Shown: positions 1 to 41,368 of the stretch, in pieces
How the letters are laid out: each line of letters begins with the position of its first letter
Numbering within the stretch: the first letter of the stretch is position 1
Translations under genes and position numbers: made by a program
The notes under the pieces: generated by a model
What the model saw: the letters and a program-made list of their open reading frames with translations, nothing else
Databases searched by the model: none
Told to the model about the DNA's origin: nothing
Virus record (IMG/VR): IMGVR_UViG_3300008448_000207
Span: 1 to 41,368 of that record
Strand: one strand, 5' to 3'
Origin: a virus
DNA length: 41,368 nucleotides

Positions 1-1812
1 AAGAGTTTGTTCAATTAAACTTCCAGCTTTTTCTGCTGCTAAAATTTCTGGAGTTAAATATTTCCATCCTTCTCCGCCTTTAAACAGAGCCTTCATATGG
101 AATACACCCTTTACTATATATCCAAAGAAGTTTGCAAGTACACCAGTTAACATAATAAGTGGTCCAGCTACAGCTGTTAGCCCTCCAAATAATGTTAGTA
201 CTTGTTTTAATGGCTTAGGTAAATTATCTACAAATTCTAATATTTTTGTAACAACATTAATTAATGTTGTGTTAATTGCTAAAAATTGATTTCCTACTGT
301 GGCCAACTCAGCCTTTAATCCTTCTACAGCTCTATTATATCTTCCAGAAGCAGATTCTGTAACAGCCTTTAATTCTCGATCAGCCAATGCTCCCAAATCG
401 CCTGTGCTTGCTTTCATTAAGTCTAAAACTTGTAGTGTCTGGCTTCCTTGTTTTCCTAGATTTTCAAATAGGGCATTCATTCTAGAAAACTGGAATTTAC
501 CAAATAAATTTTCAATTGCTTGTTGCTTTTTTAATGGATCAAGCTGATCTAATGCTGCTTGCAAAGCAAGTAAGGTATCTGTGGTGCTTCCAGCATTGTC
601 ATTTACAATTCCTAAAAGATCTATTCCAAATCCCTTAAATTGTTCTACAGCTTTATCTGTAGGGTTAATTAAAGATGCAAGACCTGATTTTAGTGCGTTA
701 GCACCTTCAGATGCATTAATTCCACCTTCACGCATAGCTGTTAAATAAAGAGCTAAATCTTTTACGCTTCCGCCTAAACCTTGAATTACTGGTCCAGCCT
801 TTGGAATTGCTTCCACCAAATCATTTAGACTTGTTGATGTTTGGTTTTCAACTGCGTTTAAAAAGTTAATTGATTCTGATAGTTGATCTGTATTTTGTTT
901 AAATGCAGATTGAATTGCTAATGTTGCTTTCATTGCTTCTGCTCTATCAACTTCTCCAAGCACTGCAAGTCTAGTTGTTTCTTCGATTGAAGCAATAAGC
1001 TCCTGTCCAGTTTTTCCTGTTGCTGCAATATCTGCGCCTAGCGCTAAAGTTTCTCTATATGACGCACCTAAATTTTGAGATAAAGCTTTAGCTGTTGCCT
1101 CAACCTCTTGTCTTACCTTACCTAATTCTTCTGTTGTAGTTCCAGCAGTATCTCCATAAACCTTTACAAGTCTTGTTAACTCTGCATCTGCCGTTCTAAA
1201 AGCATCTGCTGCAGCTTTTCCAAATGCTGCTAGAGGAAGTGTAAGACCTACAGTTAACTGACGACCTGCCCACTGTGTATTTTTACCCCAGTTAATAAGT
1301 TGACCAGCGCCCTGCTGAACAACTTTATTCATAATCTGAAGTTCTTGTCTTGCAATTGCAGTTTTATTTTTTACTTCGTCAAGGCCTCTAGGCACCTGTA
1401 CGTTAAATTGCATTAGCCCCTGAGCATTTCTTCCCAGAGGCTGTATAATTGCGTTTTGCAATGCTACTTGTTGTTTTGCAAGATCTCTAATAAGTCCGCC
1501 AGATGTTTTGGCGTGATTTTGCATAGTCTTATAATATTGATTTAACTTAAGCTGTCCTGAATCTAAATTTTTTCCAAATTTTTCTACATCAGAATTTAAG
1601 CTTACAAAGTGTGTTGAAAATTGGCCTGTGCTTCTTAAAGTGTCCGAAAAGGACCTATTCATTACTGCAATTTGATTTGCAAACATCTTGTTTGATGATG
1701 CAATTTTTTCTTGCAGTTTAGATAGGGATGCGGTTACTTTATGAACATCTGCAATGAGTCCCGAAAAATCCGCATCTGCGGTAATTCGGGTTCTTACTTG
1801 TTCATCAGCCAT
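1..1812 (-). CDS. Tail tape measure protein, TP901 family (N-terminal 604 residues, continues past left edge)
   Basis: This protein spans the tail lumen, sets tail length and is released on injection. Reading frame 1812 to 1 is open throughout and begins MADEQVRTRITADADFSG. The N-terminal 150 residues are coiled-coil-like. The middle carries the TP901 tape-measure signature: WAGRQLTVGLTLPLAAFG, then an Ala-rich helical stretch with ALGADIAATGKTGQELI and LNDLVEAIPKAGPVIQGLGG. A hydrophobic segment near residues 550-580 (LTLFGGLTAVAGPLIMLTGV) is typical of the membrane-inserting part. It starts three bases after the frameshifted chaperone gene, the usual neighbour. The C-terminal part, often with a peptidase or lysozyme domain, lies outside the window. 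Confidence 0.95.
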   Translation of the reverse strand, partial: MADEQVRTRITADADFSGLIADVHKVTASLSKLQEKIASSNKMFANQIAVMNRSFSDTLRSTGQFSTHFVSLNSDVEKFGKNLDSGQLKLNQYYKTMQNHAKTSGGLIRDLAKQQVALQNAIIQPLGRNAQGLMQFNVQVPRGLDEVKNKTAIARQELQIMNKVVQQGAGQLINWGKNTQWAGRQLTVGLTLPLAAFGKAAADAFRTADAELTRLVKVYGDTAGTTTEELGKVRQEVEATAKALSQNLGASYRETLALGADIAATGKTGQELIASIEETTRLAVLGEVDRAEAMKATLAIQSAFKQNTDQLSESINFLNAVENQTSTSLNDLVEAIPKAGPVIQGLGGSVKDLALYLTAMREGGINASEGANALKSGLASLINPTDKAVEQFKGFGIDLLGIVNDNAGSTTDTLLALQAALDQLDPLKKQQAIENLFGKFQFSRMNALFENLGKQGSQTLQVLDLMKASTGDLGALADRELKAVTESASGRYNRAVEGLKAELATVGNQFLAINTTLINVVTKILEFVDNLPKPLKQVLTLFGGLTAVAGPLIMLTGVLANFFGYIVKGVFHMKALFKGGEGWKYLTPEILAAEKAGSLIEQTL

Positions 1813-1815
1813 TTA

Positions 1816-2477
1816 TTACTCCTTAGAATATCCTAAACCTGCTCCAATTCCAAATCCTGCTTCTGCAGCAAATTGTCCTTGTAGTGAAACTATGTCAGAT
1901 CCGTCTGCTTCAATTCCTAATGCTTTTCTTCTGACATCTTCAAAGGTAGGACCTTCGTTTTTTTCTTCTTCGATGTTAAGATCGATACCTTGCATTCCTG
2001 CAAGAAACTTTCTTTCCTCCGACTCTTTCTTTTTAATAGATTTCAATGTTTGCAATAACTCTGGCATTGAAAGACTTTCTTCTAGTTCTTCGTAATTTTT
2101 CCAATGACCTAAAAGAAAAACTTCTCCTAATAAAGCGGCTAAGTCTAGTTCTGACCAGCCAGAACCGCTGCCGCTAGTAGGTTTGGGTCGTCCAACTTAA
2201 TACCACCACATACTTCAAGTATGCGGTTGATGGTTGGAACGTCAAGAGCATCTTCTAATGCGTCTCTATTTGCTACGAGTTCTGGTTGCTGCTTTTCTAG
2301 TGCTACTGCTACTGCATCAATTAAAATATCTAGAGTTTCATCTTCTGTTGTTGCTTCACCAGTTCTTTGGATGGCTTGCATAAACTTTCTAAGCTCTTTA
2401 ATTGTTAAAGGCTTAAGTTTTACTACGGCACCATTTTGTAAGGTGATTTCTTCTACATTATATACTGTTGTTGCCAA
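1816..2477 (-). CDS. Tail assembly chaperone, frameshifted long form (gpGT-like)
   Basis: The long chaperone is made when ribosomes slip -1 from the short frame at 2181-2187 into an overlapping frame that runs to the stop at 1816-1818. The second frame has no start codon in its first part. It opens after a stop at 2197-2199 and reads PTSGSGSGWSELDLAALLG, then FLLGHWKNYEELEESL and a Lys/Glu-rich tail. An ATG at 2067 would give only an 83-residue fragment and has no good ribosome site. From the TTG at 2477 the fusion is about 220 residues. In lambda the matching gpGT recruits the tape measure to the tail tube; the tape measure gene follows directly here. Confidence 0.85.
2145..2477 (-). CDS. 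Tail assembly chaperone, short form (gpG-like)
   Basis: The zero-frame product is about 110 residues, helical, ending LDDPNLLAAAVLAGQN. Size and position between tail tube and tape measure match gpG-type chaperones. Start choice: the frame is open up to an ATG at 2504, but a -10 box (TATAAT) ends only two bases before it. A perfect AGGAGG follows the ATG and sits six bases before a TTG at 2477. The TTG start, with reading ATTVYNVEEITLQ, is therefore preferred. The gene has its own promoter and lies downstream of a terminator, so it can be expressed separately from the tail tube gene. Confidence 0.85.
   Translation of the reverse strand: MATTVYNVEEITLQNGAVVKLKPLTIKELRKFMQAIQRTGEATTEDETLDILIDAVAVALEKQQPELVANRDALEDALDVPTINRILEVCGGIKLDDPNLLAAAVLAGQN
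2181..2187 (-). other. Programmed -1 frameshift slippery heptamer CCCAAAC
   Basis: Read on the minus strand the site is C CCA AAC in the zero frame, a canonical X XXY YYZ heptamer. After slippage it is read CCC AAA. It lies about 11 codons before the short-form stop, inside the window where the second frame is open (2196 down to 2148). This is the standard placement for lambda-type G/GT slippage. Confidence 0.88.
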
Positions 2478-2506
2478 TTTAATCCTCCTAGGATCTAGTC
2501 TCATTT

Positions 2507-2535
2507 ATTATAACATATAGGTATTATCACCACAA
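2507..2535 (-). promoter_or_regulatory. Promoter for tail chaperone / tape measure
   Basis: On the minus strand, TTGTGG (2535-2530), a 17-base spacer and a perfect TATAAT (2512-2507). It lies between the terminator at 2541-2564 and the chaperone start, so it would restart transcription for the tail chaperones and tape measure. Confidence 0.6.
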
Positions 2536-2540
2536 ACAGA

Positions 2541-2564
2541 AGACCCCCCATTTCTGGGGGGCCC
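2541..2564 (-). terminator. Hairpin terminator after tail tube gene
   Basis: A perfect 7-bp G/C stem (CCCCCCA / TGGGGGG) with loop TTTC at 2544-2561 lies just after the tail tube stop codon. On the minus strand a short T/C-rich tract follows. The weak U-run suggests partial termination, which would lower tail chaperone levels relative to tail tube. Confidence 0.65.
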
Positions 2565-2582
2565 TGTTAATTAATAAATTAA

Positions 2583-3296
2583 TTACGCAAGAACTCGGTC
2601 AATAATCTTACCATATTCTGAACCAGTGTAATTAGCGTCTGGAAGCAGACGGAATGTTACTGGGAAAGTTGTTGGTGTATTACGTGCTAGTGAGAACTGT
2701 GACTGTTGTACAGAAAGAACACGACGTGCATAATATACACGCTCTGTTGTTGCTGCTACTTCTGCCGATGCACCCTTTGCAAGAGTTGGTGCTTGACCAA
2801 CTGCAAACAACTGACGCTCTGTTGGCTGAACACCAAGTGCTCCAGCCTCAAGGCCAAGTGTTAGAGACTTATCGTCTGCACCTGTTGCGCCCTTTGTAGG
2901 GTATGCATCTGTTGATGCTACGTTATCCTTTGTGAGAGTTGAAGCTCCCTGTCCGAATACCAAAAGAACGTTTGCAAGTGTTCCTTCAGACATTTCGGTT
3001 GCAATCATAACTTCCATCGCTGACTTGAAAAGCTTAGCTGTATCAAGAAGCTGATCTACTGTTACTGAATCATATGTTGGGTTGTAAGTGATCTGAAGAC
3101 CATTGTTGGTGAAACCAACGTTACGAACTAGATTAGATGCTGCAAGTGTAGTTGCGGCTGATGTTCTTGGAGCAAATGAAACTCCTGAACCTGAATCTAG
3201 AATATTTTCAACGTATGATGGATCTGTTGAATCCTTGACTGATACATATAGTGGTGATGCACCAACAAGAATATTCTTTGCATTATTAAATGCCAT
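2583..3296 (-). CDS. Major tail tube protein (probable)
   Basis: This 237-residue protein is predicted to be the repeating subunit of the tail tube. It starts MAFNNAKNILVGASPLYVSV, is rich in Ser, Thr, Ala and Val, and lacks signal peptide and membrane segments. The ATG is preceded by a strong AGGAGG about seven bases upstream. The call rests on size, composition and position: tail terminator before it, chaperones with frameshift and tape measure after it. A terminator follows directly, as expected for a highly expressed gene. I cannot exclude another abundant virion protein. Confidence 0.75.
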   Translation of the reverse strand: MAFNNAKNILVGASPLYVSVKDSTDPSYVENILDSGSGVSFAPRTSAATTLAASNLVRNVGFTNNGLQITYNPTYDSVTVDQLLDTAKLFKSAMEVMIATEMSEGTLANVLLVFGQGASTLTKDNVASTDAYPTKGATGADDKSLTLGLEAGALGVQPTERQLFAVGQAPTLAKGASAEVAATTERVYYARRVLSVQQSQFSLARNTPTTFPVTFRLLPDANYTGSEYGKIIDRVLA

Positions 3297-3397
3297 TGTT
3301 ATACCTCCTGTTTTTTAAACATAATATTAAGTTTTTGTGGCTGGCTAGGCCGTTCCTCTTGTCTAATTGTAGTGGATAAACGACCCAAAGGCAAACT

Positions 3398-3910
3398 CTA
3401 TACAAACCTGCCATTTACGTCAGATATCCTGGCATACTTAACTTCAAGGATTACATCTGAAGACAAAAATCCCTGGATTTCTTCAGAAGGACTAGTTGGG
3501 GAAATCTCTGATATAAAAATGCTGTAGAACTTAAACTTATCAGATACTCCACCCCACAAATTTAGATCCCTTGCTGAGTCATCCATTCTTCTAAATAAAT
3601 CTGTCATAAAATTTCTAAGCTGATTTATCTCAGAAACGTCTGTTGAATAAATAGTAAAAAGTATTTGTTCGCAACATATTGCCCAATTCTCTTCATACGA
3701 CATACCAATCTTGTCATACACAATATGGGTTTTGCCACTTAAAAATTGATTCATCTCTGGAGACTGTTGAACTGGAATAATGGGAACAATTGATGAACCA
3801 AGGCTGTCTGAGTAATAATCGTCTGCTTCTAATAGACCTATTGTTAAAATTTGATCCCACAAATATTTTCTTATTTCTATTGAGGCATCTAACTTATAGT
3901 CTGCTGTCAT
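3398..3910 (-). CDS. Tail terminator / tail completion protein (probable)
   Basis: 170 residues, starting MTADYKLDASIEIRKYLWDQ. It looks like a small alpha/beta protein: an N-terminal helix, hydrophobic strands (HIVYDKIGMSYEENWAICCE, QILFTIYSTDVSEINQL) and a helix with FMTDLFRRMDD. Proteins of this kind at this position cap the tail tube and connect it to the head. The start overlaps the preceding stop by four bases (ATGA), which implies translational coupling. The call is mainly positional. Confidence 0.6.
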   Translation of the reverse strand: MTADYKLDASIEIRKYLWDQILTIGLLEADDYYSDSLGSSIVPIIPVQQSPEMNQFLSGKTHIVYDKIGMSYEENWAICCEQILFTIYSTDVSEINQLRNFMTDLFRRMDDSARDLNLWGGVSDKFKFYSIFISEISPTSPSEEIQGFLSSDVILEVKYARISDVNGRFV

Positions 3911-4698
3911 AATGACCCTCCAAATGCCTGAGTAAGTGCAGAGTCCGCCTGTGAACGAATATAATTTGGAGAAAATGAATATTGAACTCTTTTAATATTT
4001 GATGGAACGCTTAATGCTTTTGAAATAGAACTATTAAACATTTTTTGAAATCCTGATTTTTTAATTGAACCGCTTACAAGTTGGCCACTAAAAAATCTAG
4101 AATATTGTAGGTCAAAGGAGTTCTTTACAGAGGGTCCTCCAGGCCTTCTAACGGTCACTGAAGCCCCTTCTGGCATAAATACAGTAACTCCATCCATAGA
4201 AAAAACAAGTCGCTTAGAGGAGCGTGGAGAGATTATTAGAGGCTCTCCTTTTTCCATAATAAAAGCTTTATCTCTAAACACATGCTTTTTGCCTGGCATT
4301 CTAGTTGGTACACCAACCTTAGATGGCAAAAATTCATAATTAATTGCAAATGAAAGTCCATCTTGAGATACTTTATTTATCTTAAATAATCTAGAGCTAG
4401 CATCTCCAGTCTTTTTCCATTCATATACATGGTGAAAAGATTTTGGCTTAATTCTTGATTGAGAATCTATATATTCTGGAAAATCTTTGTTTATTTGATC
4501 AAAGATTACTTTAGTGAATTTGTTTTGAAATGTTTTATTAGTAGTCAATTTGGCAATGACGTTTGCTTCGTAATAAACATATGCAGATACTTGAGCAACT
4601 GTGCTATCTTTAAATATTGTCTTATCACGACTATTACTGCCTACGGCTAATCTTTCTAGGCCGCTGGCTGCTTGAAGTAACATTCCATTATAGTCCAA
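3907..4698 (-). CDS. Minor head-tail / tail completion protein (HK97 gp10 position)
   Basis: 263 residues, no membrane segment, basic C-terminal half with many Ser, Lys and Arg residues (SKRLVFSMDGVTVFMPEGA, VRRPGGPSVKNSF). It lies between the head closure protein and the tail terminator, where HK97 gp10-like proteins usually occur, but is longer than most of them. Its start overlaps the upstream gene by 11 bases and its stop overlaps the next start by four, so the connector genes form one coupled operon. Function is inferred from context only. Confidence 0.5.
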   Translation of the reverse strand: MDYNGMLLQAASGLERLAVGSNSRDKTIFKDSTVAQVSAYVYYEANVIAKLTTNKTFQNKFTKVIFDQINKDFPEYIDSQSRIKPKSFHHVYEWKKTGDASSRLFKINKVSQDGLSFAINYEFLPSKVGVPTRMPGKKHVFRDKAFIMEKGEPLIISPRSSKRLVFSMDGVTVFMPEGASVTVRRPGGPSVKNSFDLQYSRFFSGQLVSGSIKKSGFQKMFNSSISKALSVPSNIKRVQYSFSPNYIRSQADSALTQAFGGSL

Positions 4699-5116
4699 TT
4701 TGCTGATTCTCCGATCTCTTTACAGATGTGTTGAATCCAATAGGTTTTCCAAAAGGATCTGTTATTGGTGTCGTTCCTATAATTTCAAAAACTGTGGGGG
4801 TCTCATTTGGATAATTTATTTCAGTCCAAATTGGCCTATTTGAAGAATCACGAATATTGCTTATTTTATCTCTAGCTGTTAATCTCTCTAAAGTTCTTAT
4901 TTGTAGAACCTGTTCATTAGAATACTTATTTGAAAATACTTGTCTGTCGCTGCCTCTTGAAGTTGCCGAATTACTTATAACCCCCTTTGCATGGCAATTC
5001 ACCGTTTTATAAAAGATCCATTCTTTTTTAATGGCGCCAGTATTTGCATCCTGAGAATCTATTTGTCTGTATACATCCAACTTCATAGAAAGTAGGGAGT
5101 CTATTAAATTGTTCAT
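4688..5116 (-). CDS. Head closure / head-tail stopper protein (probable)
   Basis: 142 residues. It has the look of SPP1 gp16-type stoppers: short beta-rich protein with MKLDVYRQIDSQDANTGAIK near the start, then strands through residues 30-140. It follows the larger connector protein with a one-base overlap (TAATG). These proteins close the capsid after packaging and provide the docking face for the tail. Confidence 0.6.
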   Translation of the reverse strand: MNNLIDSLLSMKLDVYRQIDSQDANTGAIKKEWIFYKTVNCHAKGVISNSATSRGSDRQVFSNKYSNEQVLQIRTLERLTARDKISNIRDSSNRPIWTEINYPNETPTVFEIIGTTPITDPFGKPIGFNTSVKRSENQQIGL

Positions 5117-6099
5117 TAAATTATTACCGACTGAGTTAAGACATATTCTGATAAAAGCTGATCTGCATAGGCGTTTCCAGTACCAGTATAAGCTTGTGAA
5201 TCAAACTCAAAGTTCCAGTCAAACGTCTGTATTGTTTTTAAGTACCTGTTTCTCCATTCTTTATCGTTAGAGAAGAAATCTTTAATAAGCTCAATACATG
5301 CTAAATCAACTTGGGCTGGCACTTTATTCCAGCCAAATTTACCTATAACCTTATATTTTACATTTGGTATAAATGCACCAGTCCCATAATCATTAAATGA
5401 TGGAGGCACCATTCCGTTTGCAATATATGTTGAGTTATCTAGTAGATTTGCTCTATTAACTTTAATTCCGTATCCAGTTTCAGATACTTCTAGGCTAAGG
5501 CCCCAGTTGTTTATAGAATTTAAACTATCATAGAGAAGAACATCATTTACATATAGCTTATATATTGTATTAATTTTTTGTTGTGTTGGTAGAACATCTG
5601 ACCCAGAACCATAAACTAGCTCTACATCATCGTACAAATAAAACGACTGTCCAGTATAGTCTTCAATTTTTCTACGTGCATAATTTTCTGCAGCTTTTAA
5701 TTCTTTATAAGACCTATAAGATGGATCTGAGGGATCTGAACTTATACCAAGCTCTTGGTACATCTGAGACAAATCGGTATATGGAGTAACAACAGAGACG
5801 TCGTGAGTTTTAGAAACAGCAGAAGAGTTTACGGTATAATTCCACTCTAATTTTAAAACCCTGTTTCTTGTTGTTATATTTAAAGGAATATAAACATTGT
5901 ACAAACCAATATTTGTTTCATCTTTAACTGAAGTTAATGTTGTTAAAATGGTAGTAGGGCTTATTGATGGAACAATAGCGGGGTCTTCTGTAATATCATA
6001 AACTTTTACAGTTGGGGCAGAATCTGAGTCTACTACCTCTCCTTGCCAAAATACCTGATGAGATATTGGCGAGTTGGTACCTATCAATACTTCTGCCAT
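5116..6099 (-). CDS. Head-tail connector with N-terminal beta domain
   Basis: 327 residues. The first ~105 residues look like an immunoglobulin-like or all-beta domain (HQVFWQGEVVDSDSAPTVKV, GLYNVYIPLNITTRNRVLKL). The remainder has the pattern of gp6/gp15-type adaptors: SYKELKAAENYARRKIEDYT, an aromatic/acidic strand, and LACIELIKDFFSNDKEWRNR near the C terminus. The adaptor would bind the portal ring. The extra beta domain at the N terminus is larger than in typical 100-residue adaptors and may be surface-exposed. Confidence 0.6.
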   Translation of the reverse strand: MAEVLIGTNSPISHQVFWQGEVVDSDSAPTVKVYDITEDPAIVPSISPTTILTTLTSVKDETNIGLYNVYIPLNITTRNRVLKLEWNYTVNSSAVSKTHDVSVVTPYTDLSQMYQELGISSDPSDPSYRSYKELKAAENYARRKIEDYTGQSFYLYDDVELVYGSGSDVLPTQQKINTIYKLYVNDVLLYDSLNSINNWGLSLEVSETGYGIKVNRANLLDNSTYIANGMVPPSFNDYGTGAFIPNVKYKVIGKFGWNKVPAQVDLACIELIKDFFSNDKEWRNRYLKTIQTFDWNFEFDSQAYTGTGNAYADQLLSEYVLTQSVII

Positions 6100-6122
6100 T
6101 GACCTACTCCTTCTTATTGCTT

Positions 6123-6524
6123 TTAGTTATAAAATTCCTGAACTTCCTTTGGAGTTGCAACTCTGAAACCTTCTTCTACGTCAAAAATCTTTTGAGCTTC
6201 TGCTTCAGTTAGTGCTACAAAAGGGTGCTCCTTTGTAAATGTATGCCCTTGAATATCATATCTAAAATTATCTCTAGTCATTCTTACTAGGACAGTTCCA
6301 GCCGCCTGCTCTTTTTTGTGATCAAACTTAGGCAATACTTCAATCGTGTCTTCTTCTGATACATCTTTCATTGTTTGTAGTGTTTTTTGATATACAGACC
6401 ATGTTACGCCTTCTTCTGATAATGCTGCTATTACGTCTGCTTTATTCTTTAAGGTTCCTGTATCTACGCCAAAATCTTCGGCAAGTTTCTTTAGTTCGGT
6501 TACCTTTAATGTGTCAAATGACAT
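6123..6524 (-). CDS. Hypothetical head protein with SAP/Rho-N-like N terminus
   Basis: 133 residues. The first 45 residues (MSFDTLKVTELKKLAEDFGV, then KADVIAALSEEGVTW) match the helix-extended-helix pattern of LEM/SAP/Rho N-terminal domains, often found in a small gene beside phage capsid genes. The second half is beta-rich (GTVLVRMTRDNFRYDIQGHT). It is separated from the capsid gene by a strong terminator. It may be a decoration or connector-associated protein; function unknown. Confidence 0.55.
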   Translation of the reverse strand: MSFDTLKVTELKKLAEDFGVDTGTLKNKADVIAALSEEGVTWSVYQKTLQTMKDVSEEDTIEVLPKFDHKKEQAAGTVLVRMTRDNFRYDIQGHTFTKEHPFVALTEAEAQKIFDVEEGFRVATPKEVQEFYN

Positions 6525-6573
6525 ATTGTCTCCTTTTTCTAGGTATTTAATTATATCATTGTTAAATTCAAAT

Positions 6574-6607
6574 GAAAAGCCCCCAAAAATAAATTTGGGG
6601 GCTTTTC
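6574..6607 (-). terminator. Strong terminator after major capsid gene
   Basis: A perfect 14-bp inverted repeat (GAAAAGCCCCCAAA at 6574-6587 with its complement at 6594-6607) and a six-base A/T loop. On the minus strand the stem ends CTTTTC. It lies 15 bases after the capsid stop codon and would limit read-through to the connector genes. Confidence 0.85.
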
Positions 6608-6622
6608 AAGCCTATTTCCTAA

Positions 6623-7672
6623 TTAGGAAGCGACCTTAACGTTCTTTACAACTACCCATGCATCAGCTTGTTCAATCTGAACGCCAACACGAGTAAACAT
6701 TGTGTATTCGATAGAGTCCTTCTTTGGCCAGAAGAAGCGATATACAGTTACATCACGCTTGATACCAATAACTACGTTATTTGGGAATGTCAAGTGTACG
6801 TCTCCGTGATCGCCAGTCTCACCAGAGTAGTCACCGTCTTGTGCCTCTTTTAGAAGAGGAACTTCAACGATTGGAATACCGAATGCGAATGGTGCAACGA
6901 ATCCAGCTGGACCACCAAGACCTGGTTGATCTCCACGGATAATGCTTGAAGCAATATCTTGTGGGTTTACGTTCTGGATGTTTTGTGATGTTGAGTACAA
7001 GTAGTCCTGGATCAAGTTAGATCCTGCAAGGAATCGAAGATCCTGGCGACGTTGCTTGTACTTGCGTGGAAGTGCCTTCAACGCTGAGTTGAATACTGCA
7101 CGAGAAATATTAGCACCTGCTGCGTCAACTACGTGTCCGCTAGCCTTTGCCTTCTTTACAACACCGTCAAATGACTTGTATAGGTTGTCTGAAGTTAGAG
7201 CTGTATTTCCGTTAAGAACTACATCTTCAATATCATTACCTGCCTGTGTTGCCATCAAACGTGCAATGTGATCTTCTAGATCTGCACCTTCAATGTTGTC
7301 TTCAAGTGCTTCTGTTGAAAGCTCCCAGTCTAGGCGAAGCTTCTTTGTTGTTAGAGAAATCTTTGAGAAAGTCACTGCACTGTTTGTGCCTGTGTTTTCA
7401 CCTTCTGAAGCAAGCTTCATTAGTTTCTCTCCGACTGACATACGGTCAATCTCTGTTGTATCGGCCTTCATTCGGACTGTACGGGCGACCTTACCAATTA
7501 CGGTAGCATCGAACATATAATCTAGAAAGCGGGCTGATTGTTCTGGGTTTAGAAGTCCACCGTTTCCGTTTTCGGAAGCTCTGTGTACTCCTGTACCACC
7601 TGTTGAGGAGCCAAAGCCTGTTGATACTGTTGTACCTGCTTCTGCTGCCTTTTCTAATAGTTCATTACTCAT
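6623..7672 (-). CDS. Major capsid protein, HK97 fold
   Basis: 349 residues. The main shell protein. N terminus is flexible and Gly/Ser/Thr-rich (VSTGFGSSTGGTGVHRASEN), followed by LLNPEQSARFLDYMFDATVI, the usual start of the N-arm, and TTEIDRMSVGEKLMKLASEG. Later segments RLDWELSTEALEDNIEG, RKYKQRRQDLRFLAGSNL and C-terminal VTVYRFFWPKKDSIEYTMF fit the E-loop, A-domain and P-domain of HK97-type subunits. It follows the protease/scaffold gene by 14 bases and is followed by the strong terminator. Confidence 0.92.
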   Translation of the reverse strand: MSNELLEKAAEAGTTVSTGFGSSTGGTGVHRASENGNGGLLNPEQSARFLDYMFDATVIGKVARTVRMKADTTEIDRMSVGEKLMKLASEGENTGTNSAVTFSKISLTTKKLRLDWELSTEALEDNIEGADLEDHIARLMATQAGNDIEDVVLNGNTALTSDNLYKSFDGVVKKAKASGHVVDAAGANISRAVFNSALKALPRKYKQRRQDLRFLAGSNLIQDYLYSTSQNIQNVNPQDIASSIIRGDQPGLGGPAGFVAPFAFGIPIVEVPLLKEAQDGDYSGETGDHGDVHLTFPNNVVIGIKRDVTVYRFFWPKKDSIEYTMFTRVGVQIEQADAWVVVKNVKVAS

Positions 7673-7686
7673 TTATTTCACCTACC

Positions 7687-9009
7687 TTATTTGATTAATT
7701 CTTGTACGGAACCGAGGAAAGAACCGTTCCATTTAGATTTGGATTTTTGTAAAACTTCCTGAGACCCGCCAAGGTCACTGGACTTCTTAATTGCAGTGTC
7801 TGATTCTACTGCGTCTACACGCTTCTCAACTGTGTTGATTAGTGTGTTAATTTCTGCAACTGCCTTTGATAGCGCTGCATTTTGTTCTGCCAATTCTGTA
7901 ATCTTAGCTTCTACATTCTTTGCAAAAGACTCTACTGAATCTTTGATTGCTGAAACTTCAGCAGACTTTTGTTCTGCTGACTTTGCTACAGTTTCTGAGA
8001 AAAAGTTCTTAATTTCGCCAAGCATCTTTGCAAAATCAGGTTCATCAACCTCAACTTCTGATACGTCGGCTGCTTTTTCCAGAGTTTCGGCAGGAGCGTC
8101 TGCTACTGCATCTGCAGGAGCTTCAGCTGGTGCTTCTTCAGCAACAACTGATGTTTCTTCTACGGCTGCTTCTGGTGCTACTGCATCTTCTGCAACTACG
8201 TTTTCTGTGTTTTCTGACACTTCATTACCTCCTTCTGCGTTTGCCTGTTTTGCAATTGTTTGTGTTTCAGGCAACGACACTCTTGATTGCTTGTACGCAT
8301 CAAGAATTTTATCTATCTCTTTTGCTTTATTTACATCATTACTTTCTACCCAACCTATTAATTCTGCTGGTTTATTTGTAACTGGTGATACATAAGTTTT
8401 GTCTGTTGAGATAAAAACAGAATCACTTTCTGCACAATAAAAAATATTTTCCATTTTAACATCTGCTGCTATTCCTTTAAAAACTAACTGTCCGTTAACT
8501 TTTGAAATAGACAAAATGTTACATAGTTCATTTGCTGGTGAGTCAACAATTGAAAGTTCAATTAAATCATAGTCTTTAATAAATCTAACAGATTGACCAG
8601 TAGCTTTATTTACTTCATTGTCAGACTCATTAATTTTTCCGCCGATTGAAAATCCTGAAAGAGTACCATCTAGAACTTTTTCCCATGTATCTTGTGCACC
8701 CTTTGAAATGTATGCATCAACATACACTCCGCTATAAAAAGATTTTGTGGTTGGATCATAGAATGTTTCTGGTTTAAAAGAAACAACCTTTCCAACAGCA
8801 AGAGGTGTGTGCATCTCACGAAGGTTGCCACGGAAATTTTCAAAAGCTTTTAGGCTTGCTTCTGCTGTAACAACATCACCAGTTTGATCAACGTTATCTA
8901 GTGTTGCAAATCCAGAAACAGTTCTTTTCTCACGGTTAACCTTTGTAAAAGGAACTGAGAGATGAATGCTTTCGCCATTGGCAGACCAATAGGATTTTTC
9001 TATATTCAT
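7687..9009 (-). CDS. Prohead protease with C-terminal scaffold-like region
   Basis: 440 residues. Residues 15-170 form an HK97-type prohead serine protease: KRTVSGFATLDNVDQTGDVV, H67 in REMHTPLAVGKV, Ser118/Ser121 in GTLSGFSIGG, and E151 in LIELSIVDSPAN, matching the expected His-Ser-acid order. Residues 255-440 are Ala/Glu/Pro-rich low complexity followed by a long helical coiled-coil-like stretch and a short tail ending SFLGSVQELIK, typical of an internal scaffold removed on maturation. Which Ser is catalytic is not certain. The gene directly precedes the major capsid gene. Confidence 0.85.
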   Translation of the reverse strand: MNIEKSYWSANGESIHLSVPFTKVNREKRTVSGFATLDNVDQTGDVVTAEASLKAFENFRGNLREMHTPLAVGKVVSFKPETFYDPTTKSFYSGVYVDAYISKGAQDTWEKVLDGTLSGFSIGGKINESDNEVNKATGQSVRFIKDYDLIELSIVDSPANELCNILSISKVNGQLVFKGIAADVKMENIFYCAESDSVFISTDKTYVSPVTNKPAELIGWVESNDVNKAKEIDKILDAYKQSRVSLPETQTIAKQANAEGGNEVSENTENVVAEDAVAPEAAVEETSVVAEEAPAEAPADAVADAPAETLEKAADVSEVEVDEPDFAKMLGEIKNFFSETVAKSAEQKSAEVSAIKDSVESFAKNVEAKITELAEQNAALSKAVAEINTLINTVEKRVDAVESDTAIKKSSDLGGSQEVLQKSKSKWNGSFLGSVQELIK

Positions 9010-9064
9010 ATGCTTAATTTTATACCGTTATACTATATAACGCAAATAAGTAGTCGAGCAGATA

Positions 9065-10651
9065 TTACTCTGCTGACCGCCCATCGCCTTTAGCATTACG
9101 ACCCTCCCCAGATTTATCAGGAGAATTTGCAGATCGCTCAGAATCTCTAGTCCTGGTTTTTCCAGCTTGTGCAACCTGCTCAGCTGCCGCATCAGCCTTT
9201 AAATCAACGACCTCGTCTCCCCCCTCAATTGGAATCATACCCTTTCTAATTCTAACCTCATTAGGGGTAATTACCTGCATACGCAAATATCTTTCATCAA
9301 TTTTTGACTGAGTGTCTTCATCAGTAAGGGTAAGTTCATTAAATTTAATTAATAAAGCATCTGTTTTTTCTTCAATAATTTTATTTAATTTCTTTGCTAA
9401 ATTATTTTGTGCTGGGCCACAGACCTGTTCTCTAAATGTTTTATCGGCATCTCTAGCTACTGCAAGATTTACTCCAGCTGGGGTTCCTACCTTATTAATA
9501 GGAACTCTGTGGGCAAGTAATATCTCGTCTCTGTTTGACAGTCTGTATGTATTAAAAGATCCTTCTTGTGTACCAGCTTCAATTGGCTCCATTTTAAATT
9601 CAACTTTTGAGTCTGGAGAATCTGGTGGCAAAGGTATGTAAAGAGATCTATGGTTTTTACCCTTAAGCCCTACTTGAAAAAATTCAAGAAGCTTTCTCTC
9701 AGAATCTGTAGAAAGCTTTGCTCCCTTTACTGTAATAATATATCTTGGAACAGCCTTGTTTTCAAAATAATCAAGGTTATACTTACCAGCAAATTCGTTT
9801 CCTGCCATTGCATTTTGTGCGGCAATAATATCTGGAATTCCATAATAATTATTTGTAGGTGTATATTTCTTTAGATGAATAACTTCATTAGGCCTATCTT
9901 CAGCACCAGCAATTGGATTCTCTGTTGATAAGTCTCCAAAATTTCTGAAATATACAGCCTTGCCATATAGCAATTGAATAAAGCCATCACGTAGTCTACG
10001 AACTCTCATAGTTTTTGCTGGGATATGTCCAATATATCCAATGTTTCCAGCAACAGTTCTTCCGATTTCAATATATCCATTACCAGTTGCTTCTAAATCT
10101 ACATAAGCCTTTACTAACGTTTCAGTAAATGTTTCTTCTTCATTTACAGACTCTAGCCATTGCTCTAGGTCTCTTTTAATTCTATTAATTTTATTTCTTG
10201 CTCTTTCAAGCTGCTTAGGATCATCAATTTCATCTAGCGCATCTTTTGTTTTTCCTGTTTCCTCAAAAGAATAACCAAGGCCAACAATGTTTGAAACCTT
10301 AGCGTTTATCGCTGCATAATTGTATGGAGAGATTTCATAAATTTTTGAAAGATATTCTAAATTATAAGGTGGTTCAATTAAATCAAACATTGCGTAGCCA
10401 GTAATTGCTTGGGCTAACAAGTTTTGCTGTGTTGCAGTTCCGTCTATACCAACAAATCTTTTTTGAAGATCTCTTCCCATTTTTCTACGAAAAGAGGAGC
10501 CTAGTCCATTTATTTTTCGTAATTCTTCTCCGTCTACCTTAAATGGGTCTGTTTCTGTAGATGCACTTGGCGCATTAAATTTCATCCAGTCTGCTACATT
10601 AGATATATTAATAGAATCTTGCATTTCATTATCGTCTTCAATAAATTCCAT
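9065..10651 (-). CDS. Portal protein
   Basis: 528 residues. The dodecameric portal is the DNA entry and exit channel of the capsid. Visible features: the N-terminal wing with YLSKIYEISPYNYAAINAKV, the helical EWL-type insert around residues 130-170, the beta strand GNGYIEIGRTVAGNIGYIGH, a stem/clip region with RPNEVIHLKKYTPTNNYYGI, and the long helix around LAVARDADKTFREQVCG. This is the PBSX/HK97-type portal pattern. The last 50 residues are polar, charged low complexity. The start overlaps the preceding stop by one base. Confidence 0.9.
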   Translation of the reverse strand: MEFIEDDNEMQDSINISNVADWMKFNAPSASTETDPFKVDGEELRKINGLGSSFRRKMGRDLQKRFVGIDGTATQQNLLAQAITGYAMFDLIEPPYNLEYLSKIYEISPYNYAAINAKVSNIVGLGYSFEETGKTKDALDEIDDPKQLERARNKINRIKRDLEQWLESVNEEETFTETLVKAYVDLEATGNGYIEIGRTVAGNIGYIGHIPAKTMRVRRLRDGFIQLLYGKAVYFRNFGDLSTENPIAGAEDRPNEVIHLKKYTPTNNYYGIPDIIAAQNAMAGNEFAGKYNLDYFENKAVPRYIITVKGAKLSTDSERKLLEFFQVGLKGKNHRSLYIPLPPDSPDSKVEFKMEPIEAGTQEGSFNTYRLSNRDEILLAHRVPINKVGTPAGVNLAVARDADKTFREQVCGPAQNNLAKKLNKIIEEKTDALLIKFNELTLTDEDTQSKIDERYLRMQVITPNEVRIRKGMIPIEGGDEVVDLKADAAAEQVAQAGKTRTRDSERSANSPDKSGEGRNAKGDGRSAE

Positions 10652-11013
10652 TATTTATTTCCCCCATTTTTTAAGGCTCTCATTTCATCCTTATAGTTTC
10701 CAATATCCAAAGGATCTGGAACTAGTCCCCAATCAAGTCTTTGTTTTTGGTGTTCAAATTCTTCGTCTGATATTTTTCTTCTGTTAGAAAGAAATTTAGG
10801 CCCGCCCTCATATATGCCGTATGAGCGAACTTCTCTAGCCAAAGCATCGATTCTGGATCTATTGCCTTTTTTTGACGTGATCGAAAGAAAATTGCCATCG
10901 TCATCTCCAATCCATCTACCGTCTGGCATTTCCCAAACATATATGCCAAGTGTTGTTTCTTCAACAGTAGTCTGATTTAATCTTTTAATATCCATAGGAT
11001 AATATGATACCAT
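10651..11013 (-). CDS. Hypothetical protein upstream of portal
   Basis: 120 residues, not recognised. It contains IYVWEMPDGRWIGDDDGNFL and a basic, charged C-terminal half. The first ATG gives MVSYYPMDIKRLNQ; an ATG six codons later (10995) is also possible and neither has a strong ribosome site. The stop overlaps the portal start (TAATG), so the two are coupled. A terminase gene would usually be expected in this position and this is not one. Confidence 0.6.
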   Translation of the reverse strand: MVSYYPMDIKRLNQTTVEETTLGIYVWEMPDGRWIGDDDGNFLSITSKKGNRSRIDALAREVRSYGIYEGGPKFLSNRRKISDEEFEHQKQRLDWGLVPDPLDIGNYKDEMRALKNGGNK

Positions 11014-11056
11014 TCTTTAATACATAAGTCTACATTTTGTCATCAAAATGTTCAAA

Positions 11057-12763
11057 TTATACGCTTTGGATAACCACCCAGTCATTGTTATAGTATTTTA
11101 GCTCACTATCTGTCAGGGTTACGACTGGCTCTGTTAAGCTAGACTGAGGTTGCCCAGTATACAAGGTAAAGTGGGTGTCACAAATACTGCCAGTAATTTC
11201 TTTTTGGTATATTGCTATATTTTTATATAAGTTCTGTCCGCCACCAACATTTAGGTCTATGGCCCCTGTAATTGGTGATGTAAAAACAACCACTATGTGG
11301 TGTGGCTGCTCTGGGATTAAATATGATGATATATTTGATTGGGTTGAAATATCTACGTTATTGATGTATATCTTGCTTATATTACTTTTTGTTATTGCTC
11401 CGCTATTATTCCATGATAATCCATTTACCAACCCATTTCCGATAGTTGCGGTAGGAGTGTAAATCATTTCTATTGATTTTATATCTGATAGGGTGTTTAT
11501 TGTAAATTTGTCTGATAAGGGCCTAATTCCATTCATATAATTTCTTGACAATACTGGGTACCTGATTGAAGATAAATTATAATCAGAAGTTGAAGTAATT
11601 TTGTCTCCGTAGTTGTCTGCGTATAAAGTTCTATCTGAATAAAAACTTACGCAAAAAAATGATAGCCTAGGCTTATATTTTGCAACATCTGTTGTTGTCA
11701 TTGTAATTTCAAGATACAGTTTATATTCTGAAGAAAATGATCCAATTTTATACTGAGGTACTGGGCTACCATTAGTACAGACCTGCCAGTTAATGCCATC
11801 TACGCTTGAACGAACAGAAACTAATTCGGAATCTCTCCATTCAATTTTAGATGTAGTTAGACCTAAACTATTTGGTATTAAAACAGAGTCTTGATATACA
11901 AATGTTTGTGCTCCAGATAAATCAGAATAAAAAGAAACGTACCTAGATTCATTATCATAATAAGTGTTAGAAGATAAAATGTCTTCCCATTTTTTATTAA
12001 TTGGATAAGAGTACTCATAGGTAGATCTTATATTTGCATCAGTACCAGAGAACAAAACTCCTTCGTCTGGAAATACAACTTGAATTGCTGGAGATGTGAT
12101 ATTACCATCTATATAATGTTTTTTTATAGCAGCATCTGTTAATGCATATCTATATATTGCTGGAGCATCAACTATAAAAGAATCCTGTGCAGTATTACAA
12201 GGACCTATTGATGGCTCAAAATTTGTTGCAGAAAATTTAAAATTAGATAAAGTTTTTGAGGCTGCCTGTATACCATCAATATAAATTACAATAGACCTGG
12301 TTGTATATACTGCAACTAAGTAAATTGATTTTTTAATATATGGCAGGCTATACTCTACGGATTCAGATCCAACCTTAAAAATAATATTTCCTTTTTGCCA
12401 AAATATTCCAGTTTCAGAAGAACCAAATATTTTTTGTATATCGTTAGAAGATCCATAAAACATTGGATAAATCCAGGCTTCAAGCGTAAAATCGTTATCG
12501 CTTGTATATTTAGTTGCTAGACCTTCTGTTGCTGTAACAGCATAATAGTTTTTAGTTACTGGAAGAGATATAGAAGAAGAGTTTGTGATTAAAGTTCCTC
12601 TTGTGCCACCAGAAACTAGAGGCAATATATTATAGTTAAAGGTTCCAGAGTAAGTTCCGTTATTTGAGCATCCTGAAAAATCATATGCTGTAGTTCCGCT
12701 ACTCTCGTCAAGTCTCCAAAATCCTATTGGATTTTCTTGCATAATTTTTGACTGGTAGCTCAT
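11057..12763 (-). CDS. Virion protein with LamG / concanavalin-like domain
   Basis: 568 residues. The N-terminal 215 residues have the LamG/ConA-like lectin pattern: PIGFWRLDESSGTTAYDFSG, FTLEAWIYPMFYG and IYLVAVYTTRSIVIYIDGIQ. Such domains bind carbohydrates and are common in phage tail proteins. The rest is beta-rich, Ser/Thr/Tyr/Asn-rich, with a second possible lectin-like half near residues 400-540 (HHIVVVFTSPITGAIDLNVG). It sits between the oxygenase block and the head genes and is probably a surface or adhesion protein of the virion. Confidence 0.65.
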   Translation of the reverse strand: MSYQSKIMQENPIGFWRLDESSGTTAYDFSGCSNNGTYSGTFNYNILPLVSGGTRGTLITNSSSISLPVTKNYYAVTATEGLATKYTSDNDFTLEAWIYPMFYGSSNDIQKIFGSSETGIFWQKGNIIFKVGSESVEYSLPYIKKSIYLVAVYTTRSIVIYIDGIQAASKTLSNFKFSATNFEPSIGPCNTAQDSFIVDAPAIYRYALTDAAIKKHYIDGNITSPAIQVVFPDEGVLFSGTDANIRSTYEYSYPINKKWEDILSSNTYYDNESRYVSFYSDLSGAQTFVYQDSVLIPNSLGLTTSKIEWRDSELVSVRSSVDGINWQVCTNGSPVPQYKIGSFSSEYKLYLEITMTTTDVAKYKPRLSFFCVSFYSDRTLYADNYGDKITSTSDYNLSSIRYPVLSRNYMNGIRPLSDKFTINTLSDIKSIEMIYTPTATIGNGLVNGLSWNNSGAITKSNISKIYINNVDISTQSNISSYLIPEQPHHIVVVFTSPITGAIDLNVGGGQNLYKNIAIYQKEITGSICDTHFTLYTGQPQSSLTEPVVTLTDSELKYYNNDWVVIQSV

Positions 12764-12768
12764 TTACT

Positions 12769-13467
12769 TTAGCCCTTATCGTCAGAAATTGATACTGGAG
12801 GGTTTTTATAGAAAAATAGTGGAACACAATATTTTTTACCAGATGTAACAACTTTTGCCTGATGAATATAATCTGGAGTAGAAGGGAAAAATATTAAACA
12901 TCCAGATTCTGGTTTAATTGTAATATTATGTTGAGGAAACGCTAATTCTCCACCTTCATAGTCATCATTAATATAAATAACAGCAGATAATATTGTTTGA
13001 TTATCGTCTCCTGGGAAATCATCAAAATGTGGCCCCATGTCTGAGCCAGTGTTGTATTCTTTAATTTCAAAGGTACTAGGAAGATGAGGTATGTCCTTTA
13101 TATCTAATCTACTAAAATATTTTTGAGCCAATTCTTCTGCTGCTTTTCTCATAACCTCTACAAGATCATAGGCAATTAAATCTCCTCCAGATGGCTCAGA
13201 AGAATGATTAAATATAAAATGCCCTGTTTTAGTTCTACCATAAAAATACTCTGGGTCATCGTTTGCAGGCCATGGCAACCAAGGACCTAGCTGCTTTAAT
13301 GGGTTTCCTTTTATATTAAATGTTTTTTCATCTTCAAATCTTGCATCTAACTCTTCTAGCTCTCTAGGCCAACTTTCCATTAAATTTATAACATTTTTAA
13401 AAACAAATATTTTATCAGCAAAAATTGTAAGATTTTCTGTCAAATCTTTAACATTAACATTATTCAT
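12769..13467 (-). CDS. 2OG-Fe(II) oxygenase A (prolyl-4-hydroxylase-like)
   Basis: 232 residues. Family reaction: hydroxylation of a substrate coupled to oxidation of 2-oxoglutarate. The double-stranded beta-helix carries the Fe(II) triad H147-x-D149 (GPHFDDF) and H202 (DYIHQAKVV), with a 2OG-binding Lys at 211/212. The strand between them, VIYINDDYEGGELAFP, is the typical P4H-type signature. A cytoplasmic enzyme with no signal peptide. First of three adjacent oxygenases; separated by two bases from the next. Most like the viral PKHD-type hydroxylases; the substrate is not visible from sequence. Confidence 0.88.
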   Translation of the reverse strand: MNNVNVKDLTENLTIFADKIFVFKNVINLMESWPRELEELDARFEDEKTFNIKGNPLKQLGPWLPWPANDDPEYFYGRTKTGHFIFNHSSEPSGGDLIAYDLVEVMRKAAEELAQKYFSRLDIKDIPHLPSTFEIKEYNTGSDMGPHFDDFPGDDNQTILSAVIYINDDYEGGELAFPQHNITIKPESGCLIFFPSTPDYIHQAKVVTSGKKYCVPLFFYKNPPVSISDDKG

Positions 13468-13469
13468 TA

Positions 13470-14210
13470 CTATTCACCCTTACCCTTATAAATTGGAGCA
13501 TTTCCAGCAGCTTTGTCTTTTGCCCATTGATCGTAAGACAAATCTTGTTCTTTTCTAGTTGCAGCTAATTCATCAGCCCACCTTTGCCTTTGTTCGTCTG
13601 TATATTCCATTCTAGCGTCATCCCAAAAAGATCCTATTGTATATCTATCTCTTCTAGTATTTTTGACTTGAGTGACTTCGTGTTCGTTACCATGTCCGCC
13701 TTTAAATATTGCATATAAACCAACCTTTGGCTTTATTGCTATATCATAATGTTGAAAGTTTAATATGCCTCCATCAAAATCATCATTTAAGTATAAGAAT
13801 CCAGCATATCTACTTCTTTCAAACGCTGTTGGCTTACCGTCTTTTGAATTGTCTGAATGAAAATCTGCGAAAGCTCCTTCTACCCACTTTTGAGCATGAT
13901 AACTAATTTCAGCAAATTTATGTCCAAATATATCTTCGCCACACTTTTTAAATTTAAACTTTAATCTGTTAAAGTAGTCTTCTGGTAGGCCAAACTCTGG
14001 CAGAGTAGGATCTGAGTCCCAGAATCCCATTGCAAAAGAGTCATAAAAAGAAATTTGATTCCACTTAAGTCTTCCACTTTCAACTAATGATTCTAAATAT
14101 TTAATCATAGCTTCTGCTTCTTGCTCGGAAATAAAATTTTCAACAGTAAAGACGTCGTCTTTCCACTCTTTAATTGTTGGATATTTATCTAAAATTTCTT
14201 GACTAATCAC
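13470..14210 (-). CDS. 2OG-Fe(II) oxygenase B
   Basis: 246 residues. Triad H118-x-D120 (FADFHSDNS) and distal H177 (GNEHEVTQV), with Arg187/189 for 2-oxoglutarate. The core strand is FLYLNDDFDGGILNFQ. It differs from its neighbours in the longer N-terminal helical region (FGLPEDYFNRLKFKFKK) and in a charged C-terminal helix (WADELAATRKEQDLSYDQW). All iron ligands are present, so it is probably active. Its start overlaps the upstream oxygenase gene by four bases (ATGA). Confidence 0.85.
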   Translation of the reverse strand: MISQEILDKYPTIKEWKDDVFTVENFISEQEAEAMIKYLESLVESGRLKWNQISFYDSFAMGFWDSDPTLPEFGLPEDYFNRLKFKFKKCGEDIFGHKFAEISYHAQKWVEGAFADFHSDNSKDGKPTAFERSRYAGFLYLNDDFDGGILNFQHYDIAIKPKVGLYAIFKGGHGNEHEVTQVKNTRRDRYTIGSFWDDARMEYTDEQRQRWADELAATRKEQDLSYDQWAKDKAAGNAPIYKGKGE

Positions 14211-14959
14211 TTGTCTTCCTTTGTTAATTGTTTAATAGTCCAAAACCATGGAGATGTATATCTTGTTCCCTTTGTAACCTTATCTACTCCGTGAATATAA
14301 TTTTTGTCTCCTGGGAAAAAATATACCGCTCTTCTTTTTGGCTTGAATGCAATTTTTTGTAATGGGAAATGAAGCTCCCCTCCTTCATAATCTTCGTTTA
14401 AATAAAATATTGTTCCTAGGTCATACCAAGGGAAATCGTTTTCAGTTCCTGCATCTGGACCCTCGTGTAATTCTTTATCTGCATGTGGAAATTGAAAAGT
14501 TCCTACTGGCCATCTAACTATAGCTGGGTTTGTTGGCTCAACTTCTACAACACCAAAAAAATCTTCTATAACTGGTTTAAATCTTGCTATTACTTCACGA
14601 AGCATGTCTACAACTTTTTGATCTGCTTTCATTAAGGTGTTTAGTGTAGCTACTCTATTTTCCCATGGTCTGTGATCATAAATAATTGTGCCATTTTCAT
14701 TATAATGAGATTCGGTTACGTCCCAGATCTTATTGTTTCTGGCAAAATTTTCTAGATAGTCGCACTCTTCTTCTGTAAGAAAATTTTCTATTTCGCCTAT
14801 CATCTCTGGACCAGACCCAAAATAACCTGAAGGGGTGATTGACTTTCTAGCAGTTCTAATATGCTTACCCTCTTCTAAAGAATCATGATTTTGAATGATA
14901 TCATCGTCGTGAGCGCTTTTAAACAAAACGTCACTATCGAAAGAAATTATATTGTCCAT
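14207..14959 (-). CDS. 2OG-Fe(II) oxygenase C
   Basis: 250 residues. Triad H159-x-D161 (FPHADKELH), H223 (YIHGVDKVT), with R233 for 2-oxoglutarate. The signature strand IFYLNEDYEGGELHFP precedes the double-psi turn KRRAVYFFPGD. N-terminal 45 residues are acidic and polar without a recognisable domain. It is a full-length P4H-like domain, clearly paralogous to the other oxygenases here but not a recent copy. Substrate unknown. Confidence 0.87.
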   Translation of the reverse strand: MDNIISFDSDVLFKSAHDDDIIQNHDSLEEGKHIRTARKSITPSGYFGSGPEMIGEIENFLTEEECDYLENFARNNKIWDVTESHYNENGTIIYDHRPWENRVATLNTLMKADQKVVDMLREVIARFKPVIEDFFGVVEVEPTNPAIVRWPVGTFQFPHADKELHEGPDAGTENDFPWYDLGTIFYLNEDYEGGELHFPLQKIAFKPKRRAVYFFPGDKNYIHGVDKVTKGTRYTSPWFWTIKQLTKEDK

Positions 14960-14968
14960 TTTTTCTCC

Positions 14969-15709
14969 TTATTCATAGCTTTTTTTAACCCAAGTTGTTT
15001 TTTTATAAACTCCGCCAAATTTAACTCTAAATTTTGATACGATTGACATGTGCCTATCGTACATTTCGTCATTACTATAGTATACCATCTCTGAAGTCCA
15101 AGCCTCACGCTTTATCGGAAATATCTGAGCAAACGGTGTTCCTTTTGGAATTAAACCAGAAAACCCTTCTTTTAAAAAGAATGGCATTAAGCCTGGCAAA
15201 GTATACCTATCGCTATCTATTATTCCATTAACTGTTAAAAATGGTAGATCATTTCTATTGAGAGGAGAAGTTACTAAAGCACTATATCCATCTGGCATTT
15301 GTATTCCCCAATTAGGCCACCAATGAAAATGCTTTTTGCTATATCCATGAGGATATTCAAACTGTGGCATGCTACTTCTTGCTTCACAAAAATCTTTATA
15401 TTTTGGATCAATAATTACATGTGGCTCTCCATCATACTGGGCAAACATTATGTCTGTCGGAGTTCTTAAAACATATCCTGTTGAAAAAACATCTAGGAGT
15501 GCTGGACAAGATTTAAACCCTAAAGATTTTTCTAGCTCATCATCTTTATTGTATGCTGCCATTATTGGATCTCCGTTATCATCAACCCAATATTTTGTTG
15601 CATCTTTCCACCAATTTGGCATAAAATTTTTAGCTGGCCCTGGCTCTAAAGACTTGTGCTCATTTTCATTATTATAAGGTCTTGCAGAACCAAATTTAAT
15701 TTTTGGCAT
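14969..15709 (-). CDS. DUF6065-like protein 1 (jelly-roll-like, possible dUTPase-fold motif)
   Basis: 246 residues. It shares a pattern with the next gene: GYVLRTPTDIMFAQYDG (residues 78-94) and IPKGTPFAQIFPI (187-199). The second, following GIIDSDRY (162-169), resembles the GxID...GxxxAQ arrangement of dUTPase/dCTP deaminase folds, but the rest does not match those enzymes. I associate this pair with DUF6065, a family of unknown function, with moderate confidence. Its presence inside an oxygenase block suggests a shared role, for example substrate recognition or assembly. Confidence 0.6.
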   Translation of the reverse strand: MPKIKFGSARPYNNENEHKSLEPGPAKNFMPNWWKDATKYWVDDNGDPIMAAYNKDDELEKSLGFKSCPALLDVFSTGYVLRTPTDIMFAQYDGEPHVIIDPKYKDFCEARSSMPQFEYPHGYSKKHFHWWPNWGIQMPDGYSALVTSPLNRNDLPFLTVNGIIDSDRYTLPGLMPFFLKEGFSGLIPKGTPFAQIFPIKREAWTSEMVYYSNDEMYDRHMSIVSKFRVKFGGVYKKTTWVKKSYE

Positions 15710-16415
15710 TATTTACCACCTTAAGTTTTAAACTTTTAACTTCATGTTTACCCAATTTATTTCCTAAATAATCTACAGCATCACGATAAAAATTAGTCCA
15801 CTTGTTTTCTTCTGCAAGCTTTGCAACATATTTAATATGTTCTGTTTCATTATATTGATCTGCATATGGAGAAATAGGCATAGTGTTTTTATTTAGCATC
15901 TCTATTTCTGAAAGCTCGATTTCGCCAAGTGACACTGGTATTACTGATATTACTGGGTGTCCTGCTGGAATTGTAATTGGAGTATACGGCTTAGTTATTC
16001 TCCACGCTACTGGAAATTCTGCAGTATAAAAAGAAGTGCTTATTGCTGTTGTAAAAGGTTGAGCCCCATCTAAAAAGTAATTAGGGGCTGGCATTCCAAG
16101 TAGGCTAACATTTTCTTCAGTTTTAAAAATTAATCCTGTTTTAAAACTTATAGTTGCATTAGCTCTTTCTGTGTAGCAATATTTATGTCCAGCAAGAATT
16201 TTTACGTGATCTTTACTAGAATCTGATTTTCCATCCCAAACAAAAGTTATGTCTTCTGGAAAAGATAATGACCAACCAAGAGTATTTGTTAAAGTTACTG
16301 GGAAACAAGTATACGCATGTCTGTCATATGTTTGCTCCATCCACTCACGTTTTGCCTGTAAAGGAGACAATGTAGCAGCATCTTCAGAAGAAACATAAGC
16401 TTTTATTTTATACAT
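15696..16415 (-). CDS. DUF6065-like protein 2
   Basis: 239 residues from the ATG at 16415. An upstream in-frame GTG at 16445 would lengthen it by ten residues, but the AGAAGG just before the ATG favours the shorter form. Paralogue of the preceding entry: GWSLSFPEDITFVWDG (47-62) and IPAGHPVISVIPV (149-161) align with its motifs. Aromatic and Thr/Ile/Val-rich strands suggest a beta sandwich. The dUTPase-like GxID element is absent here, so a nucleotidase role is unlikely for this copy. Overlaps its downstream neighbour by 14 bases and the upstream oxygenase by eight. Confidence 0.6.
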   Translation of the reverse strand: MYKIKAYVSSEDAATLSPLQAKREWMEQTYDRHAYTCFPVTLTNTLGWSLSFPEDITFVWDGKSDSSKDHVKILAGHKYCYTERANATISFKTGLIFKTEENVSLLGMPAPNYFLDGAQPFTTAISTSFYTAEFPVAWRITKPYTPITIPAGHPVISVIPVSLGEIELSEIEMLNKNTMPISPYADQYNETEHIKYVAKLAEENKWTNFYRDAVDYLGNKLGKHEVKSLKLKVVNNAKN

Positions 16416-17106
16416 AACCTTCTGTATATCTCTTTTCAATATCACGATAGTCTGGCGTATGTGGAGCTTCTAGATAATCTAGCATAGTAACAATTGAATA
16501 TTTTGTTCCGCTTGTTACTGGCATTGCTGCATGAGAATAAATATAAGAAGACGGGAATAAATAAAGATCTCCTGCTTTTGGTTTAATCTTTAAGTTAAAC
16601 TTATCAAAGAAGAGCTCTCCGCCTTCGTAATCATCATTAATATATCCAACAGAAGAAAGCACACAAATGTAGGAGTATCCGTGATCTGAATGAACCTGGA
16701 AGTGTTGGTTTGGTCCATACTTAACAAAGTTAAATGACTCCCAATAGTTTAATGGGGCAAGTCCAAAAGCATTACGATATTCTTCAACTGGCTTTAGCTG
16801 TGCTTTATAAGAGTCTTCCCAAATTTTTTCTAACTCTATTTCGGCCTCTTTTTTATTGTCTTTATTAACATACTGCATTGATAGCATTAGACTGTCATCG
16901 CTATTTCTTTTAATTTTAAAATCGTGTGCATCTCTATATTTTAAATCTGTATGTGCATAACCAGTTTGAGACTGATTCCACTTATATTTACCTTCGCTCT
17001 TACTTAAAGAATTTTCTAGTCTGTTTACAAGGTCCATTTCTTTTGTAAAAACATCTCTATATACAACAATTCCGTAATGTAAGTACTCTGCATTTGGAGA
17101 AAACAT
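16408..17106 (-). CDS. 2OG-Fe(II) oxygenase D
   Basis: 232 residues. Triad H139-x-D141 (QVHSDHGYSY) and H192 (IYSHAAMPV), with K202 for 2-oxoglutarate (SGTKYSIVTMLDY). Signature strand GYINDDYEGGELFFD. Closest to oxygenase E: both share YGPxQxF, DHGxSYI, AGDLYxFPS and the TMLDY strand, so this pair arose by duplication. The N-terminal part up to residue 125 is helical and differs more. Start overlaps the upstream stop by one base (TAATG). Confidence 0.88.
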   Translation of the reverse strand: MFSPNAEYLHYGIVVYRDVFTKEMDLVNRLENSLSKSEGKYKWNQSQTGYAHTDLKYRDAHDFKIKRNSDDSLMLSMQYVNKDNKKEAEIELEKIWEDSYKAQLKPVEEYRNAFGLAPLNYWESFNFVKYGPNQHFQVHSDHGYSYICVLSSVGYINDDYEGGELFFDKFNLKIKPKAGDLYLFPSSYIYSHAAMPVTSGTKYSIVTMLDYLEAPHTPDYRDIEKRYTEGYV

Positions 17107-17720
17107 TATTTTATACCATACTTTCTATCTATATATTCTTCATACTCTACAGTATGAGTGTCATCATTATAATCTAGCATTGTTACAAATGAATATTTAG
17201 TTCCCGACCTTACTGGCATTGCTACGTGGGAAAACAAATAGGTAGAAGGAAATATGTATAAGTCCCCTGCCTTTGGTTTTTCAAAAATCTTTAATTTTGG
17301 AAAAGCTAATTCTCCTCCAACATAGTCGTCATTTGGATAAGATACTAATGAAACTGTAGATATATATGACCATCCATGATCTGCATGCTCTTTAAAATAT
17401 TGTCCTGGACCATATTTAACAACATTAGTCCATTCCCAAAAACCCATTTTTATTTGGTAATAATCGCAATATGCATCTACATAAGGCTTTTGAGATTCAT
17501 AAAGATGTTTATATATATTATGATCTTTTCCTAAATCGCTTAGCTTAAAATCATAACAGTCTCTATATTCTATATCTGTTTCTTCTAGTCCTACTTGAGC
17601 TTTAGCCCAAGAGCAATCCCCTTTTGATACGGCTTTTTCAATTTCATTTATTACATCAAATGACTTATCAAAAACATTTTCAAATTTCCATATACCTGGG
17701 AATATTTCTATTTTATTCAT
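17106..17720 (-). CDS. 2OG-Fe(II) oxygenase E, probably leaderless
   Basis: 204 residues. Triad H112-x-D114 (KEHADHGWSY) and H165 (LFSHVAMPV), with K175 for 2-oxoglutarate. Signature YPNDDYVGGELAFP. Shorter than D in the N-terminal helical region but otherwise a clear paralogue. The gene starts the oxygenase block: a TTGACT-N17-TAAAGT promoter ends exactly six bases before its ATG, so the transcript may begin at the start codon, although AGGA is also present in those six bases. Confidence 0.87.
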   Translation of the reverse strand: MNKIEIFPGIWKFENVFDKSFDVINEIEKAVSKGDCSWAKAQVGLEETDIEYRDCYDFKLSDLGKDHNIYKHLYESQKPYVDAYCDYYQIKMGFWEWTNVVKYGPGQYFKEHADHGWSYISTVSLVSYPNDDYVGGELAFPKLKIFEKPKAGDLYIFPSTYLFSHVAMPVRSGTKYSFVTMLDYNDDTHTVEYEEYIDRKYGIK

Positions 17721-17726
17721 ATTCCT

Positions 17727-17755
17727 ACTTTAGCATTTAATATCTAGTTAGTCAA
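17727..17755 (-). promoter_or_regulatory. Promoter for the oxygenase block
   Basis: Minus strand: TTGACT (17755-17750), 17-base spacer, TAAAGT (17732-17727), then six bases to the ATG of oxygenase E. The -35 box lies in the last codons of the Hint-domain gene. Confidence 0.55.
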
Positions 17756-19405
17756 CATATGGATGGGGCATCCATTGTATGCAAGCATACCTCCAGCAAT
17801 AATCATGCCGTATGGCTCTCTATAGAAAAGAATTGTATTTGTTTTCTCTTTTATAATATTTAAACTAGTTATTGGAACAATATTGATAGATTCATCTGAG
17901 TAAATAACTAAAGAATCTCCTACAGATAAGTTTTCAACTGTAACAATAACATATTTATTATTTTTATAAATTAAAACATCTTCTTTTAATGAAAATCTCT
18001 TATCTTGATCATCGTTAATAACCATAGTTTTATTATGAGATTCAGTTAAAATATTAGTTATTTTAGAATTTAATAGTTTATGATTTTTTAACTCATTAAC
18101 TGACCATGAATTTACTATTTCTGAACATTCTGCTGTAACTACTCCAAACGAACAATTGTCTGCTCCGTATGTTATATCGTCAAAGTCTAGCGTAGCTAGT
18201 GTGTCTCCTATAACAATATCTTTTGCTTTCTTGTACCCGTCCGTTGTGAGTACAGGAGTATCCTCCTGAATACAAAATCTTGGTGGGCTAAAGAATCTTG
18301 GTGGGCTAAAGAATCTTGGTGGGCTAAAGAATCCTGGAGGACCAAAGAAACGTGGTGGGCTAAAGAATCTTGGTGGGCTAAAGAATCCTGGAGGACCAAA
18401 GAACCCTGGTGGGCCGAAGAAACGTGGTGGTGCAAAGAATCCTGGAGGACCAAAGAACCCTGGTGGGCCGAAGAAGAACGGTGGGCCGAAGAAGCGTGGT
18501 GGGCTAAAAAACGCTGGCGGGGCAAAGAACCCTGGTGGGCTAAAGAATCCTGGAGGACCAAAGAATGCTGGGGGTCCAAAGAAAAACGGTGGGCCAAAGA
18601 ATCCTGGAGGGGCAAAGAACCCTGGAGGAGAAAAGAAACGTGGTGGTGCAAAGAAGCGTGGTGGTGCAAAGAAATCTGGTGGCGTAAAGAAAAGAGGTGG
18701 AACGAAGAAAGTTGGTGGCAAGAAAAATGCTGGTGGGGCAAAGAATCCTGGTGGGCCGAAGAATGACGGTGGGCTAAAGAATGTTGTTACTTGATTTGTT
18801 GTAGCTCCAACAGAAGTTCCGTTAGCATTAATTGCTACTACTGTATAAGACTGTGAAGTTCCACCAACCTCTGAGATTGTGTATGGTGATGTTACGTTAT
18901 TATAAACTGGACCTGGTGTTCCATCTGAAGGTGGCTGAGTGTTTGGATCACTAGATGTAATTCTATAACTAGAAATAGCTTTTCCACCGTCATTTGCTGG
19001 TGCTGTCCAAGATACAACATCTTGATCTGCTACAGTTGACGAAACTGCTGGAGTTCTTGGAATACCAGGAACTGTAGTTGCTAAAATTTGATTTGAAGAT
19101 ACAGATTCATCTGAGTTACCATTAGCATTTGTTGCTAAAACTTTAAAAGTATAATTAACATTACTTTGAAGTCCTACAACTGTAATTGGGCTTGCCGATC
19201 CTTCACCAGTAAAACTTCCTGGAGTAGATCTTACTGTAAAGCTTGTTGGAACAGTACTTAATGGATCTACTGTAAAGCTTACTGTTGCGGCTCCATTATT
19301 AAAAAGTCTATTTGTTCCAACATCTGTTGCTACAGGGTTAAGTGGTGGCAACGGCTTTTCAAAATCGCCTGCTGCTGCTGACTTCTTACCAGATTTCTTT
19401 CCCAC
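17744..19405 (-). CDS. FN3 - (xFFxPP)28 - Hint domain protein
   Basis: 553 residues with four parts. Residues 1-17 are basic, Lys/Ser-rich. Residues 18-207 form two fibronectin type III domains (SNVNYTFKVLATNANGNSDE; VVSWTAPANDGGKAISSYRI). Residues 208-375 are 28 uninterrupted copies of the hexapeptide xFFxPP. Residues 378-553 are a Hint (hedgehog/intein) domain: C378 in CIQEDTPVLTTDGYKKAKDI, VIGD, a TxxH block B at T454-H457 (TESH) and a terminal AGGMLAYNG with N544. The Cys takes the place of the second Phe of the next repeat. The His normally before the terminal Asn is Tyr, and only nine residues follow it, so splicing is unlikely; thioester cleavage or attachment at C378 remains possible. 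Probably a surface fibre protein. Confidence 0.85.
   Translation of the reverse strand: MGKKSGKKSAAAGDFEKPLPPLNPVATDVGTNRLFNNGAATVSFTVDPLSTVPTSFTVRSTPGSFTGEGSASPITVVGLQSNVNYTFKVLATNANGNSDESVSSNQILATTVPGIPRTPAVSSTVADQDVVSWTAPANDGGKAISSYRITSSDPNTQPPSDGTPGPVYNNVTSPYTISEVGGTSQSYTVVAINANGTSVGATTNQVTTFFSPPSFFGPPGFFAPPAFFLPPTFFVPPLFFTPPDFFAPPRFFAPPRFFSPPGFFAPPGFFGPPFFFGPPAFFGPPGFFSPPGFFAPPAFFSPPRFFGPPFFFGPPGFFGPPGFFAPPRFFGPPGFFGPPGFFSPPRFFSPPRFFGPPGFFSPPRFFSPPRFFSPPRFCIQEDTPVLTTDGYKKAKDIVIGDTLATLDFDDITYGADNCSFGVVTAECSEIVNSWSVNELKNHKLLNSKITNILTESHNKTMVINDDQDKRFSLKEDVLIYKNNKYVIVTVENLSVGDSLVIYSDESINIVPITSLNIIKEKTNTILFYREPYGMIIAGGMLAYNGCPIHMLTN
18281..18784 (-). repeat. 18-bp tandem repeat, 28 copies, encoding xFFxPP
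   Basis: 504 bases made only of 18-base units. The units nearest the Hint domain (18281-18340) are almost identical at DNA level, while the distal ones differ at several positions. This suggests recent expansion at one end by slippage or unequal recombination. Each unit keeps the Phe-Phe and Pro-Pro pairs and varies the two other residues (G, A, S, R, F, others). Confidence 0.95.
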
Positions 19406-19413
19406 TTATACTC

Positions 19414-19917
19414 CTAAGCCGTAAGATCTCCGAATACTAACCATGTGTTAGCATCCCGTTTTAATAGAGTGGCAATTGACCACTGACTTCTTATTTTTAA
19501 TCCTGGGGTAGCATTAAGATTAACTCCAAAAGCACTACCTATAGTAATTTGACCAGAATTGGTTTGAATAACATCTATAGTTGTTCCTATTGGAAATGTT
19601 AGAGAAGGTGTGTCTGCTGGAATAGTTAGTGTTCCAGCAACCTTTAATGACATTTCAATTATAGAGTCTCTTTCGTCTAAAGAAGAAAGAGTATAATTTG
19701 AATAAACCTTATTTATTTTAGTAATAGAAGGAACGCCTTGTTTAGACTGAGGTCCATCTGAAAAATTTAATGTTCCATTACCAGTATTCATAGTTCCAGT
19801 AAGGTTAACAGTTCCGCCTAGTGTGGCGGAACCATTAACACCAAATTCTTCTGCTACCGACAGAGTTTTTACTGATAGTTCAGCGTTATAAGGTATTTTT
19901 ACTTTTTGTACAGACAT
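19414..19917 (-). CDS. Tail fibre / structural protein
   Basis: 167 residues. Gly/Thr/Asn-rich strands at the start (GVNGSATLGGTVNLTGTMNT) suggest a repeated beta-helix. The C-terminal part TIDVIQTNSGQITIGSA and SIATLLKRDANTWLVFGDL is a pattern I associate with tips or caps of fibre proteins in other phages. It lies between the Hint-domain gene and the 1004-residue fibre gene. Role inferred from composition and position. Confidence 0.6.
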   Translation of the reverse strand: MSVQKVKIPYNAELSVKTLSVAEEFGVNGSATLGGTVNLTGTMNTGNGTLNFSDGPQSKQGVPSITKINKVYSNYTLSSLDERDSIIEMSLKVAGTLTIPADTPSLTFPIGTTIDVIQTNSGQITIGSAFGVNLNATPGLKIRSQWSIATLLKRDANTWLVFGDLTA

Positions 19918-19938
19918 TTAAGTCTCCTCCTTATTCTT

Positions 19939-22900
19939 TTACGCTGATGCTTCTGTCCAAGATAGACGAGAGTAAACGCTAGCAGTTGACCCTCCGAGGT
20001 TTGTTGCTGTAATTGTTAGAACGTCTGGACCGTCTGGATAAATACCAGAAGTTGTTACGGTTCCTCCTCCACCCAAGATAGAGTTTCCTAGATCTCTAAG
20101 TGTACTTAGGTCAACTGAGTTTGTTCCAGTGGTAAAGAATCCACCAGTAACTTCTCCGCCAGAAACTGTTGAGCTTTGACCAGAATAGTCTGCAATTTGT
20201 GCAAGAGATGAGTTGACTGCGCCTGTTACGTTACCAACTGCATTTGTCCATGTTAATGACTGTGATGGTGTTCCATTAAGTATTGCCTGTACCAGAATTG
20301 TTGAACCTGATGATACAGATACGTCAAGGGCCCTCATGGCAAGCTGCATTCTATTTACAATTTCACGAGCACCAAAGTTTGCAGCAATTCCGTTATCTGC
20401 AGAAGGTGCTACACGAATTGAAAGAAGTGCTCTTGTTGCTCCTGATGGAACTGAAGTTGCAGTTCTCTGTCCATATGTAAAGATAAGTGACTTATCTTCA
20501 TCATACTGTCCGTCCATAATAACTGATGTTCCCCAGTGTGAAATAGTTGCTGCAAATGTTGGGAAAGCTAACTCAACACATGCTGGTGATTGTGCGTCAT
20601 AGGTAAACTGTAGAGGAACATCTGATCCCATTGGAACTGCTGAGAAAGCAGAGTTAGCTGCAGCTACTGGCTGGCTAAATGTAATTGCTCCTGTATCGTA
20701 GTTAATTGCAGATACAAAAGTCTCATCTGGATACTCTGACCCAACGACTCTCATACCAACCTGAATTTTTGCTGTATCAGCACCAAGTGTAATATTTCCT
20801 CTATTTTGTCCGCTTCCAATAGTAATTGCTACGTTTTGTGCTCCAAGCTTTGCACGAGTTAAACCAGTAAATGATGTTGCTGTTTTACCAGAATAATTTA
20901 CATACTCAACCTGTGTTGTATTTCTAACAACCAAGGTTCCAGAGCTAGGGAATCTTGATGTATCTTTTACTGGCAAAGATGTGCCAGTAGTCAATACTGT
21001 ATCTGTTAGGCTTGTAAAAGGAGGGTTTGTAGTTGAAGAATATCTACCTGGAAGGTTACCAGAGCGCATATACGCTTCAGTGTTAACGTTATTGTTTTGC
21101 ATTCTGTGCAAATAAATAATGTTACCCTTTGGACCTCTTACACCCCAACGGATAAATCCTGCTCCATACCATGTATAGTCGATATAGAACATCTGCATCT
21201 TAGAAAGGTCCATTGTATATTGTGAAGGTCCTGTTCCATCTGCCTTGTCCATGTTAAATTGATCTTGAGGAACTCTTGTATCAATTGTCTTTGAGTAAAT
21301 ACATAGTGAAGCTGTTGCTCCTCTATATGCAGGAGAAATATTCATTTCAATATCATTTGTAATCGAAGTAATTCTGTAAGATTGTCCTCTAATTACAATT
21401 GTATCTCCTGGAATTAACTGCTTGCTAAAATATGTTGGTTGTTCGCTAAGTGACTGAACAACAACGTCTGAACCGTTAGTTACGTTAATTCTTCCAGAAA
21501 GTTGAGTTGTTGAGCTTCTACGAACTGCATAAAGCTTTGTTCCGTCATACTCAAAAAATACTCCGTTTTGCTCATCAAACATACCAAGTCTATTTTGACA
21601 TCCGTACCATGCTTCAATAGAAGCAAACACGTTGCCAGTTGCAATAGTGCTTGATGGTGTAGATAGAGCTGTATATGAGAACCTATTGTATCCTAGAATA
21701 TCGTTTACCACGAATGTTCCATTGTATGCTGATTGATCAGCACCACCAATTTTTACTATAGTTCCTGGCTGGATACAGTGCTTTTCTTTTGTAACAACAG
21801 TTACAGTTGTTCCAGATGAAGTAATTGAGTCAATACCTGCGTATGGCTTTAGAATTGTTCCTGAAGACATTTGAATGCCCTTACCAGATTGATATCTAAA
21901 GTAACGTCTTGTTTGACGATATGCTTCTCCGTAGTTAGAACCAGCTTGAGTACCAAAAATTACTCCGCCGTCTGCTGGTCTATGCAAGAAAACACCTTGA
22001 GGTCTAACATAAATTTCTGTTGGCCCTCCTAGTGTTCCTGTTGGAACGTTATTTGCGTAATACACAAACTGTGTTGGGCTAAGAACTGTTGCAACAACAA
22101 AGTTACCGTTTGGTGGATTTGTTGTAGCTGTTGATCCCTTAACAACAATTTCGTTTCCAATTGCTAGTCCGTGGTCTACTGTAGTAGTAACGTTAATTCT
22201 ATTAGTAGAATAGGTTAATGCTGGAATAAATCCAATTCTTGCGCCACTAAATACTGTAGCTCTATAAATTGCTGTTTTATTTGTGTCTAAAATATTTGTT
22301 AGGTTAGCTTGGCTATTTTTTGAAGAAGCTGTATAAGTGAATGTATTTGTTCCTCCACCAGACTCCACAACAAAGTTACCGTTTGCTGCTGGAGCAAATG
22401 TATCTTGTACAGAAATAGGGTCTCCGTTATTTGGACCAACTCCTGAAGTTAATGATACGGTTACAACGTTTGTTCCCAAGCCGTAAGTAATTGATCCAAT
22501 ATTTGCAATTGGAGTTGGAGATGCGTAAGCAAAAGGCTTGTTGTTATAGAGAGCTAAGTTTTCCCACTTTGAAATCTGTGTTCCATATTCAAAGTCTGTA
22601 TCAATAAGAGCTTGTGGCTGAGTTACTCTAAGCTTATTTGTTGGATCCAACATTGTTTCTGATGGAGTAAATGATTCATCCACCTCATCCAATGTGATTG
22701 AAATTTTATCTGTAGACAACATCGCTGCTGTATTATATGCAAAAACGATGGTCGTGGTCTCGACACCATTTGCCTCTAATGAAACATAAGATGTTGCATT
22801 AAGTGAAGGGTCAGAGAAGTTATAAATTACCTGATTTTGGGTAACGTTTGTAATTAAAAGCAGTCTCTCTCGTGGGATTGCCTTTGGAATCACCAAAGTC

Positions 22901-22953
22901 TTAGTCGATGGTGTAAATGTATAATGTGTTTCTACTAAAATTTTTCTTGCCAT
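19939..22953 (-). CDS. Large virion structural protein
   Basis: 1004 residues. It begins MARKILVETHYTFTPSTKTL, a start I associate with cyanophage-type virion proteins. Beta-rich repeats follow: a motif around NRINVTTTVDHGLAIGNEIV recurs as TTVTVVTKEKHCIQPGTIVK and related stretches, suggesting three or more copies of one domain with a GN(F/E)VV element. The middle segment MQMFYIDYTWYGAGFIRWGV is distinctive. No signal peptide. Probably a major fibre or baseplate component; four bases separate it from the next gene. Confidence 0.65.
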   Translation of the reverse strand: MARKILVETHYTFTPSTKTLVIPKAIPRERLLLITNVTQNQVIYNFSDPSLNATSYVSLEANGVETTTIVFAYNTAAMLSTDKISITLDEVDESFTPSETMLDPTNKLRVTQPQALIDTDFEYGTQISKWENLALYNNKPFAYASPTPIANIGSITYGLGTNVVTVSLTSGVGPNNGDPISVQDTFAPAANGNFVVESGGGTNTFTYTASSKNSQANLTNILDTNKTAIYRATVFSGARIGFIPALTYSTNRINVTTTVDHGLAIGNEIVVKGSTATTNPPNGNFVVATVLSPTQFVYYANNVPTGTLGGPTEIYVRPQGVFLHRPADGGVIFGTQAGSNYGEAYRQTRRYFRYQSGKGIQMSSGTILKPYAGIDSITSSGTTVTVVTKEKHCIQPGTIVKIGGADQSAYNGTFVVNDILGYNRFSYTALSTPSSTIATGNVFASIEAWYGCQNRLGMFDEQNGVFFEYDGTKLYAVRRSSTTQLSGRINVTNGSDVVVQSLSEQPTYFSKQLIPGDTIVIRGQSYRITSITNDIEMNISPAYRGATASLCIYSKTIDTRVPQDQFNMDKADGTGPSQYTMDLSKMQMFYIDYTWYGAGFIRWGVRGPKGNIIYLHRMQNNNVNTEAYMRSGNLPGRYSSTTNPPFTSLTDTVLTTGTSLPVKDTSRFPSSGTLVVRNTTQVEYVNYSGKTATSFTGLTRAKLGAQNVAITIGSGQNRGNITLGADTAKIQVGMRVVGSEYPDETFVSAINYDTGAITFSQPVAAANSAFSAVPMGSDVPLQFTYDAQSPACVELAFPTFAATISHWGTSVIMDGQYDEDKSLIFTYGQRTATSVPSGATRALLSIRVAPSADNGIAANFGAREIVNRMQLAMRALDVSVSSGSTILVQAILNGTPSQSLTWTNAVGNVTGAVNSSLAQIADYSGQSSTVSGGEVTGGFFTTGTNSVDLSTLRDLGNSILGGGGTVTTSGIYPDGPDVLTITATNLGGSTASVYSRLSWTEASA

Positions 22954-22957
22954 GTGC

Positions 22958-25900
22958 TTACGCTCCTAATAATATATCTATTGGTCTAAACGGATACTTT
23001 GATTTGGTTATAGAGTTAGTGGCGGGTCCGCCCATAACTCTACCGTCAAATGTAGATCCTCTTGGTACAGGTTCTCCAAAGTTCAGATAACCCTGAGAGT
23101 CTACAAAAAAACCTTCTTGAGGTATCGGAGATAACCAATGATTATCTTGATTTCCTAGTATTTGAATTATACCATTAATGCTTATTAAAAGCCTAAGAGG
23201 GTTGGTTATGTTTACTACAGTATTATTGAATTTTGGCTGGAACCTTTGTTCTGCGCCGTTAAATTGGCTAGTCAAATTATCTAAAGGTATAATATCCTGG
23301 GCATATGAGTCAACGTATGCTTTATTTACGGCATCTGTTGGATTTACTGGAGATGGAACTGTTACTGTTCCAGTAAATGTTGGAGAAGCTTTTGGAGCCT
23401 TTAAATTCAGGTCGCTAACCAAACCTGAAATCTTAGATTGATCAATTGCGGCTGATGCGCTAATTTTATCATTTGTAATTGCATTTGCTGCAATCATTGC
23501 TTCTGTAATAGTTGAATTTGGAAGAATTACTGTACCAGTAAATGTAGGTGAGGCAAGTGGTGCCTTTAATCCTAGGGCTGTTGTTACTGTTCCAGCAAAA
23601 TTTGCATCATCATTAATTGCTGCTGCCAACTCATTTAATGTATCTAAGGCTGCTGGAGCACCATTAAGCAAATCATTTATTTCAAAATGTACGTATTCTG
23701 TTGTAGCAATTTGTGTAGTTGTAGTTCCTGGTGCTGCTGTTGGAGCAGTAGGAATTCCACTAAGAGCTGGAGAAGATAAAGAAGCCTTTAAATCAATTTG
23801 CCCCTGAACAGAGCTAGTAATTGATGATAAATGTGTCAAATCTATTATTGAAGAATTTGATAAAGATATTGATGTTGGAAGAGTTACGCTACCAGTAAAA
23901 ACTGGATCTTCTGATGGAGCCTTTAATGATAAATCTGAAACTAAATTAGTTATCTTAGACTGATCAATTCCTCCAAATATTTTTTCATTTGTTACTGCGT
24001 CATTAATAATTTTTGCAGTACCTACTGAATTATCTGTTGGAACTCTTGTGTCAGAAAGCCTTACATCATTAGTATATACTAAGTTTGCTGTATTTGTTAT
24101 TCCGTGAACATTTGTTGTTACATCATTATGTGTTGAAATTGCTGAAGTTGTAAATGAGTTTGCTGCACCTTCTGTAATTCCAGCTTGAGTAGATATAGCA
24201 TTTCCAACATATTCTTGTGTTGTCAAAAGAGAAGTATCTACAATTCCGTGTACCCCTAGAGTATCTGAGTTATGTACAGATATTGCAGCATCTACAGAAG
24301 AATTAGTTGCAAGTACGCTTGTGTCTGCTATTCCATGAACTGAAGTTGTATCATTTTGATGTGCAGTTATATCTGAAGCTATTCTGCTATTTCTAGCAAT
24401 TACTTCTTGAGCTATACCATAATCTGTATACTGTTTTAATGAAGCATCTAGTGTAGATAAATCTGTTGCAATTGATAGATCTAATTCTTGAATTTCAGCA
24501 TCAGTGTAAGCTTTATCTGTAACGCTAGCCTGTGCAACTTGTGTATCAACATAAGATGTTGTTGCTAAAAGAGCAGTGTTTGCAATTCCGTGAATATTTG
24601 TTGTGTCTGCTTCGTGAGATGCAAGAGCTGTGGCTGCTGCAGTTTCGGCAGCAGAGACATCTGACTGATATGCAAGTTGTGATGTATCTGTAATTCCATG
24701 TATATTTGTTGTGTCTGCTTCATGAATTGCTAAATTTAAAGCGGCTGAGCTTGATGCTGTAGCTATATCAGCGCTTAATGTTGTACCTTGTGCAGTTAAT
24801 TGTGTTTGAGTAACTAACTGTGCTGTATCTGCAATACCGTGAACTGCTGTAGTATCATTGTGATGAGCTGAAACTGCTGTTGCAATTGCTGTTGCAGTTG
24901 ATGTTTCAGATATTGTTATTGCAGCTGTTAATTCAGATTCAGTTACTAAATCGGCAGTGCTTAATATTCCATGAACGCCTGTAGTTTCATTATTATGATT
25001 ATTAATTTCTACTGCAAGATTCTGAGCTACGTAGTTTTGTGATGCAATAGGATTATATGCATTTCCATTTTCAAATACTTTCCATTGGTCTACTGTTTCA
25101 TCCCAAACTATTCCTGCATCTGTAGAAGTTCCTCTTTCAACAATAATTCCATAGTTTGTTCCTGGTTGAGGAGCGGTGGCTGGATCATGATCTGAATTTA
25201 ATATTACACTATTTTGAGCTAAAACATTTCCGTCATTATCTAATTTTACTGCACCACCAGGAGCATCTAATTGACTTAGTGGAATATAATCACCTAAGTT
25301 ATTTTGTAGTCCATCTGGAGTAACTGTAACATATTCAAGCTGTGCCCAAGTAGAGGTTCCGTCACCAATCTTTATTTGAAGTGTATCTGTTTCAAATCCA
25401 ATTTCACCATTTCGTAAAACTTCTGAGGCTAAAAATGATGAAGACTGCTTTTGTGTAATTTTTCCTAAATTATCTTTATTAATATTTAATACAGAGTTAG
25501 AAGTAAGTACTGGAACCTCATCAATCATATAAGATCTTCCAGCATGGATATCAATATTTTCGGAAGATGTCCATGCGTCTGAAGTGTTATACCAATAAAT
25601 ATGTTTTTCTGTATCACCCTTAAGAGCAATACCTCCGCCATCTGCAGTTGCATCTGTTGGGTTTGCTATGTCTCCAAGCTCAATGAATTTATCATCTACA
25701 GATAGAGTTGATGAGTTAATTGTTGTTGTTGTACCATTAACTGTTAAATTACCCATTATCTCTAGATTATTTCCAACATGTAGGTTATTTGTTACAGTTA
25801 CGTCAGAAGGTAATCCTATTTGAACAGAAGCTGTTTCTGAGCCAGAACCTGTAACCTCAATTTCATTTGTTGTTCCAGTAATTGTTGCTACATAATTTCC

Positions 25901-27520
25901 AGATGTGTCTGTTCCAAGAGATATGGAGTTCGGCTCTATTGTTGTTGAAATTTCAACATTTCCTAGGTTTGTCATTGTTGCAGAGCCAGTAACATCACCA
26001 GTTAAAGTAATTGTTGGGTCTGCTACATTAAAATCAATTTTGCCATCTATATCATTATACGTTACAGAAATTCCTGATTCTGTATTAGAATCAATCATGC
26101 CACCTACAATATCTTGTACACGTTCAGTATTTAATGTAACATTTCCTTGTGCAACAGTAAAGTCTGTTTGATCAAAAGAGGCCACACCTTTATTTGTAGA
26201 AGTTGCATCTTCTGCAGAAACGTTAATTGTGTTGTTTGTAACCAACACATCAATTCCTTCTCCGCCTTCAACTGTTAAAAAGTCTGTTAGTAAATTAACT
26301 GTGTCTGAACCAGTGTCTCCAGCTATTGAAAGATTTGTTGCTACATCTGTTTCTCCTGCTGCTGTTAATCTACCTTGATTATCTACAGTAAAAGTAGGAA
26401 TCTTAGTTGTAGATCCATAAGATCCAGCATTAACAGTAGTATTATCTAAATCTATTGTTATTATATTATTAACATCATCATAATTTTTTGAAAGAGCAAC
26501 ACCAGCGTTTAGAGATGTATTTACTGCATCTTGTGCAAGCTCTGTAATGTCTGATAAATTAGCTTTTAGCGCAAGTGCGTCTATGGCAGCTGTAGATAAT
26601 GGCTTATTAATATCTGAAGTATTATCAACATTTGCAAGGCCAACGTCTGATTTAACAATTCCAGTTGGTGTAGTTATAACTGGAGACATAATTGTTTTAT
26701 TTAATAAAGTTTGTGATCCGTCATCAGTAATTAATTTTGCAGTATTAGCTATACCATGGACATTAGTTGTATCAGCTTCATGGCTAGCTAGATTTGTTGC
26801 AACATTATTAAAAAATGCTGGATCATCATTTATGGCTGCTGCAAGCTCATTTAAAGTATCAAGAACTCCAGGAGCCCCGTCAATTAAATTATCTACAGCA
26901 GTTTTAACAAACTCTGTTGTTGCAACTTGAGTAGTATTAGTTCCAGCAGTTGCTGTTGGAGCTGTCGGAATTCCTGTTAAAATTGGAGAAGCTAAAGTTT
27001 TATTAGAAAGTGTTTGTGTTCCAGTAGTTGTTATTAAAATACTTGTATCTGGAATACCGTGAATATTTGTGGTATCTGCTTCGTGAGAAGCTAAATTTGC
27101 TGCAACTGATGCAAAGAAGTTGGGGTCATCTCCAATAGCGGCAGCTAATTCATTAAGAGTGTTAAGTAGCTCTGGGGCAGTGTCTAAAACTGCAGCTAAT
27201 GAGTCATCTACATATTGCTTATTTGCAATTACTGAAGTATCAACAGATACTGTAATAGTATTTGCTGCATCATTGTATACTTTTGTAATGCCATTACCAG
27301 CAGTAAGTGCTTGATTTACAGCATCTTGAGAAAGCTCTGTAAGCTCAGAAGGTAATACGTTAACATATGGTCTGCTTGACCAAGTGGATGACCCGTCACC
27401 AATTTTAAAGCGTAGTGAGTCTGTTTCAATTCCAACTTCTCCAGCTCTTAATATTGGATTTACTGAACTCCAATTTGCTGCAGTGTCTCTACGTAATTGA
27501 ATTCTAATTGCCACTTGCAC
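22958..27520 (-). CDS. Giant tail fibre with phage-tail repeats
   Basis: 1520 residues. The N-terminal IQLRRDTAANWSSVNPILRA plus AGEVGIETDSLRFKIGDGSS is the Mtd-like N-terminal fibre attachment motif; a second copy occurs mid-protein (NGEIGFETDTLQIKIGDGTS). There are nine copies of a His-containing phage-tail repeat of the form HxxDTTxxHGIxxTxxL, three or more copies of PTAPTATAGTNTTQVATTEF-like segments and three of LDTLNELAAAINDD-like segments. The C-terminal 130 residues are non-repetitive (NPLRLLISINGIIQILGNQD) and may be the tip. It overlaps the 101-residue gene by 17 bases. Likely receptor-binding fibre. Confidence 0.8.
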   Translation of the reverse strand: MQVAIRIQLRRDTAANWSSVNPILRAGEVGIETDSLRFKIGDGSSTWSSRPYVNVLPSELTELSQDAVNQALTAGNGITKVYNDAANTITVSVDTSVIANKQYVDDSLAAVLDTAPELLNTLNELAAAIGDDPNFFASVAANLASHEADTTNIHGIPDTSILITTTGTQTLSNKTLASPILTGIPTAPTATAGTNTTQVATTEFVKTAVDNLIDGAPGVLDTLNELAAAINDDPAFFNNVATNLASHEADTTNVHGIANTAKLITDDGSQTLLNKTIMSPVITTPTGIVKSDVGLANVDNTSDINKPLSTAAIDALALKANLSDITELAQDAVNTSLNAGVALSKNYDDVNNIITIDLDNTTVNAGSYGSTTKIPTFTVDNQGRLTAAGETDVATNLSIAGDTGSDTVNLLTDFLTVEGGEGIDVLVTNNTINVSAEDATSTNKGVASFDQTDFTVAQGNVTLNTERVQDIVGGMIDSNTESGISVTYNDIDGKIDFNVADPTITLTGDVTGSATMTNLGNVEISTTIEPNSISLGTDTSGNYVATITGTTNEIEVTGSGSETASVQIGLPSDVTVTNNLHVGNNLEIMGNLTVNGTTTTINSSTLSVDDKFIELGDIANPTDATADGGGIALKGDTEKHIYWYNTSDAWTSSENIDIHAGRSYMIDEVPVLTSNSVLNINKDNLGKITQKQSSSFLASEVLRNGEIGFETDTLQIKIGDGTSTWAQLEYVTVTPDGLQNNLGDYIPLSQLDAPGGAVKLDNDGNVLAQNSVILNSDHDPATAPQPGTNYGIIVERGTSTDAGIVWDETVDQWKVFENGNAYNPIASQNYVAQNLAVEINNHNNETTGVHGILSTADLVTESELTAAITISETSTATAIATAVSAHHNDTTAVHGIADTAQLVTQTQLTAQGTTLSADIATASSSAALNLAIHEADTTNIHGITDTSQLAYQSDVSAAETAAATALASHEADTTNIHGIANTALLATTSYVDTQVAQASVTDKAYTDAEIQELDLSIATDLSTLDASLKQYTDYGIAQEVIARNSRIASDITAHQNDTTSVHGIADTSVLATNSSVDAAISVHNSDTLGVHGIVDTSLLTTQEYVGNAISTQAGITEGAANSFTTSAISTHNDVTTNVHGITNTANLVYTNDVRLSDTRVPTDNSVGTAKIINDAVTNEKIFGGIDQSKITNLVSDLSLKAPSEDPVFTGSVTLPTSISLSNSSIIDLTHLSSITSSVQGQIDLKASLSSPALSGIPTAPTAAPGTTTTQIATTEYVHFEINDLLNGAPAALDTLNELAAAINDDANFAGTVTTALGLKAPLASPTFTGTVILPNSTITEAMIAANAITNDKISASAAIDQSKISGLVSDLNLKAPKASPTFTGTVTVPSPVNPTDAVNKAYVDSYAQDIIPLDNLTSQFNGAEQRFQPKFNNTVVNITNPLRLLISINGIIQILGNQDNHWLSPIPQEGFFVDSQGYLNFGEPVPRGSTFDGRVMGGPATNSITKSKYPFRPIDILLGA

Positions 27521-27809
27521 TACCTCCGTCTATATAATCTTCTATAAAGTTTGCGTTTACATTAGAGCTATCTGCAATAACTCTATCTTCATCTACATAA
27601 TCTCCGTAAGAAACTTCATCAACTATGCCGTCTATTCCGTGAGTGTGCTCAAGTATTTCTTTTGGACCAGCCACATCATACCAAACAACTCCATTATACG
27701 CCTTTATAGTTTGTTCATTTAAGTTGTAATAGATTTGACCAACTGAAGGACTAGCTGGTGGCGCATCTAGCGTTGCCAACTGAATCGGAGTTAGAAATCT
27801 TTTTGCCAT
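27504..27809 (-). CDS. Short fibre-associated protein
   Basis: 101 residues. The N terminus (MAKRFLTPIQLATLDAPPAS, then VGQIYYNLNEQTIKAYNG) is homologous to the N terminus of the next gene (TPPSSPVTGQIYYNNADNLL), so the two share an attachment module. The rest is acidic (EDRVIADSSNVNANFIEDYI). Its stop overlaps the giant fibre start and its own start overlaps the upstream stop by one base, so the three fibre genes are coupled. Confidence 0.65.
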   Translation of the reverse strand: MAKRFLTPIQLATLDAPPASPSVGQIYYNLNEQTIKAYNGVVWYDVAGPKEILEHTHGIDGIVDEVSYGDYVDEDRVIADSSNVNANFIEDYIDGGSASGN

Positions 27810-29287
27810 TATCCTATAATTACTACCTTAAAGGCTTGCGCTGGTGGTGGTGAAGCAAAGGATACTGTTACAATGTTATCTGATGTTCTAACAACATCAG
27901 CCTCAACCGTATCATATGTTCCTGCATCATAAACCTGAACAGAAACTTCTCTTGTTCCCAGATTGTGTGTAATTGGCCAGTTTAATTCAGTTCCGTCACC
28001 AATTTGAGATACAAATTTTCTTGTAATAGCATGCTGTGGGCCATTGACTAATCCAATTTCCCAACGATTAGATGTTTCATTCCATGTAAACAAAGCATCT
28101 TCTTCAGACCCTCTATGTACAATTAATCCAGCATCAACTGTTGGCGCTTGGTTTTCTGGCATATCGCTGTTAAGGTTAATCTTATTATCAGAGATATTTA
28201 CCTGTGTAGTATTAATTGAGTTAATAGAACCTTGAACATTTAGGCTACCGTTAATTTGTACATTTGCACCGAATGTTGCATCGCCTGTAGCACCAAAGGT
28301 TCCACCTACTGTTGCGTCTCCAGTTACTGTTAAATCATCTCCAACAGAAAGGTCTGCGCCTAGAGTTACATTTCCAGTTACTCCTAATGTAGAGTCAAAC
28401 TGTGCTGCTCCGACTACATCTAGTGTTGAATTTAAATCGGTTGTTCCACCTACAACAAGGTTCGTTGATATGTCTGCGCTTCCATTAATATCAACTGCAT
28501 TATTTACTGTAAGCTGTCCACCTACTGTTGCGGCTCCGTCTACATTTAATGTGCTGTCTAAATCTACTGCACCAGTTACATGTAAAGTGTCATCTACTGT
28601 TGTTGCTCCATTTAGAGTAGATGTTCCAGTTACTGTTACGTTTCCACCAACGCTAAGGTCTGATGAAGCACCAGATAAAGTTACATCTCCAGCAATTGTT
28701 GTATTTGCATTAATTGCTACAGCACCATTTAGAGTTGTTCCTCCAGTTACAGTTACTGTTGATCCAAGTGTGGTTGCACCATCTACATGTAGGGTGCTAT
28801 TTAATTCTGTATGTCCATCTACAGTTAAAGTATTATTTAAATTTGCTGCTCCAGTTACTTCAAGTGTTCCAGAAACGTCTGCATTGCCTGAAAGCTCTAC
28901 GTTAGAAGCATTAATATTTGTTACGTTTAATTGTGTTGGCAGTGATAGTGTAGCATCTCCATTTGCTGCTTTTGATACAGTAATTTGATTTGCTGTTCCA
29001 ATAATATCTGCTACATCGTGAGTATGGTCTGCTCGTGCAACATACATGGATGAACCATGGTTGACCGCCTGTCCAAATTTAATTCTGGTAGTATAGTTGC
29101 TATCTCCAAAATCACCTGATGCTGTTAGCCACTCTGTTCCATTCCAGAAATACAGAAGATTGTCAGCGTTGTTGTAATAAATCTGACCAGTTACTGGACT
29201 AGATGGCGGGGTACTTAAATTTTGAATACGAGCATTTAACAACTCATTTTTATTGAGGTTAATACTCGTTACGAATAATCTTGCCAT
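27809..29287 (-). CDS. Tail fibre with beta-helix-like repeats
   Basis: 492 residues. Residues 30-60 carry the shared GQIYYN attachment motif. Residues 125-350 are a long run of short repeats with Gly, Thr, Val and Asp at fixed intervals (TLHVTGAVDLDSTLNVDGAA), a pattern expected for a trimeric beta-helix shaft. The C-terminal 100 residues are non-repetitive: DAGLIVHRGSEEDALFTWNE and GDGTELNWPITHNLGTREVS. Strong GGAG ribosome site before the ATG. Likely a secondary fibre. Confidence 0.7.
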   Translation of the reverse strand: MARLFVTSINLNKNELLNARIQNLSTPPSSPVTGQIYYNNADNLLYFWNGTEWLTASGDFGDSNYTTRIKFGQAVNHGSSMYVARADHTHDVADIIGTANQITVSKAANGDATLSLPTQLNVTNINASNVELSGNADVSGTLEVTGAANLNNTLTVDGHTELNSTLHVDGATTLGSTVTVTGGTTLNGAVAINANTTIAGDVTLSGASSDLSVGGNVTVTGTSTLNGATTVDDTLHVTGAVDLDSTLNVDGAATVGGQLTVNNAVDINGSADISTNLVVGGTTDLNSTLDVVGAAQFDSTLGVTGNVTLGADLSVGDDLTVTGDATVGGTFGATGDATFGANVQINGSLNVQGSINSINTTQVNISDNKINLNSDMPENQAPTVDAGLIVHRGSEEDALFTWNETSNRWEIGLVNGPQHAITRKFVSQIGDGTELNWPITHNLGTREVSVQVYDAGTYDTVEADVVRTSDNIVTVSFASPPPAQAFKVVIIG

Positions 29288-29297
29288 TTACTTCTCC

Positions 29298-29765
29298 TTA
29301 AGACAGATATGCTGTCCCTGAAAATGGTTGAGCCATTGTCAGCGTTATTTTATTAATACTATTATAGTCTATTCCTGTTTCTAATATATCTCCAGAACTA
29401 GCTTTTACTGTTACGTTTGGGTTGTATCCTAGGTTATGAGAAATTTCTACAGAATATATGCCATCTACTGGACCAGTTACTTGACCTATTGCAAATGGGT
29501 AGGTCATTGTCATTGTGCTTAATAGATAGTTAGTAGAGTTTGCCCAAGTTAGGTCTGAAAGCTTTGGCCCATAAAATCTAGTAGTATTTTTATCGTAGTA
29601 AAAATCTCCTTCTAGACCAAGGTTGTCTGCTGGTGCACCTTCTCCGTTGAGAATGGTTTTTCCTCTTGGTCCTTGTGGGCCAGGAGAAGAAATTTTAACA
29701 GCATTTATATTTTCTTTTACAACAACAAGGTTTGTTTCTTCGTTTACGATTACTTTTTCGGCCAT
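29298..29765 (-). CDS. Collagen-motif virion protein
   Basis: 155 residues. Contains a short collagen-like PGPQGPRGKT segment at about residues 28-38, followed by GDFYYDKNTTRFYGPK and a C-terminal beta domain (GIYSVEISHNLGYNPNVTVK) resembling the tip of the previous fibre. The collagen-type prolines make this one possible substrate of the nearby prolyl-hydroxylase-like enzymes (inference). One-base overlap with the upstream gene. Confidence 0.65.
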   Translation of the reverse strand: MAEKVIVNEETNLVVVKENINAVKISSPGPQGPRGKTILNGEGAPADNLGLEGDFYYDKNTTRFYGPKLSDLTWANSTNYLLSTMTMTYPFAIGQVTGPVDGIYSVEISHNLGYNPNVTVKASSGDILETGIDYNSINKITLTMAQPFSGTAYLS

Positions 29766-30112
29766 TAAATAGTTACACTCCTACTCAGCGTCATATATCC
29801 TTCTAGCAGCTTAATCTTATTAGCGTTAGAATCAGTAAGCATAATGTCATACTCTGATTTTGGATAAAATAGTTTATTTGTTTGAGTAGGAGTTATTTTA
29901 ATAGTTAGCTTACCAAGTAGTGGATCTATTGTAATTCCACCGCCTGGTGAGGTTAAAGAAAATGCCAACTTTTGTCCGCCTTTAGAATCACGGACCTGCA
30001 TTTTAGCACTTGCCCCAGTTAAGTTTATGGGTAAGTTATTATTGTCTTTATATTCAACAATAAATGTAAAAGTAGCATTTTGATCTACTTCGAAATTTTT
30101 TTGCCCTGCCAT
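29765..30112 (-). CDS. BppU-N-like baseplate protein
   Basis: 115 residues. The beta-sandwich pattern NATFTFIVEYKDNNNLPINL, TGASAKMQVRDSKGGQ and KSEYDIMLTDSNANKIKLLE matches the small N-terminal domain of BppU-type upper baseplate proteins, which anchors fibres to the baseplate. It heads the fibre operon after the terminator at 30137-30164. Confidence 0.65.
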   Translation of the reverse strand: MAGQKNFEVDQNATFTFIVEYKDNNNLPINLTGASAKMQVRDSKGGQKLAFSLTSPGGGITIDPLLGKLTIKITPTQTNKLFYPKSEYDIMLTDSNANKIKLLEGYMTLSRSVTI

Positions 30113-30136
30113 TTGCTAGTACTCCTAAATAGGAAA

Positions 30137-30164
30137 ACTCCTATGCTTATTTTAGCACAGGAGT
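30137..30164 (-). terminator. Hairpin between holin-like gene and fibre operon
   Basis: An 11-bp stem (ACTCCTATGCT at 30137-30147 with AGCACAGGAGT at 30154-30164, one mismatch) and a six-base loop. On the minus strand the stem is followed by TTTTCC, so it can end the holin transcript. Confidence 0.65.
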
Positions 30165-30182
30165 CATCCTAATCGTCTTTAA

Positions 30183-30410
30183 TTACTTCTTAGTCTTGAA
30201 ACCAAATTCTTGATTACTTGGGCTAAGAGCCTTCAAAATTACTGGAGCAACGGCTGCGATGCCACCCATCAACAAATCCTTTGGATTTGTGTTTCCAGTC
30301 ATGTACAAAGCAATTGCGGCTGAAAGAAATGCTCTTGCATATGTTCCTAGCGCTGCTAAAATTTCCTCTGTCATTGTAACCTTTCCGTCCTTATTTAGAT
30401 CTCTATTCAT
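30183..30410 (-). CDS. Holin-like small membrane protein with an EF-hand loop
   Basis: 75 residues. Two hydrophobic segments, about residues 22-40 (YARAFLSAAIALYMTG) and 47-62 (LLMGGIAAVAPVILKA), with a basic tail, fit a two-span holin. Residues 4-15 (DLNKDGKVTMTE) exactly match a calcium-binding EF-hand loop, DxNxDGxVxxxE, which is unusual for a holin. The GGAG ribosome site lies nine bases before the ATG. The endolysin-type gene is on the other strand 3 kb away. Holin function is inferred. Confidence 0.6.
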   Translation of the reverse strand: MNRDLNKDGKVTMTEEILAALGTYARAFLSAAIALYMTGNTNPKDLLMGGIAAVAPVILKALSPSNQEFGFKTKK

Positions 30411-30482
30411 TTGATCATCTCCAATTTTGGGCCCTGTGCCCAGAATTTTGAGGGTATTTCCCCCAATATTATTATTTTACCA

Positions 30483-32417
30483 TTAAGCAGAAATATCTAC
30501 AAGTTCGCAATTTCCATCTGAAGAGCATGCAAGTGTAGCATTTGTAGAAGTTCCGTCTTCTGTCTCATAAAATGATAAATCTTCCCAACGAATATCTGAA
30601 GGCATTTTTGCCAACAACTCTAAGTATTCTTCTTCTGTAACCTCTTGATATGGGGCTTGCTTATAAGAATGATCTGAGTGTGGCAAGAATGAGATTCCAG
30701 AGACTTCATCAAAATGCTTGTAAACCCATGCACCTACCTCCATCCACTCTTCTTCTTTTACAGAAACTGTAATAGATGGCTTATGCTCACACCATGCACG
30801 TTGGTAAACCAACCAAGTATTCAAGTGGTCTAGTGCAGTTAAATCGTTTCTAACAATAGCACCTTCTGGAGCCTTTACTGGAAATGAAAATACGTATGTA
30901 TCATTTGGCTTCATAACATCGTCTTCTACTGGAATTCCAACTTCTTTTAAAAATACAGAAATTGGATCTCCCTTTGAGCCACGGACTGTTCTAATATAGT
31001 ATGGGGAATGCCATGGATGCATTCCTGAAGATACCCCGACCAATTGGGAAACTGTTCCAGAAGGTTTTACGCATGTAATAGCTGCAGACTCAGGAATCCC
31101 AATTTTCCCAGCCTCTTCTTTATTAATTTCACGAGCATACTCACGAAGTCGAGATAATGCATCTTCCAATTTATCAAGACCCTGTTTTCCAGAAAAAAAC
31201 TTATGTCCGAATTGTCCTGTTAGTGAAACTCCAAGTAGTCTTTCTTCTTCAGTGTTATCCTTCCAAATTTTACGAAGGTATTTAAAATCTGTTAGTGTTG
31301 ATTGCCATGTACCAAGAATTGTTGCAAGGCGTACTTTATTTGCAACATCTTCATTTGTATCTTTTTCACGTAGTACGACTTCTGAAAGATTACAAAACTG
31401 GTAAGGACGTAGGATAATCTCTGAGCATGGGTTAGTTCCATAGTGAATATCTGGATCTCTTCTTCCATACTTGGCTGCTTGGGCTTGAGCTGCGGCCACA
31501 TTGTATATACCTCGTTCTCCTGACTTTGAATCATAAAGATTCTTCCATTCTGCTATAAACTGCTCCATCTCTGGTTTGCGTGAATATGCAACAGAGTTAT
31601 TTGAAAGTGCACGTTGAGTATTGTTCTCCCACCAATTACCTGATTTGGCTGCAGCCATTTCAATATCATTAATATTAGAAAGAGAAATCATTGCTGAGCG
31701 TCTTACTCCGCCAACTACTACAACTTCTCCAATCTTACACATAATGTCATGTGCTTCAATTGGCTTAAGTTGACGGCCTGCCGCATTCTTAAATTTTGCA
31801 ATAGTAAAATCAAATAGGTTTATAAGTGGCTGTGGACCAGATGATCTTCCTCCCATAGTCTTAAGACGAGCACCTGCTGGTCTAACTTTAGAAACATCAA
31901 TTGCTGGAACTTGTCCTGTCCACAAAAGAGCTAGCAGTTCACGATATGCTTTGGCCCAACCTTGTTTTGAATCTTCTACAACAATTACTGTTGTTGTTTT
32001 TTCAAACGTCTCTGGGACGGAAGGAAGTTTGTTAACATACTTGTATTCTACAGAAAACCCAACACCTGTTCCACACATAAGGATATACATAGTTTCATCA
32101 AATGAGCGTGGTGAATCTACTGGAACAAATGAGCAGTTATATCCTGCAACATTGTCTCTATCTAATGCGGCACCTGCAGTCATTACAGATCTCATAGAAG
32201 GCATTACGTTACGATTAAATACAGCATCTTTTAATTCTGTGACTAGGCTTTCTGATGGAACATAGTTATTGTTTACCTTTAGATGATCTAACATAAAGTT
32301 AAAATATCTGTCTACTGTTTCGCCCCAAGTTTCACGGCGTCCTTCTTCTGGAATCCATCTCGCATAACGAGACAGAGCAATGAAATTTTCATATGGGTTT
32401 GCAATAGTTTTTGACAT
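30483..32417 (-). CDS. nrdJ: Class II (adenosylcobalamin-dependent) ribonucleotide reductase
   Basis: 644 residues, monomeric NrdJ type. It reduces ribonucleotides to deoxyribonucleotides with B12 as radical source and needs neither oxygen nor a second subunit. C331 in NPCSEI is the radical cysteine. C95 (GYNCSFVPVD) and C342 (FCNLSE) are the reducing pair; the 11-residue interval between C331 and C342 matches the family (C408/C419 in L. leichmannii). C631 and C637 in the C-terminal ACSSDGNC are the shuttle pair. AGARLKTMGGRSSGPQPL is the loop 1/2 region. All expected residues are present. The host or medium must supply cobalamin. Confidence 0.95.
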   Translation of the reverse strand: MSKTIANPYENFIALSRYARWIPEEGRRETWGETVDRYFNFMLDHLKVNNNYVPSESLVTELKDAVFNRNVMPSMRSVMTAGAALDRDNVAGYNCSFVPVDSPRSFDETMYILMCGTGVGFSVEYKYVNKLPSVPETFEKTTTVIVVEDSKQGWAKAYRELLALLWTGQVPAIDVSKVRPAGARLKTMGGRSSGPQPLINLFDFTIAKFKNAAGRQLKPIEAHDIMCKIGEVVVVGGVRRSAMISLSNINDIEMAAAKSGNWWENNTQRALSNNSVAYSRKPEMEQFIAEWKNLYDSKSGERGIYNVAAAQAQAAKYGRRDPDIHYGTNPCSEIILRPYQFCNLSEVVLREKDTNEDVANKVRLATILGTWQSTLTDFKYLRKIWKDNTEEERLLGVSLTGQFGHKFFSGKQGLDKLEDALSRLREYAREINKEEAGKIGIPESAAITCVKPSGTVSQLVGVSSGMHPWHSPYYIRTVRGSKGDPISVFLKEVGIPVEDDVMKPNDTYVFSFPVKAPEGAIVRNDLTALDHLNTWLVYQRAWCEHKPSITVSVKEEEWMEVGAWVYKHFDEVSGISFLPHSDHSYKQAPYQEVTEEEYLELLAKMPSDIRWEDLSFYETEDGTSTNATLACSSDGNCELVDISA

Positions 32418-32507
32418 TTTTTAAATAACACCTTTTCTCCGCCTTGCGGTTCTATAATTTTTAGTTGAAGCTCAATTCTACCAAACTTTAATTCAAAGGG
32501 GAAGAGC

Positions 32508-33494
32508 TTATTTAAATTTTTTAAAAATTGGATCAAAGCTATTCTTAGTCAACTGGATCCAATTATATTCATTATGTATTTCTTCAGATTGTTTATAGTA
32601 GTATCCAGAATATGCTTTAAAATTTTGAGTAACATCTCTCATAAGCTCAAGTAGGTGTTGATAGTTTGGTTCATATACTTTACCAGGAAGATTAAAAAAT
32701 TTTGAATCTTGTAAAGTTGATTTTAAAACAAGTGGTCCTAAAAATTTAAAGTAATGTGCCCATCCACCAGTACATATAGTTGGCATACCAGTAGCTAAGG
32801 CTTGAAGCGGTATAAATCCAAATCCCTCACCGTAACTTGGATAAACTAAAACATCGTGATCGTGATACAACCTAACCAATTCTTCTTCAGACATGTCTTC
32901 GGTAATAACCTTTATATTATTATACATTTTGTCTGGCAAACCAATTATTTCTTTATCTATAAAATTATTAAAAACTCTTGTTGTGTTTTCTCTATATGCT
33001 TTTATAGTTAAACTATACTTTGGGTTATTACCAAATAAAGAAACAAATGCATTCACAACCATCTGTCCCGCTTTTCTAGGAGCTGGCTCGCCAACATGCA
33101 AAAATTTAATAACATCAGACTCTTGTCTTTTTTTAGGCTTCCATGCTGGACTAATTCCATGAGGATAAACTTTTACATTTTTCATTCCATTATCTTCAAA
33201 AACATTTGCACACCAATCTGATGTAGCCCAGACTTCATCACAATAATTTACCATTGGAAACCATGTTTTTGGAACTACTGTAGATTCCCAAGGTGTATAA
33301 CTAATTTGGTATTGATTTTTATGAAGTTTATGTTGAAATGGCTGTGCAAAATTTAATTGTACTGGAGCACGGTAATCTTGAAATGGTGTTTGATGCCCTA
33401 ATTTTTGCAAAGATTGTATAATATTCCAGCTAGCATAGCCATAACCAGTATTTTGAGTTAAGTTAATTTTAGGCGTAGAGAATGATATTTGCAT
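32508..33494 (-). CDS. Glycosyltransferase, GT4/GT-B type
   Basis: 328 residues. The C-terminal domain has the GT4 signature EGFGFIPLQALATGMPTICT with the donor-binding Glu residues, preceded by LVRLYHDHDVLVYPSYGEG. The start of the C-terminal domain reads KFLHVGEPAPRKAGQMVVNA. The N-terminal Rossmann half (ISYTPWESTVVPKTWFPMVN, DEVWATSDWCANVFEDNG) is like those of mannosyl/glucosyltransferases. It could glycosylate virion proteins or modify host surface. Divergent from the endolysin gene. Confidence 0.88.
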   Translation of the reverse strand: MQISFSTPKINLTQNTGYGYASWNIIQSLQKLGHQTPFQDYRAPVQLNFAQPFQHKLHKNQYQISYTPWESTVVPKTWFPMVNYCDEVWATSDWCANVFEDNGMKNVKVYPHGISPAWKPKKRQESDVIKFLHVGEPAPRKAGQMVVNAFVSLFGNNPKYSLTIKAYRENTTRVFNNFIDKEIIGLPDKMYNNIKVITEDMSEEELVRLYHDHDVLVYPSYGEGFGFIPLQALATGMPTICTGGWAHYFKFLGPLVLKSTLQDSKFFNLPGKVYEPNYQHLLELMRDVTQNFKAYSGYYYKQSEEIHNEYNWIQLTKNSFDPIFKKFK

Positions 33495-33515
33495 ATATTT
33501 TTTTAGTTAACTAGG

Positions 33516-33545
33516 TTGACAGGCTTATCCAATCAATGCTACTAT
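33516..33545 (+). promoter_or_regulatory. Promoter for endolysin operon
   Basis: TTGACA (33516-33521), 18-base spacer, TACTAT (33540-33545) with an extended -10 TGC directly before it. Next to it is the palindromic TAGTTAACTA (33504-33513), which may be an operator shared with the divergent glycosyltransferase gene. Confidence 0.7.
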
Positions 33546-33578
33546 TATAGTTCGTTATCTCTAAAGGAGGAAATGCCA

Positions 33579-34130
33579 ATGGAGAAAATAAAACAACAGG
33601 TAAGTGATTTGGCTCATAACCTGGTAACAATAGTAATGATAACATTATTTTTGTTTCCAGTCCAGCCTGCAAATGCCTTAAAAGTAAAACCTTTAGTGAA
33701 AACTGAAGCCCAATTAAAGCAAGAAGTCTTAGATAGTTTTAGTAAAGAGATTTACAAGCCATCTGAGATGCTTACAGATCAAGAGTTGCTAACGCTACTT
33801 AAGACTGTAGGATTCGAAGGAACAGGCCTTAAGAAAGCCTGGTCAATAGCAAAGCGTGAATCTAATGGAAGACCGCTTGCATATAACGGGAATAAGAAAA
33901 CTGGAGACAATTCCTATGGAATATTCCAGATAAATATGATCGGAGACTTAGGTCCTGAAAGACTTGAGAAATTCGACCTAAAGAGTAACAAAGAGTTATT
34001 CGACCCAGTAACAAACGCAGAGATAACGTACTACATGACCAATGGCGGTATTGATTGGTCAGCTTGGAAGGGTATGACCCCAAAAGCACAGGAATGGCTA
34101 TTGCAATTCCCGACTGATAACAAGAAGTAG
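33579..34130 (+). CDS. Secreted lysozyme-like / SLT transglycosylase endolysin
   Basis: 183 residues. An AAAGGAGG at 33563-33570 lies eight bases before the ATG at 33579, favouring it over an ATG six bases upstream (only two bases from the site). Residues 1-33 are a signal peptide (NLVTIVMITLFLFPVQPANA, cleavage after ANA). The catalytic domain carries E94 in AKRESNGRPLAYN and GDNSYGIFQINM at 109-120, the Glu and Gly-x-x-Gln pattern of lytic transglycosylases and goose-type lysozymes. It would cleave the glycan of peptidoglycan. Secretion via Sec means release may not need the holin. Confidence 0.88.
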   Translation: MEKIKQQVSDLAHNLVTIVMITLFLFPVQPANALKVKPLVKTEAQLKQEVLDSFSKEIYKPSEMLTDQELLTLLKTVGFEGTGLKKAWSIAKRESNGRPLAYNGNKKTGDNSYGIFQINMIGDLGPERLEKFDLKSNKELFDPVTNAEITYYMTNGGIDWSAWKGMTPKAQEWLLQFPTDNKK

Positions 34131-34135
34131 GTCAG

Positions 34136-34342
34136 ATGCAGATACAATACGTATCTAAATATATAGCCTTATCAAGAGAAGGCCTTGTTCCAAGACTCGA
34201 TTGTCCTCTGGATCAGGGCCTTCTTATGTCTAATGAAGACTTAAATGGTAATATATACTTATACTGCTTATCATGTTCTTATAAAAAAAATATAGGCTTA
34301 GATTTTTATGATAAGCTCTGCAAACAGATAAAGGGGTTGTAG
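34136..34342 (+). CDS. Small Cys-containing protein
   Basis: 68 residues. C23 (RLDCPLDQG) and C44/C47 (YLYCLSCSYKK) could form part of a small zinc ribbon. Function unknown. It starts five bases after the endolysin stop, and its stop overlaps the GTG start of the glycosyltransferase gene by one base, so the genes are coupled. Confidence 0.6.
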   Translation: MQIQYVSKYIALSREGLVPRLDCPLDQGLLMSNEDLNGNIYLYCLSCSYKKNIGLDFYDKLCKQIKGL

Positions 34343-35523
34343 TGGCTGCTGGTCCAATTAAAGGAATAACAATAACTCATCCAGAAGTAAGAGAAGCCTT
34401 TTTTGAAGAAATAAGATCTTTAGAGCAAGTTGAGGATGTTAAGCCTTACGGAGAATTTGGGTTTTATGTAAAAGTAAAAAATCCTGTAATAAATTATAGA
34501 CATCAGTTTAATGGAATAATGATTCCTATGGTTGGTGAATTTAATAATAAGCAAGAAGAACATTACGATGGAGCTATACTTACAATACCAATTACAAAAA
34601 AATATTTTCACGACATGCTTGAAATTATGCCAATAATTCTTACGCTAAAAGAAAATAATGAAAAATTTAAAGTTGTTTTTAATGCCAGAGAAAGCATGAT
34701 TACTGAAGATAAAATATATAAAACGTTTTTAATGACTGCTCAACAGGCGAAAGACATAAACACTGAACCTTTGAGATATTGGCTTGATTTTTTAAATTTT
34801 TATGAAATTGATTATGAGTGTACAGACTCTAAGTTTAATAAAGTAATATCTGCAGACTCAGCTTATGTATTTTATTATACCGACATGGGATTTGAGCCTG
34901 CTAACGACAGTGAGACATATACAACTAACTACATTCATTGGTCAAACAATACTGGGCTATCTGGAGTAAAAAGAGTCTTTCCTACAAGACACGAAAGCTT
35001 AGCCTTTAAGCTATCTTATCAAATCATTACATTTGGACAACCTACTTTACTTCTGTACTCAGATTCTTTTGAGATTTTAAAAAGAAATTTTGCCGAAAGC
35101 GGTCTTATAAGTAGAACCATTCCTGGAAAAAAAATATTCATAGCTAGAAACACTAAACTCTATAGCGATAGAGCAATTTCAAATACAGATAAATTAAATG
35201 ACTATATGGAATCTAAAGGATTTGAAATTTTTTATAATGAAGACATTAATATGATGGATCAGATTAAATCTGTTACTGAAGCTGAGTGTATTGTTGGAAT
35301 AGTTGGAAGTAACTTTTTAAATGCTATGTATGCAGATAAAGGAACCCAACAAATTATATTTTATCCAGACAAAAGTCAGGACTGGTTAATATATTCAAAC
35401 CAGTCTGCTAGATGGGACCATGAGGTTAAAAATATTTATACAGATAATAACCCTGAAAGCATGATAGAGTATTTAGAAACAACTGAAAGCCCTATAATTA
35501 AGAAATGGTTTCAAAATGTGTGA
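34342..35523 (+). CDS. Glycosyltransferase, GT61-like
   Basis: 393 residues, GTG start (AAGGGG six bases upstream). The C-terminal half matches GT61/DUF563 enzymes: KKIFIARNTKLYSDRAISNT, KLNDYMESKGFEIFYNEDIN, and VGIVGSNFLNAMYADKGTQQ. The N-terminal 160 residues are less typical. With the GT4 gene on the other side of the endolysin it makes two glycosyltransferases in this small region. A likely role is glycosylation of virion or host-surface components; acceptor unknown. Confidence 0.75.
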   Translation: MAAGPIKGITITHPEVREAFFEEIRSLEQVEDVKPYGEFGFYVKVKNPVINYRHQFNGIMIPMVGEFNNKQEEHYDGAILTIPITKKYFHDMLEIMPIILTLKENNEKFKVVFNARESMITEDKIYKTFLMTAQQAKDINTEPLRYWLDFLNFYEIDYECTDSKFNKVISADSAYVFYYTDMGFEPANDSETYTTNYIHWSNNTGLSGVKRVFPTRHESLAFKLSYQIITFGQPTLLLYSDSFEILKRNFAESGLISRTIPGKKIFIARNTKLYSDRAISNTDKLNDYMESKGFEIFYNEDINMMDQIKSVTEAECIVGIVGSNFLNAMYADKGTQQIIFYPDKSQDWLIYSNQSARWDHEVKNIYTDNNPESMIEYLETTESPIIKKWFQNV

Positions 35524-35629
35524 GCCTGAAAAAATAGAATATGAAGGATCTGCAATGTATGTTACAGATGCAATGGGTAGAGAGGTATTTTGGCTAGATG
35601 CAGGAAGACCAGAATCAACAGACGAATAG
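35516..35629 (+). CDS. Small hypothetical protein (37 aa)
   Basis: Frame ATG at 35516 to TAG at 35627-35629, reading MCEPEKIEYEGSAMYVTDAM and ending STDE. Acidic. The start overlaps the glycosyltransferase stop by eight bases, and its end overlaps the next start by 32 bases. Coupling and compact placement support it as a real gene; function unknown. Confidence 0.5.
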   Translation: MCEPEKIEYEGSAMYVTDAMGREVFWLDAGRPESTDE

Positions 35630-35816
35630 CATAGAAGATAATTTGCCACTAGTAAATTATATTATGCTGCACAGAATATATGACATGCTTACCCTTATTG
35701 CAAAAGAGGTTGCTGGTAGCCAAGACGTAGAAAAAATGGTAGAATATCATGAGAAGGGTTACTTATTGGGACCAGTCCCTTCTTACGTCCCTAACAATGA
35801 AGAGGAAAATAAATGA
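35598..35816 (+). CDS. Hypothetical protein (72 aa)
   Basis: Acidic, with a hydrophobic helix (LVNYIMLHRIYDMLTLIAKE) and Asn/Gln-rich ends. Stop overlaps the next start by four bases (ATGA). Not recognised. Confidence 0.6.
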   Translation: MQEDQNQQTNSIEDNLPLVNYIMLHRIYDMLTLIAKEVAGSQDVEKMVEYHEKGYLLGPVPSYVPNNEEENK

Positions 35817-36010
35817 CAAAAGAACAAGTAGTCTTGCTTATGGTCGAAAAGATTAATAACGATAATCGTTTGGCGGCTGTGAATCAAGAAGGTACTAAAC
35901 TCGCTGATTTAGAGAAATATATCGAAGAAATGAGACCACAGCTAGAATATATGTGCGGTGGACTTTATGATATATTGGCCTCTAAGGGCGTCATCAATTT
36001 TGATGCCTAA
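35813..36010 (+). CDS. Hypothetical protein (65 aa)
   Basis: Mostly helical and acidic: MTKEQVVLLMVEKINNDNRL and KYIEEMRPQLEYMCGGLYD. Last gene of the endolysin operon, followed by a promoter and candidate small RNA. Function not recognised. Confidence 0.6.
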   Translation: MTKEQVVLLMVEKINNDNRLAAVNQEGTKLADLEKYIEEMRPQLEYMCGGLYDILASKGVINFDA

Positions 36011-36014
36011 ACTA

Positions 36015-36043
36015 TTGACATTGTAAAATTATTATTTTACAAT
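36015..36043 (+). promoter_or_regulatory. Strong promoter with palindromic operator
   Basis: TTGACA (36015-36020), 17-base spacer, TACAAT (36038-36043). The spacer and -10 contain a perfect inverted repeat, TTGTAAAAT (36021-36029) and ATTTTACAA (36034-36042), around TATT. A protein on this palindrome would block the polymerase. Confidence 0.75.
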
Positions 36044-36049
36044 TAAGAA

Positions 36050-36136
36050 GTGCTGGTAGAGCAGAGATGTTCCCAGTATAATGTATAGTAATATACTACA
36101 TAAACCCAATCGGATCCGCCTCTGGTTGGGTTTTGT
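36050..36136 (+). ncRNA. Candidate small RNA, about 87 nt
   Basis: The predicted start is about seven bases after the -10; a terminator hairpin ends it at about 36136. No start codon with a ribosome site and no frame of note lies in between. It contains a weak hairpin around GTATAGTAATATAC (36083-36096). A GGTAGAGC stretch recalls a tRNA D-arm, but the rest does not fold as a tRNA. An independent promoter and terminator with no gene is the only evidence. Confidence 0.45.
36102..36134 (+). terminator. Terminator of the candidate small RNA
   Basis: An 8-bp stem (AAACCCAA region at 36102-36109 with its complement at 36126-36133), a 16-base loop containing the palindrome CGGATCCG, and TTTT followed by GTGTTT. 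Confidence 0.75.
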
Positions 36137-36149
36137 GTTTATATGGGTG

Positions 36150-36155
36150 TATAAT
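36150..36155 (+). promoter_or_regulatory. -10 box of a leaderless gene
   Basis: TATAAT ends six bases before the ATG at 36162, so transcription should start at or next to the A of the start codon. No good -35 is visible. Confidence 0.6.
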
Positions 36156-36161
36156 TAGGGT

Positions 36162-36440
36162 ATGATTAGAACCAAGCTAGTAACGGCAAATGCGACTCCT
36201 GTGGAGCTTAGCTTTCCAGATGAAGTGCAATCTTATTACAAAATAATTATTACAAATTTAAGTGCAAATAAGCATGTACTAGTTGGTGGACCAGATGTAT
36301 CTTTAACTAAATATGGCATAAGAGTAGAGCACGATCAGCCTCCAGTTACAATAGAGGGTGTGCCTTATAACGATAGGCTATATGCAATATCTGAAGATCC
36401 TTTGCAATCAATTTCTGTTGCAGTTATGGTAATAGAATAA
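36162..36440 (+). CDS. Small structural-like protein, leaderless
   Basis: 92 residues, MIRTKLVTANATPVELSFPD, then beta-rich (YYKIIITNLSANKHVLVGGP; LYAISEDPLQSISVAVMVIE). The composition resembles small phage tail or head decoration proteins. A perfect -10 box lies six bases before the ATG and no ribosome site is seen. Function unknown. Confidence 0.65.
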   Translation: MIRTKLVTANATPVELSFPDEVQSYYKIIITNLSANKHVLVGGPDVSLTKYGIRVEHDQPPVTIEGVPYNDRLYAISEDPLQSISVAVMVIE

Positions 36441-36483
36441 AATAGTGCGAAAAAAGTGCGGCGAAAAAAGAAAGGTTTGGGGG

Positions 36484-36489
36484 TATAAT
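36484..36489 (+). promoter_or_regulatory. -10 box of a second leaderless gene
   Basis: TATAAT ends six bases before the ATG at 36496, the same arrangement as at 36150. Sequence before it (TTTGGGGG) gives no clear -35. Confidence 0.6.
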
Positions 36490-36495
36490 TAAAAT

Positions 36496-36687
36496 ATGAG
36501 CCCACATCATTTTTCGAAGCAGATGAATAACCCATACTTCCGAACTAAGTATTTTCAGGAAGAGTCTAATACTGCTAAGATAGAGAAGAAAATAGAAGCT
36601 CGTATATATAAAATATTAAATGCGCTTAATCCTTTATATTGGATTAAAAAAGTGAAAGTGCGGCGGGAGAAGAAGAACCTAATTTAA
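36496..36687 (+). CDS. Small basic protein (63 aa), leaderless
   Basis: Reads MSPHHFSKQMNNPYFRTKYF, then a helical, basic C-terminal half (RIYKILNALNPLYWIKKVKV) that could bind membrane or nucleic acid. No ribosome site; the -10 spacing to ATG argues it is a real leaderless gene. It converges on the minus-strand gene and overlaps its stop by four bases. Confidence 0.5.
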   Translation: MSPHHFSKQMNNPYFRTKYFQEESNTAKIEKKIEARIYKILNALNPLYWIKKVKVRREKKNLI

Positions 36688-36986
36688 TCCCATAGGTTCA
36701 ATTGCTTACCATCAGCAGGTTCAGATAGTAACCTATCACCATATACTGCCTTATATTTAATATTTCCAGTCAATTCGAATAACATTTCCATCAATTTATT
36801 ACAATCATCATGTCTCCACCAAGTAGAGCACTTTGAATATTCTACATTGGGACATTCTAGCAACTTTTCTAGAATATAGTCTATAAATACTCCAAGGGCC
36901 TTTTTAGCCAAGATCTCATCTCCAAGGTAGAAGTTCTTGTTTTCGAGTCTTGAGCTCTCATAGGCCAATCTGAGACGATTTTCCAT
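36684..36986 (-). CDS. Hypothetical protein
   Basis: 100 residues from the ATG at 36986 (MENRLRLAYESSRLENKNFY), chosen because GGGGGGA lies just before it. A longer frame from a TTG at 37025 would start inside a TTGACT -35-like box. Contains CPNVEYSKCSTWWRHDDCNK, with three Cys and a His that might bind metal. Not recognised. Last gene of the minus-strand deoC cluster. Confidence 0.55.
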   Translation of the reverse strand: MENRLRLAYESSRLENKNFYLGDEILAKKALGVFIDYILEKLLECPNVEYSKCSTWWRHDDCNKLMEMLFELTGNIKYKAVYGDRLLSEPADGKQLNLWD

Positions 36987-37035
36987 ATATCCCCCCGTTT
37001 TATTATTCATATATATCTTAGTCAACTAGAATATA

Positions 37036-37320
37036 TTACTTATTTATCTTTTTAATTTTTCTTAAATGAGTTCTTATTCTATGACAATTAGAACAAACAA
37101 TCTCACACTTAGATATTTCTTCATCTATTCTTTTCTTAGATAGAGTAGAAACTAGTTCCATTACATTTGCTTGTTTCCGCCCACGTACATGATCAAAATC
37201 CATTACGTAGTATGGATATGATTCTTTGCAATCCATACAGGGAGTTTTACTTTTTAATTCTTGAATATATCTAGTCAGAAATGCCTTTTGTTTAGCTACA
37301 GAAGACTTTTCTGATTTCAT
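37036..37320 (-). CDS. HNH endonuclease
   Basis: 94 residues. Zinc-ribbon HNH fold: C-x2-C (TPCMDCKES), the HNH first strand MDFDHVRGRKQANVMELV, and C-x2-C-H at VCSNCHRIRTH. Free-standing HNH proteins in phages act in packaging or as homing nucleases; no terminase lies nearby here. TAGAAT ends six bases before the ATG, and no ribosome site is visible. Confidence 0.88.
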   Translation of the reverse strand: MKSEKSSVAKQKAFLTRYIQELKSKTPCMDCKESYPYYVMDFDHVRGRKQANVMELVSTLSKKRIDEEISKCEIVCSNCHRIRTHLRKIKKINK

Positions 37321-37356
37321 AGCTACATTCTATCATTAGTACTATATATAATAAAC

Positions 37357-37467
37357 CTAGTCGACTGAGATATTTATAGCATGATCTGAACAATAATATA
37401 TAATTTTGCCTTCTGAAGTTAATTTAGAAGTATATGATAGCTTATCGCAATAAGTACAAAATTTCAT
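37357..37467 (-). CDS. Zinc-ribbon peptide (36 aa)
   Basis: Frame ATG at 37467 to TAG at 37357-37359, reading MKFCTYCDKLSYTSKLTSEG and YYCSDHAINISVD. C4-x2-C7 and C26/H29 make a complete small zinc site. Its start overlaps the DeoC stop by four bases (ATGA), so it is translationally coupled. Function unknown. Confidence 0.65.
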   Translation of the reverse strand: MKFCTYCDKLSYTSKLTSEGKIIYYCSDHAINISVD

Positions 37468-38273
37468 AGTTGATTTAACATCGCATCTGTTACTTTATGA
37501 TCTTTGTAATCTGGATTATCCCAATCTAAATCAATTAATCCATGCATAATACGCCAATCATCACATATTTTCTTAGTTGCAGTAAGTCCTAGTCTATCTG
37601 CTCCTGCATCTATCATTGCAAGTGCTGATTCTAATGTTCTAATTCCACCCGCTGCTTTTACTCCAACAGCTGAGCTAACAGAATTTTTCATAATCTCAAT
37701 ATCTTTTAGTGTTGCTCCTCTAGGACCATATCCACTAGATGTCTTTACAAAATCTCCACCTGCTTGCTCTACAAGTTTGCAAGCATCAGCAATCTCATCA
37801 TCTGTTAGATGTCCAACTTCAATAATTACCTTTAGCACAGAACCTGAACCATTATGAGATCTAGAATCTCCACTTGGCAAAGTAACACCTGGAGCTGTAT
37901 TAATAACATTATTTAAAGCATTTTTTACAGCTATAATTTCATCTTCTACATACTTAAACTTTTTAGATCTAAATGCACCTATATTCATAACCATATCAGC
38001 TTCCTTACACATAAATGTATGCAAATACTGAGCTTCGATTATCTTACTTCTCATTGAGTTTCCGCCATGAGGAAATCCGATAGTGCTTATTATATTACCA
38101 CCTGGAACAGTTTTTGTTATAGGCAAGTGATGTGGTTTTACAATAGCATACTTAGTTCTGTACCAAGCAGACACTTTAACTTCTTCTATAGCTTCATCAT
38201 CTGTGTATGAAGGGTTTAATACTGAGTGATCAATTTTACTTGAAAATTGCAAAAATTCTAATTCAGATGCCAT
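37464..38273 (-). CDS. deoC: Deoxyribose-phosphate aldolase
   Basis: 269 residues from ATG 38273 (MASELEFLQFSSKIDHSVLN); an upstream in-frame TTG at 38306 lacks a ribosome site. It cleaves deoxyribose-5-phosphate to glyceraldehyde-3-phosphate and acetaldehyde. Features: KIDHSVL at the start, VSTIGFP-like ISTIGFPHGG, LKVIIEVGHL, the Schiff-base Lys in FVKTSSGYGPRGAT, and VGVKAAGGIRT. All catalytic signatures are present. Host nucleoside breakdown could then feed central carbon; cyanophages carry the related transaldolase talC. The start overlaps the upstream small membrane gene by 16 bases. Confidence 0.92.
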   Translation of the reverse strand: MASELEFLQFSSKIDHSVLNPSYTDDEAIEEVKVSAWYRTKYAIVKPHHLPITKTVPGGNIISTIGFPHGGNSMRSKIIEAQYLHTFMCKEADMVMNIGAFRSKKFKYVEDEIIAVKNALNNVINTAPGVTLPSGDSRSHNGSGSVLKVIIEVGHLTDDEIADACKLVEQAGGDFVKTSSGYGPRGATLKDIEIMKNSVSSAVGVKAAGGIRTLESALAMIDAGADRLGLTATKKICDDWRIMHGLIDLDWDNPDYKDHKVTDAMLNQL

Positions 38274-38353
38274 ATATACCAAATCCAACCAGCTATCCAG
38301 ATCCAAGAAAATACTAGGACTGCATTCTTCATTTTCTTTAACTTTTTATCCAT
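38258..38353 (-). CDS. Small membrane peptide (31 aa)
   Basis: ATG at 38353 to TAG at 38258-38260, with AAGGA six bases upstream of the ATG. The first nine residues are Lys-rich (MDKKLKKMK) and the next 20 are hydrophobic and Trp-rich (VLVFSWIWIAGWIWYIW), one predicted membrane helix. Overlaps the DeoC start, implying coupling. Function unknown; a membrane-active or holin-like role is possible. Confidence 0.6.
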   Translation of the reverse strand: MDKKLKKMKNAVLVFSWIWIAGWIWYIWHLN

Positions 38354-38426
38354 ATTATCCTTATATATTATATATATTAAATATTTGTTATTTGTTGATT
38401 TGCTGACCCCCCGACCCCCCTATGGA

Positions 38427-38456
38427 ATTATAACATTATCAAAATTTCACTGTCAA
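38427..38456 (-). promoter_or_regulatory. Promoter of the small membrane peptide - deoC operon
   Basis: Minus strand: TTGACA (38456-38451), 18-base spacer, TATAAT (38432-38427) with extended -10 TGT. The leader that follows begins with two runs of six G. Confidence 0.75.
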
Positions 38457-38464
38457 GACTTTAG

Positions 38465-38539
38465 TAGGGATACTGGGATTTGAACCCAGAATCGTTTGTA
38501 TATAAGACAAATGCTTTAACCAGATTAAGCTATATCCCC
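38465..38539 (-). tRNA. tRNA-Ile (anticodon UAU)
   Basis: 75 bases fold as a full cloverleaf: 7-bp acceptor stem (GGGGATA with TATCCCT, G1 wobble), D-arm GCTT/AAGC, anticodon stem TTTGT/ACAAA with loop CTTATAT (T33, anticodon TAT), T-arm CTGGG/CCCAG around TTCAAAT. CCA is not encoded. The tRNA reads AUA directly, while most bacteria use a CAU tRNA modified by TilS for this codon. AUA is common in these phage genes. Confidence 0.9.
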
Positions 38540-38568
38540 AAAGGATTAGCGTATTCGGTTCCCGCTTT

Positions 38569-38676
38569 TTAACAATTGTGAGTACATCCACAATCTGGAC
38601 ATTCTCCCCCTGGAGCAGCATTGCAATCATCACACCAATCTGGTGGAGTCTGCTTATATCCTGGGATCTTTTCCAT
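38569..38676 (-). CDS. Cys-rich peptide (35 aa), leaderless
   Basis: ATG at 38676 to TAA at 38569-38571. Contains two CxxC pairs (CDDCNAAPGG, CPDCGCTHNC) with a His and a further Cys, a probable metal-binding mini-protein. TACAAT ends six bases before the ATG, so it is likely leaderless. The tRNA lies 30 bases further on and may share its transcript. Confidence 0.6.
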   Translation of the reverse strand: MEKIPGYKQTPPDWCDDCNAAPGGECPDCGCTHNC

Positions 38677-38682
38677 ATATCT

Positions 38683-38705
38683 ATTGTACTATATATTTCA
38701 GTCAA
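38683..38705 (-). promoter_or_regulatory. Short-spacer promoter for Cys-rich peptide and tRNA
   Basis: Minus strand: TTGACT (38705-38700), 11-base spacer, TACAAT (38688-38683), then six bases to ATG 38676. The 11-base spacer equals that of the five plus-strand early promoters, though the upstream box differs (TTGACTG instead of TTGTCAG). Confidence 0.5.
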
Positions 38706-38770
38706 CTACTATTTCATATTTTCTAAAATGTTAATATATTTTTAATTTGTATGATGCTGAACCTAAAACA

Positions 38771-38861
38771 TGTCCGATTTGTCCGATAGTGCGCCCATAA
38801 TGAGCCTAAATGTGATGTATCTCACTAACTATTTTTTCAAATTGTCCTGAATGTCCGATTT
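38771..38861. repeat. TGTCCGAT repeats in the divergent intergenic region
   Basis: TGTCCGATTT at 38771-38780, TGTCCGAT at 38780-38787 and TGTCCGATTT at 38852-38861; another copy is at 40725-40734. The 38677-38947 region holds no gene. The copies look like binding sites for one regulator. Confidence 0.5.
38811..38826. promoter_or_regulatory. CRP/GlxR-like palindrome 1
   Basis: TGTGATGTATCTCACT: nine of ten conserved positions of TGTGA-N6-TCACA. Its centre is about 84 bp before the predicted start of the 38874-38896 promoter. Confidence 0.55.
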
Positions 38862-38873
38862 TCGACTTGATAT

Positions 38874-38896
38874 TTGTCAGACCCCCCCTGTATAGT
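38874..38896 (+). promoter_or_regulatory. Early promoter 1 (TTGTCAG-N10-TATAGT)
   Basis: TTGTCA (38874-38879), 11-base spacer, TATAGT (38891-38896). Leads to the gene at 38948, which has an AAAGGAG ribosome site. Confidence 0.65.
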
Positions 38897-38947
38897 TATA
38901 GGTATAAGAAAGAAAGTAACAAGGTGTTACTAAAGAAAGGAGTTCAA

Positions 38948-39160
38948 ATGAACTCACTAAATGTAAGCGTAGTAGTAGAACCTACTCATCCAATGTCCTC
39001 TAGTAACACTAAGGATAACAATATCTTCCGTCTTGCTAATGGTAACTACATTAGCCGTATGGCTTATGTCTATATGGTAGCCGATAAGGGTCTAATCTCT
39101 CACCGCTACCTATCACCTAGCGAGTCCGCTTGGGTGTTCGCTAATAGAAAGGCTAACTAA
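38948..39160 (+). CDS. Small early protein (70 aa)
   Basis: ATG at 38948, preceded by AAAGGAG; a longer frame from 38867 would overlap the promoter and is rejected. Reads MNSLNVSVVVEPTHPMSSSN, then IFRLANGNYISRMAYVYMVA and ISHRYLSPSESAWVFANRK. Not recognised. First gene of the rightward early region. Confidence 0.65.
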   Translation: MNSLNVSVVVEPTHPMSSSNTKDNNIFRLANGNYISRMAYVYMVADKGLISHRYLSPSESAWVFANRKAN

Positions 39161-39161
39161 T

Positions 39162-39314
39162 ATGACTAATCGTATTTGGGAAAGTCGTAACGACTATCAC
39201 ACACCTAGCCACTATGTGGCGTGTTCTAATGGTTGCGGTAGGGTAACCGCTTGGACACTATGCGTAATGTGTGGCGGTAACTACGCTACACACGCCCTAG
39301 TCAATGTGAGGTAA
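39162..39314 (+). CDS. Zinc-finger mini-protein (50 aa)
   Basis: ATG at 39162, TAA at 39312-39314. C21-x3-C25 (ACSNGCGR) and C34-x2-C37 (LCVMCGG) form a likely zinc knuckle. One base after the previous stop. The stop codon lies within a CRP-like palindrome. Confidence 0.55.
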   Translation: MTNRIWESRNDYHTPSHYVACSNGCGRVTAWTLCVMCGGNYATHALVNVR

Positions 39315-39320
39315 CTCACA
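39305..39320. promoter_or_regulatory. CRP/GlxR-like palindrome 2 (perfect)
   Basis: TGTGAGGTAACTCACA matches all ten conserved bases. Its centre is about 65 bp upstream of the predicted start of early promoter 2. It overlaps the end of the 39162-39314 gene. Confidence 0.65.
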
Positions 39321-39348
39321 CACGACACACCCCCCTATAAGGTTGAAA

Positions 39349-39371
39349 ATGTCAGACCTATAGTGTAGTCT
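39349..39371 (+). promoter_or_regulatory. Early promoter 2 (ATGTCAG-N10-TAGTCT)
   Basis: ATGTCA (39349-39354), 11-base spacer, TAGTCT (39366-39371). A weaker -10 than in the other copies. Drives the three coupled genes from 39489. Confidence 0.5.
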
Positions 39372-39403
39372 TACAGACATAACAATTAAATAAGAATTAA
39401 AGC

Positions 39404-39445
39404 GTGAGCCTAGCAAATAATCCGAAAGGTGAGCCTAGCAAATAA
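39404..39445 (+). repeat. 17-base direct repeat in 5' leader
   Basis: GTGAGCCTAGCAAATAA occurs at 39404-39420 and 39429-39445, separated by eight bases, in the predicted leader between early promoter 2 and the gene at 39489. Function unknown. Confidence 0.8.
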
Positions 39446-39488
39446 CCGCTTAACAACTAACTAACTACTAACGAAAGAAGAACAGATA

Positions 39489-39662
39489 ATGACAATCACT
39501 TACTCAATTTGGCAAGGCTCTCGCCTACTATCTATTGACAATGTAGCCCACGATATAAAGGCTATTGACCACCTAATCGAATCGCTTAACGCTAGCGAAC
39601 TAGGTAAGAAAACTAAGTTTTCTGCTAATGTAATGACTATCAAGACAGGAGATAATAAGTAA
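39489..39662 (+). CDS. Small early protein (57 aa)
   Basis: MTITYSIWQGSRLLSIDNVA, then a helix (HDIKAIDHLIESLNASELGK) and a strand-rich end. Overlaps the next start by one base (TAATG). Not recognised. Confidence 0.55.
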   Translation: MTITYSIWQGSRLLSIDNVAHDIKAIDHLIESLNASELGKKTKFSANVMTIKTGDNK

Positions 39663-39838
39663 TGATGACTAAATGGGATACTATCCAAGCAGATGTAAGC
39701 GATGCTTATGTCTATCTTGATGAAGAAGAAATGTATAACAAGGCTCTAGAAGAGGGCTTAATAGAGTTAGGCTCTGATGAGTATGATGAAGATGAGATGT
39801 CTAAATCTCTTACACTAGATTGGGAGACATACGAATAA
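39662..39838 (+). CDS. Small acidic early protein (58 aa)
   Basis: Strongly acidic: DLDEEEMYNKALEEGL-like centre (YVYLDEEEMYNKALEEGLIE) and GSDEYDEDEMSK. Such small acidic phage proteins sometimes mimic DNA to block host enzymes, but nothing here proves it. Coupled by TAATG on both sides. Confidence 0.55.
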   Translation: MMTKWDTIQADVSDAYVYLDEEEMYNKALEEGLIELGSDEYDEDEMSKSLTLDWETYE

Positions 39839-39981
39839 TGGAGATTGAAATTACTTGGGATTTCTTATATATAAACTCCGATTTCTTAGGGCTCTATGCT
39901 AATATCCCGCTCTATTTGCTTATCGGTATTCCCGCCCTTGTGTGGTCGTGGCGTTTAGCAATGCGAGATAAATCACAGTAA
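39838..39981 (+). CDS. Small membrane protein (47 aa)
   Basis: One hydrophobic helix, LYLLIGIPALVWSW, flanked by an acidic N terminus (MEIEITWDFLYINSDFLG) and a basic tail (RLAMRDKSQ), suggesting Nout-Cin. Coupled to the preceding gene. Confidence 0.6.
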   Translation: MEIEITWDFLYINSDFLGLYANIPLYLLIGIPALVWSWRLAMRDKSQ

Positions 39982-40037
39982 ATTAGCGGCGTGTCGGTTT
40001 GACAATTGTCAGATCGGCCCGCAGCTTTTTGGGGGCG

Positions 40038-40099
40038 TTATCCACAGCTTTATACACAGGTGTGGAAATCCCTGGAATTTTGAGCGTAAGTTATCCACA
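40038..40099. other. DnaA-box cluster, possible replication origin
   Basis: Two perfect DnaA boxes TTATCCACA (40038-40046 and 40091-40099), a one-mismatch box TTATACACA (40050-40058) and a reverse-strand near match TGTGGAAAT (40061-40069) fall within 62 bases. The region is intergenic. A phage origin recruiting host DnaA is the simplest reading; no initiator gene is visible next to it. Confidence 0.6.
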
Positions 40100-40113
40100 T
40101 GACCTAAATCACA
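40098..40113. promoter_or_regulatory. CRP/GlxR-like half-site 3
   Basis: One perfect half (TCACA at 40109-40113) and a degenerate other half (CATGA). Its centre is about 75 bp before the predicted start of early promoter 3. Weakest of the set. Confidence 0.35.
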
Positions 40114-40150
40114 AAAATAGTTTTGCGACACGCCCGAAAAACGGGTCAAA

Positions 40151-40173
40151 ATGTCAGTGGTCTATGTTAGGAT
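40151..40173 (+). promoter_or_regulatory. Early promoter 3 (ATGTCAGTG-N8-TAGGAT)
   Basis: ATGTCA (40151-40156), 11-base spacer, TAGGAT (40168-40173). Leads to the gene at 40210. Confidence 0.6.
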
Positions 40174-40209
40174 ACTAGGTATCAAGATAAAAAAAGAAAG
40201 GTGGTCAAA

Positions 40210-40398
40210 ATGACTACACTAAATAAAATCCGAGAGATTACTCTCGAAAATGTAAGTGCCGATGAGGCAAATCTAATTGTCTGCGTTTTTTGCTCAGACT
40301 ACGCAGGAGAAATTTTCTGCGGAAATTGTAATGAGTATAAAGGAATTATGACACTCGGTGAGTGGTTATCCTACACTCAAGAAAGTTGGGTGGCATAA
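40210..40398 (+). CDS. Zinc-finger mini-protein (62 aa)
   Basis: ATG 40210 with AAAGGTGG upstream; an in-frame GTG at 40201 lies inside that ribosome site. C-x2-C-x9-C-x2-C (IVCVFCSDYAGEIFCGNCNE) is a clear zinc ribbon. Coupled to the next gene by TAATG. Confidence 0.7.
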   Translation: MTTLNKIREITLENVSADEANLIVCVFCSDYAGEIFCGNCNEYKGIMTLGEWLSYTQESWVA

Positions 40399-40553
40399 TG
40401 TTATCCGATAAAACTTTAGAAAAAATCGTGTTTGAGTATCAACACGGAGGTGTGAAAAACTTTCACCCTGAAATTTCTTTCGCAGAGCGTAAGGCTTTGC
40501 TAAAGTATTTATTCTCTATCCCTACTCATAAAGATTGCGAGTGTGTAAAATGA
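40398..40553 (+). CDS. Small early protein (51 aa)
   Basis: MLSDKTLEKIVFEYQHGGVK, helical, ending HKDCECVK with a CxC pair. Start overlaps the previous stop by one base; stop overlaps the next start (ATGA). Confidence 0.6.
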   Translation: MLSDKTLEKIVFEYQHGGVKNFHPEISFAERKALLKYLFSIPTHKDCECVK

Positions 40554-40645
40554 ATTTAGAAGAATTCAGAAAACACGTTGAACAACAACGTGAAGCAAGC
40601 AAGGCTGAAGCCCTTGCTGTTTTAGCCGCCACTATTAAAAAATAG
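40550..40645 (+). CDS. Small helical peptide (31 aa)
   Basis: MNLEEFRKHVEQQREASKAE continuing into an Ala-rich helix that ends in IKK. Probably one amphipathic helix. Coupled by a four-base overlap to the previous gene. Confidence 0.5.
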   Translation: MNLEEFRKHVEQQREASKAEALAVLAATIKK

Positions 40646-40661
40646 TGTGATCTAAATCATT
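40646..40661. promoter_or_regulatory. CRP/GlxR-like palindrome 4a
   Basis: TGTGATCTAAATCATT: eight of ten conserved bases. Lies just after the stop of the 40550-40645 gene. Confidence 0.4.
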
Positions 40662-40671
40662 TCGACACAAC

Positions 40672-40764
40672 GGCGTGTCGACTTGACACGGCCCGCAAAA
40701 GCTATGGGGGCGATTTGTCGTTTATGTCCGATTTACGAAACACCCTAGATCCCTGCGACACGCC
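40672..40764. repeat. Intergenic module B: GGCGTGTCG / CGACACGCC
   Basis: GGCGTGTCG (40672-40680) and CGACACGCC (40756-40764), with TTGACA two bases after the first arm, as in module A. A second CGACAC at 40663-40668 also pairs with GTGTCG at 40675-40680 to form a local hairpin. A TGTCCGATTT repeat lies at 40725-40734. No DnaA boxes in this copy. Confidence 0.65.
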
Positions 40765-40772
40765 CGAGATTT

Positions 40773-40788
40773 TGTGATTTTTCTCACA
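40773..40788. promoter_or_regulatory. CRP/GlxR-like palindrome 4b (perfect)
   Basis: TGTGATTTTTCTCACA, all ten conserved bases. Its centre is about 85 bp upstream of the predicted start of early promoter 4. Confidence 0.65.
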
Positions 40789-40836
40789 CGGCTTGAGCGT
40801 CTCATTATTTGGAATTACTGGCTAGTAAGTAGAAAA

Positions 40837-40859
40837 TTGTCAGTGGGGTCGTGTATAAT
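40837..40859 (+). promoter_or_regulatory. Early promoter 4 (TTGTCAGTG-N8-TATAAT)
   Basis: TTGTCA (40837-40842), 11-base spacer and a perfect TATAAT (40854-40859). The best copy of the motif. Leads to the gene at 40893. Confidence 0.75.
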
Positions 40860-40892
40860 TCCAGACATAGAAACAAACGAAAGGACAACTAA

Positions 40893-41099
40893 ATGTCAGC
40901 AAAACTCTATACTATCGAAAACCTACTTGTAGGAAAAACTTATCGCTCAAACTCTCGCCACTTTTCAGGTGAGATTATTTCTGCTGAGCCTCGCCCAGCA
41001 ATTTGGTATGGCGAAAATACCGAAGCATTTTTAATTGAAGTAAATGCTGGCGGTCTGCGAAATAAATTCGCAACTATCGCAGTTAAGGTAGGTGAATAA
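40893..41099 (+). CDS. Small early protein (68 aa)
   Basis: MSAKLYTIENLLVGKTYRSN, then beta-rich (SGEIISAEPRPAIWYGENTE; AFLIEVNAGGLRNKFATIAV). Ribosome site AAAGGA upstream. Not recognised. Confidence 0.65.
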   Translation: MSAKLYTIENLLVGKTYRSNSRHFSGEIISAEPRPAIWYGENTEAFLIEVNAGGLRNKFATIAVKVGE

Positions 41100-41101
41100 T
41101 A

Positions 41102-41224
41102 ATGGGATACATTGAAATTTTTCGCTTAGATGAAAACGGAGCGGGTTGGGTAGATTTATCCGAAGCCACTCCCGATGAAATGCTAACTCTTGAAATTGGT
41201 TTATTTCAAGAGGGTGCCCTCTAA
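41102..41224 (+). CDS. Small acidic early protein (40 aa)
   Basis: MGYIEIFRLDENGAGWVDLS, acidic throughout, ending FQEGAL. Two bases after the previous stop. Not recognised. Confidence 0.5.
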   Translation: MGYIEIFRLDENGAGWVDLSEATPDEMLTLEIGLFQEGAL

Positions 41225-41225
41225 T

Positions 41226-41248
41226 TTGTCAGTGCTAACTGATACAAT
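41226..41248 (+). promoter_or_regulatory. Early promoter 5 (TTGTCAGTG-N8-TACAAT)
   Basis: TTGTCA (41226-41231), 11-base spacer, TACAAT (41243-41248). No CRP-like site nearby; the box starts just after the stop of the previous gene. Confidence 0.7.
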
Positions 41249-41276
41249 ACTAACAACAAAACGAAAGGAAAACTAA

Positions 41277-41368
41277 ATGAGTAAAGTAAAACAATACCTA
41301 GAAATTATTTCTGCTGAATGTGATGAATGCGGTGGCGCAGGATTTGTATTTTGGGGAAATGAAAATGA
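41277..41368 (+). CDS. Small early protein, partial at right edge
   Basis: ATG 41277 with GAAAGGA upstream; open to the window end. MSKVKQYLEIISAECDECGG shows a CxxC pair, possibly the first half of another zinc ribbon (DnaJ-like CDECGG). Confidence 0.55.
   Translation, partial: MSKVKQYLEIISAECDECGGAGFVFWGNEN

Follow-up and report, generated by a model that had tools for sequence, protein, structure and literature searches.

A prolyl-hydroxylase-like oxygenase and DUF6065 gene block behind a Phe-Phe-Pro-Pro repeat protein suggests dedicated multi-enzyme protein modification in aquatic phages

Introduction

The prolyl 4-hydroxylase of the algal virus PBCV-1 reportedly acts on proline repeats and is said to have been proposed as a modifier of viral proteins. 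The 2OG oxygenases are chemically versatile enzymes, and they are among the commonest unexplained genes in aquatic phages. The PBCV-1 enzyme (vCPH, PDB 5c5t) was described by Eriksson et al. (1999; doi 10.1074/jbc.274.32.22131, as cited in PMC9301287). The phage 2OG-Fe(II) oxygenases of PHROG 61, from cyanophages and others, resemble human EGLN3 (PMC12774648), and cyanophage 2OGFeDO/halogenase clusters, which contain carbamoyltransferases, a halogenase, a methylase, and sugar enzymes, have been read as secondary-metabolite clusters (PMC7824862). Our literature search, whose coverage was incomplete, retrieved no paper naming DUF6065 and none describing the gene set reported here.

This study analyzed a stretch of 41,368 nucleotides (hereafter the window; IMG/VR record IMGVR_UViG_3300008448_000207) and its relatives. 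A conserved gene set of uncultivated aquatic phages encodes several enzymes resembling prolyl hydroxylases, together with one or two partners, directly behind a predicted virus-surface protein with a Phe-Phe-Pro-Pro repeat tail. This gene set suggests that the virus chemically modifies a protein of its own by using a dedicated multi-enzyme system.

Results

The repeat protein and its flanks

Five oxygenase genes (O1 to O5) and two DUF6065-type genes (D1 and D2) are packed closely into a single operon behind the repeat-protein gene R (17744..19405), all on the minus strand and placed as in the initial annotation. A small protein, P (19414..19917, minus strand), is conserved directly upstream of R, and synteny comparison revealed that its C-terminus recurs at the end of fibre-like proteins of 600-1200 aa in relatives. 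The conserved flank downstream of the block is a concanavalin A/LamG-domain protein, LAM (11057..12763, minus strand; PF13385 6e-8, phrog_11584 8e-27). The capsid suggests an actinobacterial host.

R comprises two fn3-like domains (PF00041 2.9e-8), a repeat tail (approximately residues 208-375), and a Hint-like C-terminal domain. Tandem Repeats Finder delineated the array encoding the tail at 18276..18782 (minus strand; 18-bp unit, 28 copies), and exactly 28 FFxPP units with a strict 6-residue period were counted in R, the number of xFFxPP repeats initially claimed. The codon table revealed that the fixed F and P positions use varying synonymous codons, and therefore the peptide is what is conserved.

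The Hint-like domain begins at CIQEDTPV (17747..18277, minus strand). The description of R as a Hint protein requires qualification: the Hint-like tail has the Cys and is degenerate, ending in YN instead of HN, and its PF13403 match is below threshold (E 0.27). Several homologues of R have both the Cys and the HN end; their Intein_splicing matches are weak, and that of one homologue (L327; E 4e-6) falls below the cut-off. The domain is also optional, being absent in 87 of 165 distinct repeat ORFs with complete tails. The repeat carriers differ at the N-terminus (two fn3 domains, a short region of approximately 81 aa, or one of approximately 740 aa) and at the C-terminus (Hint, degenerate Hint, a short tail, or a Cys-rich tail). 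Thus, the aromatic-Pro repeat is the constant part, whereas variation affects its unit (FFxPP, FFPP, or FFP), the N-terminus of the carrier, and the Hint domain.

A collagen-like fibre protein had been put forward as a second substrate. The motif PGPQGPRG occurs in a single copy in a 155-aa ORF (29298-29765) that has no NCBIfam match and carries neither a collagen array nor extended Gly-X-Y repeats; this candidate adds little and was rejected as weak.

The five oxygenases

All five oxygenases matched PF13640 above the Pfam gathering score, with E-values from 3e-13 to 8e-7: O1 (17106..17720; 1.8e-10), O2 (16408..17106; 3.3e-13), O3 (14207..14959; 7.6e-7), O4 (13470..14210; 4.4e-8), and O5 (12769..13467; 3e-13), the last also matching a Bacillus P4H by phmmer (2e-5). 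The alignment revealed that H147, D149, and H202 (O5 numbering) are invariant and that a Lys or Arg (Arg in O3) lies 10-12 residues past the second His in every case, confirming the initial annotation of five full P4H-like domains with an intact triad and a 2OG-binding residue. Among the non-redundant oxygenases of related clusters, HxD...H was retained in 140/144 and the K/R in 141/144. All five also matched phrog_61. Relatives of O2 in cyanophage isolates, at 25-35% identity, lie beside a primase-helicase gene, often alone.

O2, the one oxygenase that was modelled (AF2, pLDDT 93.3), is predicted to form a double-stranded beta-helix closest to prolyl hydroxylases among the PDB matches listed, nearly all of which are such enzymes: PPHD:EF-Tu, algal P4H:(Ser-Pro)5, PHD2:HIF, and the viral vCPH. 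The P4H fold is common to hydroxylases of other residues, and the Foldseek TM-scores (approximately 0.47-0.65) leave the substrate unfixed.

Among PDB entries, the Pseudomonas putida prolyl hydroxylase bound to EF-Tu matches O2 best, as would be expected if the oxygenases hydroxylated host proteins, such as EF-Tu or a ribosomal protein, and altered translation during infection, their linkage to R reflecting co-inheritance in a late operon. We regard this as highly improbable; the operon is surrounded by structural, presumably late genes, and a host target leaves unexplained the 5-8 divergent copies, their fixed place behind the repeat gene, and the covariation of enzyme set and repeat.

A second reading keeps the repeat tail as the substrate but takes Phe or the variable x as the target, or a cross-link or glycosylation handle as the product. 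Within the repeat, FF and PP are equally constant and the x that separates them is limited to A/S/G, and the 5-8 enzymes per cluster exceed the needs of prolyl hydroxylation alone; these features, together with the versatility of 2OG oxygenases, fit such chemistry. However, PF13640/P4H-type enzymes are known mainly for acting on Pro, as the structural neighbours listed for O2 overwhelmingly do, and the cluster contains no glycosyltransferase, the sole one seen in the window lying at 32508-33494. We therefore consider this reading possible but doubtful.

The DUF6065-type proteins

D1 (15696..16445, minus strand) matched PF19541 (1.4e-32) with 113.5 bits against a Pfam gathering cut-off of 26.6. 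D2 (14969..15709, minus strand) matched phrog_7084 (3.3e-32) and yielded no match in the Pfam search, but it is a divergent paralogue of D1 at the profile level (hhalign 3.7e-20), so the two DUF6065-like genes are indeed paralogous. D1 is homologous to alphaproteobacterial DUF6065 (hhalign 7e-33), and it had no match in 50,697 phage records. When bacterial genomes were scanned with D1 alone, two MAG contigs were recovered, one of which (L227) is a phage contig with the same block.

The D2 model (AF2, pLDDT 93.6) is predicted to have a beta-clip, dUTPase-like fold: all 50 listed PDB matches are of the dUTPase/dCTP-deaminase type, the best with E 3.7e-4 and TMt of approximately 0.6. The GIID and GTPFAQ stretches of D2 resemble dUTPase motifs 3 and 4, and a class II RNR lies two genes from a haloviral D2 homologue; D1 and D2 might accordingly be nucleotide enzymes unrelated to the oxygenases. 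This appears unlikely. The motif-3 Asp is lacking in D1 and in bacterial DUF6065 (L231), and hhalign comparison with bacterial dUTPases was not significant (probability 1.2%); therefore, we claim a dUTPase fold for these proteins but not homology. In addition, alphaproteobacterial proteins (L236 and L239) join DUF6065 to a Cupin_8/JmjC hydroxylase domain, and phage DUF6065 genes are almost always located within oxygenase runs. PF00692 was absent from D1, D2, and all of 16 related phage records. D1 and D2, which do not combine a PF00692 match with the conserved catalytic motifs, do not classify as dUTPases by sequence. The 19-kb contexts of bacterial DUF6065 genes contained no P4H-like neighbour and no repeat, which counts against a general association.

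Linkage across IMG/VR

The linkage between the repeat and the oxygenase/DUF6065 genes is reciprocal and widespread in IMG/VR. We used three independent seeds, namely D2, the oxygenases, and the repeat DNA alone; the loci are those listed, at least, and the counts are raw and ignore phylogeny. With D2 as the seed, an aromatic-proline repeat gene was found just upstream in 29/29 listed loci with enough sequence. With the oxygenases, it was upstream in 43 of 45 listed loci, and of the two remaining loci, one likewise contains a repeat. From the repeat DNA, an oxygenase was found within 3 kb downstream in 58/64 listed repeat ORFs, and an oxygenase together with DUF6065 in 56/64. After redundancy removal at 80% identity in D, the repeat was upstream in 63/66 clusters by the automatic rule and, with L329 after inspection, in 64/66. 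The apparent exceptions L043, L047, L052, and L227 bear variant FFPP/YFPP repeats. The co-occurrence search proposed in the initial annotation thus supports a link between this gene set and proline repeats.

Different repeat units go with different enzyme-set architectures. The order O-D-O-D occurred only with FFP/FFPP repeats (11/24 vs 0/33 with FFxPP), and a single D gene only with FFxPP repeats (12/33 vs 0/24 with FFP/FFPP).

Several observations count against a strict association: no repeat gene lies near one cluster (L347), the D genes of contig G012 adjoin oxygenases without a repeat, and some genomes encode a second repeat protein without adjacent enzymes. In ten large contigs, a repeat was no more than 8 kb away for 17/19 D genes and 49/98 O genes. 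The initial annotation had considered that oxygenases might be equally common without a proline-repeat neighbour. This is not the case for the oxygenase/DUF6065 cluster; it is the case for 2OG oxygenases generally, with their primase-helicase neighbours in cyanophages and about half of those in the ten contigs located off the repeat.

Oxygenase-DUF6065 clusters without the repeat also favour a reading in which the block produces or alters a small molecule, a surface sugar, or an amino-acid-derived metabolite and adjoins R merely through a shared hypervariable tail-fibre region. Cyanophage clusters of several 2OGFeDO hydroxylases have been so interpreted (PMC7824862), and one bacterial genome encodes a DUF6065-SapC fusion. 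Nevertheless, the conserved block contains no carbamoyl, methyl, sugar, or amino-acid activating enzyme, and the repeat remains upstream across changing carriers in all but two of the listed non-redundant clusters, a pattern that chance placement in a variable region would not produce. We judge a small-molecule role distinctly unlikely.

Discussion

We consider it likely that R and the seven genes that follow it constitute one functional unit in which the five P4H-like oxygenases hydroxylate the repeat tail of R. Intact enzymes, operon packing, reciprocal and specific repeat linkage across divergent phages, a P4H-type fold, and DUF6065-hydroxylase fusions support such a unit, and the initial proposal that the enzymes of the block target the adjacent proline-repeat protein, with DUF6065 proteins as partners, gains support from linkage well beyond the window. 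O1 to O5 would hydroxylate the Phe-Phe-(x)-Pro-(Pro) tail, most probably at prolines, by drawing on 2-oxoglutarate, Fe(II), and O2. The need for several enzymes would follow from the distinct sites that the tail presents: the first or second Pro, C3 or C4, or the variable x. D1 and D2, with a predicted dUTPase-like fold and no sign of a dUTPase active site kept as a set, may act as non-catalytic partners, either by binding or presenting the tail or by providing a scaffold for the oxygenases. The mature tail would then serve as the C-terminal end of a protein of the tail-fibre locus, directly or, where a Hint domain is present, once that domain has been released.

The chances seem about even that these loci represent a widespread, undescribed class of phage PTM operons, in which 3-10 P4H-like oxygenases and a repurposed dUTPase-fold adaptor would turn the aromatic-proline repeat tails of virion proteins into heavily hydroxylated, collagen/extensin-like material, with enzyme sets matched to repeat grammars. 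If the proposed reaction is correct, this would be, to our knowledge, the first multi-enzyme system dedicated to hydroxylating a phage structural protein; DUF6065 would gain a function, and bacteria could be given a modular enzyme and repeat toolkit for hydroxylated protein materials. Because a large subset of phage 2OG oxygenases has a candidate substrate encoded next door, their function becomes testable.

Compared with the known systems, the block brings several phage 2OG oxygenases together, as the cyanophage 2OGFeDO clusters do, but has none of the accessory enzymes of those clusters. O1 to O5 belong to the same superfamily as the PHROG 61 oxygenases, whereas the O2-like proteins of isolates often stand alone near a primase-helicase gene. 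The haloarchaeal tailed viruses HF1, HF2, and HSTV-4 encode D2 homologues (phrog_7084, 26-31% identity); that of HSTV-4 has the class II RNR nearby and no annotated oxygenase neighbour, which counts against a constant partnership. The alphaproteobacterial fusions couple DUF6065 physically to a 2OG-hydroxylase-type domain, comparable with the block here, but they are cellular, of the Cupin_8/JmjC instead of the P4H class, and have no FFxPP repeat nearby. The PBCV-1 vCPH differs in being a single enzyme associated with another repeat, without an oxygenase array or a DUF6065 partner; like O2, it is a virus-encoded P4H-fold enzyme, and it is one of the best structural matches to O2.

Organization of the gene block

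The window, a 41-kb virus record, is a fragment, and a 100%-identical copy of the D2 protein was found in a 100,563-bp contig (L024/G001). All genes of the block lie on the minus strand. The small protein P (19917-19414) comes first in transcription order, followed by the repeat protein R (19405-17744), the 2OG-Fe(II) oxygenases O1 (17720-17106) and O2 (17106-16408), the DUF6065 protein D1 (PF19541; 16445-15696), its divergent paralogue D2 (15709-14969), the oxygenases O3 (14959-14207), O4 (14210-13470), and O5 (13467-12769), and finally a LamG-domain protein (12763-11057). Intergenic gaps are at most 23 bp and several genes overlap, which suggests a single operon running from R through O5. 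Structural genes flank the block (portal, head protease, capsid-type protein, virion structural protein, and tail fibre). The capsid-type protein (6623-7672) is nearest to those of the Streptomyces phages Faust and Mildred21 (58-62% identity), suggesting actinobacterial hosts. The nearest relatives of the 1004-aa virion protein (19939-22953) are in Synechococcus T4-like phages (~45%), and a tRNA-Ile (anticodon TAT) lies at 38464-38539.

Oxygenases

All five oxygenases passed the PF13640 cut-off and keep HxD...H and a Lys/Arg at the 2OG-binding position; among non-redundant relatives, the iron triad is intact in 140 of 144 and the K/R in 141 of 144. The 50 PDB matches listed for the O2 structure model (pLDDT 93) are almost entirely prolyl hydroxylases, including a Pseudomonas enzyme with EF-Tu, an algal enzyme with a (Ser-Pro)5 peptide, PHD2 with HIF peptides, a chlorella-virus collagen prolyl hydroxylase, and Bacillus P4H. 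The predicted fold therefore fits peptidyl-proline hydroxylation, short of proof.

Linkage of the enzymes to the repeat

The linkage was tested from three independent seeds: D2, a conserved oxygenase motif, and DNA encoding three FFxPP units, a query without any enzyme sequence. Among the matches listed, the D2 seed gave 49 loci, and an aromatic-proline repeat ORF lay at most 4 kb upstream in all 29 testable ones (those with 2.6 kb or more of sequence ahead of the cluster). The oxygenase-motif seed revealed a repeat ORF in 43 of 45 testable loci among the matches listed. The repeat-DNA seed gave, among the matches listed, 64 repeat ORFs with 3 kb or more of sequence behind them; an oxygenase followed 58, and an oxygenase plus a DUF6065 gene followed 56. 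Once clusters whose D proteins were 80% or more alike had been removed, the repeat was present in 63 of 66 among the matches listed, these contigs not being phylogenetically independent. Of the three misses, L329 proved on inspection to carry a repeat and L362 is a second D standing by itself, which leaves L347 as a genuine exception. The grouping of oxygenases, DUF6065 proteins, and a repeat protein noted in the initial annotation is real.

The order O1/O2-D1-D2-O3-O4-O5 is retained down to ~45% D2 identity. Ten large contigs contain 19 D genes, 17 of them within 8 kb of a repeat, compared with 49 of 98 oxygenases. The enzyme set varies with the repeat unit: O-D-O-D order was limited to FFP/FFPP repeats (11/24 versus 0/33 for FFxPP) and single-D clusters to FFxPP repeats (12/33 versus 0/24), in contigs that are not phylogenetically independent.

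Repeat protein and its variants

R consists of two fn3-type domains followed by 28 xFFxPP units, and it ends in a Hint-like region of 176 residues. Its repeat codons vary synonymously at F (TTC/TTT) and P (CCA/CCT/CCG/CCC), the residues remaining constant. In a set of 126 distinct repeat ORFs, 1366 of ~1,420 gaps show a spacing of 6, A, S, or G stands between FF and PP in ~95%, and G is the commonest residue after PP. The apparent exceptions L043, L047, L052, and L227 (a MAG contig) have FFPP or YFPP units instead; other loci have FFPFFPPFF mixtures, and L349 has HFPP.

Both ends of the carrier proteins vary. The N-terminal part is a pair of fn3 domains or a short head of ~81 residues, and other carriers are proteins of ~740 residues; the C-terminal part is a Hint domain with both Cys and HN, a Hint-like domain lacking Cys, or an end that is short or rich in Cys. 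Of 165 distinct complete-tail ORFs, 87 lack Hint. Since these parts vary and the repeat stays, it is the aromatic-proline repeat to which the enzymes are tied, not fn3 or Hint. The block is a candidate hydroxylation operon that probably acts on the repeat tail of R.

A Cys-rich tail segment (e.g., GCSGCARSYCWQACPSCCGSCGC) replaces Hint in L310, L315, L308, L325, and L363. A second aromatic-proline repeat protein, sometimes much larger and with no directly adjoining enzymes, lies a few kb from the enzyme-adjacent copy in L120, L124/L375, L086, L134, and L372. A block-carrying genome also encodes a protein with collagen-like GEKGEQGPPGPQGPEGPR (L340:1646-2389), a possible additional target.

DUF6065 proteins

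The PDB matches listed for the D2 model (pLDDT 93.6) are solely dUTPase-fold proteins; the dUTPase motifs are not retained as a set in the D proteins, and sequence-profile comparison failed to join the two families. DUF6065 occurred in 26 of 190 sampled alphaproteobacterial genomes, and Alphaproteobacteria carry fusions to a Cupin_8/JmjC-like domain (L236:1450-3165 and L239:574-2244) and to SapC (L238). Given the Cupin_8/JmjC fusions, to a second, unrelated hydroxylase class, and the phage clusters, the simplest reading is that DUF6065 would be a partner of hydroxylases. A search of 50,697 phage records with D1 gave no match. Dozens of records of haloarchaeal tailed viruses contain D2 homologues; that of HSTV-4 (L055:7860-8741) has no annotated oxygenase nearby, lies two genes from a class II ribonucleotide reductase, and may therefore have a nucleotide role there.

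Clusters without a repeat

2OG oxygenases often occur away from any repeat; O2 relatives lie near primase-helicase in cyanophage isolates, and phages with the block carry further oxygenases elsewhere. Groups of D and O genes lacking a repeat are present in contig G012. These findings, together with the haloviral D2 homologues, limit the linkage statement to clusters of this type; it does not extend to all phage 2OG oxygenases. At L197:6335-19322 (contig G012), extra oxygenases and a DUF6065 gene have no repeat neighbour, and inspection revealed luciferase-like monooxygenase, peroxiredoxin/AhpD-like, and glutathione-peroxidase-like genes alongside. The L347 cluster (489-10816), with no local repeat gene, possibly acts on a different substrate; sulfotransferase-like, methyltransferase-like, luciferase-like, and cupin-like genes were seen there by inspection.

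Comparison with known systems

The 1999 work of Eriksson on PBCV-1 is said to be a precedent for hydroxylation of viral proline repeats. That work is cited in PMC9301287. Prolyl-hydroxylase-like phage proteins were noted earlier through structure search (PMC12774648), and cyanophage multi-2OG clusters have been interpreted as secondary-metabolite pathways (PMC7824862). In the literature searched, this gene set was nowhere described. Taken alone, the parts are ordinary; their conserved combination is what is out of the ordinary.
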